NCBI RefSeq assembly: GCF_003641205.1
Contig: NZ_CP032762.1
Location: forward strand, 868,001-932,000
From: Rhodococcus sp. P1Y
Lineage (GTDB): Bacteria > Actinomycetota > Actinomycetes > Mycobacteriales > Mycobacteriaceae
DNA: 64,000 nucleotides
Reading direction: 5' to 3'
The translations under genes were made by a program, and so were the position numbers. A model generated the notes under the pieces. That model had not been told where the DNA came from. It made no database searches and saw nothing but the letters and a program-made list of their open reading frames with translations. Below, one piece after another: positions 1 to 64,000 of the stretch (its first letter is position 1; every line of letters begins with the position of its first letter).

Positions 1-164
1 AGGCTGCGAACGGCGTCGACTCCCGAGGATGCGATCGACTGGCGCTTGTCCATGTCCAAGAACGCAGCGACGGCCGAGTCCTGGGCAGCACGGTCCTTAG
101 CTGCGCGCGCGCTGGGATCCGGTCCGCCGGAGCGTCGGAAGAGTCCAGGTCGGCGACTTGTCAC
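1..164 (-). CDS. Partial hypothetical protein (N-terminus), runs off the left edge
   Basis: An open frame on the minus strand begins at a GTG at 164 and continues past the first base of the window. It encodes about 54 residues beginning VTSRRPGLFRRSGG, basic at first and then richer in Ala, Asp and Gln, with no membrane segment. Codon third positions are mostly G or C, as in neighbouring genes. The start lacks a strong Shine-Dalgarno sequence and could lie elsewhere. It would be divergent from the TerD gene, with about 135 bp between them holding both promoters. I do not recognise the family. An overlapping plus-strand frame (46-237) looks less protein-like, so the minus strand was preferred. 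The call is tentative. Confidence 0.4.
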   Translation of the reverse strand, partial: MTSRRPGLFRRSGGPDPSARAAKDRAAQDSAVAAFLDMDKRQSIASSGVDAVRS

Positions 165-301
165 CCGCCCGATAGTACTGACGGGAACTTCTCGGCGTGG
201 GGTGCGCGTTGGCGTTATGAACCAGGACGAACAGTGAGCAAACGGACACTGGGACGACTACGGTGATCCCGACAGGGGATCCACAGCGAAAGGACTTCTC
301 A

Positions 302-877
302 ATGGGCGTCAGCCTCAGCAAGGGCGGCAATGTTTCTCTCACGAAGGCAGCTCCGAACCTGACCGCAGTGACGGTCGGTCTCGGGTGGGATATTCGCTCG
401 ACCACCGGCACCGACTTCGACCTCGATGCGAGCGCGATCGCGTTGGGCGCGGACAAGAAGGCGTTGAGCGACGGACATTTCGTGTTCTTCAACAACCTCA
501 AGTCCCCCGACGGTTCCATCGAGCACACCGGTGACAACACCACGGGTGAAGGAGACGGCGACGACGAGCAGATCAAGGTCGACCTCGCGGCAGTTCCGCC
601 GAACGTCGACACGATCACCTTCCCCGTCTCCATCTACGACGCCGATGCGCGTTCGCAGTCGTTCGGTCAGGTTCGTAACGCCTTCATCCGGGTGATCAAC
701 CAGGCCGACCAGACCGAACTTGCCCGCTACGACCTCAGTGAGGACGCATCGACCGAGACCGCGATGGTGTTCGGCGAGCTGTACCGCAACGGCGCCGAGT
801 GGAAGTTCCGTGCAGTGGGCCAGGGCTACGCGTCCGGTCTTGCCGGAATCGCCCGTGATTTCGGAGTAAACGTCTAG
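302..877 (+). CDS. terD: TerD family protein (tellurium/stress resistance)
   Basis: The 191-residue protein is a complete single-domain TerD. It starts [14 protein letters not shown], has the calcium-binding acidic segment [12 protein letters not shown] (about residues 37-48) and the second acidic stretch DDEQIKVDL. The family forms cytoplasmic Ca-binding beta-sandwich proteins linked to tellurite, phage and oxidative stress resistance; the exact activity is unresolved. The start at 302 is chosen because AAAGGA lies 7 bases upstream; an in-frame GTG at 263 would add 13 residues with no family similarity. The gene is followed by a strong terminator-like hairpin and then by a DUF475/TerC-like gene in the same direction, a common TerD partner. 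Confidence 0.93.
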
Positions 878-902
878 TAAAGCGCTGGTCAAGATTGGGC
901 CT

Positions 903-938
903 AACCCCGCTTCATCGTTCATGATGAAGCGGGGTTTT
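903..938 (+). terminator. Strong hairpin after terD
   Basis: Arms AACCCCGCTTCATC (903-916) and GATGAAGCGGGGTT (923-936) form a perfect 14-bp stem with a 6-base loop, followed by TT. It lies 26 bp past the terD stop and before the DUF475 gene, so it probably ends or attenuates terD transcription. The short T-tract is usual for actinobacterial terminators. Confidence 0.85.
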
Positions 939-999
939 CGCGTTTCATCCCGGTCCGTTTCGTCCCATCTTGCGCCGGCTACAGAAAGGCCACACGCCC

Positions 1000-2127
1000 G
1001 TGGTTCTACGCATCTTCGGTTGGTCCATCGGCGTCACGATCGTCTCCGTGATCGTGGCCTACCTCTACGGGGGATGGCAAGCGCTGTTCCTCGTGCTCAT
1101 CCTCGGCATCCTCGAAGTGTCCCTGTCCTTCGACAATGCCGTCATCAACGCAACCGTGCTGCGGCGGATGAGCGAGTTCTGGCAGAAGATCTTCCTGACG
1201 ATCGGCATCATCATCGCCGTCTTCGGTATGCGCCTGCTTTTCCCACTCGTCATCGTCTGGGCAGCATCCGGTCTAGGCCCCGTCGCCGCGATCGACCTTG
1301 CGCTCAACCCACCCGCGGACGGTGCCGCAACGTTCCCGGACGGTTCGAAGAGCTACGAAACGCTTCTGACCGACGCGCACCCGCAGATCGCGGCATTCGG
1401 CGGCATGTTCCTGCTGATGCTGTTCCTCGGCTTCATCTTCGAGGACCGCGAGATCACCTGGCTCAGTTGGCTCGAGAAGCCACTCGCGAAGATCGGCCGG
1501 CTCGACCAGCTGTCCGTCGTCGTCGCCAGCATCATTCTGGTTCTCACCGCCGAGTTCCTGGCGGAGGACGACAAGATCTCGACCGTCATGGTGGCGGGAG
1601 TGCTCGGCATGGTCACCTACATCGCCGTCAACGGGTTGGGCGAGTTGTTCCACATCGAAGAAGAAGGTGAAGAAGGCGCCGACGCAGTAGAAGGTGCCAC
1701 CGCATCCTCGGGTGGCCCGACGCAACTGGCCAAGGCCACCGGCAAGGCCGGGTTCTTCCTGTTCCTCTACCTGGAGGTTCTCGACGCCTCCTTCTCCTTC
1801 GACGGTGTAATAGGCGCGTTCGCCATCACTGCCGACCCGATCATCATCGCCCTCGGCCTCGGCTTCATCGGCGCGATGTTCGTCCGTTCGATCACGGTGT
1901 TCCTGGTTCGCAAGGGAACGCTGTCCGACTACGTGTACCTCGAGCACGGCGCGCACTGGGCCATCGGCGCACTGGCCATCATTCTGATGGTCTCCATCGG
2001 AGTGCACATCAACGAGATCATCACCGGCCTCGTCGGCGTGTTCTTCATCGGCGCCGCGTTCATCAGCTCGGTGATGCGGAACCGAAAGCTCGAGGCCAAG
2101 GGCACCGACACCCACGTTCACGTCTGA
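1000..2127 (+). CDS. DUF475 / TerC-like integral membrane protein
   Basis: A 375-residue polytopic membrane protein of the DUF475 (TerC-like) family. It carries the duplicated TerC signature: EVSLSFDNAVINA near residue 40 and EVLDASFSFDGVIGAFAI near residue 260, each placing an acidic residue and an Asp within a membrane helix. TerC-type proteins are linked to metal-ion (for example manganese) export and tellurite resistance and often pair with TerD. GTG at 1000 is the preferred start, with GAAAGG about 10 bases upstream; a TTG at 970 would add ten non-hydrophobic residues. A low-complexity acidic and Ala/Ser-rich loop near residues 215-245 separates the two halves. Substrate is not predictable. 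Confidence 0.9.
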   Translation: MVLRIFGWSIGVTIVSVIVAYLYGGWQALFLVLILGILEVSLSFDNAVINATVLRRMSEFWQKIFLTIGIIIAVFGMRLLFPLVIVWAASGLGPVAAIDLALNPPADGAATFPDGSKSYETLLTDAHPQIAAFGGMFLLMLFLGFIFEDREITWLSWLEKPLAKIGRLDQLSVVVASIILVLTAEFLAEDDKISTVMVAGVLGMVTYIAVNGLGELFHIEEEGEEGADAVEGATASSGGPTQLAKATGKAGFFLFLYLEVLDASFSFDGVIGAFAITADPIIIALGLGFIGAMFVRSITVFLVRKGTLSDYVYLEHGAHWAIGALAIILMVSIGVHINEIITGLVGVFFIGAAFISSVMRNRKLEAKGTDTHVHV

Positions 2128-2137
2128 CGCTTCGATC

Positions 2138-2473
2138 TCACCAGTCGTCGAGTTTCGTATGGCCGTCCTGTAGCGCACGCGCGAACAGGGCGGCCTTCGT
2201 CGGTGCATGCCGTCCGACTGCGGCGTACTTGTGCCGAATCCGTGTGAGGTGGGTGTTGATCGTTCCGACCGAAATATGGACCGATGCAGCAGCGTCCATC
2301 TTCGAATCCGACGCGAACCACGCGATCATCACTTCCACCTCACGGGCGCTCAGCGGCGGCTTGCGGTACACACGTTCCTCCCGTTCGGGATCCGATGTTC
2401 TCCGTCCCGTCACGAGAAGCTGGGACGTGATCGAGGAACGTGACGACGGTGCACGTGTCTGGGTGATGATCAC
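2138..2473 (-). CDS. Small LuxR-type HTH protein, satellite of the nSTAND gene
   Basis: A 111-residue protein: about 35 variable residues, then a LuxR/GerE-type helix-turn-helix (LSAREVEVMIAWF, VSIGTINTHLTRIRHKYAAVG with position differences) and a tail TKAALFARALQDG. It has no receiver or sensor domain. The GTG start at 2473 has GAGGGGG about 9 bases upstream. It is closely similar to the product of 6426-6791 and to the C-terminal third of 6928-7611; all share RIRxKYAxxGRxAxTKxxLxxRAxxDG. The two small genes flank the nSTAND-WD40 gene, both on the opposite strand. A role as DNA-binding partners of that protein is inference; the DNA target is unknown. Confidence 0.8.
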   Translation of the reverse strand: MIITQTRAPSSRSSITSQLLVTGRRTSDPEREERVYRKPPLSAREVEVMIAWFASDSKMDAAASVHISVGTINTHLTRIRHKYAAVGRHAPTKAALFARALQDGHTKLDDW

Positions 2474-2673
2474 AGCGAAAGACCCCCTCGCGGGAAGGTG
2501 AAGCGTCGAGGGATACTCCCCGGCGCCCTCGTGGCGTCCCGACCGCCTGGTTCGATCCTCTGGTCTTTCTCACCCCTCCGCTACCTGGACCAGGGAGTCC
2601 GTACAAGTCAATACATCCGTACTGCCTCCGAGCAGCCTGTACGCCTCGAGTCCCGGAAAACCGACCGTCCGCT

Positions 2674-2688
2674 TATAGTCTGGCAATG
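2674..2688 (+). promoter_or_regulatory. Probable -10 element giving a leaderless nSTAND transcript
   Basis: TATAGT at 2674-2679 is a good actinobacterial -10 hexamer, and the ATG at 2686 lies 6 bases beyond it, where transcription normally begins. No Shine-Dalgarno sequence precedes the ATG. Leaderless mRNAs are common in mycobacteria and rhodococci, so the mRNA probably starts with the start codon. No clear -35 hexamer was seen. Confidence 0.55.
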
Positions 2689-5600
2689 AACGCAGTCCCC
2701 CTCGATCCCGTGTCCATTACGGACCGGGCTCAACTCGCCGCGGGGCTCCGCGCGCTTCGCGAGAATTCCGGCGTCACGTTTCGTGAATTGGTGCAGCGCT
2801 CCGGCGGATTGCAGGGCACGATCAGCGGTTGGTTCTCCGGGCACCATCTGCCGATCAAGTCGAGCGCAGACATGTTCGACCGCGTGCTCGTCGAACTCGG
2901 CATCGAGGACTTGGACGAGCGTCAGCGATGGTGGGATGCGGTCGGCAGGGTCCGATCTGCCCGAGGCCGTAAGCAGTCGGGTCGCGGCCCCGCCCCGTAC
3001 AAGGGTCTGGAGTCGTTCGACGCCTCGGATGCGGAGTGGTTCTTCGGGCGCGGTGACGTCGTCGAGATTCTCAGGGCGAGAGTGCATGCCGTCGCCGACG
3101 GTGGTGGCGGTGTCGTCGTCGTGCTCGGCGCCTCCGGCTCGGGTAAGTCGTCGCTTCTGCGGGCGGGTCTTGCCACTACGTTCCCGGGTCTCGGTGTCCG
3201 TTCCGGAATCTCCGACATGCTGGATTTCGCCGAGAACTCGGCCGGAGAGAGCGTCCTGATATTCGATCAGCTCGAGGAGTTGTGGACCCACGCGGACGGT
3301 GACGAGCGCACTCGCTTCATGTCAGCGGTCCAGTCGCGTATCGATGCAGGTGCGGTGGCAGTTCTCGGCCTGCGCGCCGACTTCTACTCGAACGCGATCG
3401 ACGAGCCGGTGCTCACCCAGGGCCTGGTCGACAACCCGGTCGTGCTCGGTCGTCTGAGCCCGGACCAACTGCGCGAGGTCATCGTCGAGCCCGCCCGTAA
3501 GGCGGGAATGACCGTCGACGACGCGCTTCTCCGTGTTCTGCTCGCCGAGATGGAACCGTCGGGATCGGTGTTCGCACACGACCAAGGCGCGCTGCCGATG
3601 TTGTCGCACGCACTGTTGGGGACCTGGCAGTCGGCGTCGGGATCGGTCATGACCGTCGACGATTACGTCGCGACGGGTGGCTTGCCGGGAGCCGTACAGC
3701 AGTCGGCCGAGAAGGTGTACTCCTCGCTGTCCGACGTGCAGCAGAGTGCAGCGAGGCGCACGTTCGTTCGGCTGGTCAACATCGACGGCGACGTGCTGAC
3801 CAGGCGTCGAGTGGCTCGGGCCGAGCTTTTTCGTAACGAGTCGACCGACGGTGACGTCGAGGCCGTTCTGGAGGACTTCACCGGCGCGCGGTTGCTCACG
3901 GTCGAAGAAGAGACCGTATCGGTGACCCACGAGGTGCTGCTCACCGCGTGGGATCGGCTCAGGAGATGGATCGACGACGACAGGCAGTGGCACCTCACAC
4001 ACCGTCGCCTCACCGACGCGGCAGTCCAATGGGACGAAAGTGGCCGAGACGTGGGCAGCGTTCTCCCCGTCTCCCGGCTCGCCTCCGTCCGGGAGTCGTT
4101 GGCCGAAGGTGATCGCGAAGACGACCTCAACGCTGTCGAACGTGACTTCGTCGCGGTGAGCGAAGCGCGTCACCGGCAGGAGGTAGCCGTCGACCGCAGG
4201 CGGCGTCGAACACTCAAGGGGTTGGCTGCGTCGCTGACGGTCATCACCGTTCTCGCCGTCTCGGCTGCGGCTCTGGCGTTCTCGGCTCGATCGGAAGCCG
4301 ACGAACGGCGGGTCGACGCGGAAGCCGCTCTTTCCGGGCAGCTGGCGTTCCAAGCGGAGCGCCTTCGAGGTGTCGATCCGGCTCTGTCCGTGCAGGTCGC
4401 ATTGGCCGCCTACGAATTGAATCCGACGGTGGTAGCACGGTCTGCTCTGCTGGATGCTTCCGCTCTGCAGGCCCCGGTGCGGTTCGCGGGTCCGCCGGGA
4501 GAGGCGATGGTGCGCACCGACTCCTCCGGCGAGGTGTTGTTCACTGCCGGTGCCGACGGGGTCGTGACGCTACGATCGCTGACCGCGACCGGTCGACCGG
4601 TGTTGTCGTCGATCGATCTCGGCGGACGTGGCGAGTCGCGGGTGATTGCGATCGCACCGTTCGCGCCCATCCTTGCCGTCGGTGGGACGTCAGGGACAAG
4701 TCTCTGGGAGTTCGCGGATCCGACCGCTCCCCAGAAGCTGGCCCAATTGCCGACACCGGTCACTGCGCTCGTGTCGTTCGATCCGCGTGGGCGGTGGCTC
4801 GCAACCGGCACATTCCGCGGAAATGCGACCCTGTGGGATCTCGGCGATATTCGAGCGCCGCGTGAGCTGGATACGTTGACCAACCCTGGAGGCGTGTCCT
4901 CGGTTGCGTTCTCGCCGGACGGGACCGCCATCGTCACCGGCGGAACCGGACGCTCGATTCGGGTATGGGACGTCATGGCACGTGAGCGGCCGATCTACGA
5001 CTCCGAGCGGGATGCAAGCACGTACGAATATCGTCAGCTTGCCTTCAGTCCTGACGGTAGGACTCTCGTTGCAGGAACGACCGGTCGTGAGGTGGCGCGC
5101 TGGTCGGTGGACGGTTCCGGTCGCCTACTCGGGCAGGCCTCGTTGACGGGGTTCGACGATTCCGTGACCGATGTGGCATTCAGCCGCGACGGCGAACGGA
5201 TTGTGGGCGTCGGCGCCGATTCCACGCTTCGGCTGTGGAACACGGGCGACGGTGAGTTGCTCGAAGCCTTGCCGGGTGGGGCGCAGCTCTCGTCCGTCGC
5301 CTTCGGTTCGGACGACCGAGTACTGGCAACAGCGGGCAAGGACGGGGTCGTGCGACTGTGGCCGCAGCCGGGCCCCGTGCTGGGAGGGCACGGTGACACG
5401 GTCTTCATCAATCCGATCGACGGAAGTGGCACCAAGTTGGTCGCCGGAGTGGGTGTGCGTGGCCCGGGCCTTCGGGTATGGGATCTGGCGGATCCTGCTG
5501 CAGCAGTGTCCGGCCGCGTGCCGTTGTCGGGAGTAGGCAACGAACGAGTGGACGGCGCAGCTGCGATCACGTCGGATGGCCGCATAGTTGCCGGTGGGCT

Positions 5601-6417
5601 GGTGAGTGGTGGGTTTCAACTGTGGGATGTCTCCGACGTGAACGATCCGGTTCTGCTGTCCGGCCCCAATCCTGCGGTTCGGACGCTCGTCGGATCCTTG
5701 AGTTTCGACGAGGCCGGTCGCATACTCGCGGTCTCGCCGCAGGACTCGACGGATGTCGCGTTGTGGGATGTGAGTGATCCGACCGATCCGAAGCCGTTGT
5801 CCGTGATCGAGGTCGGAGACAATCCCGTGGTGCTCGCGATCTCGCCGGATGGCTCGACGCTGGCGGTACCGACGGTCGGAGACGTGGTCGAATTGTGGAA
5901 TATCACCTCTCCCGAGACTCCAACTTTGCGTACGGTTCTCGGCGGCTTCGAGAACGACGTCAACGTCGCGGTCTTCAGTCCGGATGGCGCCGTGCTCGCA
6001 GCAGGCAGCGCTGACAACTCGGTTCGACTGTGGAACGTCGCCGATCCCGACGTCCCCACTCAGCTGTCCAGAATCGACGGGCTTCGTGCAGCGATCTTTT
6101 CACTCAATTTCGATCCGGCAGGCACGAGACTGGTTGCCGGCGTCGATGGAGTGTCGATGTGGGTGCTGAACATCGAGGACCCGACCTCGCCGAGCATCTA
6201 CGCGACACTCACCGCGTACGGCGATCGGGTGAACGACGCAGATTTCGGTGCGGATGGGTCAGTCATCTTCGGCGGCGGTCCGGCTCGCAACATCAGGGTG
6301 TGGCAGACCGACCCCGAGGTGGTCAAAGAGCGTATCTGTAGCTCGGGCGGGATGGGTATGACCCCGGAGGAATGGGACCGATATGCACCCGGCATCGAAT
6401 ACCGAGTGCTGTGCTGA
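2686..6417 (+). CDS. XRE HTH - nSTAND NTPase - transmembrane - WD40 repeat protein
   Basis: A 1243-residue multidomain protein. Residues about 14-60 resemble an XRE-type HTH (ending GTISGWFSGHHLP). PYKGLESF near 104 opens an nSTAND NTPase with Walker A GASGSGKSS (148-156) and Walker B SVLIFDQLEELW (189-200). A winged-helix-like and linker region runs to about 500. A single membrane segment (about 511-533) is followed by a coiled linker (SGQLAFQAERL). The C-terminal half has roughly 14 WD40-like blades with FSPDG...LWD cores (about 600-1225), enough for two seven-bladed propellers. STAND proteins are ATP-dependent signalling switches that assemble after sensing a ligand. Here a membrane-anchored propeller sensor is joined to a DNA-binding end. 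The ligand and targets are unknown. Three related HTH genes on the opposite strand surround it. Confidence 0.88.
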   Translation: MNAVPLDPVSITDRAQLAAGLRALRENSGVTFRELVQRSGGLQGTISGWFSGHHLPIKSSADMFDRVLVELGIEDLDERQRWWDAVGRVRSARGRKQSGRGPAPYKGLESFDASDAEWFFGRGDVVEILRARVHAVADGGGGVVVVLGASGSGKSSLLRAGLATTFPGLGVRSGISDMLDFAENSAGESVLIFDQLEELWTHADGDERTRFMSAVQSRIDAGAVAVLGLRADFYSNAIDEPVLTQGLVDNPVVLGRLSPDQLREVIVEPARKAGMTVDDALLRVLLAEMEPSGSVFAHDQGALPMLSHALLGTWQSASGSVMTVDDYVATGGLPGAVQQSAEKVYSSLSDVQQSAARRTFVRLVNIDGDVLTRRRVARAELFRNESTDGDVEAVLEDFTGARLLTVEEETVSVTHEVLLTAWDRLRRWIDDDRQWHLTHRRLTDAAVQWDESGRDVGSVLPVSRLASVRESLAEGDREDDLNAVERDFVAVSEARHRQEVAVDRRRRRTLKGLAASLTVITVLAVSAAALAFSARSEADERRVDAEAALSGQLAFQAERLRGVDPALSVQVALAAYELNPTVVARSALLDASALQAPVRFAGPPGEAMVRTDSSGEVLFTAGADGVVTLRSLTATGRPVLSSIDLGGRGESRVIAIAPFAPILAVGGTSGTSLWEFADPTAPQKLAQLPTPVTALVSFDPRGRWLATGTFRGNATLWDLGDIRAPRELDTLTNPGGVSSVAFSPDGTAIVTGGTGRSIRVWDVMARERPIYDSERDASTYEYRQLAFSPDGRTLVAGTTGREVARWSVDGSGRLLGQASLTGFDDSVTDVAFSRDGERIVGVGADSTLRLWNTGDGELLEALPGGAQLSSVAFGSDDRVLATAGKDGVVRLWPQPGPVLGGHGDTVFINPIDGSGTKLVAGVGVRGPGLRVWDLADPAAAVSGRVPLSGVGNERVDGAAAITSDGRIVAGGLVSGGFQLWDVSDVNDPVLLSGPNPAVRTLVGSLSFDEAGRILAVSPQDSTDVALWDVSDPTDPKPLSVIEVGDNPVVLAISPDGSTLAVPTVGDVVELWNITSPETPTLRTVLGGFENDVNVAVFSPDGAVLAAGSADNSVRLWNVADPDVPTQLSRIDGLRAAIFSLNFDPAGTRLVAGVDGVSMWVLNIEDPTSPSIYATLTAYGDRVNDADFGADGSVIFGGGPARNIRVWQTDPEVVKERICSSGGMGMTPEEWDRYAPGIEYRVLC

Positions 6418-6425
6418 ACCCAGCG

Positions 6426-6791
6426 CTACAGCTCGGCGATGTCGATCAGGCCGTCTTGCAAGGCCCTGGCGACCAGCGACGCCTTGGTCGATGCGGGTCT
6501 GCCGACGGAGGCGTACTTGGTCCGAATTCGGGTCAGGTGTGTGTTGACGGTTCCAAGCGACAAGAAAAGTGACTTGGCTACCTCGACCTTCGAATCGCAT
6601 TTGATCCAGCCCGTCAGGACCTGGATTTCGCGCTGGGTGAGCATCGGTCGCACGGCGAAGGGCGCCGACGCAAGCGGATTCGGGGGAACCTGAACCGCGG
6701 GCGGCACGAGCGAGATGGTCCGACGACGCGGAACTTCGGTGGCCCGATCGGTCGAAGGCACGAGTGTGGTGGTGTCCAAGCTGGCTGTCAT
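6426..6791 (-). CDS. Small LuxR-type HTH protein, paralogue of 2138-2473
   Basis: A 121-residue protein: about 50 variable residues, then a GerE-like HTH (MLTQREIQVLTGWIK, LSLGTVNTHLTRIRTKYASVG) and the tail TKASLVARALQDG. ATG 6791 is chosen because GGGGGAG lies about 7 bases upstream; an earlier in-frame start would add 13 unsupported residues. The stop lies 8 bp beyond the convergent nSTAND stop. Similarity to 2138-2473 across the HTH and tail suggests duplication. There is no receiver domain, so regulation would need a partner protein, abundance control or DNA context. Function as a transcription factor is inferred from the HTH only. Confidence 0.82.
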   Translation of the reverse strand: MTASLDTTTLVPSTDRATEVPRRRTISLVPPAVQVPPNPLASAPFAVRPMLTQREIQVLTGWIKCDSKVEVAKSLFLSLGTVNTHLTRIRTKYASVGRPASTKASLVARALQDGLIDIAEL

Positions 6792-6927
6792 CGAAAGTCT
6801 CCCCCAGTTTCCGCGGTCGTGGCGGAGCACAACCGTTCGCGCAAATGATCTTCACATGTAACTTGCAGGCTGTCTGCCCTGAAAAGTAGGGGCATTGAAA
6901 CTACAACTATCTTTTATTGTGAGGCTT

Positions 6928-7611
6928 TCAGGTCTGGTGCGGCAGCTCCGGCATCGGCAGCCACCCGTCCTCGACCGCTCGCTTGTACAGATCGGTCTTG
7001 GTCGGGGCTGGACGGCCTGCCTCGGCATACTTGTTTCTGATGCGAACCAGGTAGTCGTTGACGGTTTGCTCCGAGAGACCGGCCAACCGGGCGACTCGCG
7101 CCGCTTTCTCACCCGACGCATACAGGGCGAGGACCTCACGCTGCCGTGGGCTCAGCCCGACGTCGGGAAGTTGCGGGTCGCCGTCGATGGCCGCTGCCCA
7201 ATCGGTTGTGACGACCTGACCGCCTGCAGCAGCGCGACGGATCGCGGAGACGATGGCGGCGGCAGGCTCGGATTTGCGTACGACACCGAGAACCCCCGCA
7301 CGTGCCGCCGATCGGACGAGGAACGGGTTTTCGGCACCGGTGTAGACAAGCACCTGAGTACCGGCGGCGTGGAGCTTCTCGACGTTCGACCGAGGGGATG
7401 ACCCGTCGCCGAGTCGAAGATCGAGAACGACGAGGTCGAATGCGGGTCCGCCGGCGAGAAGGTCGTCGACGGTTGCCGCGACTGCCACGAGGTCGAGGTC
7501 GGCTTCGCCCGAGAGGATCGCGCGCAGACCCACCGCCACCGATTCGTGATCCTCGACGAGGCCGATTCGGCGCAGATCGATCTGTCCGCCGGAATCGCCC
7601 TCGGCCGACAT
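6928..7611 (-). CDS. LuxR/NarL-family response regulator
   Basis: A 227-residue response regulator. The receiver domain has the acidic pair ED near residue 20, phosphoacceptor Asp64 in LVVLDLRLGDG, a Thr in VLVYTGAEN and the conserved Lys in VVRKSEP. The C-terminal NarL/LuxR HTH (LSPRQREVLALYASG, LSEQTVNDYLVRIRNKYAEAG) ends with the same TKTDLYKRAVEDG tail seen in the two small HTH proteins beside it. No sensor kinase is adjacent. ATG 7611 has GGGGGA close upstream; GTG 7641 or ATG 7635 are alternatives. Its position third in the HTH group around the nSTAND gene hints that one control system is encoded here, which is inference. Confidence 0.85.
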   Translation of the reverse strand: MSAEGDSGGQIDLRRIGLVEDHESVAVGLRAILSGEADLDLVAVAATVDDLLAGGPAFDLVVLDLRLGDGSSPRSNVEKLHAAGTQVLVYTGAENPFLVRSAARAGVLGVVRKSEPAAAIVSAIRRAAAGGQVVTTDWAAAIDGDPQLPDVGLSPRQREVLALYASGEKAARVARLAGLSEQTVNDYLVRIRNKYAEAGRPAPTKTDLYKRAVEDGWLPMPELPHQT

Positions 7612-7728
7612 GGAGTCCCCCGTGGTTTGTATCATCCTCACCCTTGCTCGAGCCGTGGGTGCACTCTGCGCGCCCGACCGATAGTCGGCGGAAAGGGACT
7701 AATCGTTACGTTTGACCTGAAGGGGTGG

Positions 7729-9141
7729 TCAAGAAGTGGCGGTCGCCGGTGATGCGCGGACGTCTCCAGGCTCGGCGTCGGTTTCCGAAGGGGCGTCCTC
7801 GAACCGGGTCCGAGCGCGGGCGAACACGAAGAATGCGACGACCAGAAGAACCGCCCGACCCCAGACGCCTACTTCGACGAAGAACTCCTCGGTCGCCGAG
7901 TCCGTTCCCTGAGCCAGCGCCGCGAAGTACTTGAACACGCCGATTCCCATCGACAGATCGGCGACGAGATAGGCCGCGACGAGTGCCCACGGCACTCGCA
8001 GCAACACGAAGAACGGAATCAACCACAGCGTGTACTGAGGCGAATGCACCTTGTGCAACAGCAGGAAGCCGCACAGCATCGATCCGCTGACGGCGACCCA
8101 GGGGTACACGCCGTCGGTGCCTGCTCGACGTACGCCGAGCCATAACGCGAGAGCGAACGCGGCGAAGACGAGAGCAGGTGAGGCGACGTCGACGGCACTT
8201 TGGAATGACGCCTCGGCTTGCTCGTGGGCTTCGGGCGTCACCGCGTCGGTGACGAAGATGTGCCGCACACCCCAGTACCAGATCGAGTTGGTGGTGATGT
8301 CGGCCTGGCGCAAGGTCTGGAATGCGAACGACGCTCGCCACCCTTCGTAACCGAGGATGGCGAACGGGGCGTTGACGGCAACGACGGTGGCGGTTGCGGC
8401 AGCAAGCACGGACAGCGCACCCCGGATGTCCAGCCGTGTGCCCGCTACTCGCCCCGACGCACCGCCGTACGCGACGAAGGCTGCAAGGGGTAGTACGAAC
8501 GCGCCCGGATACAGCTTGAGGCAGAAACCGATGGCGAGCAGAACGGCAGCGAAAATCGCCTTGACACGCAACGGAATTCGCGTGCTCATGACGAATACCG
8601 CGCCGACGGCCGTGGCGACGACGGGCAGTTCCCAGTTGTGGAACGCGTACAACACCAGCGGCGGGCCGACCGACCAGAGCAAGGCTGCTTTGCCTGCGAG
8701 ACGGCCGAGCATCCATGCAGTCAGCAGTCCGAACGGGGCCAACAGAAGGGCCGAGTACAGCAGGAACTCCGCATCGGTGTGCGCCGGGATTGCCCCGAGC
8801 CACATGAGAACGCCGCTGAGGACCGGATACTCGACCGTTCCACCCGTCAGCACCCCGTTCGAGGTGATGGCACCGTCGAGGTACGGGAAGATGTGGTTGT
8901 CGATGTCGCGGCCGAGCCACAGGAACTGGATGTCGGAGTAGCAGACCCAGCTGTCCTTGACGGCGTCGAACGTCGTACTTCTGCCGTTGTCGTAGAACGG
9001 TGCGACGGCGCAGCGTGCCTTGTTCAGGTAGCCGAGGATGAGAGTGAACGCACACAGTGCGACGACGGCGACCATGGCTGCGGTGGACGTCCTCGGTCCG
9101 CGCAGGCGCAGCCCGCGAGATGACTGTCCGTCCGGTCGCAT
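7729..9141 (-). CDS. GT87-like (DUF2029) membrane mannosyltransferase-type protein
   Basis: A 470-residue polytopic membrane protein with about ten hydrophobic helices. Features such as the extracytoplasmic loop FYDNGRSTTFDAVKDSWVCYSD, VEYPVLSGVLMWL, CLKLYPGAFVLPL and HKVHSPQYTLWLIPFF are typical of family 87 glycosyltransferases, which use polyprenyl-phosphate sugars outside the membrane. Position next to rpsF matches the Rv0051-type membrane protein of mycobacteria. Here it is divergent from rpsF, whereas in M. tuberculosis I recall the gene being co-oriented. It is likely involved in cell-envelope glycan or lipoglycan synthesis; acceptor unknown. The ATG at 9141 has no obvious strong ribosome site. 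Confidence 0.78.
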   Translation of the reverse strand: MRPDGQSSRGLRLRGPRTSTAAMVAVVALCAFTLILGYLNKARCAVAPFYDNGRSTTFDAVKDSWVCYSDIQFLWLGRDIDNHIFPYLDGAITSNGVLTGGTVEYPVLSGVLMWLGAIPAHTDAEFLLYSALLLAPFGLLTAWMLGRLAGKAALLWSVGPPLVLYAFHNWELPVVATAVGAVFVMSTRIPLRVKAIFAAVLLAIGFCLKLYPGAFVLPLAAFVAYGGASGRVAGTRLDIRGALSVLAAATATVVAVNAPFAILGYEGWRASFAFQTLRQADITTNSIWYWGVRHIFVTDAVTPEAHEQAEASFQSAVDVASPALVFAAFALALWLGVRRAGTDGVYPWVAVSGSMLCGFLLLHKVHSPQYTLWLIPFFVLLRVPWALVAAYLVADLSMGIGVFKYFAALAQGTDSATEEFFVEVGVWGRAVLLVVAFFVFARARTRFEDAPSETDAEPGDVRASPATATS

Positions 9142-9248
9142 GAGGCAAGCCTATGACGTGTCGAGGCCCGCTCCGAACCGTCCGCTGATTTCGCAGGTCA
9201 AGCCCACCTCGTGTACCCTCCAAGGGTTGCTGACGCAACGACCCTCCT

Positions 9249-9294
9249 GCCACGGATAGTCCGTGGCCGTTTTCACTAGTCCACAGGAGGTGAT
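9249..9294 (+). promoter_or_regulatory. rpsF leader hairpin and extended ribosome binding site
   Basis: GCCACGGA (9249-9256) and TCCGTGGC (9260-9267) form a perfect 8-bp stem with a TAG loop, 36 bp before the rpsF ATG. It is followed by AGGAGGTGAT (9285-9294), an almost complete anti-16S match. A structured rpsF leader is the expected location for S6:S18 autoregulation known in many bacteria; whether this hairpin is that element is inference. Confidence 0.5.
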
Positions 9295-9302
9295 GAGGTC
9301 TT

Positions 9303-9590
9303 ATGCGTCATTACGAATTGATGGTTATTCTCGACCCCAATCTGGACGAGCGCACTGTCGCTCCGTCGCTCGATACGTTCCTCAACGTCGTTCGCAAGGA
9401 CGGCGGAAGTGTCGACAAGGTCGATGTCTGGGGCAAGCGTCGTCTTGCTTACGAGATCTTGAAGCACGCCGAGGGCATCTACGCCGTTGTCAACATCAAC
9501 GCCGAACCTGCCACCGTCAGCGAGCTCGACCGCCAGCTCGGACTCAACGAGTCCGTCCTGCGCACGAAGGTCCTGCGACAGGGCAAGTAA
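9303..9590 (+). CDS. rpsF: 30S ribosomal protein S6
   Basis: A 95-residue S6 protein beginning [17 protein letters not shown], with the family segments [13 protein letters not shown] and a terminal VLRTKVLR. It binds S18 in the small-subunit platform. It is first in the rpsF-ssb-rpsR-rplI operon, the order found across Actinobacteria. The start is supported by the strong AGGAGGTGAT upstream. Full length compared with mycobacterial S6. Confidence 0.98.
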
Positions 9591-9649
9591 TTGTCGTTGC
9601 TCGCCTCTAGGCTGGCATCAACAAAGACTTACCTACTGAAAGAGGAACC

Positions 9650-10201
9650 ATGGCAGGCGAGACCGTCATCACCGTCGTCGGGAACTTGACGGCAGATCCA
9701 GAACTTCGCTTCACTCCGGCCGGCGCGGCCGTGGCCAACTTCACCGTTGCCTCCACACCGCGCACGTTCGACCGTAATTCCAACGAATGGAAAGACGGAG
9801 ACGCACTCTTCATGCGCTGCAACATCTGGCGTGAAGCTGCTGAGAACGTGGCCGAGAGCTTGACCCGCGGTGCACGCGTCGTCGTCACCGGCAGGCTCAG
9901 GCAGCGTTCGTACGAAACGCGCGAGGGCGAGAAGCGGACTGTCGTCGAACTCGAGGTCGACGAGATCGGCCCCTCGCTTCGCTATGCCACCGCCAAGGTC
10001 AACAAGGCCAATCGCGGCGGCGGAGGTGGAGGCGGCGGATTCAGCGGCGGCTCCGGTGGTTCCTCAGGCGGATCGGGTGGAGGACGCCCGTCCTCGAACT
10101 CGGGATCCAATTCCGGTGGAGACGATCCGTGGGGCAGCGCCCCGCAGGCATCCGGCTCCTTCGGTGGATCGCGTGGCGGGGACGACGAGCCTCCGTTCTA
10201 G
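9650..10201 (+). CDS. ssb: Single-stranded DNA-binding protein
   Basis: A 183-residue SSB. The N-terminal OB fold (about 1-110) includes [26 protein letters not shown] and [19 protein letters not shown] long Gly/Ser-rich linker (about 120-165) leads to the acidic tip DDEPPF, the conserved peptide that recruits replication and repair partners. The ATG follows GAAAGAGGAACC. The gene lies between rpsF and rpsR, linking ribosome and replication genes as in other bacteria. The length and C-terminus are intact, so this is the housekeeping SSB, not a phage or competence paralogue. Confidence 0.98.
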
Positions 10202-10244
10202 ATCCTTCGCGATCGAACAACGAAGATGTAACGGAGAAAGACCC

Positions 10245-10487
10245 ATGCCCAAACCGCCATTGCGCGACAAGGTGCTCAAGAAGAAAGCGTGTTCCTTCTG
10301 CAAGGAAAAGAACACGCAGATCGATTACAAGGACACGACGCTGCTGCGTAAGTACGTCAGCGACCGCGGAAAAATCCGCGCGCGTCGGGTCACCGGCAAC
10401 TGCGTCCAGCATCAGCGTGACGTGGCCGTTGCCGTGAAGAACTCGCGTGAGGTAGCTCTGCTCCCTTACGCCGCGACGGCTCGATAG
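10245..10487 (+). CDS. rpsR: 30S ribosomal protein S18, zinc-binding form
   Basis: An 80-residue S18 beginning [19 protein letters not shown]. The start is the ATG at 10245, with GGAGAAAG 5 bases upstream; a longer open frame upstream overlaps ssb and is not used. The CSFC pair and the later Cys in [17 protein letters not shown] mark the C-plus, zinc-ribbon form. Actinobacteria often carry a second Cys-free S18 used in zinc starvation; this copy in the rpsF operon is the normal zinc-replete one. It pairs with S6 in the 30S platform. Confidence 0.97.
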
Positions 10488-10503
10488 AAAGGGGCGATCA
10501 ACT

Positions 10504-10959
10504 ATGAAGCTGATCCTCACCGCTGATGTAGACAACCTCGGTGCGCCTGGCGACACCGTAGAGGTCAAAGACGGATACGGTCGCAACTTCCTGCTGCCCC
10601 GCGGATTGGCCATTGCGGCTACCCGTGGCGCTCAGAAGCAGGTCGAAGGCATCCGCCGCGCTCAGGAAGCTCGTGCCGTCCGCGGCCTCGAGCACGCCAA
10701 CGAGCTCAAGCAGGCCATCGAAGGACTCGAGTCCGTGTCGCTGTCGGTCAAGACCGCAGGCGACGCGGGCAAGCTGTTCGGCTCGGTCACGGCCTCGGAC
10801 GTTGCTGCTGCCCTCAAGGCTGCAGGCGGACCGGTCGTCGACAAGCGCAGCATCGAGCTGCCGAAGGCTCACATCAAGGCAACAGGCAAGCACGACGTCG
10901 TCGTGAACCTGCACCCCGATGTGACTGCGAAGTTCAAGCTGGAGGTCGTCGGAAGCTGA
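10504..10959 (+). CDS. rplI: 50S ribosomal protein L9
   Basis: A 151-residue L9: N-terminal RNA-binding domain [20 protein letters not shown] with [13 protein letters not shown], a long connecting helix, and the C-terminal domain ([34 protein letters not shown]). The start is preceded by GAAAGGGGCGATCAACT. It is the last gene of the rpsF operon and is followed by a strong terminator. Both globular domains are present at normal length. Confidence 0.97.
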
Positions 10960-11015
10960 TAGTCGGCTTCCGGACGACTGCAGTCCGATCTGGGCCTTTG
11001 GCCCGTTACGGCTCG

Positions 11016-11054
11016 AAAAAAGCCTTACGAACTCTGGTTCGTGAGGCTTTTTTC
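11016..11054 (+). terminator. Rho-independent terminator of the rpsF-rplI operon
   Basis: The arms 11016-11032 (AAAAAAGCCTTACGAAC) and 11037-11053 pair over 17 bp with a single G-T wobble, around a TCTG loop. The A-run before and T-run after make it a bidirectional-looking intrinsic terminator. It lies 57 bp after the rplI stop. Confidence 0.93.
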
Positions 11055-11240
11055 GTGTCTTGTCACAAAAAATGATCCCCCGCAACAGGTTTCGTTTGTG
11101 AAGCATGTCTCTTGAACGCCAAGTCGAGGTTAGTTTGCGTACCCTTTAACGAGGGGCGACACGAACACGCAGACAAGACGCGTGCGAGAACATTCACGAC
11201 TACCGACCGACCAGACGCCTAGACGCCCGGAGGACCTGCC

Positions 11241-13490
11241 GTGACAACGACAGCTGACAAGGATTCATCGGAATCCACAGAATCATCAGAGGGATCCGAG
11301 CGCCCGTCTCGGATCGGGGGAATCCTCAAGTACGACGTGCCGGCATCGCTGGTCGTATTTCTTGTAGCAGTGCCACTTTCGATCGGCATCGCGGTTGCGT
11401 CCGGTGCACCCGTGATGGCCGGTCTCATCGCCGCCGTGATCGGCGGAATTCTTGCCGGACTGCTCGGCGGATCGCCGTTGCAGGTGAGTGGCCCGGCAGC
11501 AGGCCTCACCGTGGTGGTCGCCGAGCTCGTCAATCAATTCGGTTGGGCAGTAACGTGTTTAATCACCGTTGGCGCCGGCGCCGTTCAAATTCTATTGGGG
11601 CTGAGCAAGATTGCACGACATGCGCTGGCGATCTCGCCGGTGGTAGTCCACGCGATGCTCGCCGGAATCGGCGTCACCATTGCGCTGCAACAGATTCACG
11701 TTCTACTCGGCGGTGAATCCGAGAGCTCGGCCGTGGACAACCTTCTTGCTATACCCACCTCGATCGCCGGCAGTCAGTGGCCGTCGATTCTCGTCGGAGG
11801 CGTCGTCATCGCGCTGATGCTGCTGTGGCCGCGGCTGCCGGGAGTGGTGTCCAAGGTGCCAGGCGCTCTGGTAGCAGTGGTGACTGCGACGGCAATCTCG
11901 GTGCTGCTCGATCTGAACGTCGAGCGAATCGAATTGCCCGGCAACCTCATCGAGGCGCTGAGCCTTCCAACTATGCCCGACGGCCAGTGGGCGGGTATCG
12001 CCACCGGCGTGCTGACCATCGCGCTGATTGCCAGCGTCGAAAGCCTCCTCTCGGCAGTCGCCGTCGACAAGATGCACACCGGGCCGCGGACCAACTTCGA
12101 TCGTGAGCTTCTCGGTCAGGGTGCGGCCAACATGGTCTCCGGTGTGGCAGGCGGACTTCCGGTCACCGGCGTCATCGTGCGCAGCTCGACCAACGTCAAG
12201 GCGGGTGCCCAGTCTCGCGCATCGGCGGTCCTGCACGGCGTGTGGATTCTGGTGTTCTCGGTTCTGTTCATCTCGGTAGTGGAACTCGTGCCGTTCGCGG
12301 CACTCGCCGGTCTCTTGGTGATGATCGGTGTTCAGCTGATCAAGCTGGCGGACATCAGGATTGCCAGCAAGACCGGAGACATCGCGGTGTACGCAGTCAC
12401 CGTCATCGGTGTGGTTGCGCTCAACCTTCTCGAGGGTGTTCTGATCGGTCTCGCGCTCGCAGTCTTCCTTGTGTTGCGACGCGTCGTCTGGGCGAACGTC
12501 CACGCCGACGAGACGGTGGACGGGACGTGGCGCGTGCACATGCAGGGCTCACTGAGCTTCCTGTCGCTGCCGAGGCTCACGCACGTGTTGTCCTCGGTGC
12601 CGAGCGGCGCGGACGTCAACATGGAACTCGCCGTCGACTTCATCGATCATGCTGTGCACGAACACCTTCACGAGTGGGTTCGCCAGCACGAGCTCGGTGG
12701 TGGCACGGTCAGTATCGAGGAGAACGGCTCGGCGTCGCTCGCCGCAGCCGCGGAAGGCCCGCCGAAGCGAGGTATGGACGGAGTGCGCGGCTCGCTCGCC
12801 CCGTGGTCGGCGTGGCAGCTCAAGAGCGATACCGCACAGGACGAGAACCCACCCGCGTTGCGGCCGGTGTTGTCCGGAATCGCCGAGTACCACCGCTCGA
12901 ATGCCGACGCGATCAAGCCACACCTGCAGGGCATGAAGGAGTTTCAGGACCCCGACACCTTCTTCCTCTGCTGCGTGGATTCGCGTGTCATGCCGAACAC
13001 CATCACCAACAGTGGTCCGGGCGACCTGTTCACCGTCCGAAACTTGGGCAACATGATTCCGGCGCAGGGACAGGACACGTCGGTCGAGGCGTCTCTCGCC
13101 TATGGCGTCGACGTGCTCGGGACAAGTTCGGTCGTGGTGTGCGGGCATTCGGGTTGCGGGGCCATGAAAGCGATCCTGTCCGGCCCGGAGAACTCAGGTG
13201 ACGAACGTGTCGTGGAATGGCTCGAACACGGCTTGACGAGCCTCGAGGCGCTTCGCAGCGGTCACCCCGTGGGTCGAGCAGCCGCCGAACTCGGCTTCTC
13301 GGAGGGTGACCAGTTGGCCATGGTCAACGTCGCCGTGCAGTTGCAGACCCTCACCCGCCACCGTGTGGTCGGCCGCGCAGCATCCGAAGGCAAGCTCCGG
13401 GTGACGGGACTGTTCTTCGACATCCCGTCTGCCCGTGTCCTTCAGATCAGCACCAAGGAGATCACCGTCCTCGACACAGCGGAGGTCTGA
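11241..13490 (+). CDS. SulP family anion transporter fused to a beta-carbonic anhydrase
   Basis: A 749-residue fusion. Residues about 28-420 form the SulP/SLC26 membrane domain (LKYDVPASLVVFLVAVPLSIGIA, LQVSGPAAGLTVVV). A STAS-like region follows (about 430-500). The C-terminal part (about 545-749) is a beta-carbonic anhydrase with zinc ligands Cys578 and Asp580 in CVDSR, and His636 and Cys639 in HSGCGAM. Such fusions are thought to couple bicarbonate transport to CO2 hydration; M. tuberculosis Rv3273 has the same architecture. The GTG start at 11241 has GGAGGA 9 bases upstream. The gene has its own terminator and about 280 bp upstream, so it is probably monocistronic. Transport substrate is inferred. 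Confidence 0.92.
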   Translation: MTTTADKDSSESTESSEGSERPSRIGGILKYDVPASLVVFLVAVPLSIGIAVASGAPVMAGLIAAVIGGILAGLLGGSPLQVSGPAAGLTVVVAELVNQFGWAVTCLITVGAGAVQILLGLSKIARHALAISPVVVHAMLAGIGVTIALQQIHVLLGGESESSAVDNLLAIPTSIAGSQWPSILVGGVVIALMLLWPRLPGVVSKVPGALVAVVTATAISVLLDLNVERIELPGNLIEALSLPTMPDGQWAGIATGVLTIALIASVESLLSAVAVDKMHTGPRTNFDRELLGQGAANMVSGVAGGLPVTGVIVRSSTNVKAGAQSRASAVLHGVWILVFSVLFISVVELVPFAALAGLLVMIGVQLIKLADIRIASKTGDIAVYAVTVIGVVALNLLEGVLIGLALAVFLVLRRVVWANVHADETVDGTWRVHMQGSLSFLSLPRLTHVLSSVPSGADVNMELAVDFIDHAVHEHLHEWVRQHELGGGTVSIEENGSASLAAAAEGPPKRGMDGVRGSLAPWSAWQLKSDTAQDENPPALRPVLSGIAEYHRSNADAIKPHLQGMKEFQDPDTFFLCCVDSRVMPNTITNSGPGDLFTVRNLGNMIPAQGQDTSVEASLAYGVDVLGTSSVVVCGHSGCGAMKAILSGPENSGDERVVEWLEHGLTSLEALRSGHPVGRAAAELGFSEGDQLAMVNVAVQLQTLTRHRVVGRAASEGKLRVTGLFFDIPSARVLQISTKEITVLDTAEV

Positions 13491-13508
13491 CCTAGGTCTC
13501 TCCCGGCG

Positions 13509-13540
13509 CCCGCGCAGTGGATCTGTCCGCTGCGCGGGTT
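13509..13540 (+). terminator. Terminator after the SulP-carbonic anhydrase gene
   Basis: Arms 13509-13521 (CCCGCGCAGTGGA) and 13526-13538 (TCCGCTGCGCGGG) pair over 13 bp (one G-T) around TCTG, followed by TTTCG. It begins 19 bp past the stop codon. Confidence 0.85.
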
Positions 13541-13551
13541 TCGTCGTGTGT

Positions 13552-13860
13552 GGGGGTGCCATGGGCCTGGGTGGGCCTGGGTTTGGGTGAGCCTGGGTTT
13601 GGGTGGGCCTGGGTGACCGAATGAGCCGTTCGCTCCGCGTGGGTGCTTGCCGCACGGGTTTCAGCGGGTGCGCGGGTTGCAACACGTGCGTGGGCTGGAA
13701 CGTGTGCGTGTGGGTGCCGGGGTGACCGAATGAGTCGTTCGCTCGGCCGCGGCGCTTGCCGCACGGGTTTCAGCGGGTGCGCGGGCTCCAACACGTGCGT
13801 GGGCTGGAACGTGTGCGTGCGGGTGCCTGGGGTGACCGAATGAGTCGTTCGCTCGGCCCC
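13552..13860. repeat. G-rich short repeats plus a tandem 110-bp repeat
   Basis: First, 13552-13612 is a run of GGGCCTGGGT/TTGGGTG-like short repeats. Then a unit of about 110 bp occurs twice and begins a third time: GTGACCGAATGAG starts at 13613, 13722 and 13832. Each full unit contains GTTCGCTC, CACGGGTTTCAGCGGGTGCG, CAACACGTGCGTGGGCTGG and AACGTGTGCGTG. Units differ by a few bases. Part of the unit recurs inverted near 53.8 kb. No protein-like frame was accepted across it. This looks like an interspersed intergenic repeat that has locally tandemised. Confidence 0.85.
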
Positions 13861-14115
13861 CGCGTGCGGAATCCACGGGTGGAAACGAGGTCTGACGGGT
13901 ATGTGTTCGCGCGAAGATTCGGTGGCGCGGCGTGACGCGGCAGTCCGGCGAGGGCAGGTGACCAGATCAGTCTCCAGTGCCGAGCGCTCCGGGGATGTTC
14001 GCAAGTTGAATCTGGATAGATACGGCAGATCAGACCTCGAGCCCGGAATTGTGAGTGTTCCCAGACACTGTGACCTATTTCACTCATTCGTTCACTTGCC
14101 ATTTACTCAACACGC

Positions 14116-14132
14116 CCGAGTTGTCAACTCGG
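14116..14132. promoter_or_regulatory. Perfect 17-bp palindrome upstream of dnaB
   Basis: CCGAGTTG (14116-14123), T, CAACTCGG (14125-14132) is a perfect inverted repeat in the AT-richer part of the long region before dnaB. It could be a dimeric regulator site or a small hairpin. No known regulator motif was recognised. Confidence 0.4.
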
Positions 14133-14217
14133 ACGACACGCCGGTCACTAATCCATACACAGGACAGAAACTTTATATACACCCTCTAAGCTGGCGAAAG
14201 ACCGCTCTGAGCAGAAG

Positions 14218-14293
14218 TTATACCCAGGTTATCCCCAGATGGTCAACACAGTTGTTCAGCACTATCCACAATTGCTCCACACATTCATCCACA
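14218..14293 (+). promoter_or_regulatory. Cluster of DnaA-box-like nonamers upstream of dnaB
   Basis: Within 76 bp there are five close matches to the actinobacterial DnaA box (TTGTCCACA/TTATCCACA): TTATACCCA 14218, TTATCCCCA 14229, CTATCCACA 14262, TGCTCCACA 14273 and TCATCCACA 14285, all on the same strand. The surrounding 13.9-14.5 kb stretch is richer in A/T than its flanks and has no gene. The cluster lies about 190 bp before the dnaB start. It could control dnaB by DnaA, act as a DnaA-binding reservoir, or be an origin-linked element. dnaA, dnaN and rpmH are not in the window, so it is not called oriC. Confidence 0.55.
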
Positions 14294-14486
14294 GGCCGGT
14301 TTGTGACTGGAGACGAGACCACCTAACGTCCCTCCAGCGTGTCTCCACTGCCCGATCGGGGGTCTTGGGCGGCAGGCGATATTCGACCTCGCTGGGGTGT
14401 CGGATGCGAGGGGTACAACTTGTTTCAGTACGCGTCCGAGCGCTCGACGGTCGCGATTCCGACGGGGAAAGGACGGTCGACTTCAC

Positions 14487-16658
14487 GTGGCAGTTGTGGA
14501 CGATCGAGGACAGTCGGACTACTCCTCCGAACCACCCCCTAGCGAGGCCCCCGGTGAAGACTTCGGCCGTCAGCCTCCACAGGACATGGCTGCCGAACAG
14601 TCCGTACTGGGCGGCATGCTCCTGAGCAAGGACGCCATCGCCGACGTCCTCGAAGTCCTCCGTCCCGGCGACTTCTACCGACCGGCCCACCAGAGCGTGT
14701 ACGACGCGATCCTTGACCTCTACAGCCGCGGTGAGCCCGCCGACCCCGTGACGGTGTCCGCTGAGCTCGACCGCCGTGGTGATCTCAAGAGGATCGGCGG
14801 ACCTCCGTACCTGATCACTCTCACTCAGACGGTCCCGACGGCAGCGAACGCCGGCTACTACGCAGAGATCGTCGCGGAAAAGTCCATTCTGCGCAGGCTC
14901 GTGCAGGCCGGCACGCGCATCGTGCAGTTCGGATACGCAGGATCCGACGGGCAGGACGTCGCCGAGGTCGTCGACCGCGCACAGGCCGAGGTCTACGAGG
15001 TCACCGAGCGTCGAACGTCCGAGGACTTCCTTCCTCTCGAAGAACTCCTGCAACCGACGATGGACGAGATCGACTCGATCGCCAGCCGCGGCGGCATCTC
15101 GCTCGGTGTGCCCACGGGCTTCGCCGAACTCGACGAGATCACCAACGGACTTCACCCAGGTCAGATGATCATTGTCGCGGCGAGGCCTGGCGTGGGTAAG
15201 GCACTGGCACTGGATACGCCGCTACCGACGCCCGACGGCTGGACCACGATGGGTGAAGTCGCAGTCGGTGACCATCTCATCGACGCACACGGCATGCCGA
15301 CGCGTGTCGTCGCTGCAACGGACGTGATGATCGACCGTCCCTGCTACGAGGTCGAGTTTTCCGATGGCACCGTCATTGTCGCCGACGCTCAGCACCAATG
15401 GCTCACCACGCGGTGTGATGAATCTGCAGTGTCTACCACGGAGAACCTTGCGGCGAGCGAAGGTCACTCGGTATGCAACGTCGCTGCTCTACAGTTTCCC
15501 GAAGCAGATTTGCCCGTGCCCGCCTACGTCACCGGTGTCGCCCTGGGTGGTGGTCTCGAGGGCGCGGACTGCGCTATCGCCGCTCGGATCGAAGTGCAGT
15601 TCGATGCAATTCCGCGCCTGTACCTTCGATCGTCCGAGGCTCAGCGACGAGACCTGCTGGCGGGACTGCTCGATGCATGCGGCCGTATCGGTGCGGACGG
15701 TTCGATCGCGGTTCCTGCTCTCGACGGTCTACCGGAGTTGGTCGTCGGTCTTGGAATGGTGTGGACCGGTTCGTCGATCCTGACGGACGACAGTATTTTC
15801 ACAATCGACCAAAAAAGGTTGCTACACAAAGAACTCCGTGTCGGGGCTGATTCGGCGACAGACCGCCGAATAGTCGCAGTTCGGCAAGTCGCATCAGTGC
15901 CGGTTCGCTGCGTCGAGGTCGACAATGCCGAACACCTATACCTTGCAAGCGAATCGATGGTGCCGACGCACAACTCGACGCTGTCGATGGACTTCATGCG
16001 GTCCTGCTCGATCAAGCACGGTATGCCCAGCGTCATTTTCTCTCTGGAAATGAGTCGTACCGAGATCGTGATGCGCCTGCTGTCGGCGGAGGCGAAGATC
16101 AAGCTCGGTGACATGCGTTCGGGGAAGATGACCGATGACGACTGGACCAGGCTTGCCCGTCGTATGAGCGAGATCAGTGAGGCGCCGCTGTTCGTCGACG
16201 ACTCCCCCAACCTGACGATGATGGAGATCCGCGCCAAGGCGCGACGGTTGAAGCAGCGCAACGGACTCAAACTCATTGTGGTGGACTACCTTCAGCTGAT
16301 GTCCTCGGGCAAGAAGGTGGAATCCAGGCAGCAGGAAGTCTCGGACTTCTCCCGTCAGCTCAAGCTGTTGGCCAAGGAACTCGAATGCCCGGTGGTCGCG
16401 GTGTGCCAGCTCAACCGTGGACCCGAGCAGCGAACCGACAAGAAGCCGATGGTGTCGGACCTTCGTGAGTCCGGATCATTGGAGCAGGACGCCGACATGG
16501 TCATCCTGCTGCACCGCCCCGACGCCATCGAGCGAGACGACCCGAGAGGTGGCGAGGCCGACCTCATCCTCGGCAAGCACCGTAACGGTCCTACCGCCAC
16601 CATCACGGTCGCCCATCAGCTGCATCTGTCGAGATTTGTGGACATGGCGCGAGGCTGA
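14487..16658 (+). CDS. dnaB: Replicative DNA helicase DnaB with an in-frame intein
   Basis: A 723-residue precursor. GTG 14487 (VAVVDDRGQ) is preferred because mycobacterial DnaB begins MAVVDD; an open frame from 14397 would add 30 Arg-rich residues. The N-terminal domain (about 35-140: QPPQDMAAEQSVLGGMLLSKD) is followed by a RecA-like helicase domain. The Walker A loop ARPGVGK (to residue 238) is interrupted by a 258-residue intein (239-496), and resumes STLSMDFM. Later motifs include SVIFSLEMSRTEIVMRLLSAEA, LIVVDYLQLM and CQLNRGPEQR. The mature enzyme would be 465 residues, the normal size. As the insertion splits the ATP-binding site, the helicase must be inactive until splicing. The gene has a long, motif-rich upstream region. 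Confidence 0.96.
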   Translation: MAVVDDRGQSDYSSEPPPSEAPGEDFGRQPPQDMAAEQSVLGGMLLSKDAIADVLEVLRPGDFYRPAHQSVYDAILDLYSRGEPADPVTVSAELDRRGDLKRIGGPPYLITLTQTVPTAANAGYYAEIVAEKSILRRLVQAGTRIVQFGYAGSDGQDVAEVVDRAQAEVYEVTERRTSEDFLPLEELLQPTMDEIDSIASRGGISLGVPTGFAELDEITNGLHPGQMIIVAARPGVGKALALDTPLPTPDGWTTMGEVAVGDHLIDAHGMPTRVVAATDVMIDRPCYEVEFSDGTVIVADAQHQWLTTRCDESAVSTTENLAASEGHSVCNVAALQFPEADLPVPAYVTGVALGGGLEGADCAIAARIEVQFDAIPRLYLRSSEAQRRDLLAGLLDACGRIGADGSIAVPALDGLPELVVGLGMVWTGSSILTDDSIFTIDQKRLLHKELRVGADSATDRRIVAVRQVASVPVRCVEVDNAEHLYLASESMVPTHNSTLSMDFMRSCSIKHGMPSVIFSLEMSRTEIVMRLLSAEAKIKLGDMRSGKMTDDDWTRLARRMSEISEAPLFVDDSPNLTMMEIRAKARRLKQRNGLKLIVVDYLQLMSSGKKVESRQQEVSDFSRQLKLLAKELECPVVAVCQLNRGPEQRTDKKPMVSDLRESGSLEQDADMVILLHRPDAIERDDPRGGEADLILGKHRNGPTATITVAHQLHLSRFVDMARG
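15201..15974 (+). other. Class 3 mini-intein inside the DnaB P-loop
   Basis: The insert of 258 codons lies between GVGK and STLS. It begins with Ala instead of Cys/Ser (ALALDTPLPTPDGW) and ends VPTHN before a Ser extein residue. Block B reads DAQHQWLTT, block F VRCVEVDN, block G PTHN: the Trp, Cys and Thr are in the positions of the WCT triplet that defines class 3 inteins, which splice through the internal Cys. A degenerate LAGLIDADG-like stretch (LLAGLLDACGRIGADG) near the middle is the remnant of a homing endonuclease; two full motifs do not fit, so homing is probably lost. Mycobacterial P-loop DnaB inteins of this class are reported to respond to oxidation of the catalytic Cys. Confidence 0.9.
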
Positions 16659-16765
16659 CAACCATTCGTGTCGAGATGCACAGAGGATTGCCCACGTGCC
16701 GGGGCCGTCTGGTCGATCAGGTGGAGAAGACCGATCGCATCGGATTCGCGTCTCGGCTGACGTCA

Positions 16766-17761
16766 TCAATCGTCCGACTGGGTCCGACCTAGTCGCGTCC
16801 CGAGCCGGTGCAGGCGAACCGTGATCTCCGGGGGTGCGTCCAGGATGAACTCGGCTCCGAGAGCGGCGACGAGGGCGATGTACTGGGTGACCAGCACTGG
16901 AGACTCGCCCGTAAGGCGGATTCGGCATCGGCCGGGGCCGAGGTCGTCGATCTCGCCGGGGATCGGGCCGAAAATGCCTGCCCTGACGTCCGCTGCCGAG
17001 AGTTCAACGGTCAGCAGCGCCGTGTATCGGTACGTGGCCGTTGCCAGTGAGCGCATGACGTAGCTGACAGCGTCGGTGGCCGGCAGGTCCCGTCGTTCGG
17101 AGGGTCGGTGGGTGCGCAGGGGTGCGGTAATCCGATCGAGGCGGAAGATGCGCCAGTCCTTGCGATCGCGGTCGTATGCCACGAGGTACCACATTCCGCG
17201 GAGGGTGACGAGGCTGTGTGGATCGACCCGTCGCGCGCTACGCCGCCCGGTACGGTCGCGATAGTCGAATCCGACAACCTCATGCTCGCGGGAACAGGTG
17301 GCCAACATGGCCAGTGTGGCGGGGTCGATCGGTGCCACATCATCGCTGGGGGCGGCGGCGCTGGTGGCGCGGGAGATCGCAGCCAGCCGGGGACGTAGCC
17401 GGGCGGGGATCATTTGCTCGAGCTTGACCAGGGCCGTGAGCGACGCGTCTGCCACCCCGCTGATAGCGCCCCGGCTGGCCATGACCAACCCGACAGCCAC
17501 CGCGACCACCTCGTCGTCCTCGAGCGACAGGGGCGGGGTGCTACTTCCTGATCCGAGCCGGTACCCGCCCGCCGTTCCGGTGGTTCCGGTTACTGCGTAA
17601 TCGAGGGCACGCAGTCGGTCGATGTCGCGGCGCACCGTTCGCTCGGTCACGTGCAACCGCTGGGCCAGATCGGCGCCCGACCACGTCCGTCGCGTTTGCA
17701 GAAGGGCGAGCAGCCGCAGCATCCGCTCGGGCAGATCCCTCCGTCGAGGTTCGTCCGTCAT
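16766..17761 (-). CDS. WYL-domain transcriptional regulator
   Basis: A 331-residue DeoR/HTH_11-type regulator with an N-terminal winged helix (about 8-60, RMLRLLALLQTRRTWSGADLA and VTERTVRRDIDRLRALDY) and a WYL domain (about 140-215, VVGFDYRDRTGR, GMWYLVAYDRDRKDWRIFRLDRI split across the motif) plus a C-terminal extension. WYL domains bind ligands or nucleic acid. ATG 17761 is preferred; a TTG further upstream would run toward the divergent gene. It faces an FAD-dependent oxidoreductase across 62 bp, so it probably controls that gene and itself. The shared region contains GGAC-N7-GTCC, a possible operator. Confidence 0.87.
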   Translation of the reverse strand: MTDEPRRRDLPERMLRLLALLQTRRTWSGADLAQRLHVTERTVRRDIDRLRALDYAVTGTTGTAGGYRLGSGSSTPPLSLEDDEVVAVAVGLVMASRGAISGVADASLTALVKLEQMIPARLRPRLAAISRATSAAAPSDDVAPIDPATLAMLATCSREHEVVGFDYRDRTGRRSARRVDPHSLVTLRGMWYLVAYDRDRKDWRIFRLDRITAPLRTHRPSERRDLPATDAVSYVMRSLATATYRYTALLTVELSAADVRAGIFGPIPGEIDDLGPGRCRIRLTGESPVLVTQYIALVAALGAEFILDAPPEITVRLHRLGTRLGRTQSDD

Positions 17762-17823
17762 GAGATCAGACTGCCACTCGTTGCGGACGTCCAATGTCCG
17801 GAACAGTGCCTAGCGTCGCGGTC

Positions 17824-19239
17824 ATGGAGATCACCGAGAATCTGGAGAACGACATCGCAGCCCTCGACCATCACGTGGACGGGGCCGTATACATAGGCAC
17901 TCAGGACCCGGCGGACAGGGCGGGCGCACAGCTCCTCGCGTCGCATCGACCGGCGGTCGTGTTGGAGGCGAGCAGCGTCGAGGATGTCTCTCGAGCAATC
18001 ACTTTCGCTGCAGATCACGGGATGCGGGTCGCGGTCCAGGCCACCGGGCACGGGCGCACGCGCGCTCTCGACGGGGGCCTGCTGATCGATACGGGTCGTA
18101 TGTGTGAGGTGACGGTCGATGTCGCAACGCGTAGGGCATGGGTCGCGGCCGGGGCGACGTGGCAGCATGTCATCGAGCAGGCGGCACCACACGGGCTAGC
18201 GCCGTTGTCGGGCAGCCTCCCCACGGTCGGCGCAGTCGCCTACACCCTGGGCGGGGGCATCGGGCTCCTCGCCCGACGCTACGGCTACTCCGCCGACCAC
18301 GTAACGCGATTCGAGGCCGTGACCGCCGACGGCAAGATCCGGAAGGTGAGCCCAGCGGACGAACCCGACCTGTACTGGGCACTGCGTGGAGGTGGCGGCA
18401 ACGTTGCCGTCGTGACTGGCATGGAGATCGACCTCATGCCCGTTGCACAGCTCTACGGCGGTGGCCTGATGTTCGACCTCGCGAAATCCCCCGAGGTGCT
18501 CACCGTCTGGACCGCGTGGACCAGGTCGGTACCGGAGTCGATGACCTCGGCGGTGGCGGTGATCCCCTTCCCCGACCAACCTTTTGTCCCAGCGGATCTG
18601 CGGGGGCGTCAGGTGGCCCAACTTCAGATCAGCTTCGCCGGACCGGAGGAAGAGGGACAACGCCTCGTCGAGCCGCTGCTTCGCCCCGGACCACAGCTGC
18701 GGAACACGCTGCGCACCCTTCCCTACATCCAATCCCGGGCGGTCTTCGACGAACCAGACCGGCCGGCGGCCTACCGGGGGAAGAGCGTCCTGGTCGACGA
18801 CCTCGATCCGCGCGCCCTGACTGCACTCGCCCATCGAGCTGGCGCCACACCCGGCGGATGCATCGTCGGGGTGCGACACCTCGGGGGCGCTTTGACGCGC
18901 ACCCCGAGTGTTCCGAACGCCGTGGGCCATCGGTCTGCCCAGTACTCGGTCGGCTTGTTGTCCCTGCTCCACGATTTGTCCCTGCTCGACGGCGGCGATA
19001 CGAGCGGAGTGTCTCAGGTCCAGGACGAGCTGCTCGAACCCTTCGCGCCCAACCGGCTCGGCCTCTCGCTGAACTTCGCCTTCGGACTTCTCGAGCCGGA
19101 TCAGGTGCGGTCTGCTTTCGCGCCAGCAGATGCCGATCGCCTTGGCGACATCGCGAGACGCTACGACCCGCGCGGCGTCCTGTACGCCAACCACCCGATC
19201 CCGGCACCTGTGCTCCCGAAAACTCTGACGCAGAACTAA
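17824..19239 (+). CDS. FAD-binding oxidoreductase (PCMH/berberine-bridge type)
   Basis: A 471-residue flavoprotein. The FAD-binding PCMH domain (about 35-215) has RPAVVLEASSVEDVSRAI, VQATGHGRTRALDGGLLIDT and GGGIGLLARRYGYSADHV, and the C-terminus has the BBE end YDPRGVLYANHPI. The His in TGHG is the usual covalent FAD site; no second Cys link is obvious (the matching region reads LLARRYG). Substrates of this family include sugars, alkaloids and other small alcohols; none can be assigned. ATG 17824 is used; TAGCGT 7 bases upstream could be a -10 of a leaderless mRNA. Divergent WYL regulator upstream suggests substrate-responsive control. Confidence 0.88.
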   Translation: MEITENLENDIAALDHHVDGAVYIGTQDPADRAGAQLLASHRPAVVLEASSVEDVSRAITFAADHGMRVAVQATGHGRTRALDGGLLIDTGRMCEVTVDVATRRAWVAAGATWQHVIEQAAPHGLAPLSGSLPTVGAVAYTLGGGIGLLARRYGYSADHVTRFEAVTADGKIRKVSPADEPDLYWALRGGGGNVAVVTGMEIDLMPVAQLYGGGLMFDLAKSPEVLTVWTAWTRSVPESMTSAVAVIPFPDQPFVPADLRGRQVAQLQISFAGPEEEGQRLVEPLLRPGPQLRNTLRTLPYIQSRAVFDEPDRPAAYRGKSVLVDDLDPRALTALAHRAGATPGGCIVGVRHLGGALTRTPSVPNAVGHRSAQYSVGLLSLLHDLSLLDGGDTSGVSQVQDELLEPFAPNRLGLSLNFAFGLLEPDQVRSAFAPADADRLGDIARRYDPRGVLYANHPIPAPVLPKTLTQN

Positions 19240-19304
19240 TCCGACGGTCGTCGCAACTTGTCGGCACGATTCGCACGCAGGGCACAACGTTCGCCGGAAA
19301 ATCT

Positions 19305-19916
19305 CTAAGCGTCAACAGTTTGCAGGCCGGAAACCTTCTGTGCGAGTGCGTCGGCGAGTTCACGGACTTCCGACGCCAGGGCGTCACGGCTCTTCGATTC
19401 GGACTCGTGCACGAAGGTGGTCGAACCGACCGTCGCACCGACGTATTCGACGATTCCGCGTTCGATCTGGATGCGGAAGGCGTCGTGTATCCCGTGGCGT
19501 TCGAAGCTCGAGTTGTCGTCGGCGGCAACGGCAACGAGGTGGACGGTCAGGCGGTCGAGCTTTGTGGTGAACGCGTTGTCCGGCGTCAAGTCGAATGCCC
19601 ACCCGTTGATGAAGACGCGATCGATCCACCCCTTGAGCAGCGCAGGCATCGACCACCAGTACATCGGAAAGACAAGAATCAACTGGTCCGCTCGGTCGAC
19701 GCGATCTTGTTCGGCCTTGACGTCCGCGGGGAGAATTCCGGTGCGGCGGTACTGATCCAGGTCGGCTTGCGAGAACCTGGGATCGAAATTCTCGGCGGTC
19801 AGATCCGCGAGCTCGACGCCTCCCCCGGTCGCGGCGATGGCGTCGACAGTCGCGTGCGCGATGTGCTGGGTGAGGGAGTTCGGATCGGAATGGGAGACTA
19901 CGACGAGACTGCTCAC
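19305..19916 (-). CDS. Flavodoxin-fold NAD(P)H-quinone oxidoreductase
   Basis: A 203-residue protein of the NQO1/KefF/MdaB family. It begins VSSLVVVSHSDPNSLTQHIA (FMN-phosphate loop) and has the central FPMYWWSMPALLKGWIDRVF motif followed by GWAF, typical of quinone reductases. GTG 19916 is chosen because AAAGGA lies 7 bases upstream. Such enzymes make two-electron reductions of quinones to protect from redox cycling. The divergent TetR gene starts 78 bp away and an inverted repeat lies between the two, so induction by a quinone-like or electrophilic compound is likely (inference). Confidence 0.9.
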   Translation of the reverse strand: MSSLVVVSHSDPNSLTQHIAHATVDAIAATGGGVELADLTAENFDPRFSQADLDQYRRTGILPADVKAEQDRVDRADQLILVFPMYWWSMPALLKGWIDRVFINGWAFDLTPDNAFTTKLDRLTVHLVAVAADDNSSFERHGIHDAFRIQIERGIVEYVGATVGSTTFVHESESKSRDALASEVRELADALAQKVSGLQTVDA

Positions 19917-19943
19917 GGCAGATCCTTTCGATGGAGGAAACGG

Positions 19944-19976
19944 TATGTACGAACAGTAGGTTACTATTGGTACATA
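19944..19976. promoter_or_regulatory. Inverted repeat operator between quinone reductase and TetR genes
   Basis: TATGTAC (19944-19950) and GTACATA (19970-19976) form a perfect 7-bp inverted repeat with a 19-bp spacer, in the divergent promoter region and close to the TetR start. It is the best candidate operator for the adjacent TetR protein. Confidence 0.6.
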
Positions 19977-19993
19977 GCGCAAGGAGGTGTTCG

Positions 19994-20575
19994 ATGGCCC
20001 GAACGAGACTGTCCCGTGCCGACAGGTACGACCAGCTGATAGACGTTTCCTGGGCGCTCGTCCGGGCGGAGGGTGCGGATGCACTGACGCTTGGGCATCT
20101 CGCTGAACGTGCGGGTGTCGCAAAGCCGGTGGTCTACAGCCACTTCGCGTCGCGACCGGCATTGCTTGCTGCGTTGTTCAAGGAGTTCGACGATCGTCAG
20201 ACCACCATGTTGGAGGAGTATCTCGACGCCGCCGACGCAACTCTGGACGGCCGCGCGAGCGCTATCGCGAACTCCTACGTCGGGTGCGCGCTGGCGCAGG
20301 GTCGGGAGCTGACGGGCGTGCTGGCCGCGTTGGAGGGCTCGCCCGAACTCGAACAGGTGAAAAGAGATGCGGACCAGGCATACTCAGGTCGTTGCCGTGA
20401 GATCCTCGCCCCGTTCACCGGGCCGGCAGGTGTATCGGTCCCTTCGATCACCGCGATATTCGGTGCGGCAGAGGCGCTCTCGCACGCTGCAGTAACCGGG
20501 ACGCTGACGGCGGATCAGGCCAGAAGCGAGTTGACCGAGATGATCACTGCGATAGTGGGCAGGGCGCGGACCTAG
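19994..20575 (+). CDS. TetR/AcrR family transcriptional regulator
   Basis: A 193-residue repressor with the TetR HTH at about residues 10-57 (ALTLGHLAERAGVAKPVVYSHF split as usual) and a variable helical ligand-binding domain. The ATG at 19994 has AAGGAGG 7 bases upstream. It is divergent from the flavodoxin-fold quinone reductase and faces the TATGTAC-N19-GTACATA repeat, so it most likely represses that gene and itself. The inducer is unknown. Confidence 0.9.
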   Translation: MARTRLSRADRYDQLIDVSWALVRAEGADALTLGHLAERAGVAKPVVYSHFASRPALLAALFKEFDDRQTTMLEEYLDAADATLDGRASAIANSYVGCALAQGRELTGVLAALEGSPELEQVKRDADQAYSGRCREILAPFTGPAGVSVPSITAIFGAAEALSHAAVTGTLTADQARSELTEMITAIVGRART

Positions 20576-20609
20576 CACCACGGGTGGTAGCTCTGCCGGG
20601 ATGTCACGA

Positions 20610-21794
20610 CTACGGATCGTATCTACGTCGCCGCTGCTTGTGGGGTGGAGTGGAGAGTGTCGGCAATGTTCGTCGGATGAATCCTTCGAAGTGTGGAGTC
20701 GTGAACGCTGCCGAACCGCTCTCGGAGAGGTGAATCAGGCCCCGGTCGATCAGTGCGGACCGAGTTTCCGCGCATTGCGCAGTCGTTCGTTCGAGCAGGC
20801 GTGCCGTCTCGGCTTCTATCGGCGAGTCCACGACGGCACGAAGGTACGCGATGTCCATATCGCCTGCACGCGAGAGGTGTTCGCGGAAGAATCCCTCGTC
20901 GACGAACTTCTCGTACTCGGCCGATGCGTACTCGACGGCATCGGCGGTCACCTTCTGGGGGCCGTGCTTCTCCCACAGAACGTGACCGAGGGCCTGTACC
21001 AGCCTTGGGTATCCGCCGGTCAACGTCTGTGCCACGGCTATTGCGTCGTCGTCGCACTCGCTAGTCCAGCGCAAAAGCGTAGCCGTATCGCTATCGATGA
21101 AGGCGTCGAGCGAGCTGAACTCGAAAAGTCGATTGGCGCGCACCTGCGTTTCGGCGAACAGGGCGTCGGATCGGGGTAGGCCGGCGCCGACGAGTGTGAT
21201 GGGGAGCTCGCGCAGATAGGTGCGGTGCAAGCCGTCGATCAGTGCTCCGAGTTGCCCCGTCGTGAAGCGTTGGAGTTCGTCGATGACGAAAACTATTCCC
21301 GTGCTGTGCGATCGGGCCGCCTCACCGAGGGCTAGCAGCAGAGCTGTCACGTCGGGCGAAAGGGCTCCGGAGTCCGCGGACCCCGGAGCCGACTCCGTCC
21401 ACTCGGACGTCAGTGGACTATCGCCGCCGAGCAGTGACGCGAACGAACCGAGCACGCCGGAGGCGGTAGTGGCCTCACTGGTCCACTTCGAACGCGGCGA
21501 CACCGCGAGAAGCGAACTTCGTGCTTCGAACGCGAGCTGACGCCTGAACCCGTGATCGTCGCGACGGGCCGCATCTATGTCGACGATCGCCCAGCGACGA
21601 GCGCGCGCAGTGCGTACATGGTCGCGCAGCATGACGGTCTTCCCAGTCCCGCGTACACCGGTCAGAATGTGCGAGCGCTGTGCATGTCCTCGCTCCAGAC
21701 CGTCCAACAGGGCAGCAAATCTCGTGCGTACGACATCGCGTCCGACCAGGTCCCTCGGCACCGCGCCCGACTCGGGTGTGTAGGGATTGTCCAT
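20610..21794 (-). CDS. AAA-type (Orc1/Cdc6-like) ATPase of unknown role
   Basis: A 394-residue ATP-binding protein. Walker A is GVRGTGKT (about 46-53), Walker B FVIDELQRF (about 170), sensor-1-like ITLVGAGLPR (about 200). A winged-helix-like end (IEAETARLLERTT, LIDRGLIHL) follows. The overall plan is that of stand-alone AAA ATPases related to Orc1/Cdc6, found widely in Actinobacteria with no settled function. TATAAC lies 7 bases before the ATG at 21794, so the mRNA may be leaderless. It is divergent from a MarR gene and ends 35 bp from the convergent TetR stop. Possible tasks include conflict-system signalling or plasmid/phage relict; neither is supported further. Confidence 0.8.
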   Translation of the reverse strand: MDNPYTPESGAVPRDLVGRDVVRTRFAALLDGLERGHAQRSHILTGVRGTGKTVMLRDHVRTARARRWAIVDIDAARRDDHGFRRQLAFEARSSLLAVSPRSKWTSEATTASGVLGSFASLLGGDSPLTSEWTESAPGSADSGALSPDVTALLLALGEAARSHSTGIVFVIDELQRFTTGQLGALIDGLHRTYLRELPITLVGAGLPRSDALFAETQVRANRLFEFSSLDAFIDSDTATLLRWTSECDDDAIAVAQTLTGGYPRLVQALGHVLWEKHGPQKVTADAVEYASAEYEKFVDEGFFREHLSRAGDMDIAYLRAVVDSPIEAETARLLERTTAQCAETRSALIDRGLIHLSESGSAAFTTPHFEGFIRRTLPTLSTPPHKQRRRRYDP

Positions 21795-21958
21795 ACGAAG
21801 AGTTATAGGGCGATCGGCCAGGTAAGTAAATCGGTACGAAAAACTCTGTGAGATGGCCAGAACTTGACAGCAAGAAATAACTGTGGCGCGCAGTAATTGC
21901 AGGAAGCAAGTAATTCGTCTACCCTCGTGCGCGGCATCGACGAGAGGGCAGCAAGTAC

Positions 21959-22414
21959 ATGGGCAAGAAGCTGACGGTGGATGGCATCGTCGAACTACTG
22001 CCGGACTGGGGGCACTCGATCGCGCAACTCAACGCCGTCATCGCCGAGAGGTTGGGCGTGTCGGTCCGTGACCTCGACGCCCTCCACGCACTTGTTCGAC
22101 TGGGACCGGCGACCGCGAAGGCGTTGGGCGAGCGGGTCGGGCTCACGTCGGGATCCGCGAGCCGCATGATCGATCGTCTGGACGGTGCCGGCCTTGTGGA
22201 ACGGGTCCGCGACAACGAGGACCGTCGCCGAGTAGTGATCGCCGCCACAGCGGAGGGCCTTCAACACGCAGGTGCGTACTACCTCGAACTGACACGCGCA
22301 ACGCGTCGGGATTTGTCGGACTTCACAGTGCCCGAACTGGAGACGATCGAGAAATTCCTGACGCGTTCCACTGCAAGTACGTCTGCCGAGCTCGATAGGC
22401 TCAGATCGGAGTGA
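21959..22414 (+). CDS. MarR family transcriptional regulator
   Basis: A 151-residue winged-helix regulator. The HTH (about 45-95) reads LDALHALVRLGPATAKALGE and GLTSGSASRMIDRLDGAGLV, with the wing RVRDNEDRRRVVIAAT. MarR dimers bind palindromic sites and respond to small ligands or oxidation. Its stop overlaps the GTG of the SNF2 helicase gene by 4 bp, so the two are co-translated; a MarR leading a SNF2-SWIM pair is unusual and may autoregulate the operon. GAGAGGG about 9-14 bases upstream is the likely ribosome site. Confidence 0.9.
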   Translation: MGKKLTVDGIVELLPDWGHSIAQLNAVIAERLGVSVRDLDALHALVRLGPATAKALGERVGLTSGSASRMIDRLDGAGLVERVRDNEDRRRVVIAATAEGLQHAGAYYLELTRATRRDLSDFTVPELETIEKFLTRSTASTSAELDRLRSE

Positions 22415-24270
22415 CCCCAGTGCCCGCAAATACAGTGCTTCCCGGCGTGCTGCAGGCGAGCTTCTCGATCGAGTTGGAGAAGTTTCTGTGGTGGGGCACG
22501 CTCACCCCGGATCTCGACGCGCTCGCACTCGGCCTGCCTGCCGGTGAGTCGTCCGAGATGTCGATGGCGCTTCCGGATGCCTTGTCGGAATCGGTTGTAG
22601 TCAAAGAAATTCCAGCTGCCCTCGTCGATCCGCAGCGGGCTCTGTCCGCTCTGGCGGCGTGGGACCCGCCACCGGCGGTCAGCGCTTCCCTCCGCGCGTG
22701 GTCCGAGATTTCGGCTGCGGCCGAACACGGCCGCGACACGGGCACCCTGACCTCCTCTCTTCCGACGGCCGGACATGCCGTGGTCGGATTGGACGGCGAA
22801 ACGATCTGGTCGGCACCTGCGACGGTCGATGCCGCGGTACGACGGTTGTCGAGTGGTCCGGTCGAGTTGATGGCCGAACTCAGGCCGTACCAGCGAGCGG
22901 GCGTTGCGTGGATGGACGCGGTACCGAACGGCGGTGGCGGAATCCTCGCCGACGAGATGGGTCTGGGAAAGACCGTGCAGGCCATTGCGGTCTTTACACG
23001 GAGATCAGCAGGCACGCACCTCGTTGTATGCCCAACGTCGTTGGTGAGCAACTGGGTTCGCGAACTCACCAAGTTCGCGCCGAGCCTTGCGGTGATTGTC
23101 CACCACGGAAGTGGCCGGTCGCGAGACATGCAGTCTCTGGGCCTCGGAACCGTTGTCGTCACCAGCTATCCGACGCTTCGAAGCGACGTCGGTCCGATCA
23201 GCGAAAAAGCCTGGGACGTAGCGGTTCTCGATGAGGCGCAGCAGATCAAGAACGCCGATTCTCAGCAATCGCGTGCAGCGAGGCGGATACAGGCCCAGGT
23301 GCGTATCGCCATGACCGGTACCCCTGTGGAGAATCGACTGGACGAGTTGTGGTCGTTGATGGCGTTCGCGGCACCGGAAGTCCTGGGTGCGCGTGCACGG
23401 TTTCGACGGCGCTTCGTCGTCGCGATCGAACAGAATCGGTCGGAGGCAGCGGCAGGACGACTGCGTGACCTCGTGGGTCCCCATGTACTGCGGCGTCGGA
23501 AAGTCGATGTTGCGCCCGAATTGCCGGCCAAGGTCGAGAATTCGGTGATCTGCTCGCTCACCTCCGAGCAGGAGCGCCTCTACCGAGCGCAACTCGACGA
23601 CACGCTGCGCGACGGCTTCGGATCCGGGATCGGGAGGCGGGGGCGTGTGTTGACGCTGCTCACTCGTCTCAAGCAGATCTGCAATCATCCCGAGTTGGTC
23701 GACGAGACCGGCGCCGGTCTGGGAGGCAGGTCCGGCAAGCTCGATCGGCTCACCGAAATGCTCTCGGAAATTGTCGACGACGATCAGGCCGCGCTCGTGT
23801 TCACGCAGTACCGCCAGACCGGCGAGTTGTTGGCCGCGCATCTGTCTTCGGAAATCGGCTGTGGCACTGTCCCGTTCCTGCACGGAGGATTGTCGATGTC
23901 GGCGCGAGATGCCATGGTGGACGGTTTCCAGAACGAGCAAGCCCCGCCGATTCTGATTCTCAGTCTTCGAGCGGCCGGATTCGGACTCAACCTGACGCGG
24001 GCCTCACACGTCGTGCATTACGACAGGTGGTGGAACCCGGCGGTGGAAAGCCAGGCGAGCGACCGCGCGCACCGCATCGGGCAGACACGCACGGTCACCG
24101 TGCACACCCTGCTCACCGAGCGGACCATCGAACAATCCATCGACGACATGCACACACGAAAACGCGGTGTCGCCGAAGTAGCCACGAGCAGTGATGCTCT
24201 GGATATCGGGGCGGACTTGGCCGCGCTGTCGGACAGTCAACTGCGCGAACTGTTGGAGGTCGGCCGATGA
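22411..24270 (+). CDS. SNF2-family DEAD/DEAH-like helicase
   Basis: A 619-residue SNF2 ATPase. After a short N-terminal part (about 150 residues) come motif I ADEMGLGKT (about 180-188), Ia VVCPTSLVSNWVREL, II VLDEAQQIKN (DEAQ in place of DEAH), III MTGTPVENRLDELWS, IV FTQYRQTG, V LRAAGFGLNLTRASHVVHYDRWWNPAVE and VI DRAHRIGQTRTV, the full SNF2 set. Related actinobacterial proteins (HelZ type) are close to 1000 residues with a larger N-terminal domain, so this is a compact form. GTG 22411 overlaps the MarR stop; the end overlaps the SWIM protein by 4 bp. It is a DNA translocase or remodelling enzyme; target unknown. Confidence 0.92.
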   Translation: MTPVPANTVLPGVLQASFSIELEKFLWWGTLTPDLDALALGLPAGESSEMSMALPDALSESVVVKEIPAALVDPQRALSALAAWDPPPAVSASLRAWSEISAAAEHGRDTGTLTSSLPTAGHAVVGLDGETIWSAPATVDAAVRRLSSGPVELMAELRPYQRAGVAWMDAVPNGGGGILADEMGLGKTVQAIAVFTRRSAGTHLVVCPTSLVSNWVRELTKFAPSLAVIVHHGSGRSRDMQSLGLGTVVVTSYPTLRSDVGPISEKAWDVAVLDEAQQIKNADSQQSRAARRIQAQVRIAMTGTPVENRLDELWSLMAFAAPEVLGARARFRRRFVVAIEQNRSEAAAGRLRDLVGPHVLRRRKVDVAPELPAKVENSVICSLTSEQERLYRAQLDDTLRDGFGSGIGRRGRVLTLLTRLKQICNHPELVDETGAGLGGRSGKLDRLTEMLSEIVDDDQAALVFTQYRQTGELLAAHLSSEIGCGTVPFLHGGLSMSARDAMVDGFQNEQAPPILILSLRAAGFGLNLTRASHVVHYDRWWNPAVESQASDRAHRIGQTRTVTVHTLLTERTIEQSIDDMHTRKRGVAEVATSSDALDIGADLAALSDSQLRELLEVGR

Positions 24271-24860
24271 GCGACGTGTTCGGAGTGACGGCATGGGGCA
24301 AGGACTGGCTGCGGATGGCCCAACCCACGTCCATCACTCGACCGAACCCCGCGCTTCCCCGCGCGCGGACCCTCGCACGAACCGACCGAGTCGGTGATGT
24401 CGTGCTCGCGCCAGGATCGATCAAGGCCACTGTGACCGTCTCGGACAAGCAACAGCACCAAGTGTTTCTGACGTTACAGGTGTGGAACGCAGATCAGTCC
24501 GCGGCAGCGAGAGGCGCGATCGCCGATGTGTCCGCGAGCGATCTACCGGACGCTGTCCATGCAGACCTCACGCGGCGTGGCATCCCCGTGGGGCCGAAAG
24601 CCGACAGCGTTGCCGCGAGCTGTGATTGCACTGGGCGCACCACTCCGTGCGTGCACGTTCTGGCGGTGTACTTCGAAGTTGCTCGACGGGTCGACGAGCA
24701 GCCCAGGTTGGCTTTCGACCTACGCGGGGTGAGTCCGCGACCGGCGCGAGATGCGTCGCGGATACCGATCGAACAGATCGATCCTGCGACGTTCTACGGC
24801 CACGGCACCACTGTCAGCGCAGGCCACACCGAGGTCCACCGCGCAGCTTTGGACTCGTAG
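24267..24860 (+). CDS. SWIM zinc-finger protein, partner of the SNF2 helicase
   Basis: A 197-residue protein beginning MSDVFGVTAWGKDWLRMAQP. It has a SWIM motif of pattern CxC...CxH: CDCTGRTTPCVHV at about 119-131. SWIM domains bind zinc and take part in DNA or protein contacts; a SWIM protein encoded next to a SNF2 helicase is a recurrent bacterial pair. The ATG overlaps the helicase stop (4 bp), so the two should be made together. The C-terminal 22 codons overlap the convergent nucleotidyltransferase gene. Confidence 0.88.
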   Translation: MSDVFGVTAWGKDWLRMAQPTSITRPNPALPRARTLARTDRVGDVVLAPGSIKATVTVSDKQQHQVFLTLQVWNADQSAAARGAIADVSASDLPDAVHADLTRRGIPVGPKADSVAASCDCTGRTTPCVHVLAVYFEVARRVDEQPRLAFDLRGVSPRPARDASRIPIEQIDPATFYGHGTTVSAGHTEVHRAALDS

Positions 24861-25363
24861 ACCTCCCGCATGGGCAGCATTGGATTCGGACGAATCACTC
24901 CGGCTGCCACATCCTCGAACCCATGAGGCGCGTACACGACCCGAGCGCCGCCGGGTTCGCTGCGTACCCCGAAACAGCACGTGGTCGACACGAAGTGATC
25001 GATGGCATCCTCGGTGCTTCGATAGGGGCGCAGCGGAACACCGAAGTGATCCTCGTACCAGAGGTGGACACGAGCCTGGTTGCGCACTTCGACGTCCACT
25101 CCCAGATCGCCGAAGAGGCGGGCAGCGTGACCGATCGCCCGGTCTTCGGCGTCGTAGGACGTGTCCGAATCGTCGAAGTAGAAGAAGTCGTAATCTCTGA
25201 TGCCGTTCTGCGGGTCAAGACCTGCGCGGTGGTTCCACACGGTCTGGAACAGTCCGCCCGCGGTGAGATACCACTGTGGTAAACGCAATTGGTCCGCACG
25301 GTCGAGTATCGCCGCGACCGCAGGATTGCCTTCGATGATCGCGAGAAATTCGTCCTGCTGCAC
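24794..25363 (-). CDS. Nucleotidyltransferase family protein (DUF925 / NTP_transf_6 type)
   Basis: A 189-residue protein. Features include LPQWYLTAGGLFQTVWNH, the acidic pair in IRDYDFFYFDDSD (about 55-67) and VEVRNQARVHLWYEDHFG, matching the predicted nucleotidyltransferase group PF06042. No activity has been firmly assigned to the family. Its 3' end overlaps the SWIM gene by 67 bp on opposite strands, so the two transcripts would be antisense at their ends. It starts 20 bp from the stop of the next minus-strand gene, upstream of it. Confidence 0.83.
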   Translation of the reverse strand: MQQDEFLAIIEGNPAVAAILDRADQLRLPQWYLTAGGLFQTVWNHRAGLDPQNGIRDYDFFYFDDSDTSYDAEDRAIGHAARLFGDLGVDVEVRNQARVHLWYEDHFGVPLRPYRSTEDAIDHFVSTTCCFGVRSEPGGARVVYAPHGFEDVAAGVIRPNPMLPMREVYESKAARWTSVWPALTVVPWP

Positions 25364-25382
25364 CGCCCCATCGTGCCCAGTG

Positions 25383-25949
25383 TCAGGCGATCGGGCAACC
25401 TACGGTGTAGTTCCAGTCGGTTCCGCCGGGGCCGGTGACCTTGACCAGTACAGAGGTCTCGGACCCCGGTGGGACGTTGATGACGGCCGAGCCCGTCCCC
25501 TCGTTCATGTCGTCCCCGACATACCCGGTGCTGAAGATGAGCCCGCCTTGGTAGAACACGTCGATGACATCCGGGATGTCGAAGGTCTCGTACCGGAGAA
25601 CGAACGAGTTGGGGCCAGTCCGCCCCAGGTCGTGGTTGGTCTGTGTGACGCCGGGACCGCCGGCGATCGTGTCCTGGTTGCAGAACTGCCGCGGTGCCGT
25701 CGACCCGCTACCGGGCAGCGTGTTGTAGATCGAGCTTCCGCTGTCGAGAATTCCGCGGGCGCCGTCGATGATGCTTCCGCCGTTCAGGATGCTGCTTCCG
25801 TTGTCCAGAATTGCGCTTCCGCTGTCGATCACGCCTTCTGCACTGCCGGCCGACGGCTGGGCCGAGGCAGCGCCAGGTGCGATGAGCGCGATTGCGGCGA
25901 GTGCTGCCGACGCGGCGATGGAATTTCGAACGAGGTTATTGCTCAACAT
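25383..25949 (-). CDS. Secreted protein with short Asp-Ser-Gly-Ser repeats
   Basis: A 188-residue exported protein. Residues 1-30 are a typical signal peptide (NSIAASAALAAIALIAPG, ending ASA). Residues about 38-76 are a short repeat with the pattern xDSGSxIxDxGSSIL. The C-terminal part (about 85-188) is a beta-rich domain with two Cys (FCNQDT and VGCPIA) that could form a disulfide. No enzymatic motif was recognised. It is the third minus-strand gene of the local set and the ATG is at 25949. It may be a small cell-surface or secreted binding protein; the function is unknown. Confidence 0.78.
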   Translation of the reverse strand: MLSNNLVRNSIAASAALAAIALIAPGAASAQPSAGSAEGVIDSGSAILDNGSSILNGGSIIDGARGILDSGSSIYNTLPGSGSTAPRQFCNQDTIAGGPGVTQTNHDLGRTGPNSFVLRYETFDIPDVIDVFYQGGLIFSTGYVGDDMNEGTGSAVINVPPGSETSVLVKVTGPGGTDWNYTVGCPIA

Positions 25950-26140
25950 GATTGCTCCGCGCGGTGGTGAGTGTCATCGGTCGAACCCATGGTTTCACCG
26001 CGAGCATCGTTTCGGATATCCGCCGTTCGGATTACATGCGTCTGAATGACTGTGCGAAAGATACATCCGTAGAGGGATGTACCGAAGGGCGTGTTTTCGT
26101 AAGGTCGGGTAAGTAAGAAGTCGACCGAATCGAGGAGGAC

Positions 26141-26413
26141 ATGATGTACGAAGCTGCGGTACTTGCGGCGGAGAACGGTACGACGGCAGAGACGGTGTTC
26201 GGGGTGGGTTTCGGCGCGATCGTCCTGATCGTGCTCGTGGCGGCGTTGGCCCTCTTCGTTGCGGCGCTCGTCAGCATCCTGCAATCGAAGAGCTACACGA
26301 GTGCTGGAAAAGCTGTGTGGATTCTCGTCGTACTGGCATTTCCGTTCCTGGGCACGATCGTGTGGTTCGTGTGGGGCCGGGGATCTAGCTTCAGTGTCGA
26401 CCGGACCCACTGA
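26141..26413 (+). CDS. PLDc_N domain membrane protein
   Basis: A 90-residue protein with two membrane segments (about 20-46 and 56-78), ending with FPFLGTIVWFVWGRGS, the hallmark of the phospholipase D N-terminal (PLDc_N) domain. There is no PLD catalytic HKD motif, so it is a stand-alone membrane domain. GAGGAGGAC precedes two consecutive ATG codons (26141, 26144). Role unknown, possibly envelope stress, as similar small proteins often lie with stress genes. Confidence 0.82.
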   Translation: MMYEAAVLAAENGTTAETVFGVGFGAIVLIVLVAALALFVAALVSILQSKSYTSAGKAVWILVVLAFPFLGTIVWFVWGRGSSFSVDRTH

Positions 26414-26452
26414 AAGCTCGCCAACTCGCAGTGCGCATGCGACTCTATTCGA

Positions 26453-27022
26453 ATGCGGATTGCGCAGTTCTCGACTCGGATCGGCGTCACGGCAGCGCTT
26501 GCCGCCGGACTCTGGGTCGGTGCGGCACCGCCGTCGGCTCAGGCTTGCACCTGCGAGACCGGGCCGACCGAGGTCGAGCAGAGGGTGGCATCGCAGCACG
26601 GTAGTGACAATGCTGTGTTCGTCGGTGTGCCCGCCGACGCCTCTATCGAAGGCGCCTCGGTCACCTACACTTTCGACGTCCGCGAGATCTACGACGGCAG
26701 TCTCGACGACTCTGTGCTCGTCACCACCGCGTCGGAGACCACAGCGTGCGGATCGGTGTTCTCCGTCGGCGACGAGTACATCGTCTTCGCGAGTCGATCC
26801 GGAAGCTCCTCCCGCGAGCTCAGTGTGAACAAGTGCTCGGCAACCACGTCGGCTAGCGACCGTGCCACCCGCGATGCCGCCGAAAGCGTCTACGGCGCAC
26901 CTATTGTCTTGGTCGAAGAACCCACACCGATCAGTGCGACGCTGTGGCTCGGCGTCGCCGGTGGTGTGAGCGTCTTAATCGCAGTTCTCGGAACCCTGTT
27001 GCTGGGTAGGCGTCCACGCTGA
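26453..27022 (+). CDS. Secreted, C-terminally anchored NTR/TIMP-like protein
   Basis: A 189-residue protein with a signal peptide (1-30, ending AQA), then ACTCETGPTEVEQRV, where the mature end starts with CxC. The pattern with DNAVFVG, VREIYDG, ACGSVFSVGDEYIVFA and later NKCS matches a netrin/TIMP-like OB fold. A C-terminal membrane helix (about 164-184) followed by GRRPR anchors it. Homologues are widespread in Actinobacteria with no clear role. It lies 39 bp after PLDc_N. Confidence 0.78.
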   Translation: MRIAQFSTRIGVTAALAAGLWVGAAPPSAQACTCETGPTEVEQRVASQHGSDNAVFVGVPADASIEGASVTYTFDVREIYDGSLDDSVLVTTASETTACGSVFSVGDEYIVFASRSGSSSRELSVNKCSATTSASDRATRDAAESVYGAPIVLVEEPTPISATLWLGVAGGVSVLIAVLGTLLLGRRPR

Positions 27023-27081
27023 TCGGAGAGTAGACCTTTCTCTACCGCCTGACCCGCGGCCGAGAACCTACACTGAAATCG

Positions 27082-28353
27082 GTGAACAGCACGACGATAG
27101 GTCCCGCAGTAGCCCCTGTGGCCCGCTGGCGTGCGGTGTTCTACGTCGCCGCTATTGCCACTCGAACACTTCTTGCATTGGCTGCGTCGGCTTTTCTCGC
27201 CGCACCGATTCTGTCCGCGGCAATTGCACAGGATATGAGCACCGATCGTGTGGGATTGCTCGTCATTGCAGGTCTGGCGCTGATGGGCGCCGGGCTTCCG
27301 GTCATTTCGGCAGCCTTGGCTCTCACCGACTGGGACAGCGCTTCGGCGCTGAAGGGCGGCGTGCTGCAGGTACGTCCCACAATCCGGTTGCGTGAGCCGA
27401 AAACGTTGGTGCGTCCGTTGGCCTACAGCATTGTCATGCTCACATTCGGTGGGACCATCGCTGCCGTCGGTTCGTTGCTTGCGATCGGATCCCTGGTCGC
27501 GCTGTTCAGCCCATTTCTGGCGATGACCGGAGACGTAGCTGTAATCGGTCCCTTCATGGTAACGACTTTGCCGCACAGTCTGATTGCAGCCAGCGTCGGT
27601 GGGCTCGTACTGTTTGCGGCGGTGCGGGCGTCACCGTATATCGCCTCTGCGCATCTGCGGCTTGTGCAGCAAGTATTGACCCAACCGGAGGACCACCTGC
27701 GACATGATCTCGCAGTCACAACGCGATCGAGAGCACGGCTTGTACGATCGTTCGATCTCGAGCGCCGCCGCATCGAACGCGACCTGCACGATGGCGTCCA
27801 ACCGCAGTTGCTTTCCGTCAGCATGACATTGGGTCTCGCTCTCGCCGCATTCCCCGAAGGGACCCCGGGACGCGACGATGTAGTGCGAGCTCAGAAACAA
27901 GCGCGCCGAACACTCGACGACCTTCGTCGAGTCGTGCGGAACATACATCCTCAGGTACTGGTCGATCACGGCCTTGGACCCGCAATCAGGGAAATCGCAG
28001 ACAATCTCACCATCGCGGTATCCGTCGACGACCGTCTCGATCCGCGGCTTCCAGCAGACGCCGAGTCCAATCTGTACTTCTGTGTGTCCGAGTTACTGTC
28101 GAACGTCGTCAAACACAGCGATGCAACACGAACAGATATCCTCCTGCATAGACCCACACCCGGTCATGTTCACATTTGTGTCCGAGACGACGGCAGCGGC
28201 GGAGCCGGTATTCGTCGACGCGAAGACGGCGGGTTGAACGGAATCGCCGATCGGCTCGCCGCGCTGAACGGCACCCTGACCATCGATTCCCCGTCGGGCG
28301 GGCCGACGGTCGTCACCATCGACGTTGCCCTCACCGAGGCAGGAACACAATGA
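27082..28353 (+). CDS. Sensor histidine kinase (HisKA_3 / NarX-LiaS type)
   Basis: A 423-residue kinase. Four or more membrane helices (about 15-190) form the input part without a large outside domain. The dimerisation box ERRRIERDLHDGVQPQLLSV (His236 region) and the ATPase motifs (CVSELLSNVVKHSDA, VRDDGSGGAGI, GGLNGIADRLAALNG) are intact. TACACT ends 7 bases before the GTG, so the mRNA is probably leaderless. The stop overlaps the start of the response regulator by 4 bp. The pair probably senses membrane or envelope state, but the signal is unknown. Confidence 0.9.
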   Translation: MNSTTIGPAVAPVARWRAVFYVAAIATRTLLALAASAFLAAPILSAAIAQDMSTDRVGLLVIAGLALMGAGLPVISAALALTDWDSASALKGGVLQVRPTIRLREPKTLVRPLAYSIVMLTFGGTIAAVGSLLAIGSLVALFSPFLAMTGDVAVIGPFMVTTLPHSLIAASVGGLVLFAAVRASPYIASAHLRLVQQVLTQPEDHLRHDLAVTTRSRARLVRSFDLERRRIERDLHDGVQPQLLSVSMTLGLALAAFPEGTPGRDDVVRAQKQARRTLDDLRRVVRNIHPQVLVDHGLGPAIREIADNLTIAVSVDDRLDPRLPADAESNLYFCVSELLSNVVKHSDATRTDILLHRPTPGHVHICVRDDGSGGAGIRRREDGGLNGIADRLAALNGTLTIDSPSGGPTVVTIDVALTEAGTQ

Positions 28354-29036
28354 CCGTGCCTCGAACCGAACACCCCGCCTCACTGCGTGTTGTGCTGGCG
28401 GAAGACAACACGTTGCTTCGCGAGGGCCTGCAGATGCTGTTGAGCCGCAGCGGCTTCGTCACGGTCGCCGCGGTGGGAACTGCGGAGGAGCTCGTGCAAG
28501 CCTGCCACCAACACGATCCCGACCTAGTCATCACCGACGTCCGAATGCCGCCCAACTTCAGGTCCGAAGGTCTCGCCGCGGCCTCACAGCTGCGTCGCGA
28601 ACGACCCGATCTTCCTATCGTGGTCCTGAGTCAATACATCGAACAGAGCTATGTTGCAGATCTACTCGACGGCGCAGATGTGGCGGGAATCGGATACCTG
28701 CTCAAAGACCGCGTCAGCGATGTTCAGGAGTTCGCGGACACTCTGCGCCGGGTGCATGCCGGCGGCACCGCAGTAGATCCCGCCGTGATCAATCAGATGA
28801 TCAATCGACGGCGAGACCCGCTGGAGAAGCTCACTCCACGCGAACGTGACGTTCTCGTCGTGGTCGCGGAAGGTCACTCCAACGCTGCAATCGCGCGGAT
28901 GTTGTTCGTCAGCGAAGCAGCTGTGGTCAAACACATCGGCAACATCATGATGAAACTGGACATCCCACCGAACAGCGATCTGAACCGCCGAGTTGCCGCC
29001 GTCCTCGCTTACCTTCGATTCCATGACCGCGGTTGA
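28350..29036 (+). CDS. LuxR/NarL-family response regulator paired with the kinase
   Basis: A 228-residue regulator. Receiver: acidic pair ED (about 18-19), phosphoacceptor Asp63 in LVITDVRMPP, conserved Ser/Lys regions IVVLSQYIEQ and YLLKDRVSD. HTH (about 155-215): LTPRERDVLVVVAEG and VSEAAVVKHIGNIMMKLDI. ATG 28350 overlaps the kinase stop; frames extending further upstream are artefacts of the overlapping gene. It is the cognate partner of 27082-28353 by position. Downstream and convergent is a small lipoprotein gene. Confidence 0.93.
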   Translation: MTVPRTEHPASLRVVLAEDNTLLREGLQMLLSRSGFVTVAAVGTAEELVQACHQHDPDLVITDVRMPPNFRSEGLAAASQLRRERPDLPIVVLSQYIEQSYVADLLDGADVAGIGYLLKDRVSDVQEFADTLRRVHAGGTAVDPAVINQMINRRRDPLEKLTPRERDVLVVVAEGHSNAAIARMLFVSEAAVVKHIGNIMMKLDIPPNSDLNRRVAAVLAYLRFHDRG

Positions 29037-29047
29037 TCCGCAGGATC

Positions 29048-29428
29048 TCACTTCGTGGAAGTAGGAACACCGTCTACAAAAATCGCTGTCCCGGCTGGGA
29101 CAGCGATCGAATAGCTGCCTTCGCAGTATCCGATCATGCTGCCCTCGCAAGGCGTTCCCAAATCGAGACTGCTTCCATTGAGTGCCCATGCTGGTGTGCT
29201 GGCGCTTTTGGCCAGTGTCTGAGTCTGCACGGTCACGACGATGCCGTCGGCACCTTCGACCTCGGTAGCAGTCACCGGCATGTTTGCATTGGAGTTCACG
29301 ACGTCCAATCTCGACCCTTCGAATTCGAAGGACTGCTCCTGTATTTCGTTGGTGGCTGTACAGCCTGACAACGCCAGCGCGCTGATCATTACGGTCCCGA
29401 CTACGCCTGCTCGAACGAGAATGTTCAT
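29048..29428 (-). CDS. Small lipoprotein, unknown function
   Basis: A 126-residue protein with a lipoprotein signal: hydrophobic VGTVMISALALSGC, the Cys at about residue 22 being the lipidation site. The mature part is beta-rich (SFEFEGSRLDVVNSNANMPV, IVVTVQTQTL, GSYSIAVPAGTAIFVDG), reminiscent of the DUF4097/adhesin-like beta-helix type. ATG 29428 is chosen over an upstream start because it gives the proper signal sequence with GGAATAGGGG before it. It is convergent with the response regulator, ending 12 bp from its stop. Confidence 0.75.
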   Translation of the reverse strand: MNILVRAGVVGTVMISALALSGCTATNEIQEQSFEFEGSRLDVVNSNANMPVTATEVEGADGIVVTVQTQTLAKSASTPAWALNGSSLDLGTPCEGSMIGYCEGSYSIAVPAGTAIFVDGVPTSTK

Positions 29429-29542
29429 ACCCCTATTCCATCGGAGCGGACCCGCTCGCGACATGGGCCGAACCAGTGCATCAGTGGTAGATCCAGCCCC
29501 ACCTTCGTGGAGCGAACCCGGCTACCGACATGGAGGTAGAGG

Positions 29543-30292
29543 TCAACGTGGACGGACCAGCGACTCGGCCATCCAATCGAGATTCCGGGCTACGACCTCG
29601 CGCGTGCGGGGTTCGTCGGCCAACGCGTCGAAACCGTGGCCCACCCCGGCGACCGTGTGGACGTCGAGCGGTACCCCGTGGTCGGCCGCGAGCACCACGA
29701 AGTTCCGTTGGTCTGCAACATAGTCCGGGATCTCGTTCTCGACGAGCGTCAATCGCGTCGGTACGGAGGCGATTCCAGCGATTGCGGCCTCCGGCGTCGG
29801 CCATCCGGGTGTATCCGGGCCGGGAAGTGCCGGGTAGGTCAGTTGCACGGCGCGGAGCCATGGCTGCGGATCGACGAGGAACGGATACGACAGCGGGCCA
29901 CCGCCGGAGAAGAACCACATACCGACTGCGTCACCGTCGGTCTCGGGTCGCGCGCGAAGCTGCTCCATTGCGTTCCCGACGGTCGCGAGGGCCTCGTGAT
30001 AGAAGAATCCTCGAGTCAGATCATGGTCGACGACGGCAGCGACCAGCCCACGGCGGGCTAGATGGCTGGCGTAGGCAGGATAGAACGAGGAGAACCGCGG
30101 AGAAACCTCAGGTTGTTCCGGGTAGAGACCGTGGACAAGAAGAACACACGGTGCCGGAGTTCCCGAGTCCGGCAGATACAGGTCGAGGCCCTCGTGGGTT
30201 TCGGGAGTGACGGAATCGACGGGCAGGATCAACAACGGGCCGGCAGTCTGAGGCAACTTCAGGATCCTGTTCTTCTTCGGGTCAGCGGTCAC
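29543..30292 (-). CDS. Alpha/beta hydrolase (dienelactone hydrolase-like)
   Basis: A 249-residue alpha/beta-fold hydrolase. It has the oxyanion region CVLLVHGLYPEQ, nucleophile elbow GMWFFSGGGPLSYP (Ser in FSGG), an acidic residue in VENEIPDYV and the catalytic His in VAGVGHGFDA. GTG 30292 is preferred since AGGA lies 9 bases upstream; an in-frame ATG three codons earlier (30301) sits directly on that sequence. It faces the LLM oxidoreductase gene divergently (97 bp). The substrate is likely an ester or lactone, not further assigned. Confidence 0.8.
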   Translation of the reverse strand: MTADPKKNRILKLPQTAGPLLILPVDSVTPETHEGLDLYLPDSGTPAPCVLLVHGLYPEQPEVSPRFSSFYPAYASHLARRGLVAAVVDHDLTRGFFYHEALATVGNAMEQLRARPETDGDAVGMWFFSGGGPLSYPFLVDPQPWLRAVQLTYPALPGPDTPGWPTPEAAIAGIASVPTRLTLVENEIPDYVADQRNFVVLAADHGVPLDVHTVAGVGHGFDALADEPRTREVVARNLDWMAESLVRPR

Positions 30293-30388
30293 GGCAAGCA
30301 TTCCTGGTTGCGGGGTCGGTGTCCACGACTTTTCCGATACGTTGGCTTCCAACAGGGAGAGACTCCGCAGGTACGACAAAAGGTGGAC

Positions 30389-31147
30389 ATGACGCGATTC
30401 GGTGTAGTGCTACGGCCGGAACTTCCGCCCGAAACGATCGTCGGATCGGCACGTGCTGCAGATGCAGCGGGTGTCGACGAGATCTGGTTGTGGGAGGACT
30501 GCTTCTTCTCGGGCGGAATATCGATGGCTGCAACGGTTCTCGCGTCCACCGAGTCGGTGAACGTCGGAATCGGTGTACTGCCGACACCACTGCGGAATGT
30601 CGCGGCGACGGCTATGGAAATCGCGACGCTGGCGCGCCTGCATCCGGGTCGGTTACGTGTGGGGCTTGGTCACGGAGTGCAGTCCTGGATGGGACAGGTC
30701 GGAGCCCGCGTGCAGTCACCGTTGACGCTGCTGCGCGAGCAGATGGATGCGCTGACGAAGCTGCTCGCCGGGGAGACCGTCGATGTTCGCGGCCGGTACG
30801 TGGTGCTGGACAGCGTGAAGCTGGACTGGCCGCCGATGCAGCCACCACCCCTGCTGGTCGGGGCTACGGGTCCCAAAACCCTTGCACTGAGCGGGCAGAC
30901 GAGCGTCGGTACGATCCTGACGAGTTCGACGACTCCCGATCAGGTTCGAGATGCGATAGCGCATATCGACGGCGGGCCCGATCACGACATCGTCGTCTAC
31001 ATAGCGGCTGTCGACCAATCCGATGTGGCCGACGAAAACATCGCACGCTTCGTGACTGCTGGCACCGGGACGGTCGTGTTCGAACCCGCGCCCGACCGAG
31101 TCGATCTGGGGGATCTGTTTCGGCGCGCAGCAGAATTGCGTTCCTGA
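30389..31147 (+). CDS. LLM-class F420-dependent oxidoreductase
   Basis: A 252-residue luciferase-like TIM-barrel protein. It starts MTRFGVVLRPELPPETIV and has AADAAGVDEIWLWED, VNVGIGVLPTPLRN, HPGRLRVGLGHGVQSWMGQVG and PPLLVGATGPKTLALSG, characteristic of F420 or FMN-dependent oxidoreductases common in mycobacteria and rhodococci. ATG 30389 has AAAAGGTGG upstream; a frame open further upstream overlaps the opposite gene and was not used. It is somewhat shorter than the typical 280-340 residues, lacking a long insertion. Substrate unknown. Confidence 0.87.
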   Translation: MTRFGVVLRPELPPETIVGSARAADAAGVDEIWLWEDCFFSGGISMAATVLASTESVNVGIGVLPTPLRNVAATAMEIATLARLHPGRLRVGLGHGVQSWMGQVGARVQSPLTLLREQMDALTKLLAGETVDVRGRYVVLDSVKLDWPPMQPPPLLVGATGPKTLALSGQTSVGTILTSSTTPDQVRDAIAHIDGGPDHDIVVYIAAVDQSDVADENIARFVTAGTGTVVFEPAPDRVDLGDLFRRAAELRS

Positions 31148-31246
31148 TACAGCCGTCGCGGTGTGCATACTCGCGCCAGTGAATGGTCAACGTGGGCACT
31201 AGGTTTCGGAGCCGACGGAGTCGCGGTCGATTTACCCAAGGGGTGG

Positions 31247-32206
31247 TCAGGTATCGCAGGCGGCGATGATCTGTCGGTAGACGTCGAACGCAGGCTTCGG
31301 ACGGTAGTCGTCGGTGACGATTCCGAACCGGTGGAACACGTCGGGATTGGAACTGTCGGCATCCCGTAGCGAAAAAAGTTCGTAGGCCTCGATGAGGAGT
31401 TCCTCTTCGAGGTGCACGACGGTATCGATGATCGACCCCAGTGCCGCCGCATCGATCTGCGGAGAATCGCCTGTTCCGCTCGGCCACCCGTTCTCGGTTA
31501 TACGGAGTGGTAAGTGGCCGAGTCCCGCCGGTTCCATCACGTTTGTGCGGTGATGCCTCAACAGGCCCGTGACAGCGGGACGAAGATCGTCGAACGCGAC
31601 CTGCGAGAAAACCCCGGGAAACATGTCCAATCCGATGTAGTCGAGTGACTCCACGAACCGTCTTCCGCCGCTCTCGGTCACTGATCTCAAGAAGCCCACG
31701 TCGTCGCCGAACAGTGGCGTCGTGTTGATACCGATCCGTAGACGCCCTAACCCGAGTTCGTCTGCCCTCGAACGCGCAGCGCCGACCCCAGCGATCATTG
31801 CCTCTATTACGCCGGCGTAGTGGCCGTCCAGTGTTGGATTACCTTGAACGTTCGGCTCTTCCGTGATCTGTATCGAATTGGCGACTGGACCGTAGCGATC
31901 GACCACGTTGCGGACGAACTCGACGTATCCGGTGATGTCGGAGGACCTGGACTGAAACTGCGCCACCACATCCAAGGGCGTGACCAGAGTTGCGAACTGG
32001 TCGGCGTCGATCGGTGCAGTGGTGTCCGTGGCGCAGGGACCTCGTTCGTCGTCGAAAATGCAATATGCCCGCAACAGCAGTATCGAGGCGTGCCCTCTCA
32101 GAACGTCGAGGCATGACTTGATGTGCTGGCCGTTGTCGGGTGAACCGACGGCCATCGTGCCGTCCGCCGCGCCCGCAACGCTCCCGGGGTAGATTCCGAA
32201 GATCAT
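31247..32206 (-). CDS. Clan GH-A-like glycosidase fold protein, coupled to PadR
   Basis: A 319-residue protein with the pattern of a TIM-barrel retaining glycosidase of clan GH-A. SIQITEEPNVQG puts a Glu before Pro-Asn (about residue 117, the acid/base position of the NEP motif). LPLRITENGWPSG puts Glu238 in the ITENG motif, the nucleophile position. The end FHRFGIVTDDYRPKPAFDVY is also typical of such enzymes. There is no signal peptide, so it would act in the cytoplasm. ATG 32206 overlaps the PadR stop (ATGA), implying translational coupling. Family and substrate are not recognised; 'glycosidase-like' rests on these motifs. Confidence 0.72.
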   Translation of the reverse strand: MIFGIYPGSVAGAADGTMAVGSPDNGQHIKSCLDVLRGHASILLLRAYCIFDDERGPCATDTTAPIDADQFATLVTPLDVVAQFQSRSSDITGYVEFVRNVVDRYGPVANSIQITEEPNVQGNPTLDGHYAGVIEAMIAGVGAARSRADELGLGRLRIGINTTPLFGDDVGFLRSVTESGGRRFVESLDYIGLDMFPGVFSQVAFDDLRPAVTGLLRHHRTNVMEPAGLGHLPLRITENGWPSGTGDSPQIDAAALGSIIDTVVHLEEELLIEAYELFSLRDADSSNPDVFHRFGIVTDDYRPKPAFDVYRQIIAACDT

Positions 32207-32790
32207 TGCCGTATCTCGACTTTCGTAGTCCACTCCAATTCTCCGGACCGAATGTCCAAAAGTACGGACTCGACCCAGTCGCGTTCTGCGGCACGGGCCT
32301 GCAGTGCACCCTCCGTTTCGATCATCGTCAGTCGAGGCAACCCGTCTGCCAGAGCCGCGTCGTACGACTGCGTCAGTGCGGCTATGGATTCCTCGAGCGA
32401 TCGGAGCCGGGCGTCCAAGGCATCGAGCGCTGCAGCCCTCTCGACGGCGCCGAGGTATCCCGCGGCGCCCAGGAAGCGCGAGAATTCAGGCGTCGTATCC
32501 CGGATCTGTAGGACCACTCGTCGACCAAGTTCTTCGAAACCGCTCGATGTGAGGGCGTACACGGTCCTAGTCGAGGCGGGGGTGCCCTTCTCCGCGGGTG
32601 CCTTCTCCACCCAACCTGCGGTGTTCAAGGCGGAAACGACGCTGTTGAGTGAACCCCTGTTGACGGGCCATCCGTTCGACGGGCTTCTCTCGCGAAGGGT
32701 CATCTCGATCAAGTACGGATGCATGGAGCGTTCGGCGAGCAGGCCCAGGATCGGGAGAACCAAGGGGTTTTCCAGCATGCGTGACGGCAT
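32203..32790 (-). CDS. PadR family transcriptional regulator
   Basis: A 195-residue PadR protein. The winged helix (about 8-85) has LVLPILGLLAERSMHPYLIEMTL, NRGSLNSVVSALNTAGWV and TVYALTSSGFEEL; a C-terminal helical dimerisation part follows (about 115-165). No Shine-Dalgarno sequence is seen before ATG 32790; ATG 32778 is an alternative. A 12-bp palindrome lies just upstream. Its stop overlaps the glycosidase-like gene, so the regulator probably controls that gene together with itself. PadR proteins respond to small molecules, often phenolics or drugs. Confidence 0.88.
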   Translation of the reverse strand: MPSRMLENPLVLPILGLLAERSMHPYLIEMTLRERSPSNGWPVNRGSLNSVVSALNTAGWVEKAPAEKGTPASTRTVYALTSSGFEELGRRVVLQIRDTTPEFSRFLGAAGYLGAVERAAALDALDARLRSLEESIAALTQSYDAALADGLPRLTMIETEGALQARAAERDWVESVLLDIRSGELEWTTKVEIRQ

Positions 32791-32805
32791 ATCGGGAAAG
32801 TACCA

Positions 32806-32817
32806 GTCTAATTAGAC
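32806..32817. promoter_or_regulatory. Palindrome GTCTAATTAGAC, likely PadR operator
   Basis: A perfect 12-bp AT-centred palindrome 16 bp before the PadR ATG and 40 bp before the divergent DUF6188-like gene. Its location across the PadR promoter suggests an autoregulatory operator; it could also affect the divergent gene. Confidence 0.55.
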
Positions 32818-32857
32818 CTACGCAACGAATCGAGGCGAGTGGCTACACTCGCCGGTG

Positions 32858-33451
32858 ATGGAGATCCAGTTGAAGTCACTGCGCGTGCGGAATGTTCATC
32901 TGGACTTCGACTTGAGTCTCGAGTTCGACGACGGCTCGACGGTCGGGCTGAGCGAGCTCGACGTCGATGGGTTGCTCGTCGACGAGGACAATCAGTTCGA
33001 GGGTTTGCGTGCGTTGAATCCTCTCGTCGGGGCGATCTGCAGCACCGCCGAGGTGACTACCTCGGGTGCATTGGTGATCGGATTCGGCAGCCGGGCCGTG
33101 ATCCGTGCGTCTCCGCGCGACGACGTGGAGTCTTGGGAATACACAGCAGCGAGCGGCGCGACGGTGCTGTGCCTGCCTGGCGGCGAAATCGAGTATCTCG
33201 CCGCACCCGAGGCTCGCAGAGCCGAATCTCATCGACCCGGTCTGCCTGCGATCGACGCCACGGCTGTGCGCATCTCGGTGGGTGAGGATGGCGGTATTAC
33301 GTTCTCGGACAACACGATGATTCGAACGACTGTCGACCTCGCATCGGCGTATCTGGTGCTACGTGAGAGCGTGAGGGCTATTCGCCATCTCGATGGCGTG
33401 CACTGTCTGGAGCTGTCGTCCGGTTACGTGGTGCGTTCATCGTCGCCGTAG
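32858..33451 (+). CDS. Hypothetical protein, DUF6188-like
   Basis: A 197-residue soluble protein beginning MEIQLKSLRVRNVHLDF. Two segments look related in pattern: VHLDFDLSLEFDDGSTVGL near the start and AVRISVGEDGGITFSDNTMI near residue 145, suggesting an internal repeat of a beta-rich fold. This fits the DUF6188 type found in actinobacterial neighbourhoods, some of them immunity-like; I am not certain. TACACT at 32844-32849 places transcription start near ATG 32858, so the gene may be leaderless. The 3' end overlaps the convergent hydrolase by 15 bp. Confidence 0.68.
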   Translation: MEIQLKSLRVRNVHLDFDLSLEFDDGSTVGLSELDVDGLLVDEDNQFEGLRALNPLVGAICSTAEVTTSGALVIGFGSRAVIRASPRDDVESWEYTAASGATVLCLPGGEIEYLAAPEARRAESHRPGLPAIDATAVRISVGEDGGITFSDNTMIRTTVDLASAYLVLRESVRAIRHLDGVHCLELSSGYVVRSSSP

Positions 33452-34279
33452 AAAATCCATGATCGGCTCGGTCTGGCCGAGTACAGCGTGTCCGACCCCC
33501 GGGAGGAGTGTCACCGAAGCGTCTGGCACGCAGCGGGAGATTCGCTTCGCAGTCTGCGACGAGTCAATCATGACGTCGTCGGCGCCGAGGATCACGCGCA
33601 CGGGAACCGAAATCGACTCCAGCGCAGTTTCGGAGAAGATCGGAAGCGTGCCGGTTCGGGGTTTGAAGTGTGTGAAGATCAACGTGACGTCATCTAGCGC
33701 GTCCTTGGTGAGCGCGTCGTCCAGGCCGGTGACCATGCGCGCTGTGCGTCGCCGACCACGCGAGCCGAACGCTCCGAGCAGCAGGGCCGCAGGAAGCCAG
33801 CCCCAGGTTTGCCTTCCGATCCCGCCGGGGCACAACAGGGCGAGGGACGTGACACGGCTCGGTCTACGAATCGTGTAATCGGCTGCCACCCAACCGCCGA
33901 GCGACATGCCGACAAACGTGGCACTCTCGATTTCGAGTGCGCCGAGGACTTCATCCATCCATGCCGCGGTGGCGTCGGTCTCCAGAGCTAGGCGTACTCC
34001 GGCGCTCCCGCCGGGTTCGCCGAGCATGTCCACGGCGTACACCCTGAATTCGCTGGACCATACGGCAATGTCACCGGCCCAGGTGCTCGCGTTCGCTCCG
34101 GACCCGTGCAGCAACACCACCGGCGGTGCGCCCGGCGGACCGGAGGCGACCACGAAGGTCTCACCTGCCGATGTCGGGATTCGAAGGTGATCGGCCGGGG
34201 CTGGCCATCGATCGAGCTGCTCCGCGTAGCGACGACGGACCGCGTCTGCACCCGATTGGGACTTGAAAATTGTGCTCAT
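33437..34279 (-). CDS. Alpha/beta hydrolase
   Basis: A 280-residue alpha/beta-hydrolase. HGSGANASTW forms the oxyanion hole, GMSLGGW carries the nucleophilic Ser, GADDVMI the Asp region and LLPGVGHAVLG the catalytic His. ATG 34279 has AAGGAGG 4 bases upstream, which decides the start. It lies downstream of a LysR gene (34319-35230) in the same direction with 39 bp between, so the two may be co-transcribed. It may be an ester, epoxide or C-C hydrolase; substrate unknown. Confidence 0.88.
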   Translation of the reverse strand: MSTIFKSQSGADAVRRRYAEQLDRWPAPADHLRIPTSAGETFVVASGPPGAPPVVLLHGSGANASTWAGDIAVWSSEFRVYAVDMLGEPGGSAGVRLALETDATAAWMDEVLGALEIESATFVGMSLGGWVAADYTIRRPSRVTSLALLCPGGIGRQTWGWLPAALLLGAFGSRGRRRTARMVTGLDDALTKDALDDVTLIFTHFKPRTGTLPIFSETALESISVPVRVILGADDVMIDSSQTAKRISRCVPDASVTLLPGVGHAVLGQTEPIMDFLRRR

Positions 34280-34318
34280 GAACCTCCTTAATTGCACTCA
34301 AAGTAACCTATTGGGAAG

Positions 34319-35230
34319 TTATAGGGAAGTATGAGGTATCAGGCCGAGGTTGAGGCGGTGAACGTGGGTGCGAAACCGCTCGACCGCGGCGGTGGGTTTC
34401 CGCGCGGTTGTTGCGAGCCCGACCTGACGCGCACGTGCTCCGGTGAGAGGTACGGCTTTCACCCCCACGTCCTGAACTTCCGCAGCCGGCAGGAGCGCAA
34501 CTCCCAGGCCTGTCCGGACAAGCGCTCGAATCGTGTCGATCTCGTTGATCTCGAATGGAACTCGGGGGACGAAGCCGGCCTCGGCGCACCACTCGTCGAG
34601 GAGGGTCCGCAAATGGAAGGACGGTGGGCTCGCAACGAACGACTCGTCGACGAGGTCCAGTATCGACACTTCCCCCCGCGCCGCCAGAGGATGTGTCGAT
34701 GCCACGTGAGCGTAGATCTGTTGTGCGCCGATCACTGTGGTGTCGACGTCGGTAGGCGGAGGGATGAGTACCGCGATATCGAGCCTGCCGTCTCGGATCA
34801 TGTCGGCAAGCGATTCACCGTGCGCCTGTACGAGCCGGACGCGCACCCGCGGTGCTTCTCGGTGGAAGTCCTCCAGTAGCGCCGCAATGGAGTGCGATCC
34901 GAGCGTGAGCGGAAACCCGAACCGAACGAGTCCGCTGTCCGGATCGGCGTCGGAACGGACCGAGGCGACGGCGTCGTCGAGATCGGCTACCAGGCGATGG
35001 GTGCGCTCGTACAGGTCTCGTCCTGCGGCAGTGAGCGTCACCCCGCGTCCTGCGGGCTGGATCAACGCTAGGCCGAGTATCCGCTCCAAGGCCTTCACCC
35101 GTCTGCTGATCGACGACTGTGGGACGTCGAGGGCATCGGCTGCACGCGTCACATGGCCTTCGGACGCGACGGCGTCGAATGCAGCAAGCAAAGGTGCGAC
35201 AGATTCGCCTGGATTCTTCCATTCATCCAT
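34319..35230 (-). CDS. LysR family transcriptional regulator, divergent from mqo
   Basis: A 303-residue LysR-type regulator. The HTH (about 12-70) reads LLAAFDAVASEGHVTRAADALD, VPQSSISRRVKALERILG; the effector domain (about 95-300) contains VRFGFPLTLGS and LGVALLPAAE. ATG 35230 is close to the divergent malate:quinone oxidoreductase start (88 bp), which makes it the probable regulator of mqo and perhaps of the hydrolase downstream of itself. Effector unknown. Confidence 0.9.
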   Translation of the reverse strand: MDEWKNPGESVAPLLAAFDAVASEGHVTRAADALDVPQSSISRRVKALERILGLALIQPAGRGVTLTAAGRDLYERTHRLVADLDDAVASVRSDADPDSGLVRFGFPLTLGSHSIAALLEDFHREAPRVRVRLVQAHGESLADMIRDGRLDIAVLIPPPTDVDTTVIGAQQIYAHVASTHPLAARGEVSILDLVDESFVASPPSFHLRTLLDEWCAEAGFVPRVPFEINEIDTIRALVRTGLGVALLPAAEVQDVGVKAVPLTGARARQVGLATTARKPTAAVERFRTHVHRLNLGLIPHTSL

Positions 35231-35318
35231 AAACGGATCATAAACCTACCCAAATTTCATTGGACGGATTGATCGGCTAACGCGACGATGGTGATGCGAC
35301 GAACGAGAGGGGACAAAC

Positions 35319-36728
35319 ATGAACTCGCGCAACGAAATTCTGGATGTGGCGCTCATCGGTGGTGGAGTTATGTCGACGACGCTCGGGGCATTGCTGTGCA
35401 AGGTGTTGCCGGACAGATCGATTGCGTTGTTCGAGCGACAGGGCAGCCTGGCGGGCGAGAGTTCGAATGCGTGGAACAACGCGGGGACCGGCCATGCCGG
35501 GCTCTGCGAACTCAACTACATGCCGGATCCGGAGGATCCGTCCACGACGGCAGCTATTGCCGAGAAGTTTCAGTTCTCCGTGGACTATTGGAGTGCGTTG
35601 ACTGCCTGCGGTGATCTCGACCGGTCGTTCATGAACAGTGTTCCGCACATGAATGTGGTCCTCGGTGAGGCCGACGTCGACTACCTGCGGCGACGGTGGA
35701 CGACGCTGCAGAAGGACCCGAAGTTCTCGGCGATGGAGTTCACCGAGGACCTCGAGGCGATCGCGGGGTGGGCTCCCCTGCTCGTGAAAGGTCGGCCGCC
35801 ACACGAGCGCGTCGCTGCGACGCGACACGAGGGCGGGACCGACGTCGACTTCGGGAAGCTGTCTCGCTCACAGGCAGAGTTCATGGAGAACAGGGGATGC
35901 CTCATCCGAACCGGCCACGACATCACACGCATTCGACGCGGGAGCGACGGGGTGTGGTCGTTGTCCGGCCGAATTCACGGCTCGCGTAAGCGGTTTCATG
36001 TTCGCTCTCGGTTCGTCTTCGTCGGCGCAGGCGGATATGCGTTGCGTATGCTCCAGAAGGCCCGCGTTCGTGAGGTTCGTGGTTACGGCGTGTTCCCGTT
36101 CGGTGCGCAGTTTCTTCGTACGGATCGGGCAGAGGTGGTGGACCGGCACGACGCGAAGGTCTACGGAAAGCCGGCGCTCGGTGCACCGCCGATGTCGTTG
36201 CCGCACTTGGACAAGAGAATCGTCGACGGTGAACCCTCCTTGATGTTCGGGCCGTACGCAACGTTCAGTACTCGTCTCCTGAAGCACGGTGGGCTGCGAG
36301 ACCTGTTCACTACCATCAGGCCCGGCAACGTGCCGAGTGTGCTCTCGGTCGGTGTGCAGAACTGGCCTCTCGTTCGCTATCTGGTCGGTCAGCTCGTCGC
36401 CTCGAACGAGAAGAAGTTCGACGAACTGCGCAGGTTCTGCCCGTCGGCAGATCCGTCCGACTGGTACCGCATTCAGGCAGGTCAACGTGCGCAACTGATC
36501 AAACCGGTGTCGAGGTTCCGCGGCGAGCTCATGTTCGGCACCGAGATCGTCACCGGCGAGGACGGGACAATCGCCGGTCTACTCGGAGCCTCGCCCGGTG
36601 CCTCGGTTGCTCCCGCCGCCATGGTCGAAGTTCTGCAGAAATGTTTCGGCGGGGACAGGCACCTGTGGGAGCCCCGCTTGCGGGCACTGATTCCGACGTT
36701 CGGTAGAGCCGACACCACGGTTGGCTAG
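35319..36728 (+). CDS. mqo: Malate:quinone oxidoreductase
   Basis: A 469-residue FAD-dependent membrane-associated enzyme that oxidises L-malate to oxaloacetate and passes electrons to the quinone pool. The N-terminal FAD loop is DVALIGGGVMSTTLGALL. Family segments include ESSNAWNNAGTGHAGLCELNY, FMNSVPHMNVVLGEADVDYLRRR broken by usual changes, EGGTDVDFGKLSRS and PVSRFRGELMFGTEIV. It is slightly shorter than typical (about 490-500 residues) but complete at both ends. A divergent LysR is its likely regulator. A second LysR is convergent downstream. Confidence 0.94.
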   Translation: MNSRNEILDVALIGGGVMSTTLGALLCKVLPDRSIALFERQGSLAGESSNAWNNAGTGHAGLCELNYMPDPEDPSTTAAIAEKFQFSVDYWSALTACGDLDRSFMNSVPHMNVVLGEADVDYLRRRWTTLQKDPKFSAMEFTEDLEAIAGWAPLLVKGRPPHERVAATRHEGGTDVDFGKLSRSQAEFMENRGCLIRTGHDITRIRRGSDGVWSLSGRIHGSRKRFHVRSRFVFVGAGGYALRMLQKARVREVRGYGVFPFGAQFLRTDRAEVVDRHDAKVYGKPALGAPPMSLPHLDKRIVDGEPSLMFGPYATFSTRLLKHGGLRDLFTTIRPGNVPSVLSVGVQNWPLVRYLVGQLVASNEKKFDELRRFCPSADPSDWYRIQAGQRAQLIKPVSRFRGELMFGTEIVTGEDGTIAGLLGASPGASVAPAAMVEVLQKCFGGDRHLWEPRLRALIPTFGRADTTVG

Positions 36729-36751
36729 ATTGGCGTCGGAGTCTCAGATCG

Positions 36752-37642
36752 TCATGTCCACACGTCTGTAGGCGCGGTATCGGCTAATGCAGCCACAAGG
36801 TCGCGCTGAATGGCGGTGACGGGCACCGAGGCGTCGACCACGGCCGAGACCGGTAGTTGCAGCCTGTGTTGCGCCTCGGTCCGGAAGACGAGACCGGTTT
36901 TGGGAGTGCTCTCGGCGGTGCTCGCGTACAGGATCGACCAGCATTCCGGGTGGTTGAGCAGTTCGGCACTTGCGGTGTGATCGAGTGCGATCGGAGGTCC
37001 GAACGCCAGACGGAGCCCGCTGCGCTTCATCGCGCCCTCGACGACCCGGTGCAGCAGGATCTGCTCGCTTCGTTTGGGGAGCAGTAGGGGGTACTCGGCG
37101 AGCTGCCCCAAGTTCGGATGCTCGACGCCTGCGAGCGGATGCCCCTCGGCAAGGGCGATCACCAGATCCTCCGTCCAGAGTTCTGTCACATGTAGACCGG
37201 AGCGTTCGACGCTGCCCCGGATCAGGGCTACCTGACAGTCTCCCGAGGTGACGGCTTCGATTTGCTCGGCGAATCGTTTCAGTACGAAATCGATTTCGGC
37301 TTCCGGATGGTGCTCACGAACCTGCACGATTGCCGCGATGGCGTTGGCCGCAAACGTCATGTTGGCGGTGAGTCGTAGTTGGTTCTGTCTCCGAGCGGTC
37401 AGCGCCAACGCGGTGTGTTCCAGCTCGACCATATGCCGGGCGATGGACACCAATTGTGCTCCGACAACGGTCAATCGAACCGTACGCGAAGACCGCTCGA
37501 ACAACGCCTCGCCCATCTCACGTTCGAGTTTGGCGATCTGCAGACTGATGGCCGATTGGGACACGTAGCACCGCTCTGCGGCGCGAGAGAAGTTCAGTTC
37601 CTCGGCGACCGCGAGGAAGTACTTGAGCTGACGCAGTTCCAC
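36752..37642 (-). CDS. LysR family transcriptional regulator, divergent from ndh
   Basis: A 296-residue LysR regulator beginning VELRQLKYFLAVAEELNFSR, the family's usual N-terminus. GTG 37642 is preferred, with GGAG 8 bases upstream; ATG 37672 (adding SRTHGWSTR) is an alternative. HTH reads AAERCYVSQSAISLQIAKLE. The effector domain includes DVWT at the end. It is divergent from the type II NADH dehydrogenase gene (119 bp), so that gene is its likely target. The stop lies 24 bp from the convergent mqo stop. Confidence 0.9.
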   Translation of the reverse strand: MELRQLKYFLAVAEELNFSRAAERCYVSQSAISLQIAKLEREMGEALFERSSRTVRLTVVGAQLVSIARHMVELEHTALALTARRQNQLRLTANMTFAANAIAAIVQVREHHPEAEIDFVLKRFAEQIEAVTSGDCQVALIRGSVERSGLHVTELWTEDLVIALAEGHPLAGVEHPNLGQLAEYPLLLPKRSEQILLHRVVEGAMKRSGLRLAFGPPIALDHTASAELLNHPECWSILYASTAESTPKTGLVFRTEAQHRLQLPVSAVVDASVPVTAIQRDLVAALADTAPTDVWT

Positions 37643-37761
37643 CCTGGTGCTCCATCCATGAGTTCTACTCATTGATGCTATTCCATCTTTCGCGTTGATA
37701 ACGAGGCGGGCCTGCAGTTTCATGGAGTGAGGAAGTTGGAATCGAACAGGAAGAGAAGGCA

Positions 37762-39072
37762 GTGGACACGTACGAGGTCGTCATCGTTGGATCGGGATTC
37801 GGAGCATTGGCTGCGGCCAAGTCTCTGGGTAAGGCCGGCGTGAGGTTCTCGCTCATCTCCAGCACCACGGAACATCTCTTCCAGCCGTTGCTGTACCAGG
37901 CCGCTACCGGAATGATCTCGACCGGAGAGATCGCACCCCCGATCAGGCAGATTCTCGCGCAGTACGACTCGGCTGATGTGCGCCTCGGCAGGGTCGTCGA
38001 CGTCGATCCGGACAAGAATCAGGTCAGCTACGTCGGCGCCGGCACGCAGCACACCATCGGTTTCGGCAGGCTCATCGTCGCCACCGGCGCGACGCAGGCG
38101 TACTTCGGCCGCGACGAGTTCAAGGACCGCACCTTCGCGCTCAAGACCGTCGACGATGCCATTGCGCTGCGGGAACAGATCCTGAACTGCTACGAGACCG
38201 CGCACCTGACCGAGGATCCGAAAGCAAAGAAGGATTTGCTGAGCTTCGTCGTGGTCGGCGCGGGCGCGACTGGTGTCGAGCTTGCTGGCCAGATCATGGA
38301 TCTCGCCCACCGCTACTTCGCCGGTTCGTTCCCCGACATCACTGCGGACGACGTGACGGTCACCCTCGTCGACGGCGTCAAGGACGTACTGCCGGCATTC
38401 GGAGGCAAGCTGAGCGCCTACGCCCGCGCCAAGCTGGAGAAGTCCGGCGTCGAGGTCGTCACCGGAGCCATGGTGACCGACATCGTCGACGACACGGTCA
38501 CCGTGCAGGACGTCGATACCAAGACCTCGCGAACGATCGCAGCCAAGACGGTCGTCTGGTCGGCGGGTGTCCAGGCCAGCGACTTGGCGTCAACCATCGC
38601 AGAGCGCACCGGATGCGAAACAGACCGTGCAGGAAGACTTCTCGTGCACGATGATCTGACCGTGGGTACCGCGCAGAACATCTACGCCATCGGCGACGTG
38701 ACGTCGCTGAACAAGCTTCCCGGGCAGTCGCCCGTCGCGATGCAGCAGGGTCGCCACGTTGCCAAGACCATCACCGGCAAAGTCGACGCAGGAACCCCGT
38801 TCAAGTACGTCGACAAGGGCAGTATGTCGATCGTCGGGCGATTCAGCGCCGTTGCTCGGCTATTCGGCAAGGTCGACATGTCGGGTCCGATCGCCTGGGT
38901 CATGTGGCTGGCGGTTCACCTGATGTACATGGTGGGATTCAGGAACCGCTACGTCGCAGTGGTGTCGTGGATGAGCTCGTACATCGGGGACAAGCGCCCG
39001 CACTTCCAGTACACGGACAGGGTGGCGCTCCGCCTTGCAACGCGTGAGGAAGAAGAGCGACAGGCGGCCTAG
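37762..39072 (+). CDS. ndh: Type II NADH:quinone oxidoreductase (NDH-2)
   Basis: A 436-residue flavoprotein of the NDH-2 group. The FAD-binding loop EVVIVGSGFGALAAAKSL is at the start; FQPLLYQAATGMIS is a typical NDH-2 motif; a second GxGxxG (VVVGAGATGVELAGQIMDL) binds NADH; NIYAIGDVTS closes the FAD site. A hydrophobic C-terminal segment (WVMWLAVHLMYMVGF) fits membrane association. It passes electrons from NADH to menaquinone without proton pumping. GTG 37762 follows GAGAAGG. It lies next to mqo, another quinone-reducing dehydrogenase, which suggests a respiratory locus. A strong hairpin follows. Confidence 0.92.
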   Translation: MDTYEVVIVGSGFGALAAAKSLGKAGVRFSLISSTTEHLFQPLLYQAATGMISTGEIAPPIRQILAQYDSADVRLGRVVDVDPDKNQVSYVGAGTQHTIGFGRLIVATGATQAYFGRDEFKDRTFALKTVDDAIALREQILNCYETAHLTEDPKAKKDLLSFVVVGAGATGVELAGQIMDLAHRYFAGSFPDITADDVTVTLVDGVKDVLPAFGGKLSAYARAKLEKSGVEVVTGAMVTDIVDDTVTVQDVDTKTSRTIAAKTVVWSAGVQASDLASTIAERTGCETDRAGRLLVHDDLTVGTAQNIYAIGDVTSLNKLPGQSPVAMQQGRHVAKTITGKVDAGTPFKYVDKGSMSIVGRFSAVARLFGKVDMSGPIAWVMWLAVHLMYMVGFRNRYVAVVSWMSSYIGDKRPHFQYTDRVALRLATREEEERQAA

Positions 39073-39107
39073 TTCGTCGGCCTGAGCGCCTTCCCGCGGT
39101 CGTATTT

Positions 39108-39141
39108 CGTTCCCGCGACCCCGATCGGGGTCGCGGGAACG
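39108..39141 (+). terminator. Perfect 17-bp-arm hairpin after ndh
   Basis: CGTTCCCGCGACCCCGA (39108-39124) and its exact complement (39125-39141) form a perfect 34-bp palindrome 35 bp past the ndh stop. There is no T-tract, as is usual for actinobacterial terminators. It may act in both directions, although no convergent gene is present here. The following 39142-39363 holds only the GGDEF gene promoter region. Confidence 0.75.
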
Positions 39142-39363
39142 CAACGTATACGCGGGAGCTGCGCGCAATCGGGAAGTCTCACATCGGTCCACCGGCAACA
39201 ATCGGTACATCTCAATAAATCCGACCGCCGGTCGGACGGAATCCTCGAAAACAGTCTGTACGACGGTTTATTGCCCTATCGTGATTTTCGCAGCCCCGGG
39301 TCGTTTCGGCATTGGGCAACTCACAGATTCGGTTAGCCGGAAGAACAGCTTGGGGGTTCGGAC

Positions 39364-40536
39364 GTGACCACACTCGAGGCGAAGGTCAACGCACGCGAGA
39401 CACTCGGTGCCAGGCGTTCGGGTCGGCATCGGCGCAGCTGGCTTTCCCAGGGCTCGGCGGCGTTCTCGGATTGGTTTCATGCCCCGCACGATTACTCGTG
39501 GATCGTTCAACATCGTTCGGTTCGACACCTGCATCCGGTTATTCGGGGAGTCTTCTGCGCCGCGACGCTGATCTACGCCCTGACGTCGGCAATCATGATG
39601 TTCAGTCCCCGCGGTCCCCAGGGGCTGGAGGCGCGAGCCTGGGTGTGTTTCATGCTGGTCGTCCAGCTGGGCGTCGCGTACGTCCTACTCACCTGTCCGG
39701 TGCCGAACAAGCTGGGTTTCGTTGCTTTCGGAATCTTCGGTGACGTAGGTCTTGCATCGGTGCTTGTCTGCTACGACGCGACCGCGGCAACGATGGGCAG
39801 TGCCTTGTTCGTCGTCACCGGTGCCTACTGCATCTTCTTCCTCAGTCCTCGCTGGATGGTGGCGCACCTGCTCTTCGCGTGCGGGTTCGTCGTGTTCTCG
39901 GCTTGGCGGGGTTGGTCCACCTCCGGCGAGCATCCTGCGACCACTCTTGCAGTCCTGACCGTGATCCTCACAGCTGTTGCCGGTGTACCGGTCTTCGCAC
40001 ACATTGCATGGACTGCCATCGGAGGAGATGCTCGCCGCTCGGCGCGAGACCCGTTGACCGGTTTGCTGAACAGACGCGGACTGGATTCCGCCGTTCTCGA
40101 TCTGTGGGACGCCGCGGTTGTCCGAAGCGAGTCGATTGCGGTCGCGATGGTCGACGTCGACAAGTTCAAAGCGGTCAACGACATCCACGGACACGACGCA
40201 GGTGATCGCGTCTTGATCAACATCGCCCGCAGGCTCGAAGGCGTCGTCGGTTCCTGCGGGGTCGCTGCGCGAACTGGCGGGGAGGAGTTCGTCGTGGTGA
40301 TGACGGGCGAGCGGACGGCCGTCGAATTCAGGATGGTCCAGGCCCTGTCCGTTGTTCACGACGAGAGCGACGAGGTGCCCATCACGGCAAGCTTCGGAGT
40401 GACCGTCCTCGAATCCGATTCGGTGCTGCGGTCGGCCGGCCACTCGATCGTCGGTCGGATGCTCAGGTCGTCCGACGCCATGATGTACCGGTCCAAGGCT
40501 GCCGGAGGTAACAGAATCTCCGTCGCTTCTCTGTGA
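39364..40536 (+). CDS. Membrane GGDEF diguanylate cyclase
   Basis: A 390-residue protein. About six membrane helices (about 60-220) form an uncharacterised sensory domain, followed by a GGDEF domain (about 228-390): ARDPLTGLLNRRGLDSA, VAMVDVDKFKAVNDIHGHDAGD and RTGGEEFVVV (GGEEF at residues 305-309, catalytically competent in the family). No RxxD inhibitory site was seen at the usual spot. It should make cyclic di-GMP from GTP at the inner face of the membrane. GTG 39364 follows TTGGGGG. It precedes the PucR-like and EAL genes on the same strand, giving a small c-di-GMP locus. Confidence 0.9.
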   Translation: MTTLEAKVNARETLGARRSGRHRRSWLSQGSAAFSDWFHAPHDYSWIVQHRSVRHLHPVIRGVFCAATLIYALTSAIMMFSPRGPQGLEARAWVCFMLVVQLGVAYVLLTCPVPNKLGFVAFGIFGDVGLASVLVCYDATAATMGSALFVVTGAYCIFFLSPRWMVAHLLFACGFVVFSAWRGWSTSGEHPATTLAVLTVILTAVAGVPVFAHIAWTAIGGDARRSARDPLTGLLNRRGLDSAVLDLWDAAVVRSESIAVAMVDVDKFKAVNDIHGHDAGDRVLINIARRLEGVVGSCGVAARTGGEEFVVVMTGERTAVEFRMVQALSVVHDESDEVPITASFGVTVLESDSVLRSAGHSIVGRMLRSSDAMMYRSKAAGGNRISVASL

Positions 40537-40657
40537 GACTTCGTCAAAACAAACTTACAGTTGGTTTAAGGCCGAGAAATACGCCCGATAGTTTGATTTG
40601 TGCGCTACCTTTCTCGGGCAGGGATTTCAGCGACTGTGTGGAAGGGGCGGAGGTCGT

Positions 40658-41917
40658 ATGGCAACAACGATGGCGTCGAAGGATCCGAGGGTGTCCGCAG
40701 ATCCGACGGAGGGTCTGAGTCTGGGTGGTCAGCCCGCGTCGCATCGATTGCGCGACGTGCGGGAAACGACGAAGAGTCTGGTCGATCACGTACTCGACAC
40801 CACGGAATATCGAGAGCTGACCGCTGACCGCGGGCGCGAAATCGTCACCGACGTCACTGCCGAATGCGTCGCATTGGCGGCCGACGTACTCGACAGCGGA
40901 ATTCAACCTGCAGCCGAGGATCTGGCGAGCCTACGTAGAACGGCGGCGAAATGGGCACGGGCGGGTGTACCTCTAGCGCCCATTCAGCATGCATTTCACG
41001 AGGGGTTCTCCGTCGGACTCCGCATGGTCGCCGGATCCGCAGTGGACGGTGAGCACGCAGCGCTCGTGGACGGGGCAGTACTGATGTTCGGCCTGCTCGA
41101 CGTCGTGTCCGAAGCCGTGTCCTCCGCGTATCTCGACGAATACAAGGCCGTCGCCGTCCAAGGCCATGATCAGGCCCACGCAGTCGTGACGGCTCTGCTC
41201 GCCGGCGAGTCGCACGCGGGTGCAGTCGCCGAACGGCACGGCACGGAGCTGGCCGACGGGTACGAAGTCCTCGCAGTGCACTTTCCACCACACCCAGACG
41301 AAACCGGCGTACCGAGCTCGCGCGAAACCGCTGCGGGCCGCAAACTCCAATCGATACTGGTTGCGCTGTCGGACTTCTGCGCACCCGCGCTTCCGCTGGC
41401 GATCCTCAGTCCGTCCGGTGGCACGATCCTGATCCCGGATGCGACGCCCACGACGGCAGGCAGCCTGGTCGCACGCCTCAGCGAGGCAGGTGGGGTGCCG
41501 GTATTCGCGGCGGCCGCGACGGCATCGCCCGCGCGCATCCCCGACGCGGCCGACAACGTCTACGAACTACTCCGGCTCGTGCTGCGTCTCGGTTACCGAC
41601 CTGACGTGTATCGGATCTCCGATCTGGCATTGGAATTTCAGATTGCGCGGCCGGGTGTGGGTCGACGCCATCTGAAGAAGATCCTCGACCCGCTGCGCCG
41701 AATCCCCGACCTGCTCCCCACGTTGGAAGCGTTCGTCTCCACCGAGGCCAATCGCAAGAAGGCCGCAACGCAACTCGTGGTTCATCCGAACACCGTCGAC
41801 TATCGACTCAAGCGGATCGAGCAGATCACGGGGATCGACCCGATGAAATCGTCGGGGCTCCGATCGCTTCATGCGGCTTTGATCGCCGATTCACTCGACC
41901 CCGAGAAGTCCGTGTGA
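40658..41917 (+). CDS. PucR/CdaR-family transcriptional regulator
   Basis: A 419-residue regulator. The middle part (RRTAAKWARAGVPLAPIQHAFHEGFSVG split) matches the PucR-associated helical domain and a GGDEF-like degenerate region (about 200-300). The C-terminal HTH_30 (TLEAFVSTEANRKKAATQL, VHPNTVDYRLKRIEQITG) is the PucR signature. ATG 40658 has GGAGG 4 bases upstream. Its stop overlaps the EAL gene by 4 bp, so the regulator and the phosphodiesterase are translated together. It may control the flanking c-di-GMP genes. The ligand is unknown. Confidence 0.9.
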   Translation: MATTMASKDPRVSADPTEGLSLGGQPASHRLRDVRETTKSLVDHVLDTTEYRELTADRGREIVTDVTAECVALAADVLDSGIQPAAEDLASLRRTAAKWARAGVPLAPIQHAFHEGFSVGLRMVAGSAVDGEHAALVDGAVLMFGLLDVVSEAVSSAYLDEYKAVAVQGHDQAHAVVTALLAGESHAGAVAERHGTELADGYEVLAVHFPPHPDETGVPSSRETAAGRKLQSILVALSDFCAPALPLAILSPSGGTILIPDATPTTAGSLVARLSEAGGVPVFAAAATASPARIPDAADNVYELLRLVLRLGYRPDVYRISDLALEFQIARPGVGRRHLKKILDPLRRIPDLLPTLEAFVSTEANRKKAATQLVVHPNTVDYRLKRIEQITGIDPMKSSGLRSLHAALIADSLDPEKSV

Positions 41918-42666
41918 GCGCGACACGCATTGCCCCGGTCACCTCGATCGCCGCACGAGCCGCGCTCAATGCAATCGACGCAATGGTCCCGCGTTTCCAG
42001 CCGGTGGTGTCCCTGGTCTCGGGCGACATCGTCGGAATCGAGGCGTTGGCGCGGTGGCCTACGGTCATCGGTGTCGACCCGGCCGAGGTCTTCGCGCTCG
42101 CTCGGGCGAAGGGTGTGGTGTCCGATATCGACTTCGCGTGTCGCACCGCAGCGGTCAAGGAGGCACGATCGGCCAAGCTGACCGACGGATTGGCGCTCTA
42201 TCTGAACTATGAACCGTCGGGCATTGCCAACCAGGCCCGGAACAACGCACATCTCGATGCACTCCAGTGCGAAGCCGACGTCGTTCTCGAGATCACCGAG
42301 CGGGGGCTGGACGGTGACCGAGAGAGCTTGCGCTCGTTGGTGAGTTCGGCACGGCAGCGGGGATTCTCGATTGCGTTGGACGACGTCGGGTCGAATGCCG
42401 CCACGCTGAGGGCGCTGCCGGTGGTTCGGCCGGACATCGTCAAGCTCGACGCGTCGATACTTCGTCGTCCCCACTCGCTTCACACTGCGCGTGTGCTGTT
42501 CTCGGTTCGCCGATATGTGGCCACCACCGGCGCGGTGGTTCTCGCCGAGGGCATCGAGTCCGAGCGGGATCGCGCCAAGGCGATCGAATGGGGAGCAACC
42601 CTCGGACAGGGTTGGTTGTTCGGCGCGGCAGCGACCGGCGCCGACGTGCGGATGACGATCGGCTGA
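41914..42666 (+). CDS. EAL-domain protein (probable cyclic-di-GMP phosphodiesterase)
   Basis: A 250-residue stand-alone EAL domain. The motifs are IEALARW (Glu43, EAL), LNYEPS (Asn of the metal site), VVLEITERG, FSIALDDVGSNAATL (Asp-Asp retained, DDFG changed to DDVG), PDIVKLDAS and LAEGIES. Most metal and catalytic residues are in place, so it may hydrolyse c-di-GMP, although the loop-6 change could weaken dimer control. GTG 41914 overlaps the PucR-like stop. It has no sensor domain. It opposes the GGDEF enzyme two genes upstream. Confidence 0.88.
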   Translation: MSATRIAPVTSIAARAALNAIDAMVPRFQPVVSLVSGDIVGIEALARWPTVIGVDPAEVFALARAKGVVSDIDFACRTAAVKEARSAKLTDGLALYLNYEPSGIANQARNNAHLDALQCEADVVLEITERGLDGDRESLRSLVSSARQRGFSIALDDVGSNAATLRALPVVRPDIVKLDASILRRPHSLHTARVLFSVRRYVATTGAVVLAEGIESERDRAKAIEWGATLGQGWLFGAAATGADVRMTIG

Positions 42667-42679
42667 CGCTGTCGACCCC

Positions 42680-42707
42680 GGCGTCAGGCGTCAGGCGTCA
42701 GGCGTCA
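42680..42707. repeat. Heptamer GGCGTCA repeated four times
   Basis: Four exact head-to-tail copies of GGCGTCA occupy 42680-42707. The last copy carries the stop codon of the minus-strand DUF998 gene. The array lies between two convergent stops, so copy-number change would have little effect on protein. It is a likely strain-variable tract. Confidence 0.9.
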
Positions 42708-43490
42708 GAGACGGGCCGGATCGGAGCTGGGAACGAGCGGGGTGACGAGTCCTGCGTCCGGCTTCGTATCAGCCGGCCGAAACCGGAATCCGGGAAAGCG
42801 GACCCAGCCGAAATCGAACCGTCGGAGCACTGTTCGTCGGGCCAGCGCGAGCAGAACCGCGGCGCCGGTGACTGCCATCCACGCAGGCATCGGGTAGAGG
42901 GCCAGCCGCTCGCCGAGCCCGAAGTGCAGGGTCTGCGCCAGCATCAGAACGGCACCCACGACGCCGACCGTCGCACACAGGGCCGACCACAGGGCCACCA
43001 CCCGGTTCGTACTCCACAGGTGCCACGCGATCAGGGCGAGCACGACGTGCCGCGCCACGAACCCGGGCAGCACCGCCGCCCAATGCACGATCGTCCCGTC
43101 GTTGGCGGGGAACAGTCCGGTCGCCGCAGTACTGACGGCGATGACCACGGCCAGCGCGAGTATCCACCTCTTGGAACGCCCGCTCCTGATGTGTCGGTGC
43201 AGGAAGAACGCACCCACCAGAGTCAAGCCACCGAGTGCGACGAACGTCGAGTTCATGACGTCGTGCATCGGCGAACACGCACCCACTTCGCATGTTGTAA
43301 CGCCAAGGGAACTGATCGAGTTCTGCGCAAAGCTGTAGGGAGTGTGCCAGGCCGCTGCCGTGAACAGTTCCGCAAGCAAGTACGCAAAGCTCAGAATCCA
43401 TGCGGTGCCTGCTGCAGCATGGCGCAGGTTGTGTGCCGTGGTCGGTGAGGTGATGGCGTGATCTTTCTGTAGAACCGGTGATCCTGACAC
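42705..43490 (-). CDS. DUF998 family membrane protein
   Basis: A 261-residue protein with six or seven membrane helices, starting near AGTAWILSFAYLLAELF and with SISSLGVTTCEVGACSPMHDVMNSTFVALGGLTLVGAF split across helix 2-3, characteristic of DUF998 proteins. No enzymatic role is established. GTG 43490 is a best guess; a long open frame upstream overlaps the OleA-like gene in antisense and is rejected. The gene is divergent from the Ole-like operon with about 145 bp between and may share its control region. Confidence 0.72.
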   Translation of the reverse strand: MSGSPVLQKDHAITSPTTAHNLRHAAAGTAWILSFAYLLAELFTAAAWHTPYSFAQNSISSLGVTTCEVGACSPMHDVMNSTFVALGGLTLVGAFFLHRHIRSGRSKRWILALAVVIAVSTAATGLFPANDGTIVHWAAVLPGFVARHVVLALIAWHLWSTNRVVALWSALCATVGVVGAVLMLAQTLHFGLGERLALYPMPAWMAVTGAAVLLALARRTVLRRFDFGWVRFPGFRFRPADTKPDAGLVTPLVPSSDPARL

Positions 43491-43635
43491 TACGTGCTCA
43501 ACCTGAGAGCGAGTCCGTTTTGTCCGGCGAAATCTCAGGTCTGACTCTCGGATTCTGTGTATCCTCCGTTCCAACGTGTCCGGGGGACACCGAGGCGACA
43601 CCGGGGGGCGTCCAGACGTGGTTTGCCATGATGAA

Positions 43636-44676
43636 GTGACTTCGCGCGTGGAATCGATCGGGTCGTATCTGCCGTCGCGCATCGTCACCAACGACGAGCT
43701 CGTCGCAGGAATGGCACACCCACCGGGCTTGGACATACAGAAGGTCACCGGGATCGAGCGCCGCCGGGTGTACGACAGAGACGCGCAACCACCGGAAGAC
43801 TCGCTGAGCATGGCCTTGCGAGCCGCACGGACCGCTCTCGAACGATCGGAGTACGACGCAGCCGATCTCGATGTCATCGTCAGCTGCTCCATCACGAGGT
43901 TTCGTGACGGCGACACGCTGTGCTTCGAACCGTCGTTCGCGCTGAGCATCAAGAACGATCTGGGTGCTGAGCGCGCGATTCACTTCGACGTCTCGAACGC
44001 GTGCGCAGGAATGTTGACCGGAGTCCTCGTTGTCGACGCGATGATCCGCAGCGGTGCGGTCCGCCGAGGTCTGGTCGTTTCCGGTGAACGCATCACCCCG
44101 ATCGCCGAGACTGCCGTCATCGAGATTGCCGACAGGTACGACCCGCAGTTCGCGTCACTGACGGTCGGCGACGCCGCAGCCGCGGTAATTCTCGACAATC
44201 GCGGTACCGACGACGACAGAATCGAATACATCGAGTTGATGACCTGTTCCAAGTACTCCGACCTGTGTATCGGCACCGCAAGTGAGCAGGGGCCGAGAGT
44301 TGCGCTCTACACCGACAACCGGGCCATGCACAACGCCGATCGCTATCGTTTGTGGACCACCCGGCAGCGAGACTTTCTCGATAGCCGTGGATCGTCCTTT
44401 GCTGCAGAAGAATTCGACTTCATCGTCCATCACCAGTTCTCCAAACCCGCGGCCGACGTCATCAACGCGCTTGCGACACAGGAGTTCGATGCCGAGATTC
44501 CGACGAGTCTCGACGTGTTGACGGACTACGGCAATACCGCATCGACATCCCATTTCGTCGTCCTCGACCACTATCTGCGGCGTGGTGACATACCTGCCGG
44601 GTCGAAACTGCTTCTCGTGCCTGCGGCGTCGGGAGTCGTCGCCGGATACCTCTCTCTGACCCTCGGAGAGGTGTAA
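43636..44676 (+). CDS. OleA/KAS III-like condensing enzyme with intact triad (LstA/NltA-like)
   Basis: A 346-residue thiolase-fold enzyme of the FabH/OleA group. The catalytic Cys123 is in SNACAGML, His265 (or 266) in IVHHQF and Asn300 in DYGNTASTS, the KAS III triad. Glu98 sits in CFEPSFAL, resembling the OleA glutamate position. OleA condenses two acyl-CoAs to a beta-keto acid. It is first of seven tightly packed genes including OleD- and OleC-like products. The start is uncertain: GTG 43636 gives the common N-terminus VTSRVESIGSYLPS; a GTG at 43576 is open further upstream. A weak ribosome site precedes it. Confidence 0.85.
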   Translation: MTSRVESIGSYLPSRIVTNDELVAGMAHPPGLDIQKVTGIERRRVYDRDAQPPEDSLSMALRAARTALERSEYDAADLDVIVSCSITRFRDGDTLCFEPSFALSIKNDLGAERAIHFDVSNACAGMLTGVLVVDAMIRSGAVRRGLVVSGERITPIAETAVIEIADRYDPQFASLTVGDAAAAVILDNRGTDDDRIEYIELMTCSKYSDLCIGTASEQGPRVALYTDNRAMHNADRYRLWTTRQRDFLDSRGSSFAAEEFDFIVHHQFSKPAADVINALATQEFDAEIPTSLDVLTDYGNTASTSHFVVLDHYLRRGDIPAGSKLLLVPAASGVVAGYLSLTLGEV

Positions 44677-44679
44677 GCC

Positions 44680-45561
44680 GTGGGAGTCGTCATCGCTTCG
44701 ACCGCTACCGAGCCGATCCTCGCCAGTGGCATCGATGCAGCCGCCGTCGCAGTGCGGGAGGCACTGGATGGAGCTGGACTCGACCCTGCGCGGGTACACG
44801 CACTCATCAACGTCGGCGTCTACCGCGACTCGAACATCGTCGAACCCGCCGTTTCTGCGCTTGTCTCGAACAAGGCCGGGATCGGTCTCGAGTACTTCAC
44901 CGGTGCGGTGCCGACATTTTCGTTCGATCTCATGAACGGACCATGCGGATTTCTCAACGCAGTACAGGTGGCCACGTCCCTGCTGTCGACAGGCAGTGTC
45001 GCCAACGTGGTCATCTGCTCCGGAGACGTCCACCCGTCGATGACCCCGCAACCCCACGAGGTGTTCCCGATCGCCGGGATAGCCGCAGCGGTGGTGCTCG
45101 TCCAGGATGACACCGATGCGGGTTTCGGGGTGCTGCGCACCGATTCCGTGACCGGACCGGTCGAGACCGAGGGCGGGGTCACGATCTCGAAAGCCGGAAC
45201 CACAGGCCGGGCGTCGATCACCGTCACACGGTCGATCGACGGTGCCGCATCGGTCGCGTTGGCCGCATCCGTCGCCCGGAGTGCGGTCGAGTCCGCGCAA
45301 CTCGATCCAGCGGGCGTGGCTTTGATCGCGGGGTGTCCGTTCGATGGGTTCGGCGCCGAGGTCGGGGACATGCTCGGTGCAGGTGGCGTCGTCGTGCCGG
45401 AACATCAGGGGGATCCGCATACCTCGTCGCTGCAACTGGCCTATCAGCAGGCGATGAAAAATGAACGCCTAGTGGAATATCGAGATCTCGTCTTCGTAGC
45501 AGGCGGCGGCCCGACGGCTGCCGCAATCACGTACCGGCAGAAGATCGGGGTTCGGGTATGA
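44680..45561 (+). CDS. Degenerate OleA/KAS III-like partner (LstB/NltB-like)
   Basis: A 293-residue thiolase-like protein, shorter than its neighbour. Cys89 lies in MNGPCGFLN at the nucleophile position. The His and Asn regions are replaced (LIAGCPFDGFG; GDPHTSSLQL), so it is unlikely to work alone. Glu55 in IVEPAVSAL matches the position of the OleA glutamate that deprotonates the acyl chain. In the lipstatin and nocardiolactone pathways two OleA homologues act as a heterodimer, one giving Cys and the other Glu. GTG 44680 begins 3 bp after the first gene's stop, supporting equal expression. Confidence 0.8.
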   Translation: MGVVIASTATEPILASGIDAAAVAVREALDGAGLDPARVHALINVGVYRDSNIVEPAVSALVSNKAGIGLEYFTGAVPTFSFDLMNGPCGFLNAVQVATSLLSTGSVANVVICSGDVHPSMTPQPHEVFPIAGIAAAVVLVQDDTDAGFGVLRTDSVTGPVETEGGVTISKAGTTGRASITVTRSIDGAASVALAASVARSAVESAQLDPAGVALIAGCPFDGFGAEVGDMLGAGGVVVPEHQGDPHTSSLQLAYQQAMKNERLVEYRDLVFVAGGGPTAAAITYRQKIGVRV

Positions 45562-45815
45562 AGTGGATGCGCGTGATTCCAGTGCTCGGCTGGGTGTACT
45601 TGCTGTGGGGCGCGCAGGCTGTCACGCGCGGGCGACTTCCGGCGTCGCGCACGGTACGCAGCATCCTGGTGGTCGACGCGGCACTCAGTGTCGGAGCGCA
45701 CGCAGCCCAGATCCCTTCCGCGATACGCGCCGCGACTCAGCTCGGATACTCCGAGCGTCGAATCGCACTGATGACCATGGTATTCGGGGCGACCTGGTAT
45801 CGGACGCTGACGTGA
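45558..45815 (+). CDS. Small membrane protein in the Ole-like operon
   Basis: An 85-residue protein with one or two hydrophobic stretches (VIPVLGWVYLLWGAQ; SILVVDAALSVGAHAAQ) and a positive tail. ATG 45558 overlaps the preceding stop by 4 bp, and its stop overlaps the OleD-like GTG by 4 bp, so it is clearly part of the operon. No family was recognised. It might anchor the complex at the membrane or help lipid handling. Confidence 0.75.
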   Translation: MKWMRVIPVLGWVYLLWGAQAVTRGRLPASRTVRSILVVDAALSVGAHAAQIPSAIRAATQLGYSERRIALMTMVFGATWYRTLT

Positions 45816-46786
45816 AAGTGCTTGTCACCGGGGCCGGTGGATTCATCGGATCGAACGTCGTCCGCCATCTTCGTGATCAGGGGCACGACGTGCGAGCGGG
45901 AGTGCGAACGGCGGTGAATCCCGGCGAGGTCGCTGCGGAACTGGGTGACCGGCGAGGTCTGGACGCCGCATGCGACGGGGTCCAGACCGTTGTCCACGCC
46001 GCCGCGAGGCTCGGCCAGTTCGGGAGTCGCCGTCGATATTGGGAAGACAACGTCGACGGCACCCGACGGTTGCTGTCGGCGGCCGCTTCCTCGGGTGTGC
46101 AGCGCTTCGTATTCGTCTCGAGTCCCAGTGCGTTGATGAGCCCTGAAGACGGCGACCGATTCGGTATCGACGAGTCGATGCCGTACCCGAACCGGTTCCT
46201 CAACGCCTACTGCGAGACCAAGGCGGAGGCCGAACGGATCGTGTTGGACTCCAATGCAGATGGCTTCACGACGGTGGCTCTGCGGCCCAGGGCGGTGTGG
46301 GGGCCGGGCGACCGGCACGGTCCGGTTGCCAAGGTCATCGACCGAATGCGTGCGGGGACGATGCCAGATCTGAACCGCGGCCGTCAGGTGCATGTGAGCA
46401 TCTGCCACATCGACAACTTCGTATCTGCATGCGGCGCGGCGTTGCACGCCGACGCGCAAAAGATCGGCGGCCGTTCGTATTTCGTCGCCGACGACCGACC
46501 GGTCGAGCTAGGCGACGCGCTCGAAAGGCTGGCCGGCGCTCTGGGCCTCACTCCCCCGACTCGGACCGTGCCCGCTGTCATCCTGACGCCGGCACTCACG
46601 GCCATCGAAGCGATCTGGTCGATACCTGCAGTAGGCAACCGCGTCGACCCGCCGTTGTCGAAGTACTCGGTTGCGTTGCTGACACGATCGGCTACCTACG
46701 ACCTCAGTGCCGCGCGCCGAGATCTGAATTGGCAGCCACTCGTCGACTTCGATACCGCGCTGCAGGGGTTGGCGGCACATGAGTGA
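45812..46786 (+). CDS. OleD-like NAD(P)-dependent reductase/epimerase (extended SDR, 3-beta-HSD type)
   Basis: A 324-residue extended short-chain dehydrogenase. The cofactor loop is VKVLVTGAGGFIGSNVV; the active site is formed by the Ser in FVFVSSPSAL and Tyr/Lys of YCETK (YxxxK). VALRPRAVWGPGD is a typical NAD-epimerase/3-beta-HSD motif. OleD reduces the OleA product, a beta-keto acid, to a beta-hydroxy acid. The GTG overlaps the preceding stop; its stop overlaps the GT2 start by 8 bp. OleD identity is inferred from family plus neighbours with OleA and OleC features. Confidence 0.85.
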   Translation: MKVLVTGAGGFIGSNVVRHLRDQGHDVRAGVRTAVNPGEVAAELGDRRGLDAACDGVQTVVHAAARLGQFGSRRRYWEDNVDGTRRLLSAAASSGVQRFVFVSSPSALMSPEDGDRFGIDESMPYPNRFLNAYCETKAEAERIVLDSNADGFTTVALRPRAVWGPGDRHGPVAKVIDRMRAGTMPDLNRGRQVHVSICHIDNFVSACGAALHADAQKIGGRSYFVADDRPVELGDALERLAGALGLTPPTRTVPAVILTPALTAIEAIWSIPAVGNRVDPPLSKYSVALLTRSATYDLSAARRDLNWQPLVDFDTALQGLAAHE

Positions 46787-47534
46787 CGCACTGTGGGTGA
46801 TAATTCCGGCATACAATGAGGAAGCAGGCATTTCCGATACCCTCGGTGCGCTTGCAGCCCAGCAGGATTCCGACTTCACGCTGCTCGTGGTGGACAACGG
46901 GTCGACCGACGATACCTGTGCCACGATCGTCGATTTCGCCGAGCGGCATCCAGAGATGCGAATACACGTGCTTTCCGAGCCGGTCAAAGGCACCGGTGCA
47001 GCGGCGGATACCGGTATGCGTCACGCAATCGGCGAAGGAGCGGAATTGTTGGCTCGCACGGACGCGGACTGCCTACCGGCGCCGGACTGGACTGCTCAGG
47101 TCCGGTGCGGATTCGCGTCGGGACTACGTCTGCTGAGCGGTGAGCTTCGGCCCAGGACCGATGAAGGAGTCGGGCGCGCACAGCTCCTGGTGGTCCGGGC
47201 AGCAGTGGAACTGGCGTCGTTCGCGGGCAGGTACCGGTCGGGCAATCAGGATCCGTCCTACCTGGGTCCCTACATGATGACTCCGGGCTGCAACATGGCG
47301 ATCACCGCCGAGCTGTACATCGAGGCGGGTGGGTTCCCGCGTACTCGTATCGAAGATGTCCACGAGGACCGGGCACTCGTCAACGCCGTCCGTACCATCA
47401 CCACCGACTACGGACGTCGTCGGACGATGCGCGTGTACGGATCGCAACGCCGAGTGAAGGCGTGGGGGATCGTGAAAACCCTGCAGTGGTATGCCGATCA
47501 CAGGTATCGCCCCGAGCTCGTGGACATTCGATGA
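46779..47534 (+). CDS. Family 2 glycosyltransferase in the Ole-like operon
   Basis: A 251-residue GT-A fold transferase. Motifs: VIIPAYNEEAGISDTL (nucleotide end), VVDNGSTDDT, LLARTDADCLP (DxD-like metal site), MMTPGCNMAI and EDVHEDRALVN. No membrane helix is predicted, so it is cytoplasmic or peripheral. ATG 46779 lies inside the OleD-like gene end, and its stop overlaps the OleC-like start (ATGA). No known Ole or beta-lactone cluster described to me has a GT2, so it could add a sugar to the product. Confidence 0.88.
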   Translation: MSDALWVIIPAYNEEAGISDTLGALAAQQDSDFTLLVVDNGSTDDTCATIVDFAERHPEMRIHVLSEPVKGTGAAADTGMRHAIGEGAELLARTDADCLPAPDWTAQVRCGFASGLRLLSGELRPRTDEGVGRAQLLVVRAAVELASFAGRYRSGNQDPSYLGPYMMTPGCNMAITAELYIEAGGFPRTRIEDVHEDRALVNAVRTITTDYGRRRTMRVYGSQRRVKAWGIVKTLQWYADHRYRPELVDIR

Positions 47535-49054
47535 CCGGGTTGATGGAGTTGATCAGAGCGCACGCCGACGCCGCGGGTGACGCTCCCGCTGTCGCCTCCT
47601 CACCGGGAGAAACCTGGTCCTACCGCGACCTGGTGAGCCGAATCGACTCTGTTGCAGACTATCTCGTGCGTGTCGGACTACGTCCTGGGCAACGAATGCT
47701 GTTCTCCATCCGTCCGTCACCGAAGTCGATTGCTGTGGTCCTGGGGACGATTGCCGCCGGTGGATCGATCGTGTTCCTCGATCCAGGCATGGGCGAGAGT
47801 CTCTTTCGCAACCGAGTGTCCTCGATCGACCCCGCTTGGATCGCAGCGGAATCGATCCTGTACTCGGCCGCAGCGCCTGGTCCCCTCCGATATCTCACAC
47901 GCAAACGCGGACTTACGCTGCCTCGATTGAGCGAGATACGCGCACACCACATCCGATCGGGATGTTGGCTGCCGGGTGTGCCGCGCAAAGCCGTCGATGT
48001 CCGAAAGCTGTTGCATACCCAGACCGCCGCGCGAATATCGCCGAACCGGGACCCCGACACGGAAGCGCTCGTCGTCTTCACTTCCGGCACCACTGCCGAG
48101 CCGAAGGCCGTGGTGCATTCGGAGAGATCACTCGTTGCAGCGTTTCGGGCACTCGTGGAACGCGCCGAACTCGGCCGCGACTCCGTTGTGCACACGGAAC
48201 AAGCCATGATCGGCCTGCCCGCCCTGCTAGCAGGTGGGACGTGGAGCATTCCCAAGCACGGCCTGCTCTCGGGTGTGGACGAACGTGGGTTCCTGCGAAC
48301 GATCGGCGACGCGACACATACGTTCGTCGTTCCTGCTCGTCTTCCGAAAGTGTTGAGGCTTATCGAGTCCGGAGCGGCGACGGCACCTCGAGATCTGCGG
48401 CATCTCCTGCTCGGTGGGGCACCGGTGAACGCGGGGTTGCTGCGATCGGTTCGGAACGTACTACCGAACGTAGACGTCATGGCCATCTACGGGATGACCG
48501 AGATACTCCCCGTTGCCACGGTGTCGGCGGCAGACAAACTTGCCTTCGACGGTCCGGGTGATCTCGTCGGGACGCCCGTCACCGGTGTCGAGGTCCGCAT
48601 TGGAGACGACGGCGAGCTGCACTTGCGCGGGCCGAACCTGTGTACCGGGTACCTGGGATCGGACTCGATGACCGAGCACGCATCGGGGGATCTCGGCACG
48701 GTGGTGAACGGTCGAATTGTTCTGTCCGGCCGCAAGAAGGACATGTTCATCCGCGGTGAGACGAACATCTATCCGGGACTGTACGAGCCGGCCATCAGTT
48801 CGCTCCCCGGCGTCGACGGTTGTGCTTTCGTGGCCGTCGCCGACACTGTCGGCGACGAGCGGGTCACGCTCGCTCTCGTCACGGTCGACGCCACCGCGTT
48901 TGCCGAGGCGAGCCAGGCGGTGGCGTCGATCGTCGACCATGCGGCAATGCCCGATCGGATTGTGCGTGTCGACGCCATCCCCACATCGGGACGATCGATG
49001 AAGCCCGACCGTACGATGCTGGCCCGTCAGCTGGAGAGAGCAGGTTTGCTATGA
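47531..49054 (+). CDS. OleC-like adenylate-forming enzyme (beta-lactone synthetase candidate)
   Basis: A 507-residue ANL-superfamily enzyme. P-loop FTSGTTAEPK (about 183-192), YGMTEILPV (about 320, matching the TEALPV-type motif of OleC proteins), the hinge LSGRKKDMFIRGETNIYPG (about 400) and a C-terminal Lys in SGRSMKPDRT. OleC activates a beta-hydroxy acid with ATP and closes a beta-lactone. ATG 47531 overlaps the GT2 stop. A long upstream frame is rejected because it overlaps the GT2. An alternative is a fatty acyl-CoA ligase or AMP ligase; the TEILP motif plus neighbours favours OleC. Confidence 0.83.
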   Translation: MTGLMELIRAHADAAGDAPAVASSPGETWSYRDLVSRIDSVADYLVRVGLRPGQRMLFSIRPSPKSIAVVLGTIAAGGSIVFLDPGMGESLFRNRVSSIDPAWIAAESILYSAAAPGPLRYLTRKRGLTLPRLSEIRAHHIRSGCWLPGVPRKAVDVRKLLHTQTAARISPNRDPDTEALVVFTSGTTAEPKAVVHSERSLVAAFRALVERAELGRDSVVHTEQAMIGLPALLAGGTWSIPKHGLLSGVDERGFLRTIGDATHTFVVPARLPKVLRLIESGAATAPRDLRHLLLGGAPVNAGLLRSVRNVLPNVDVMAIYGMTEILPVATVSAADKLAFDGPGDLVGTPVTGVEVRIGDDGELHLRGPNLCTGYLGSDSMTEHASGDLGTVVNGRIVLSGRKKDMFIRGETNIYPGLYEPAISSLPGVDGCAFVAVADTVGDERVTLALVTVDATAFAEASQAVASIVDHAAMPDRIVRVDAIPTSGRSMKPDRTMLARQLERAGLL

Positions 49055-50283
49055 GTCTCACGTCGATCGTGGCCCCGTTTCGAACCGTCGAGAGTAGACA
49101 GGAACTGAAACTTCTGTTCCTCGCGCAACCGATCGTTCCTGTTGTGCTGCTCAGTGTTCGGCTGTTCGGCAAGATTCGCAAAGTCCCTGGACTCGGATGG
49201 GTCGTCACCGATCCACTTCTGGCGCGGCAGGTGTTCAACGATGCCAACCACTTCACCATCGTCGGTTTGGGCGGAGCTGGATTCTGGTGGAAGCAGGTTC
49301 TCGGCGAATGGGTACTGGAGCTGTTCGACGGCGTCGGCCATCACCGCATACGAACTGCGGTGCGAGATTTGTTCGCCGCTGACTTCACGAACCTTCTGAT
49401 CGAGCGGGCCGGCGGCGAGAGTTTTAGGTCCTTGGCCGAGGATCTAGCAGCAGGGAAGCAGGTCGACATCGTCGCGTGGTCTCGTGTGACGGTAGGCCGA
49501 GTCGTCGCCGATCTCGTCGGCATGGACAGCAACGACATCGCGGACACGTTCCCCGACGCGGACCCGTCGGACATCCCCGGGCTGTTTCGTCTGTTGAGCA
49601 AAGAAGGCGAGAACCTCGCCAACTATGCAATGGGAATCGGGTCGCCGGACATGACCGAGGAGGATATGGCGTCGTCGAGGCAGGTGGTGCACAGGATCAC
49701 CTCGATGGTGCCGCGCGCGTACGCGACCGCCGGAAGCGACACTGTGCTCGGACGCCTGCGTGACAGCGGTGTGAGCGAACAACATGCAGTGGGACTCACG
49801 GCGTTGATGGTGGTCGCGGGAACGCAAACCACGATCGCGACGATCGGAAGAATGGTTGCACTGCTGCATGATTCGGGCGAGCAGCACACGCTGCTCGCGG
49901 ATCCGAGTATTACCCCGGACACGGTACGGGAGTCTCTCCGGGTTACCAGCGCCGCGGCGGCAGTCGGACGGGGTGTCTCGCGGGACGTGGAAGTCGGCGG
50001 CAAGATGTTGAAAGAAGGAGACGAGGTCAAGATCTTCGTCTGGTCCATCAACAACGCGATCGGCCCGTTCAAGGCCGATCGCGCGTACGTGCCGGAGTTG
50101 AGGCAACTCTGGTTCAGTGGTGGTCGACACCTGTGTATCGGCGCGACGCTGGTGAACGTGGAACTGGCCCGTGTGCTCGGCGCTCTGATCGCCGACGGTC
50201 GGCCGTGGAGGATCGTCGAGCGCAAAGCACGGTCCCGCTTGTTGGTTCCCGGCTACGAAAAGTTGGTTATCGAGCTGGTCTGA
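49051..50283 (+). CDS. Cytochrome P450 in the Ole-like operon
   Basis: A 410-residue P450. The I-helix is VVAGTQTTIATIG, the ExxR is in ESLRVT, and the heme loop FSGGRHLCIGATLV gives Cys362 as the axial ligand. There is no transmembrane anchor, so it is a soluble class I type that needs ferredoxin. ATG 49051 overlaps the OleC-like stop. It probably oxidises the product or an intermediate. No ferredoxin or reductase gene is adjacent. Its end overlaps the convergent AmaP-like gene by 17 bp. Confidence 0.92.
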   Translation: MSLTSIVAPFRTVESRQELKLLFLAQPIVPVVLLSVRLFGKIRKVPGLGWVVTDPLLARQVFNDANHFTIVGLGGAGFWWKQVLGEWVLELFDGVGHHRIRTAVRDLFAADFTNLLIERAGGESFRSLAEDLAAGKQVDIVAWSRVTVGRVVADLVGMDSNDIADTFPDADPSDIPGLFRLLSKEGENLANYAMGIGSPDMTEEDMASSRQVVHRITSMVPRAYATAGSDTVLGRLRDSGVSEQHAVGLTALMVVAGTQTTIATIGRMVALLHDSGEQHTLLADPSITPDTVRESLRVTSAAAAVGRGVSRDVEVGGKMLKEGDEVKIFVWSINNAIGPFKADRAYVPELRQLWFSGGRHLCIGATLVNVELARVLGALIADGRPWRIVERKARSRLLVPGYEKLVIELV

Positions 50284-51142
50284 GATCGACCAGTACTTGA
50301 ACGTCCACTGCTAGACCGTCCAGAGCTCGCGCGCAGTCGTCTCGTAGGGCTGCCGCGGATTCGACGAGTTCCTCGTGGGTGATGTCGGAACCGTCGGTGT
50401 AACCCGAAATTCTGAGAACCCTGTTTTTCTTCAGTTGAAGCACTCGGCCTGTGGCGGAGGAGATTCCGGGTGCAGATTCGAACTGGGCTGCTGCATTGCC
50501 TGCAGCGGACACCAGGTCGACGGATGCGTGCTCGTCGCTCTCGCTGACCAAGCGTGCAGGCCCGCGCCGAGGGCGGTGCGCGTAGAGCCAGCGCAGGCCG
50601 ACGAGCAATGCAAGTACTGCGGCACCGGTCAGTGCCCACGGCCACCAGCTGTTCGACGCCCAGTCGGTGGGTGACCACGTCTCCACCGTGCGTCGTGCGT
50701 CGTGCACGGGGTCGGGGAGCTGGTCACGCTGCCACGCTGCGGCAGCCAAGCCGACTGCGATCAGTAGCGCGCCGACCAGAAACGTCGCGAGTCGGTCGAA
50801 GACGGACGCCCCAGCTCCGATCGAGGAGATTCGGGCGCGGCCCGGGCGACGACTGATCCACACGCCGTCCGATTCGGTTGGGCGGTGTGTCTTTCGTCGG
50901 GGAAGAAGCGTGAGCAGCACCAGGACCAGGCCGACCACAGCCGCAGCGATACCGGCGGGCAACATCCATCCCTGCGCAGTAGTCCCCATCAGGGTGTCGA
51001 TGGCTGGGGCGATCCAGGTTCCGCCGGTCAAGGCGCCGAACTCGATGAGCGCATCGCGGCCTGCGACCACTGCAAGTGCGCAGAGGGCCAGCGCCAGTAG
51101 CACCGCGACTGCCGTCGCTTTCGGTGCTGCCTTCGGGGTCAC
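50267..51142 (-). CDS. AmaP / DUF6286-like membrane anchor protein
   Basis: A 291-residue protein with four hydrophobic segments (VLLALALCALAVVAG, LPAGIAAAVVGLVLVLL, LVGALLIAVGLAAAAW, WALTGAAVLALLVGL). The cytoplasmic C-terminal part (LQLKKNRVLRISGYTDGSD) resembles the AmaP-like tail. AmaP anchors Asp23 at the membrane in Gram-positive envelope stress. GTG 51142 has AGGAGAG upstream and overlaps the Asp23 gene stop by 4 bp. It is last of the minus-strand Asp23 cluster. Confidence 0.78.
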   Translation of the reverse strand: MTPKAAPKATAVAVLLALALCALAVVAGRDALIEFGALTGGTWIAPAIDTLMGTTAQGWMLPAGIAAAVVGLVLVLLTLLPRRKTHRPTESDGVWISRRPGRARISSIGAGASVFDRLATFLVGALLIAVGLAAAAWQRDQLPDPVHDARRTVETWSPTDWASNSWWPWALTGAAVLALLVGLRWLYAHRPRRGPARLVSESDEHASVDLVSAAGNAAAQFESAPGISSATGRVLQLKKNRVLRISGYTDGSDITHEELVESAAALRDDCARALDGLAVDVQVLVDLRPAR

Positions 51143-51483
51143 TCGACTCTCCTGGGGTTCTTCGTGTTTCGTTCGGGCGCAACGTAGTGGATGCGTACGT
51201 CGATCGAATCGACGTCGAGACCACTGTTCTGGGAAAGATCCTCGGCCACGGCGACGCGGATGCGGCTGGCGACGTCGGCAATAGGCGTCGGCCATCGGGT
51301 GGCGGCCTCGACTGTCGCGCGGACGCGGCCATTCCGAATGTCGGCGTCGACTCGCGGCAGTGAGCGCGCGGTGATACCGCCCACGACCTGTTCGACGCCT
51401 GTCACACGGCCGGCGGCGATTTCGGCGATTCGCGTCACGGCTCGCTGGCGTACGTCGAGTGAGCCTCGTTCGCTATCGGTCAT
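51139..51483 (-). CDS. Asp23/Gls24 family envelope stress protein
   Basis: A 114-residue Asp23 domain: RAVTRIAEIAAGRVTGVEQV, VRATVEAATRWPTPIADVASRIR and LDVDSIDVRIHYV. ATG 51483 lies 11 bp within the preceding DUF2273-like gene, supporting coupled translation. Asp23 proteins form abundant membrane-proximal assemblies responding to alkaline or envelope stress. This is one of two clear Asp23 domains in the cluster, and a third more diverged one is adjacent. Confidence 0.88.
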   Translation of the reverse strand: MTDSERGSLDVRQRAVTRIAEIAAGRVTGVEQVVGGITARSLPRVDADIRNGRVRATVEAATRWPTPIADVASRIRVAVAEDLSQNSGLDVDSIDVRIHYVAPERNTKNPRRVE

Positions 51484-51655
51484 GCCGGCGTCCACGGGAG
51501 AATGCCGAGACGTCCAGTTCGCCGTCGATGTAACGTCCGACCGCGAAGCCTGCGACCGCAAGGATCACGGCGAACAGAAAGCCGGTGAAACCGCCTGCGG
51601 CTGCGGCGATCGCCAGCAGAAGTCCGACGAACAAGCCGATGGTCGAGGTTGTCAT
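51473..51655 (-). CDS. DUF2273-like small membrane protein
   Basis: A 60-residue protein with two closely spaced hydrophobic helices (IGLFVGLLLAIAAAAGG and FLFAVILAVAGFAVGRYIDG). The pattern and its place beside an Asp23 gene match DUF2273 proteins. The GTG or ATG start at 51655 is preceded by GGAGAACC. It probably helps anchor the Asp23-AmaP assembly. Confidence 0.75.
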   Translation of the reverse strand: MTTSTIGLFVGLLLAIAAAAGGFTGFLFAVILAVAGFAVGRYIDGELDVSAFSRGRRHDR

Positions 51656-51673
51656 GGGTGGTGGTTCTCCTGG

Positions 51674-51910
51674 CTAGATGTCGAAGTAGCGCTTGGTCCT
51701 GGATCGGGTCAGCGCGCGAATCAGTGTCCGGCGGCGGCGCTTCCACGGGCTGGCCCGGAAGCTGACCGGACCAGTCTCGGGCGTAGTGGCGAACCGGCGT
51801 TCGACGGCAGCGAGCTCAGCGGCGTAGACATCGGCGTCTCCGCCTACGTCGGGGTGGTGTGCTCGGGCCACCGCCCGCCTGGCCGCTGTGTGTTCGGCAG
51901 ATCGGGTCAT
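51674..51910 (-). CDS. Small J-domain-like protein in the Asp23 cluster
   Basis: A 78-residue protein with AARRAVARAHHPDVGGDADVY, which contains the HPD signature of DnaJ J-domains in the right helix context, although it is much shorter than a 70-residue J-domain followed by other parts. The C-terminus is basic (KRRRRTLIRALTRSRTKRY). It overlaps the preceding gene by 4 bp. It could recruit DnaK at the envelope; a full J-domain fold is not assured. Confidence 0.6.
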   Translation of the reverse strand: MTRSAEHTAARRAVARAHHPDVGGDADVYAAELAAVERRFATTPETGPVSFRASPWKRRRRTLIRALTRSRTKRYFDI

Positions 51911-52182
51911 GCCCGAACGATATCCTCCACCGTCACGTGAACGGGTCCGGTGAACAGAGATGCGACGACGGTCCGAACGGCGTCGGCCGTTTCTCGGATC
52001 GAGCTTCCCGACGTCACCGCCACGTGTATCTCGACACCGTCGTCACCGATCCGGACTCCGGAAACTCGTTTGCCCGGCAAATAGGTGGCTGCCTCGCCGA
52101 ACATACCGCCGTGCAGGCTGGCGACCCCAGGGGTCGCCAGCACCGCATCGGCGATGAGTTCGGATAGGTCTGGCTCAGTCAC
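51907..52182 (-). CDS. Diverged Asp23-like small protein
   Basis: A 91-residue protein: LIADAVLATPGVASLHGG, GVRIGDDGVEIHVAVTSGSSIRETADAVRT and VHVTVEDI. Size and beta-alpha-beta pattern are similar to a shortened Asp23 fold. It overlaps both neighbours by 4 bp and starts with GTG at 52182. It is co-translated within the Asp23 cluster. Function is unknown. Confidence 0.7.
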   Translation of the reverse strand: MTEPDLSELIADAVLATPGVASLHGGMFGEAATYLPGKRVSGVRIGDDGVEIHVAVTSGSSIRETADAVRTVVASLFTGPVHVTVEDIVRA

Positions 52183-52652
52183 TGAACTCGCGTTCCGGTG
52201 ACTTCCTGGCTGTCGTCGTCACCCTCGTCGAGGTAGACGTCGTGAACGACGATGTTGACCTCGGTGACCTCGAGGCCCGTCATGCGCTCGACGGCGGTGA
52301 TGACGTTACGACGGATGCCCGACGCCAAATCGGCGATGGAGACGCCGTACTCGGCGACGATGTCGATGTCGACCGCTGCCTGGCGCTCGCCGACCTCGAC
52401 GGAGACGCCCTGCGACTGGTTGACGCGGGCACCCGGAATGCGTTCACGGAGAGCGCCGATCGCGCGGGAGGTACCGCCGCCGACGTCGTGCACTCCGTTG
52501 ACCTCACGGGTTGCGATGCCTGCGATCTTCGATACGACGGTGTCGGCGATCGTGGTGCGGCCGGTGGTGCTGACGAGAGCGGACTCGGTCTTGGGGGTGA
52601 CCGTAGCCTTGGCGTCTGCAGCGTCCGACTTGTCCAGCGTCTGGGTGCTCAT
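52179..52652 (-). CDS. Asp23/Gls24 family envelope stress protein (first gene of the cluster)
   Basis: A 157-residue protein: a polar 30-residue N-terminus, then an Asp23 domain with TTIADTVVSKIAGIATREVNGVHDVGG, VEVGERQAAVDIDIVAEYGVSIADLASGIRR and LEVTEVNIVVHDVYL. The acidic tail DEGDDDSQE ends it. ATG 52652 is the clear start; GGAAGGGA lies about 11 bases upstream. The gene heads the minus-strand operon of six genes and is divergent from the ECF sigma factor gene (138 bp). The sigma factor may control it. Confidence 0.9.
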   Translation of the reverse strand: MSTQTLDKSDAADAKATVTPKTESALVSTTGRTTIADTVVSKIAGIATREVNGVHDVGGGTSRAIGALRERIPGARVNQSQGVSVEVGERQAAVDIDIVAEYGVSIADLASGIRRNVITAVERMTGLEVTEVNIVVHDVYLDEGDDDSQEVTGTRVQ

Positions 52653-52790
52653 GCTGTGTGCGTCCCTTCCAGTTCGATTGTGTCGGGAGTAGGTCGTACC
52701 CAGTTTCGGAAAGCGCACGCCTGTCGACTGTGATCTAGGCCATAGACGCGCGGGCGTGTAGAACAGTGTTGTGACCGACGAGGAGGTGTG

Positions 52791-53345
52791 GTGACCGACG
52801 AGGACCCCCGGACTGATCACGTACTCGTCAGCAACGCGGTCCTCGGTGACACCGATGCGTTCGAGCAGATAGTTGCGCGGTACGGGCCGGAGATGTTCCG
52901 CTACGCACGCAACATGTTGTCCGACCACGGTGCCGCGGAGGAAGTGGTGCAGGATGCGTTCGTCGCAGCGTGGAAGGGCCTCGACAACTTCCGAGGCGAC
53001 TCGAAGCTGCGAACCTGGTTGTTCTCGCTGGTGTCGCACAAAGTTGTCGACCACCGGCGGAAGCGAGCCATCGCGCCTGCCGAGGACTGGGTGTTCGAGC
53101 GAAGAAGCACGGACGCTCACCTCGATCCTGAGACGCGGGCTACCGGTGACGACTTCATGCAGGATCTCGCCCGCGCGCTCTCGGAACTGCCTTACCGCCA
53201 ACGCGCATGCTGGTTGCTGCGGGAAGTGGAAGGGATGACGCATCCGGAAATCGGACAGATCATGACATTGTCGGCAGGCGCAGTTCGCGGACAATTGCAG
53301 CGAGCGCGAGTGACTCTGAGCGAAAGGTTGGCGGAATGGCAGTGA
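52791..53345 (+). CDS. ECF-type RNA polymerase sigma factor
   Basis: A 184-residue sigma-70 family protein. Region 2 (DAFEQIVARYGPEMFRYARNML, FRGDSKLRTWLFSLVSHKVVDHRRK) and region 4 (LSELPYRQRACWLLREVEGMTH, LSAGAVRGQLQRARVTL) are both present, with no extra domains. GTG 52791 has AGGAGG 4 bases upstream; GTG 52788 immediately before it is an alternative. A 14-base duplication (GTGACCGACGAGGA) covers the start region. Eight bases downstream is a 149-residue gene that may be its partner. Divergent orientation from the Asp23 operon suggests it directs it. Confidence 0.9.
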   Translation: MTDEDPRTDHVLVSNAVLGDTDAFEQIVARYGPEMFRYARNMLSDHGAAEEVVQDAFVAAWKGLDNFRGDSKLRTWLFSLVSHKVVDHRRKRAIAPAEDWVFERRSTDAHLDPETRATGDDFMQDLARALSELPYRQRACWLLREVEGMTHPEIGQIMTLSAGAVRGQLQRARVTLSERLAEWQ

Positions 53346-53352
53346 TGCGACG

Positions 53353-53802
53353 ATGACGCCGGACCCCGACTCGATCCTCGACAGGGCCGCACGCGAACTC
53401 CGCGAGCAGCCCGAAGAGCCTCGATGGTTGGACATCAGTAGCAACATCCTGTCCAAGGTCCGGTCGACTACCAGGCGGACCTGGCCGGTGGACGCGCGCT
53501 ATCCGGTTGCACGTGACGGGCGTGACGCGGACACCCTGCGGGTCAGCGATCACGTGGCGCGCCGGGCGGTTCTGGGTGCGTTGACTGGCGTCCACGGATG
53601 CCAACCGATCGACATTTCGCTGTACCTCGACGAGCACGTGTGCACTGGTCTGTCCATCTCGGTCGTCGGTGTGTACGGCAGCGATCTGCAGGTTGTGGGA
53701 AACGACCTGGCGGGCATAGCAATCGGAGTTCTCGGCGAAGTGCTGGGGATTTCTCTGACCCGCGACGACGTGGACGTGAGAGTCGACGACATCGAGGTCT
53801 GA
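53353..53802 (+). CDS. Hypothetical protein downstream of the ECF sigma factor
   Basis: A 149-residue soluble protein: MTPDPDSILDRAARELREQPE at the start is acidic/amphipathic, then VSDHVARRAVLGALTGVHG and ISVVGVYGSDLQVVGNDLA, with a DDVDVRVDDIEV end. It could be an Asp23-like fold (beta-alpha). The GGCAGTGATGCGACG region just upstream holds no strong ribosome site; coupling to the sigma factor is likely. It may be an anti-sigma or Asp23-like partner; no Zn-binding HxxxCxxC motif is present. Confidence 0.7.
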   Translation: MTPDPDSILDRAARELREQPEEPRWLDISSNILSKVRSTTRRTWPVDARYPVARDGRDADTLRVSDHVARRAVLGALTGVHGCQPIDISLYLDEHVCTGLSISVVGVYGSDLQVVGNDLAGIAIGVLGEVLGISLTRDDVDVRVDDIEV

Positions 53803-53826
53803 CGGGTGCTCGGCGGCGCCACTTCT

Positions 53827-53950
53827 AGGGTGACCGAATGACTCATTCGGTCACTTTCTGGGGTGAGCGCGCGGGTTTCAGCCCAGGCACGTGTTGCAAC
53901 CCGCGCTCCCGCTGAAACGCGCGCTCCCGCTTAAACCCGCGCGGCGTAGC
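53827..53950. repeat. Intergenic repeat with a perfect 25-bp palindrome, related to the 13.6-kb repeats
   Basis: GTGACCGAATGA-C-TCATTCGGTCAC (53830-53854) is a perfect palindrome. It is followed by GCGCGGGTTTCAGC and CACGTGTTGCAACCCGCGC (53888-53906), the exact reverse complement of 13670-13688, and by GCTGAAACGCGCGC-like inverted parts. Thus the same element occurs here once and at 13.6 kb in tandem. The gap 53803-54071 holds no gene. Confidence 0.85.
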
Positions 53951-54071
53951 GGATCCAGCGATCGCCCATATGCGGTCTGCGGTGGCCGAGCTCCGGTCGC
54001 CCGGTTCGGAGGCGTGACCCGTATACGGCTCGGGGGCAACTTGCCGGCACTTCAGCTGGCAGGATCATGGA

Positions 54072-54506
54072 ATGAAATGGGCACGAATCGCTTGGCTGAC
54101 GTTGGCTGCCGCTGCTGCTGGCCTCGGCATCTGGGCGGCTGGGTGGCCGATTTATCAGATCAGCAGTTGCGAAATCGGCGCGTACAGCGCCGCCGTACCC
54201 ACGGTGGAGGCGTGCAACGAGCCGATCCGCGATCATTTCGGTGCGGATCTGTACCTCGTGCTGGCTGTTCCCGTGGTTCTCTGCCTGCTGCCGGCGATCA
54301 GACCGCGTCCGGCCGTCGAGTGGGCTGTCGCTTGGGTGTTGTTCTTGTCGTCTGCAGTTGGGTGGTTCACCGTGATCGGTGCTTCGTCACCATCATTGCT
54401 TTCCATGTTGGGGAGTCTCCCGATCACTGTGTCGGCGTTCCTGGTGACGATCAGCCATCGATTGGTATCCGCGGGACGAGATCGAAGGTCGAATCCTGTT
54501 AGCTAG
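54072..54506 (+). CDS. Hypothetical membrane protein
   Basis: A 144-residue protein with four hydrophobic stretches (LTLAAAAAGLGIWAAG, YLVLAVPVVLCLL, VAWVLFLSSAVGWFTV, LLSMLGSLPITVSAFLV) and two outside Cys (SCEIGAY and EACNEP). No family recognised. ATG 54072 follows directly after CATGGA; a ribosome site is not clear. It is isolated between the repeat and the DUF222-HNH gene. Confidence 0.65.
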   Translation: MKWARIAWLTLAAAAAGLGIWAAGWPIYQISSCEIGAYSAAVPTVEACNEPIRDHFGADLYLVLAVPVVLCLLPAIRPRPAVEWAVAWVLFLSSAVGWFTVIGASSPSLLSMLGSLPITVSAFLVTISHRLVSAGRDRRSNPVS

Positions 54507-54644
54507 CAGCCTCTTATCTCGAGGTTGACGACAGGCTTCTCCCTCCCCTCGGTTGTGAACCCTTGTCTCTGGCATACGCCGCGCCTCTGTGGCATGGGCG
54601 GCTGACGCTGCAAAGTCTCTGCAACGCTGCCTCCTTCGGATATT

Positions 54645-56168
54645 TTAGGTGTGGGGTTTTCGTCGTCGGTGGTAGCTGGGAATCGGTGTCCGGTACGGGT
54701 CGGTCACTGCCGGCGGTATCGCATACGGGTGACCGTCCTGACCCATCAGCAGCTGCCAACCGTCGTAATGCACCAACCGGTGGCACCGCCCGCAGACGAG
54801 CGCGAGGTTGTTCAGATCGGTCGGGCCACCATCACGGGCGTAGACGATGTGGTGGACCTGGCACCAACTGGCGGGCCGTCCACACATCACGCAGCACCGG
54901 TCGCGGATCTTCACCGCGATCCGCTGCTCGTCCGTAGCCAGACGTACCTCGGTGCCCATCGCCAACGGCACTCCTGCACAGTCGACGACCACCACACCCA
55001 GATCGGCATCGCAGGTGATCAACTCCGCCAAGGACTCACTGACCGGTCCGGCCCACTCGAGATCCAACGGCCACCCATGCTCCCCCGCAGCCCGATTGCT
55101 CGGATGTGGGCAGCCCGTCGTAGCCAGATCTTCGAGTCGGACGACGAGATTGACCCGCGCGCTCGAACCACTCCCGGGCCCCGGCCTGCGGTACAGGTGG
55201 TAATCGACGATGACTCCGAGCCCGTCGGCCGCGCGTTTGGCAGATGATCTCTGATCGTGTGTGCCGTCGGCTTCGGGCTGCGGTCGGGTGAGCGGGTCCA
55301 GCGCTGTGCGCATCTTCCCGATGGTGAAGACATCGAGGTTGCCTTCGATGCGCCACCGCCCATCCGCCAGCTCGAAGATCTTCAGCGTGTTCAACGCCGG
55401 GTTCTCCGCCGCCGACACCGGCCGTGGCCCCAGCCCTGACCCTGACCCCGACCCCAGCCCCGACATAGGCCCCGGCCCTGTCCCAAGCCCCGGACCTGAC
55501 CGTGGGCCTGCCAACGCGGCGGGCACGACTCCGGCCCCTCCCGCAGAATCGGATTCGGATTCATCGTCGGGCACCGGCGTCCCACCTGAGGCGGCCCGTT
55601 CACGACGCAGCTGCTCCTCCTCCTGCAGCCGTTGTTCCTCGCGCAGCCGTTCTTCCTCGGCCCGCCGGCGTTGTTCGTCGTCGTGGCGGGCTTGCGCGTC
55701 GGCAACTGCTCGGGCGACGAGCGCGCGAGCGCGGTGAGTGACACCGCCTGGCGTGGTGTGCAGTGCCACCTCGAGCAATGTGGCCAGGTGGATGCGCAGA
55801 GTGCCCTCGTCCTGAGCTGGATCGGCGACGGCGATGGTGCAGTATGCGTCGTGGAGAGCTCTGGTGTGGCCGGCGTGGATGTCGCTGGCAGAGAGGGCGT
55901 CGGCGACGGTGGGGTGCTCTCGCAGCCACGCCCCGAGGTCCACGAGATGCTGAACCGAACCTTCGGTGCAACGAGTGTTCTTCGAGTACCAGTGCGCAAC
56001 AGAGGAGTACCCGTGGGCTTTGCCGATCCCACGGCGGTCCGCTTCGGTGAGCAGACTGTATCGCTCGGCGGCGCGGCCAGCGTCGGAGACATGAAGCTCC
56101 ACCAGTCTGCACTCGATCTCCCTGTCGGAGAGCGAATGCGCGCCCTGGTGATCCCCCGATGTCCCCAT
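54645..56168 (-). CDS. DUF222 / HNH endonuclease protein (13E12-repeat type)
   Basis: A 507-residue protein. The DUF222 N-terminal region (about 20-190, for example TEADRRGIGKAHGYSSVAHWYS and DLGAWLREHPTVADAL) is followed by an Arg/Glu coiled coil (about 195-215), a Gly/Pro/Ser-rich segment (about 225-270, GLGTGPGPMSGLGSGSGSG pattern), and a C-terminal HNH nuclease (CCVMCGRPASWCQVHHIV, LALVCGRCHRLVH). Such multicopy proteins are very common in Actinobacteria; M. tuberculosis REP13E12 is an example. The start ATG 56168 has no strong ribosome site. Codon use is similar to neighbours. Possibly a mobile-like family rather than housekeeping. Confidence 0.88.
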   Translation of the reverse strand: MGTSGDHQGAHSLSDREIECRLVELHVSDAGRAAERYSLLTEADRRGIGKAHGYSSVAHWYSKNTRCTEGSVQHLVDLGAWLREHPTVADALSASDIHAGHTRALHDAYCTIAVADPAQDEGTLRIHLATLLEVALHTTPGGVTHRARALVARAVADAQARHDDEQRRRAEEERLREEQRLQEEEQLRRERAASGGTPVPDDESESDSAGGAGVVPAALAGPRSGPGLGTGPGPMSGLGSGSGSGLGPRPVSAAENPALNTLKIFELADGRWRIEGNLDVFTIGKMRTALDPLTRPQPEADGTHDQRSSAKRAADGLGVIVDYHLYRRPGPGSGSSARVNLVVRLEDLATTGCPHPSNRAAGEHGWPLDLEWAGPVSESLAELITCDADLGVVVVDCAGVPLAMGTEVRLATDEQRIAVKIRDRCCVMCGRPASWCQVHHIVYARDGGPTDLNNLALVCGRCHRLVHYDGWQLLMGQDGHPYAIPPAVTDPYRTPIPSYHRRRKPHT

Positions 56169-56470
56169 GCGAAGGAAAGTACAACACCCCACCGACACAT
56201 TCTTCGAACAGAATTTCGACAGCCTTGTGGCATTCAAACGGGTTGCACGTCAGGATCAGACGTTGTTAGGTTCAGGTCGTGTCCAGTCCCAAGGCGTCCA
56301 GACTCTAGCCACCGGCGGTAGCCCGGTGGCCGCTACAGTCGCGCTCGATCTGCCGTGAATGCTCCCGGCTGTCTTCGTGTGCGATTGATGTGTGGACTAC
56401 CACTGCCGTCTGACGCTCGAGGCGGGCCTTGGCATCGCACATCCTGCACTGTGACGCTGTCAGGTCAGCC

Positions 56471-56516
56471 GCTCCGCGGTCCTCTCGTTTTCTTCGAATC
56501 AACCGAGGCGCGGAGC
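56471..56516 (+). promoter_or_regulatory. Attenuator-like hairpin in the leader of the MFS gene
   Basis: GCTCCGCG (56471-56478) pairs with CGCGGAGC (56509-56516), with inner CCTC (56481-56484) pairing GAGG (56505-56508). The hairpin lies 36 bp before the GTG of the efflux gene. The 56169-56551 gap holds it, a possible TACAGT -10 (56334-56339), and short frames, including a nine-codon one at 56359. Rhodococcal chloramphenicol efflux genes are known to be inducible; whether attenuation applies here is inference. Confidence 0.5.
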
Positions 56517-56551
56517 TTCCTTGACCCTTTTCAGACACATGGAGTTTCACC

Positions 56552-57727
56552 GTGCCATTTGCAATCTATGTCCTGGGAATAGCTGTATTCACCCAGGGCA
56601 CATCCGAATTCATGCTCTCCGGCCTCATACCGGAACTGGCTCGGGACATGCACGTATCGGTCCCGGCCGCCGGGCTTCTCACATCGGCCTTCGCCGTGGG
56701 AATGATCGTCGGTGCTCCCCTGATGGCAGTTGTCAGTATCCGATGGCAGCGTAGACGTGCCCTCTTGATCTTCCTGATCGCATTCATGGTCGTCCATGTG
56801 GTCGGCGCGCTCACAACAAGTTTCACGCTTCTTTTCATCTCTCGAATTGCAGGTGCACTGGCTAACGCCGGCTTCTTGGCCGTCGCTCTCAGTGCTGCCA
56901 TGTCGATGGTCCCGAGCAATATGAAAGGTCGGGCGACCGCTGTTCTCCTGGGTGGAGTGACCGTTGCTTGCGTTTTGGGCGTTCCGGGTGGTGCGCTCGT
57001 GGGAGAACTATGGGGATGGCGCGCGGCCTTCTGGGCGGTAGCGGTGATCTCCGCGCCTGCTGTAGTGGCCATCATGTTCACTGCCCCAGCTGATCCAGAC
57101 ACAACATTCGTTCCGAACACGGCACGCGAATTGGCTTCGCTTCGTCAGCGCCCGCTCCAACTCACCTTGGTACTTGGCGCGCTGATCAACGGTGCAACGT
57201 TCTGTTCCTTTACCTACTTGGCGCCGACGCTCACCGATATCACTGGGTTCGATTCACGCTGGGTACCGCTGCTTCTCGGAGTGTTCGGACTCGGATCGTT
57301 CATCGGTGTCACGATCGGTGGCCGGCTCGCCGACACATACCCGTTTCAACTGCTGGTTGCGGGAGCGACTGCCCTACTACTCGGCTGGATTGTATTCGCG
57401 CTGAGCGCCGCTCATCCGGTAACGGCTCTGACGATGTTGTTCGTGCAAGGAGCGCTTTCGTTCGCAGTCGGGTCGACGCTGATCTCACGAGTGCTGTACG
57501 CCGCAGACGCAGCGCCGACGCTGGGTGGGTCTTTCGCGACCGCTGCGTTCAACGTCGGAGCCGCTCTGGGGCCGGGTCTTGGAGGTGTAGCGATCGGAAT
57601 CGGTTTCGGCTACCGCGCTCCACTATGGACGAGCGCAGCGCTGGTTGCGCTGGCGATCGTGATCGCCGCGGCCGCCACGTCCTCATTCAAGAAACTCGCT
57701 TGTGGCCCGGACTCTGCACTCGTGTGA
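56552..57727 (+). CDS. MFS efflux transporter, Cmx/CmrA (chloramphenicol) type
   Basis: A 391-residue 12-helix transporter of the DHA1 group. MPFAIYVLGIAVFTQGTSEFMLSGLIPELARD, split as usual, together with the GRATAVLLGGVTVACVLGVPGGALVGELWGWRA motif (antiporter motif C: GxxxGPxxGG-like, here VPGGALVG) identify a drug:proton antiporter. The sequence is most like the Cmx/CmrA chloramphenicol exporters of corynebacteria and rhodococci. GTG 56552 follows GGAG. The hairpin leader suggests induction. Substrate range not provable from sequence. Confidence 0.82.
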   Translation: MPFAIYVLGIAVFTQGTSEFMLSGLIPELARDMHVSVPAAGLLTSAFAVGMIVGAPLMAVVSIRWQRRRALLIFLIAFMVVHVVGALTTSFTLLFISRIAGALANAGFLAVALSAAMSMVPSNMKGRATAVLLGGVTVACVLGVPGGALVGELWGWRAAFWAVAVISAPAVVAIMFTAPADPDTTFVPNTARELASLRQRPLQLTLVLGALINGATFCSFTYLAPTLTDITGFDSRWVPLLLGVFGLGSFIGVTIGGRLADTYPFQLLVAGATALLLGWIVFALSAAHPVTALTMLFVQGALSFAVGSTLISRVLYAADAAPTLGGSFATAAFNVGAALGPGLGGVAIGIGFGYRAPLWTSAALVALAIVIAAAATSSFKKLACGPDSALV

Positions 57728-57745
57728 AAGTCACCTTCGACCAGT

Positions 57746-58426
57746 TCACGCGGGCGACAGTGCTGCTTCTGACAGGTCCCGTGCACCTGCAACCGCACGG
57801 TAACGTGCAACGGCCACAGTCGATCCCAGCACTAGGACTACCGACGCGATCACGACGGCGAATACTGTCGAGCTTGTGTTGAAGCTTCTCCACCAGGCAA
57901 TCCCAACGCCGGTCCCGGTGCTCACCATGGCGCCCACCGGCAGCAATACCGCGAGCCAACGTATCGTCGAGGACACGTTGGGATCGCCGCGAAGCACCAC
58001 CCACACGGACAGCAACGCGCACAGGTAAGCCAACAGGCCCGCCGATGCGTACATGGGAAGAACGAACGGCCCGAAATCGGCGGTCGGGCGATTGGCGAAC
58101 GCGGCGAACACTGCGAACAAGACCACCGCCAATCCAGCCGCTACGCCGAGTACCGCAGCAGGGACAACGACAGCAAGCCTGAAGGCGCGGCCGGAAAGAT
58201 CACGTTCGTCAGCCCACTGCCGAAGCATCTGACCACTGTTCTCGCCCAGGACTGTTGTCACACTGTGCCCGTCCTGGCGGGCACCGTCGAGTTCCGCTGC
58301 GAGCTCGTCGAGTAGATCCCTGCGATCTGCACCGCGAACCCCAGCTCGGCGCCACAGGCGATTCGCTGTCCGAAAAATATGCTGTTGCTTGCCATTCTCC
58401 GCTTCCGTAACTTCCGTGGTGTTCAT
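57746..58426 (-). CDS. Membrane protein with HAAS-like N-terminus, coupled to PadR
   Basis: A 226-residue protein. The N-terminal part (about 20-70: ANRLWRRAGVRGADRRDLLDELAAELDG) resembles the HAAS signalling domain often paired with PadR. Four membrane helices follow (VVVPAAVLGVAAGLAVVLFAVFAAF region, YASAGLLAYLCALLSVWVVL, WLAVLLPVGAMVSTG, VFAVVIASVVLVLGS). ATG 58426 overlaps the PadR stop by 4 bp. PadR-HAAS pairs are often small regulatory units controlling membrane or export functions. Its target is unknown. Confidence 0.75.
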   Translation of the reverse strand: MNTTEVTEAENGKQQHIFRTANRLWRRAGVRGADRRDLLDELAAELDGARQDGHSVTTVLGENSGQMLRQWADERDLSGRAFRLAVVVPAAVLGVAAGLAVVLFAVFAAFANRPTADFGPFVLPMYASAGLLAYLCALLSVWVVLRGDPNVSSTIRWLAVLLPVGAMVSTGTGVGIAWWRSFNTSSTVFAVVIASVVLVLGSTVAVARYRAVAGARDLSEAALSPA

Positions 58427-58785
58427 GCGACGCCCGTTCTGTTGTCGGTAGATGGTTTCGGAGACTGAAGCAACGAAGTGACACTGCTCGAGACTGCAAT
58501 CCATTCCGCTGTTCCGTCCTTCAGTGCATCAGCTCCAGTTTCAGTAAGCGAGTAGTACTTTCGAGGTGGACCGGATTGAGATGGGTACCTCTCGGACATC
58601 ACCAGTCCTGCCTTCTCGAGACGTGCAAGCAATGGATATACCGACCCTCCGGATACGAGCAGATCCCGCTCGGCCAGCCGTTCGGTCAGCTCGTATCCGT
58701 ATACCGGTCGCTCCCCGAGCAGGGACAGAAGGCAGAGGTCAAGCACTCCTCGGAGCACTAGGCTCCGCCGTTCGATCGCACTCAT
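58423..58785 (-). CDS. PadR family transcriptional regulator
   Basis: A 120-residue PadR winged-helix protein: LVLRGVLDLCLLSLLGERPVYGYELTERLAE, VSGGSVYPLLARLEKAGLV, RKYYSLTETGADAL. ATG 58785 is chosen; a longer frame reaching 58872 overlaps the TetR gene and is rejected. It lacks the C-terminal helical domain of larger PadR proteins (subfamily 2). An inverted repeat spans its promoter. It is co-translated with the HAAS-like membrane protein. Confidence 0.9.
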   Translation of the reverse strand: MSAIERRSLVLRGVLDLCLLSLLGERPVYGYELTERLAERDLLVSGGSVYPLLARLEKAGLVMSERYPSQSGPPRKYYSLTETGADALKDGTAEWIAVSSSVTSLLQSPKPSTDNRTGVA

Positions 58786-58819
58786 GCTCAACAAGGTAGC
58801 GCGAAGTAGCTTGCTGAGC
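58786..58819. promoter_or_regulatory. Inverted repeat at the PadR promoter
   Basis: GCTCAACAAG (58786-58795) and CTTGCTGAGC (58810-58819) are complementary at nine of ten positions. The sequence CAAGGTA also repeats directly (after the left arm and after the right). The site abuts the PadR ATG, so it is a good autoregulatory operator candidate. Confidence 0.5.
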
Positions 58820-58852
58820 AAGGTATCGACCGAGGAACTCCTGACATCGCAT

Positions 58853-59416
58853 CTACCGCTGACGGATCCCATCTAGGAAGGAGTCCAATGCCGAGGTCTG
58901 TTGCTGGGAATCGAAGCGGTCCGGATGGCACACCGCGTTGAGTACGAGTCCGTCCGTGAACAACCGCAATGCTCGGACATCTACGTCGGTACCGCCGAGA
59001 ACATCGATCGACCACTCGCACAGTTCGTTCAATGCGCGATCTGCGGAGTCGAGCACGGTTCGGGTCTTCGGATCTTTCAGTGAGATCGTGGCAGCAAGCC
59101 ACACTTCACATTCGAGTAGACGTTCCTTGTCCAGGGGCAGAGTGTGTCGCCACAATGCATAGACCAACTCGACTGGGACCGCTGGCAAGGCTGCAGATTC
59201 GAGTCGTGCCTTCTGCTGTTCTATGACCAGCTCGAGCGAATGGCTCAGCATCTGAGCTCGGTCGACGAAGTAGTGCTGAAGAGTCGACGGCTTCATGCCC
59301 GCCTCGGCTGCCACTGCTCGCATCGACACAGCGTCGATACCGTCGCGCGAAAGAACCTGCCACAGTGCATGACTGGCATGACGCCGCCGAGCGTCGTGGT
59401 CAACAATCTTCGGCAC
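58853..59416 (-). CDS. TetR family transcriptional regulator
   Basis: A 187-residue TetR protein. HTH at about 12-55 (GIDAVSMRAVAAEAGMKPSTLQHYF). The ligand domain (about 75-185) includes DKERLLECEVWLAATISLKD and LFTDGLVLNAVCHPDRF, as in the BetI/AcrR-like C-terminal group. It is divergent from a membrane protein gene; between them is a perfect inverted repeat. Likely represses that gene and itself. Confidence 0.9.
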   Translation of the reverse strand: MPKIVDHDARRRHASHALWQVLSRDGIDAVSMRAVAAEAGMKPSTLQHYFVDRAQMLSHSLELVIEQQKARLESAALPAVPVELVYALWRHTLPLDKERLLECEVWLAATISLKDPKTRTVLDSADRALNELCEWSIDVLGGTDVDVRALRLFTDGLVLNAVCHPDRFDSQQQTSALDSFLDGIRQR

Positions 59417-59428
59417 AGCCGCTCCATC

Positions 59429-59460
59429 CTCTGTTATGGTTCAACTGTACGATAACAGAG
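59429..59460. promoter_or_regulatory. Perfect 9-bp inverted repeat, TetR operator candidate
   Basis: CTCTGTTAT (59429-59437) and ATAACAGAG (59452-59460) with a 14-bp spacer lie between the divergent TetR (start 59416) and membrane protein (start 59478) genes. This symmetry and location are typical of a TetR operator controlling both promoters. Confidence 0.7.
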
Positions 59461-59477
59461 GCCGGAAGGAGTGTCCG

Positions 59478-60026
59478 ATGCTGACGGTGATCATCGTGTG
59501 CGAAGTACTTTTCTGGGTCGTACTACTCATCGGGCTCGCGGTGAGGTACAAGCTTGGATGGTCGTCAGCATCGTGGCTTCTGCTCGCCTCTACCCCGGTA
59601 ATCGACGCGATTCTGCTGGTCGTCACTCTGGCCGATCTGGCGAGAGGAGCGGATTCGAATTTTTCCCATGGACTCTCGGCGTTCTACATCGGCTACTCCT
59701 TGATATTCGGGCGGCAGACCATTCGGTGGATGGACAGGTTGGCCGCCTACCGGTTCGGTCGACAGCGTAAGCCTGAGAAAGAGGATGTGGTTGTGCGTCA
59801 GAGTGCGACCTACCAGTGGAGGCAGTTCCGAAAGATGGTGCAGGCCTCCGTCATCGTGGTCGCAGTTCTCGTGACTGGGTTGCTGTTGTCCGACCCGGAG
59901 GCCCAGTTCTGGCTGTGGTACTGGCTGATTGTTGTTGTCTTCACAGCAGTCACCTGGTTCGCCATAGGCCCCCTTCGTGCAATGGTGCAAAGACGGCACC
60001 AGGACGTGCTATCCCGACGTATCTGA
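59478..60026 (+). CDS. Membrane protein controlled by the divergent TetR
   Basis: A 182-residue protein with five hydrophobic helices (VIIVCEVLFWVVLLIGLAV, ASWLLLASTPVIDAILLVV, GLSAFYIGYSLIFG, ASVIVVAVLVTGLLL, WLIVVVFTAVTWFAIG). ATG 59478 has AAGGAG 9 bases upstream. Family not recognised, though it resembles the 2TM/YmcC-like small membrane proteins often found beside TetR regulators. It probably is the main target of the TetR. Function unknown. Confidence 0.78.
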   Translation: MLTVIIVCEVLFWVVLLIGLAVRYKLGWSSASWLLLASTPVIDAILLVVTLADLARGADSNFSHGLSAFYIGYSLIFGRQTIRWMDRLAAYRFGRQRKPEKEDVVVRQSATYQWRQFRKMVQASVIVVAVLVTGLLLSDPEAQFWLWYWLIVVVFTAVTWFAIGPLRAMVQRRHQDVLSRRI

Positions 60027-60037
60027 TTCAGTCGCGT

Positions 60038-60577
60038 TCAATCCCAAATGCCCGCTCGGAACATCTCCATCATGTGCTCTTCGACTTCGCCACGTAAGAC
60101 GTCCCTGCGCTTCCATGAACCGAATAACTCGCCAGCAACGTGGATCATGTGGACTCCAGGGACCGCTGGGTCGTCGTAGGCGTCGGGGATGGGCCAGGTG
60201 GACAGCCAACCGGCGGCAACCACGGGATGCAAGAAACCATCTACTACCCGTGAGCTCAGGACCCAGGTATAGACGTTGATCGCTGCCTGCCAACGATTCG
60301 TCGACGGCTCACCTAGTGGTAGGAGTAGATCCCAGCGGTCCTGTTCGCGTGTTTCCCGGGATACGGTGGTTGCGACTTCGATCATGTGGCGGCCCACGTG
60401 GTCAGCGAGTTCGTTTTCCCAGACGGAACGTTCGCGATCGACTGCGCGAGCGAACGCTTCGAGCTCGGCGAGCCCAGACCGTGGGGCCGCTTCGCCGAGC
60501 GGGTACGCGCACAGATGCATCAGAAGGTTGTCTCGAAGATCTCGTGTCACCGAGCGCGGCGTCGACATGGTGCGCAT
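60038..60577 (-). CDS. Hypothetical protein
   Basis: A 179-residue protein rich in aromatic residues and Trp (DRWDLLLPLGEPSTNRWQAAINVYTWVL, GWLSTWPIPDAYDD, GELFGSWKRRD). No membrane helix or known motif. ATG 60577 has GGAAG about 10 bases upstream; an ATG at 60568 also fits. A longer frame to 60799 overlaps the divergent gene and is rejected. Its stop is 12 bp from the convergent membrane gene stop. Confidence 0.62.
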   Translation of the reverse strand: MRTMSTPRSVTRDLRDNLLMHLCAYPLGEAAPRSGLAELEAFARAVDRERSVWENELADHVGRHMIEVATTVSRETREQDRWDLLLPLGEPSTNRWQAAINVYTWVLSSRVVDGFLHPVVAAGWLSTWPIPDAYDDPAVPGVHMIHVAGELFGSWKRRDVLRGEVEEHMMEMFRAGIWD

Positions 60578-60614
60578 ACGCTGCGCTTCCGGTACGGTGA
60601 CCGAACCTTCGAGA

Positions 60615-61037
60615 ATGAAGTACTCGATCTGGTCGTCTCTGATCTTCACCGTCACGAGTATTGCAACCCCTGATGACGACGTTTCGGTCCGCGTCGTCAC
60701 CGTGGGCGACGACCCGCGTCGCAACGTAGTACGAGCGTTGAGCCGCTCGACCGGAGTTCGAACGGGTGACCCGGGATACGAGTACAAGAGCGAGAGCATC
60801 CGAAATTCTCGCGGTGAATCGGTGTGGTTGACCGTCGACGGCGTAGGAGTCGAGTTCGAGATGTGGGGAGGACCGAGTCACTGGTGGGCGGCCGGACATA
60901 TCGACAGCGCCGGAGTCACGATCGAGAGCCGCAACTACGCGGTCGACCGAGTTCATCTGGTCGAGGTCAGAGACATAGATCCATTCCTGGAGGGTCGACG
61001 CAAATATCTGCAGGCCGCTCGCGGTGAGCTCGAGTAG
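60615..61037 (+). CDS. Hypothetical protein, divergent from 60038-60577
   Basis: A 140-residue soluble protein. Its middle (VRVVTVGDDPRRNVVRA, YKSESIRNSRGESVWLTVDG) and end (VEFEMWGGPSHWWAAGHID, VHLVEVRDIDPFLEGRRKY) look protein-like. The start is uncertain: ATG 60615 or GTG 60702. An open frame from 60276 overlaps the opposite gene and is rejected. Function unknown. The two genes may form a pair sharing a 37-bp promoter region if both starts are right. Confidence 0.5.
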   Translation: MKYSIWSSLIFTVTSIATPDDDVSVRVVTVGDDPRRNVVRALSRSTGVRTGDPGYEYKSESIRNSRGESVWLTVDGVGVEFEMWGGPSHWWAAGHIDSAGVTIESRNYAVDRVHLVEVRDIDPFLEGRRKYLQAARGELE

Positions 61038-61108
61038 CTGCCCGGGATGAGGGTCGCATACGGTGCAGTGACGGGAGTGGACAGGCTGAATCGAATTGCG
61101 GGGGTTCA

Positions 61109-61546
61109 ATGAACGAACAGGCGTCACCGTCGGATGCCGAACTTGCTGCCATCGCACGCGGCATCTTCGACGCTCAGCCCTTCACCCAGTGGATTGGTGC
61201 CGAATTGCGCGAGGTCGGACGTGGTCGTGCGGACATTGCTCTTCGGAACCGTCCTGAACTTCGACAGCAGCACGGGTTCGTCCACGGCGGGGTAATCAGC
61301 TACCTCGCGGACAACGCTCTCACATTCGCCGGCGGCCTCGCCCTAGGAGGAGACGCGGTCACGGCCGAACACAAGATCAACTTCGTGCGGCCAGCCGTAG
61401 GTGACGTCATCCTTGCACGCGCGAGCGTGATCACCGTGACGAAGTCTCAAGCTGTGTGCCAGTGTCTCGTCTATGCGTCAGATCGCAACGGTGAGAAGAT
61501 CGTCGCTATCGCCCAGGGGACGATCTCGAAAGCCCATAGCCGGTAG
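61109..61546 (+). CDS. PaaI-type hotdog thioesterase
   Basis: A 145-residue hotdog-fold protein. QQHGFVHGGVISYLADNALTFAG is the catalytic helix region of PaaI thioesterases (HGG and an Asp/Asn for water activation); EHKINFVRPAVGDVILARA follows. It hydrolyses acyl- or aryl-CoA esters. ATG 61109 is preceded by GGGGG. It stands alone on the plus strand. Confidence 0.9.
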   Translation: MNEQASPSDAELAAIARGIFDAQPFTQWIGAELREVGRGRADIALRNRPELRQQHGFVHGGVISYLADNALTFAGGLALGGDAVTAEHKINFVRPAVGDVILARASVITVTKSQAVCQCLVYASDRNGEKIVAIAQGTISKAHSR

Positions 61547-61685
61547 CGAGATTGAGCTTGGACCGGCAGCCAGATTCGAATGTGAGCAGCGCGCGCATTC
61601 GACTACAAGCTTCCTGTACGGCAGTTCGAACTCACGTGTCGACGGGTCGCGCATTAGGGCTCTCGCAATCCCGGTGACAGTGGGT

Positions 61686-62282
61686 CTATGTTGAGCTGCG
61701 CTGGTGGACCGCTGCACGGGCGACCCTGGCACGGTTTCCGCAGACGTTGCTGCACCAATGTTGACGTGAGTCGAATTGGGTGAAGTACAGGACGCACCGG
61801 GGCGCATGACATTTTCGGAGTATCCGCGCTCGCGGACCGGTCAATGTATCCATCGCCGCAATCGAGAGTGCGACAAAGGTATTCGACTCGCTTGACTCAC
61901 TGGTGGTGCGAAAGGTCAAGGTGTCGACGTCGCCGATTCTTACTACTCCAAGCTGGGTAGCCGACAGTGTGACGCTGGATGTCGCGTTGAAAGCGGCCAC
62001 ATCGGCTTCGGAGAGAGTCCGCGTAACGACTTTCTCGTACAGAGCTTCGATGTGCGTACGAGCGGTCCGCAACCTATCCAGCTGTGTCGCAGTGGGTAGA
62101 AACGGGGCCGGCCCGTGGAGGTGCGCGTGAACCGTGCTCATCCAGTGCTCGGCGGACTCCCGGCTATCCAGCAGGTCAATGATGCGTCGCCCGTCGTAGT
62201 AGCGGCTGCTCAGGAAGTTGGTGGCCAAGGACTCGAATGGCCTCAGGAGCACCCCGTCCGTGATTTCTCGGGTCCGGGTCAT
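61686..62282 (-). CDS. CGNR zinc-finger (ABATE-like) regulator
   Basis: A 198-residue protein with a DUF1470/ABATE N-terminal region (ESLATNFLSSRYYDGRRIID, about 15-160) and a C-terminal CGNR zinc finger: KCHAPRCVLYF, HWCSNVCGNRARVARA, with four Cys for zinc. These actinobacterial proteins are thought to be transcription regulators with a sensing domain. ATG 62282 faces the HPP membrane gene divergently (101 bp), which is its probable target. Confidence 0.88.
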   Translation of the reverse strand: MTRTREITDGVLLRPFESLATNFLSSRYYDGRRIIDLLDSRESAEHWMSTVHAHLHGPAPFLPTATQLDRLRTARTHIEALYEKVVTRTLSEADVAAFNATSSVTLSATQLGVVRIGDVDTLTFRTTSESSESNTFVALSIAAMDTLTGPRARILRKCHAPRCVLYFTQFDSRQHWCSNVCGNRARVARAAVHQRSST

Positions 62283-62383
62283 CGGTCGACATTCTTCCTC
62301 GGAGGTGGCGTCCTAACTGGATTGCCGTTAGCCTACGCCTGTGATCAACTAATGGTCATGGCATTAGCTGAGGCGGGAGATCG

Positions 62384-62923
62384 ATGAGCACAGATGTTGC
62401 CCAAGAACGCTCGAGATACAGGGCACGGGTGCGGGCTCGTGTACGCAGTGCCGCCCCGCCTCGGCCAGGCATCCGGTCGATTGCGGTCGCGACAGCCACC
62501 AGCGTCGTCGCGCTGGTAGCTCTCGCGGGCCTCACCATGGTGACTGCGGAACCGTTCCTTATCCCACCGCTTGCGGCCAGTATGGCGTTGGTCGCGGGTG
62601 CTCCGACGCTCCCGCTGTCGCAACCGAGAAATGTCATCGGCGGCCAGTTCTTGTCCGCTCTTGTCGGGGTTGCTGTCGGCTTCGCACTGGGGAACGCTTT
62701 GTGGGCTGCGGCTCTTGCTGGTGGGCTGGCACTCGGGGTGATGCTTACGACCCGTACAGCGCACTCGCCGGCAGCGGCGACGGCTGTCATCGGTACGACG
62801 GGTACTGCAGTCGCGGGGTGGCAGTTCATTCTTTTGGTGACTGCGTCGGCGCTAGTGCTGGTGCTCGTGGGCGTTGTAGGACACCGATTGAACAGGACTG
62901 CGTACCCGGCCTACATATGGTGA
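62384..62923 (+). CDS. HPP family membrane protein
   Basis: A 179-residue protein with four to five hydrophobic helices. LIPPLAASMALVAGAPTLPLSQPRN and ALGVMLTTRTAHSPAAATAVI match the HPP family, though the eponymous HPP motif reads HSP here. ATG 62384 has GGCGGGAG upstream. It is divergent from the CGNR regulator. HPP proteins have been linked to nitrite transport in plants and cyanobacteria; activity here is not proven. Confidence 0.78.
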   Translation: MSTDVAQERSRYRARVRARVRSAAPPRPGIRSIAVATATSVVALVALAGLTMVTAEPFLIPPLAASMALVAGAPTLPLSQPRNVIGGQFLSALVGVAVGFALGNALWAAALAGGLALGVMLTTRTAHSPAAATAVIGTTGTAVAGWQFILLVTASALVLVLVGVVGHRLNRTAYPAYIW

Positions 62924-62957
62924 TACCGATATCCGTACACGACGCCCATCTGGAGGG

Positions 62958-63185
62958 CTACTCGGTGCGTTCGGCGATCGAGGAATCACCAAGGCTGGCG
63001 CTGCCTTCCTCGCCGATGGGTTGATGGCCTCGGTCTCCTGTGTTCGCATCTGGTTTCGAATCGCGCGCAAAGTCACTGCGAGACAGAGGTTCCGGACCGT
63101 CGATCGTGGGCTCTTCGAGATAGTCGATTCCCGGTTCTTCTGCGGAATCCAGCGGTTCGGGAGGAGTATTTTCGCTCGTTGGCAT
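62958..63185 (-). CDS. Small acidic hypothetical protein
   Basis: A 75-residue, Pro/Glu/Asp-rich protein (TPPEPLDSAEEPGIDYLEEP), probably disordered. ATG 63185 has AAAGGA 9 bases upstream, better than the ATG at 63194, which abuts it. No family recognised. The 63195-63321 gap holds its promoter. Confidence 0.55.
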   Translation of the reverse strand: MPTSENTPPEPLDSAEEPGIDYLEEPTIDGPEPLSRSDFARDSKPDANTGDRGHQPIGEEGSASLGDSSIAERTE

Positions 63186-63321
63186 CGCTGCCATTCCTTT
63201 CGTTCAGCTCAGAACGCCGTGACTGCATTTTCCGAGCGACACCGCCGCGCCGTCTGCTGAGTTGAAAGCTGCGATCCAGTCGATGTGCGCGATAGAAATC
63301 CGTACTCGACGTGTGTGCAGG

Positions 63322-63732
63322 TCATGAGTTAACAGGTCGTTCGAGCATGCACACCCCCCAGCGTCTATCCTCGTCGACAAGCAAGATCTGTGTTCGGCTC
63401 GGTGTGGGGTCGAAACCGTCGAGGAAAATGGTCAATTCGACGGGGACTCGCGCTGCCCGACCTTCAACGATCGGGTCGTCGACATCGGTCAGTTGTGACC
63501 TCCCCGGGGGGACGTCTGCCTGCTCACGCTGTGCCGCGGAGCAAGAGGTTGCATTGAGACCCGCGACATCGCCTGCGTTGTAGGCGTCGAAATACTCGCG
63601 GACGACATCGGTGATTCTCGAGGGGTCTGCGGGGTCCGGTGCGGTGTTCTCGTGTGCGCTGTCTGTGCACCCGGACAGCACACCGAGCAAACCCACGATC
63701 GCCGCAGCCAGCAGTACCTTCCTCTTCGTCAT
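63322..63732 (-). CDS. Small lipoprotein with NTF2-like features
   Basis: A 136-residue protein. Lipoprotein signal: LLAAAIVGLLGVLSGC, with the lipidated Cys at about 22. The mature part DVVREYFDAYNAGDVAGLNATSC is typical of SnoaL/NTF2-like folds that mycobacterial lipoproteins use (Rv0583c/LppT-like types). TATATG 8 bases before the ATG may give a leaderless mRNA. Function unknown. Confidence 0.78.
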   Translation of the reverse strand: MTKRKVLLAAAIVGLLGVLSGCTDSAHENTAPDPADPSRITDVVREYFDAYNAGDVAGLNATSCSAAQREQADVPPGRSQLTDVDDPIVEGRAARVPVELTIFLDGFDPTPSRTQILLVDEDRRWGVCMLERPVNS

Positions 63733-63766
63733 TTGCCGAGCATATAACCGCCGTTCCGAATACTGC

Positions 63767-64000
63767 TCATTTCAACCTGAGGAGCCCAGCGGTTGTGGGT
63801 CCGAATCCACATGCGACCGAATAGAAGTCGGCCAGGTGTGCCTCGTAGTCGACGTGTAGCCACTCGACGTCTGTGGTCTGTAGATCCGACACTATGCGAG
63901 ATACGAGTGAGGTCCCGACTCCTTGATGCTGAAACCGTGGCGCGACGGCGGTATCGAGAAGAAACGCATGTGCTCCCCCATCCCATACGGCGTGTACGAA
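63767..64000 (-). CDS. GNAT family N-acetyltransferase, partial (C-terminal part)
   Basis: An open minus-strand frame runs from the right edge to a TGA at 63767-63769, 78 codons without a start inside the window. It reads LLDTAVAPRFQHQGVGTSLVSRIV, the acetyl-CoA-binding motif A of GNAT (Q/R-x-x-G-x-G/A), then VEWLHVDYEAHLADFYSVACGF and ends AGLLRLK. Motif A and B match the family. The N-terminal half lies outside. Substrate unknown. Confidence 0.85.
   Translation of the reverse strand, partial: FVHAVWDGGAHAFLLDTAVAPRFQHQGVGTSLVSRIVSDLQTTDVEWLHVDYEAHLADFYSVACGFGPTTAGLLRLK

Follow-up and report, generated by a model that had tools for sequence, protein, structure and literature searches.

The window, by which we mean the whole stretch of 64,000 nucleotides from Rhodococcus sp. 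P1Y that was analysed, contains a set of seven closely packed genes. The preliminary description of this DNA had listed seven same-strand genes spaced 3 bp apart or overlapping by 4–8 bp. An ORF check of the window agreed with it in coordinates and strand: all seven ORFs are on the plus strand and, from A1 to the P450 gene, a 3-bp gap is followed by overlaps of 4, 4, 8, 4 and 4 bp. A1 (43636..44676) encodes a KAS III protein of the LstA subunit type, with the N- and C-terminal ACP_syn_III domains of Pfam, Cys123, His266, Asn300 and Glu98-Pro99. The product of A2 (44680..45561) is a short KAS III-like protein of the LstB subunit type, which matches the KAS III N domain in Pfam and possesses Glu55-Pro56. 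M (45558..45815) encodes a small protein of 85 amino acids, probably a membrane protein, for which Pfam gave no family. D (45812..46786) encodes an extended, OleD-like SDR (Pfam 3Beta_HSD/Epimerase) with a YCETK motif, and GT2 (46779..47534) encodes a glycosyltransferase (Pfam Glycos_transf_2) with D95-x-D97 and HEDR at 195. The ANL gene (47531..49054) codes for a class I adenylate-forming enzyme (Pfam AMP-binding) of a clade sister to OleC, LstC and NltC. The last gene (49051..50283) encodes a cytochrome P450 (Pfam p450) with FSGGRHLCIG, ESLR and AGTQTT. These Pfam domains agree with the earlier annotation of two KAS III-like proteins, an SDR, a GT2, an ANL enzyme and a P450, and the YGMTEILPV motif named there sits in ANL. 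Two minus-strand genes lie outside the cluster. On the left is a DUF998 gene (42769..43401; the Pfam match was obtained on the longer ORF 42705–43952). On the right is a 342-amino-acid gene without a Pfam family (50267..51295), which overlaps the P450 gene by 17 bp tail-to-tail. A sigma-70 promoter scan gave no match.

The seven genes form an accessory island: of 37 genomes from the genus, 2 possess it. In the five congeners examined, the flanks are collinear and the island is missing, and in four of these five the DUF998 gene borders the empty site. The order A1-A2-(M)-(D)-GT2-ANL is repeated in Nocardia and Segniliparus loci (tblastn with the seven queries). In those loci the P450 gene, if present, is upstream and divergent, whereas in the window it is the last gene. 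Because the order recurs in these genera and the empty site bounds the set in five congeners, the gene set is beyond chance. GC content was considered as a sign of foreign origin, and no such signature was found (0.630 vs. 0.627). The phylum searches gave at least 3/396, which is a lower bound because only 3–6 candidates were scored per genome. From a genome scan for relatives, the best 80 of 107 loci were taken and typed by rule: type I loci have an A2 match or an A1 match above 45%, and type II loci have a match to a second kind of P450. Type II comprises 52 of these best 80 of 107 loci, and three of the 80 (L029, L031 and L048) belong to neither type.

The preliminary description had proposed two OleA-type proteins, and the alignment bears this out as an LstA/LstB arrangement. 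The Cys-His-Asn triad is kept in all A1-type rows (71/71) and is missing from all A2-type rows (36/36), which retain the Glu-Pro pair. In the window A2, Pro, Gly and Asp stand where Cys, His and Asn would be. The closest PDB sequence matches of A2 are OleA-type chains; Glu55 falls on their Glu-Pro, opposite residue 117 of a 358-residue OleA chain when counted along the alignment. Structure prediction suggests a KAS III fold for A2. In the A1 tree, the window A1 joins the A1 proteins of nlt-like and lst-like loci, and the other KAS rows stand on very long branches. A study on LstAB gives C128, H271 and N305 for LstA and E60 as the essential Glu of LstB (PMC12141560). A1 and A2 match this design, A2 being equated with LstB by the reported residue.

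The top NCBIfam model for D was OleD (NF042422, 205 bits); thus, the earlier call of an OleD-like SDR stands, although the score is short of the cut-off of 580. For a supply of D in trans there is a weak hint: an OleD-like SDR was found elsewhere in all 19 genomes whose GT2-ANL cluster has no adjacent D, a count that has no cluster-free Nocardia as control. M homologues with 40–66% identity were aligned from eight other loci.

GT2 had been labelled as a tailoring gene. This label is an understatement: outside the genus GT2 is the most conserved gene of the cluster, and it adjoins ANL in 80/80 loci (the best 80 of 107), as against 0/2 further relatives examined. Its identity to 10 relatives is 58–80%. 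An assignment of its donor or acceptor from the fold was tried and given up, since the predicted model gave only generic GT-A matches. In type II loci, the pair is found in a single-KAS III GT2-P450-ANL-SDR arrangement, with 55–70% identity for GT2 and 41–51% for ANL to the window; the hosts include Streptomyces, Lentzea, Arthrobacter, Microbacteriaceae and Cellulosimicrobium. One distant KAS III (24–31%) was seen in 39 of the 52 type II loci. The other 13 were scored as misses, although some are short contigs and, in the rest, the protein may have diverged beyond the reach of tblastn. There was no A2 or M match; a different P450 lies between GT2 and ANL, and an SDR with 29–39% identity lies downstream.

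Of the 25 type I clusters (among the best 80 of 107 loci), nine have no relative of the window P450. These nine are from Nocardia and Segniliparus, and in 9/9 the same P450 was also absent genome-wide at E 1e-30. Therefore, the P450 need not make the sugar acceptor, and we rejected the idea that it is required for this step. An acceptor is possible without it because the natural LstAB substrate, according to the LstAB study, already has a 3-hydroxyl (PMC12141560). Regular-expression motif counts for the P450 and SDR relatives were unreliable: for example, the I-helix motif was unmatched in 38 of 50 P450 relatives.

Relatives of A1, A2 and D were found in both lst-like and nlt-like loci. In five Streptomyces loci, which are probably lst clusters, A1 and A2 have 52–57% and 36–40% identity, respectively, to the window proteins. 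M (39–42%) and D (46–49%) were found in four of these five, the fifth being a short contig. A further ANL-type match in four of the five was read as a putative NRPS. Three Nocardia loci (L111, L112 and L137) gave 56–57% for A1, 39–43% for A2 and 47–49% for D, and three remoter loci (L113–L115) gave 43–52%, 34–38% and 46–48%; all six are probably nlt clusters. A relative of M was present in one of them. By tblastn, no GT2 or P450 match was found in the five lst-like or the six nlt-like loci. Their LstC-like and NltC-like ANLs belong to the OleC family (550 and 605 bits on PRK09274, respectively), whereas the window ANL is outside it. Five Nocardia genomes examined possess a GT2-ANL cluster in addition to an NltC-like locus.

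According to the preliminary description, a set with both GT2 and P450 seemed to match none of the described clusters. This does not stand: in Actinoplanes atraurantiacus, Smith et al. (2020) had already described a region that combines OleA, OleC and OleD with a glycosyltransferase and a P450, and they predicted a glycosylated, hydroxylated beta-lactone as its product (PMC7064751). The likeness to the window is one of domain content, with OleA, a GT, an OleC-like ANL, a P450 and OleD in one region. The published text lists a single OleA and does not include a small membrane protein, whereas the window contains M together with a pair of the LstA/LstB type, and its genes are arranged differently. 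The same paper reports that OleA from A. atraurantiacus accepted a p-nitrophenyl ester but that the protein precipitated when purified and gave no condensation with any acyl-CoA tested (PMC7064751), which counts against the pathway proposed below. Two genomes (G522 and G701) have the order A-GT-ANL-P450-D, with 45–49% (GT2) and 33–35% (ANL) identity to the window; judging from gene content, these loci are probably the counterparts of the published region. The window cluster appears to be a variant of the lipstatin- and nocardiolactone-type pathways, and an OleA-GT-OleC-P450-OleD set is already in print. Among the open-licence PMC papers searched, we found no product of such a cluster.

The cluster probably couples two fatty acids and glycosylates the result. 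In the proposed pathway, A1 and A2 would form an LstAB-type heterodimer, which condenses two fatty acyl-CoAs to a 2-alkyl-3-keto acid. D would reduce this compound to a 2-alkyl-3-hydroxy acid, ANL would adenylate the carboxylate and GT2 would attach a sugar to a hydroxyl group. The P450 may add an optional oxidation, and M may be an accessory membrane protein. The most likely product would be a glycosylated beta-lactone, a relative of lipstatin with a sugar in place of formyl-leucine, the side chain of lipstatin. Pfam found no ACP, acyltransferase, thioesterase or NRPS domain in the seven genes, which fits an enzyme with intramolecular ring closure. The residues of the KAS III proteins, the composition of the cluster, the borders of the island and the tree position of ANL are read directly from the DNA, whereas all of the reactions, the sugar and the place where it is attached are inferred, and this holds most of all for the closure of the ring. 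We give this reading, a bounded, accessory seven-gene lipid pathway with a glycosylated beta-lactone as its most likely product, a probability of about 0.45.

Ring closure would depend on ANL, which had been described as OleC-like. The enzyme is related to OleC but it is not OleC: it misses the OleC profiles and forms a separate clade. The window ANL scored 140.6 bits on PRK09274 (cut-off 478) and 73 on OleC-Xan (cut-off 900). The corresponding scores, from one protein each, were 604.8/507.4 for an NltC-like, 550.4/479.8 for an LstC-like and 380.2/318.1 for the OleC of an OleBC-type fusion. The OleC-Xan cut-off was reached in 0/8 and 0/80 of the genomes searched, so it is too strict for actinobacteria and the gap between scores is what counts. 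In the window's own genome, 29 other matches to the OleC model outrank ANL, but many of these represent several domains of one long protein. ANL trees were calculated on subsets of 67, 67 and 61 rows. The first could not resolve the sisters because only three groups met in it, and ANLs of the own genome were added in the second. For the third, five long rows and one duplicate were removed, and L009_g, at first labelled generic, was relabelled because it had grouped with OleC in the second. In the tree with 27 other ANLs, the window ANL clade is separate (100/100) and long-stemmed, and it is sister to OleC and NltC/LstC at 100/98. It lies next to these families and not among the other ANLs.

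The columns of the alignment point in two directions, and they bear on a second explanation, to which we give roughly one chance in three. According to this explanation, the product is a glycolipid without a beta-lactone: a mycolate-like 2-alkyl-3-hydroxy acid would be glycosylated by GT2, perhaps on the 3-hydroxyl, ANL would act as a CoA ligase or acyl-AMP donor, and the product would be surfactant-like or an envelope glycolipid. Thirteen columns ally the window ANL clade with ordinary ANLs. The window ANL retains in A8 the GRxKD hinge of the CoA-ligase type (GRKKDMFIRGETNIYP), which is not found in the nine beta-lactone-synthetase rows compared; its A10 is SGRSMKPDR, and that of the nine rows is DIRHNxK-like, these marks being drawn from the rows compared. 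GT2 persists in all nine clusters whose genomes do not have the P450; therefore, its acceptor may be the 3-hydroxyl, in which case no beta-lactone can form. Moreover, Smith et al. name, as a third end point of OleA pathways, functionalised hydroxy acids that serve as surfactants (PMC7064751). Arguments against a glycolipid are the tree, in which the beta-lactone synthetases form the sister group of the ANL clade, and the 12 columns that the clade has in common with them and that are rare among other ANLs; in addition, Pfam found no acyl acceptor or transferase gene within the island. Among the columns compared, L326 is present in 100% of the 23 rows of beta-lactone synthetases but in 0% of the 27 remaining rows.

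It is improbable that ANL is a plain acyl-CoA ligase that feeds activated fatty acids to A1/A2, with a ketone or a hydroxy-acid lipid as the product. The best NCBIfam model is indeed a long-chain fatty-acid CoA ligase, which leads PRK09274 by a hair (141.5 vs. 140.6 bits), and the hinge is canonical. However, ANL stands beside OleC/LstC/NltC in the trees and shares with the beta-lactone synthetases the DxGxG and YGxTExLP marks, which were drawn from the rows compared here. When the window ANL clade was constrained to group with ten other ANL rows from a single branch, the AU test rejected this topology at p 0.0035, a value that flatters because the ten rows were chosen after the second tree was seen. 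Among the ten, NCBIfam named only L121 (fatty acyl-CoA synthetase). An ole olefin operon with OleB elsewhere in the genome is very improbable, although OleA-, OleD- and OleC-like genes are side by side: Pfam found no alpha/beta-hydrolase in the seven genes of the island, the KAS III proteins are an LstAB-type pair instead of a single OleA, and a profile search of the genome found nothing of OleC strength (best 119 bits).

We consider it about an even bet that the GT2-linked ANLs constitute a separate branch beside the beta-lactone synthetases, which has kept the CoA-ligase hinge and acts with GT2 to form lipids of a new class, which would be beta-lactones that bear a sugar or else a mycolate-like acid in glycosylated form. 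In the genus of the window, as in Nocardia and Segniliparus, the pair would have been recombined with a front end of the LstAB type, and it would work without the P450. Beta-lactones such as lipstatin are used as drugs and as hydrolase probes. If the ring is closed, these clusters would be a source of beta-lactones that carry a sugar, and their ANLs would be beta-lactone synthetases of a second kind, which the OleC model overlooks. If it is not closed, the clade would illustrate the divergence of CoA ligases and ring-closing enzymes from one stem, the A8 hinge being the testable difference. Ring or no ring, the GT2-ANL pair of two genes can serve as a key in searches.

The cluster (window 43636-50283, forward strand) consists of seven open reading frames arranged head to tail; the first two are separated by 3 bp, and the genes overlap by 4-8 bp at each of the five later junctions. 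Pfam families were assigned to six of the seven products: KAS III (A1), the KAS III N-domain only (A2), extended SDR (D), GT2, AMP-binding (the adenylate-forming enzyme, ANL) and P450; the small probable membrane protein M (85 aa) matched no Pfam family. The GC content is the same as that of the surroundings. Among 37 genomes of the genus, GT2 is present in two, the window's own and G006, where the cluster lies at the same place between collinear flanks. The right-flank gene was matched in 23 of the 37. We compared the five best right-flank matches after the two carriers (L194-L198), and all five congeners have collinear flanking genes with no cluster gene between them. The DUF998 flank gene was observed in four of these, and in L194 the DUF998 and right-flank matches are 136 bases apart. 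Because collinear flanks without the cluster occur in congeners, the seven genes look like a whole unit, acquired or lost as a single block. Beside this island, GGDEF, PucR-type regulator and EAL genes stand in a row (39364-42666); PucR and EAL relatives are present in all five congeners and GGDEF at that place in one. The window also encodes an nSTAND1 NTPase of 1243 aa with WD40 repeats (2686-6417), a carbonic anhydrase domain fused to a sulfate-permease-type transporter (11241-13490) and a 753-aa DnaB (14397-16658). The C-terminal domain of this DnaB was matched in two stretches, and it possibly carries an insert such as an intein.

GT2 was found in 80/80 loci (the best 80 of 107 in the genome scan), about 0.7-2.2 kb upstream of ANL; these loci were collected by ANL patterns, which carry no information on GT2. 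When 396 genomes across the phylum were scanned with few candidates scored per genome, GT2 was found in at least three and ANL in at least three; these were the same three, one being the window's own, and the two genes were adjacent. In G039 and G054, two genomes of the same taxonomic order that hold ANL relatives (40-45% identity), no GT2 adjoins ANL. G039 has only a weak GT2 match, 8.7 kb from ANL. In G054 (L190, about 7262-11885), an ANL of the window's clade (42%) adjoins two transposase genes, and neither GT2 nor KAS III was matched in that stretch. GT2 identity to the window is 58-80% (ten relatives aligned). Outside the genus GT2 is the most conserved of the seven genes; between the window and G006, A1 and P450 are closer than GT2. 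Between L011 and L014, GT2 is 74% and ANL 57% identical. GT2 carries D95xD97 and HEDR motifs. The fold search gave no donor or acceptor, the matches being sugar transferases of many kinds.

The design of the window recurs in 25 of the 80 loci, from Nocardia and Segniliparus (type I). Type II (52/80) comprises GT2, another P450, ANL, an SDR (in 50) and one distant KAS III (found in 39). Three loci fit neither type.

A1 possesses Cys123, His266, Asn300 and Glu98-Pro99. We aligned 71 A1 rows (the window, 24 type I, six nlt-like, five lst-like and 35 type II); Cys, His and Asn are conserved in all of them and Glu in 69. In A2, Pro, Gly and Asp occupy the three triad places and Glu55-Pro56 is retained, and all 36 A2 rows have lost the triad and kept Glu-Pro. 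When A2 was compared by sequence with PDB entries, OleA-type chains matched best; Glu55 aligns with residue 117 of a 358-residue OleA chain, as counted along the printed alignment, and the essential glutamate of OleA is numbered 117 in PMC7064751. The predicted A2 model (mean pLDDT 86) has a KAS III fold, with FabH chains first among its matches and OleA also among them. The same residue pattern is seen in lipstatin LstA (C128, H271, N305) and LstB (E60), as given in PMC12141560. Thus, A1/A2 is probably an LstAB-type pair. In the A1 tree, the window falls in the type I group (96/90), nested among nlt-like and lst-like A1; the one KAS III that type II clusters carry is placed elsewhere.

With PRK09274, a profile of beta-lactone synthetases, the window ANL scored 141 bits, versus 605 for an NltC-like protein, 550 for an LstC-like protein and 380 for the OleC of an OleBC-type fusion (one protein each). 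On the related OleC-Xan model it scored 73 bits, and 29 other matches in its own genome outrank it (best, 119 bits). Across 80 genomes from the family to which an Arthrobacter belongs, hits covering most of that model scored 234-318 bits and ordinary ANLs at most 133. The identification as OleC is rejected on these low scores and on the separate clade. In a tree that included 27 other ANLs, a single branch (100/98) sets the window's clade, OleC and NltC/LstC apart from these, and 33 other ANLs gave the same grouping; the tree is unrooted, so that "sister" is relative to the ANLs sampled. Constraining the window's ANL clade to group with ten sequences from a different branch, chosen after the tree was seen, was rejected (AU test, p 0.0035). 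The window ANL is not OleC, but a neighbour of OleC/LstC/NltC in the tree. Twelve columns, including DxGxG at 84-88 and L326 of YGMTEILP, are common to the window ANL and beta-lactone synthetases and rare elsewhere. Thirteen are common to it and ordinary ANLs and absent from beta-lactone synthetases; six of these lie at 403-412, in the A8 hinge (GRKKDMFIRGETNIYP in the window ANL versus GRKSQRLSTTAGPMFT in the NltC-like and GRLGHILTTPSGLMTP in the OleBC-type protein). At A10 it has SGRSMKPDR versus DIRHNAKIGR on the beta-lactone-synthetase side. From the general ANL mechanism, the A8 hinge would bear on the second half-reaction.

A1 groups with nlt-like and lst-like loci (97/90) and ANL with type II (100/100). 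This is most simply explained by the joining of a GT2-ANL pair to an LstAB-type front end.

P450 adjoins 16 of the 25 type I clusters. The other nine have neither cluster kind of P450 within the locus (about 10 kb each side), except for a piece in L080, and their genomes gave no window-type P450 at E 1e-30; three P450-bearing genomes gave 1e-116 or better. The L080 piece (near 6940; 55% identity, 47 bits) is a short P450-like match where other Nocardia clusters hold P450, perhaps a remnant. P450 as the maker of the sugar's hydroxyl fails for these nine clusters. According to PMC12141560, the natural substrate of LstAB already bears a 3-hydroxyl; this group could serve as the sugar acceptor.

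M (45558-45815) belongs to a small unnamed protein family with relatives in L111 and L162-L165 and the motifs P-x-x-GW-x-x-L, D-x-x-LS-x-x-x-HA-x-QIP and T-x-x-x-G-x-TW. It is present in 4/5 lst-like and 1/6 nlt-like loci, placed there between ANL and D, and in 12/25 type I clusters. D is OleD-like (205 bits, under the strict cut-off of the OleD model). Among the 25 type I clusters, eight have M and D, four M alone, 13 neither and none D alone. Because at least one OleD-like SDR was found in all 27 Nocardia and Segniliparus genomes searched (with no control set), there is a hint that D may act in trans.

We propose that A1/A2 would condense two acyl-CoAs, D would reduce the condensation product, ANL would adenylate, GT2 would glycosylate and P450 would add an extra step; these reactions are predictions from residues, neighbourhoods and trees. 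A glycosylated beta-lactone is our favoured product (probability about 0.45), somewhat ahead of a glycolipid without the beta-lactone ring. Ole-type sets with a glycosyltransferase and a P450 are already in print, as predictions. The published A. atraurantiacus region resembles a third arrangement, found in G522 and G701. In the available text of PMC7064751, its OleA is the sole member assayed: it turned over a p-nitrophenyl ester, but the small amount of protein that remained in solution gave no condensation. Within the literature searched, several features are new: this GT2-ANL pair occurs together with an LstAB-type front end, ANL has its own hinge and forms a sister clade, GT2 is strongly linked to ANL, P450 is dispensable and the M protein recurs.
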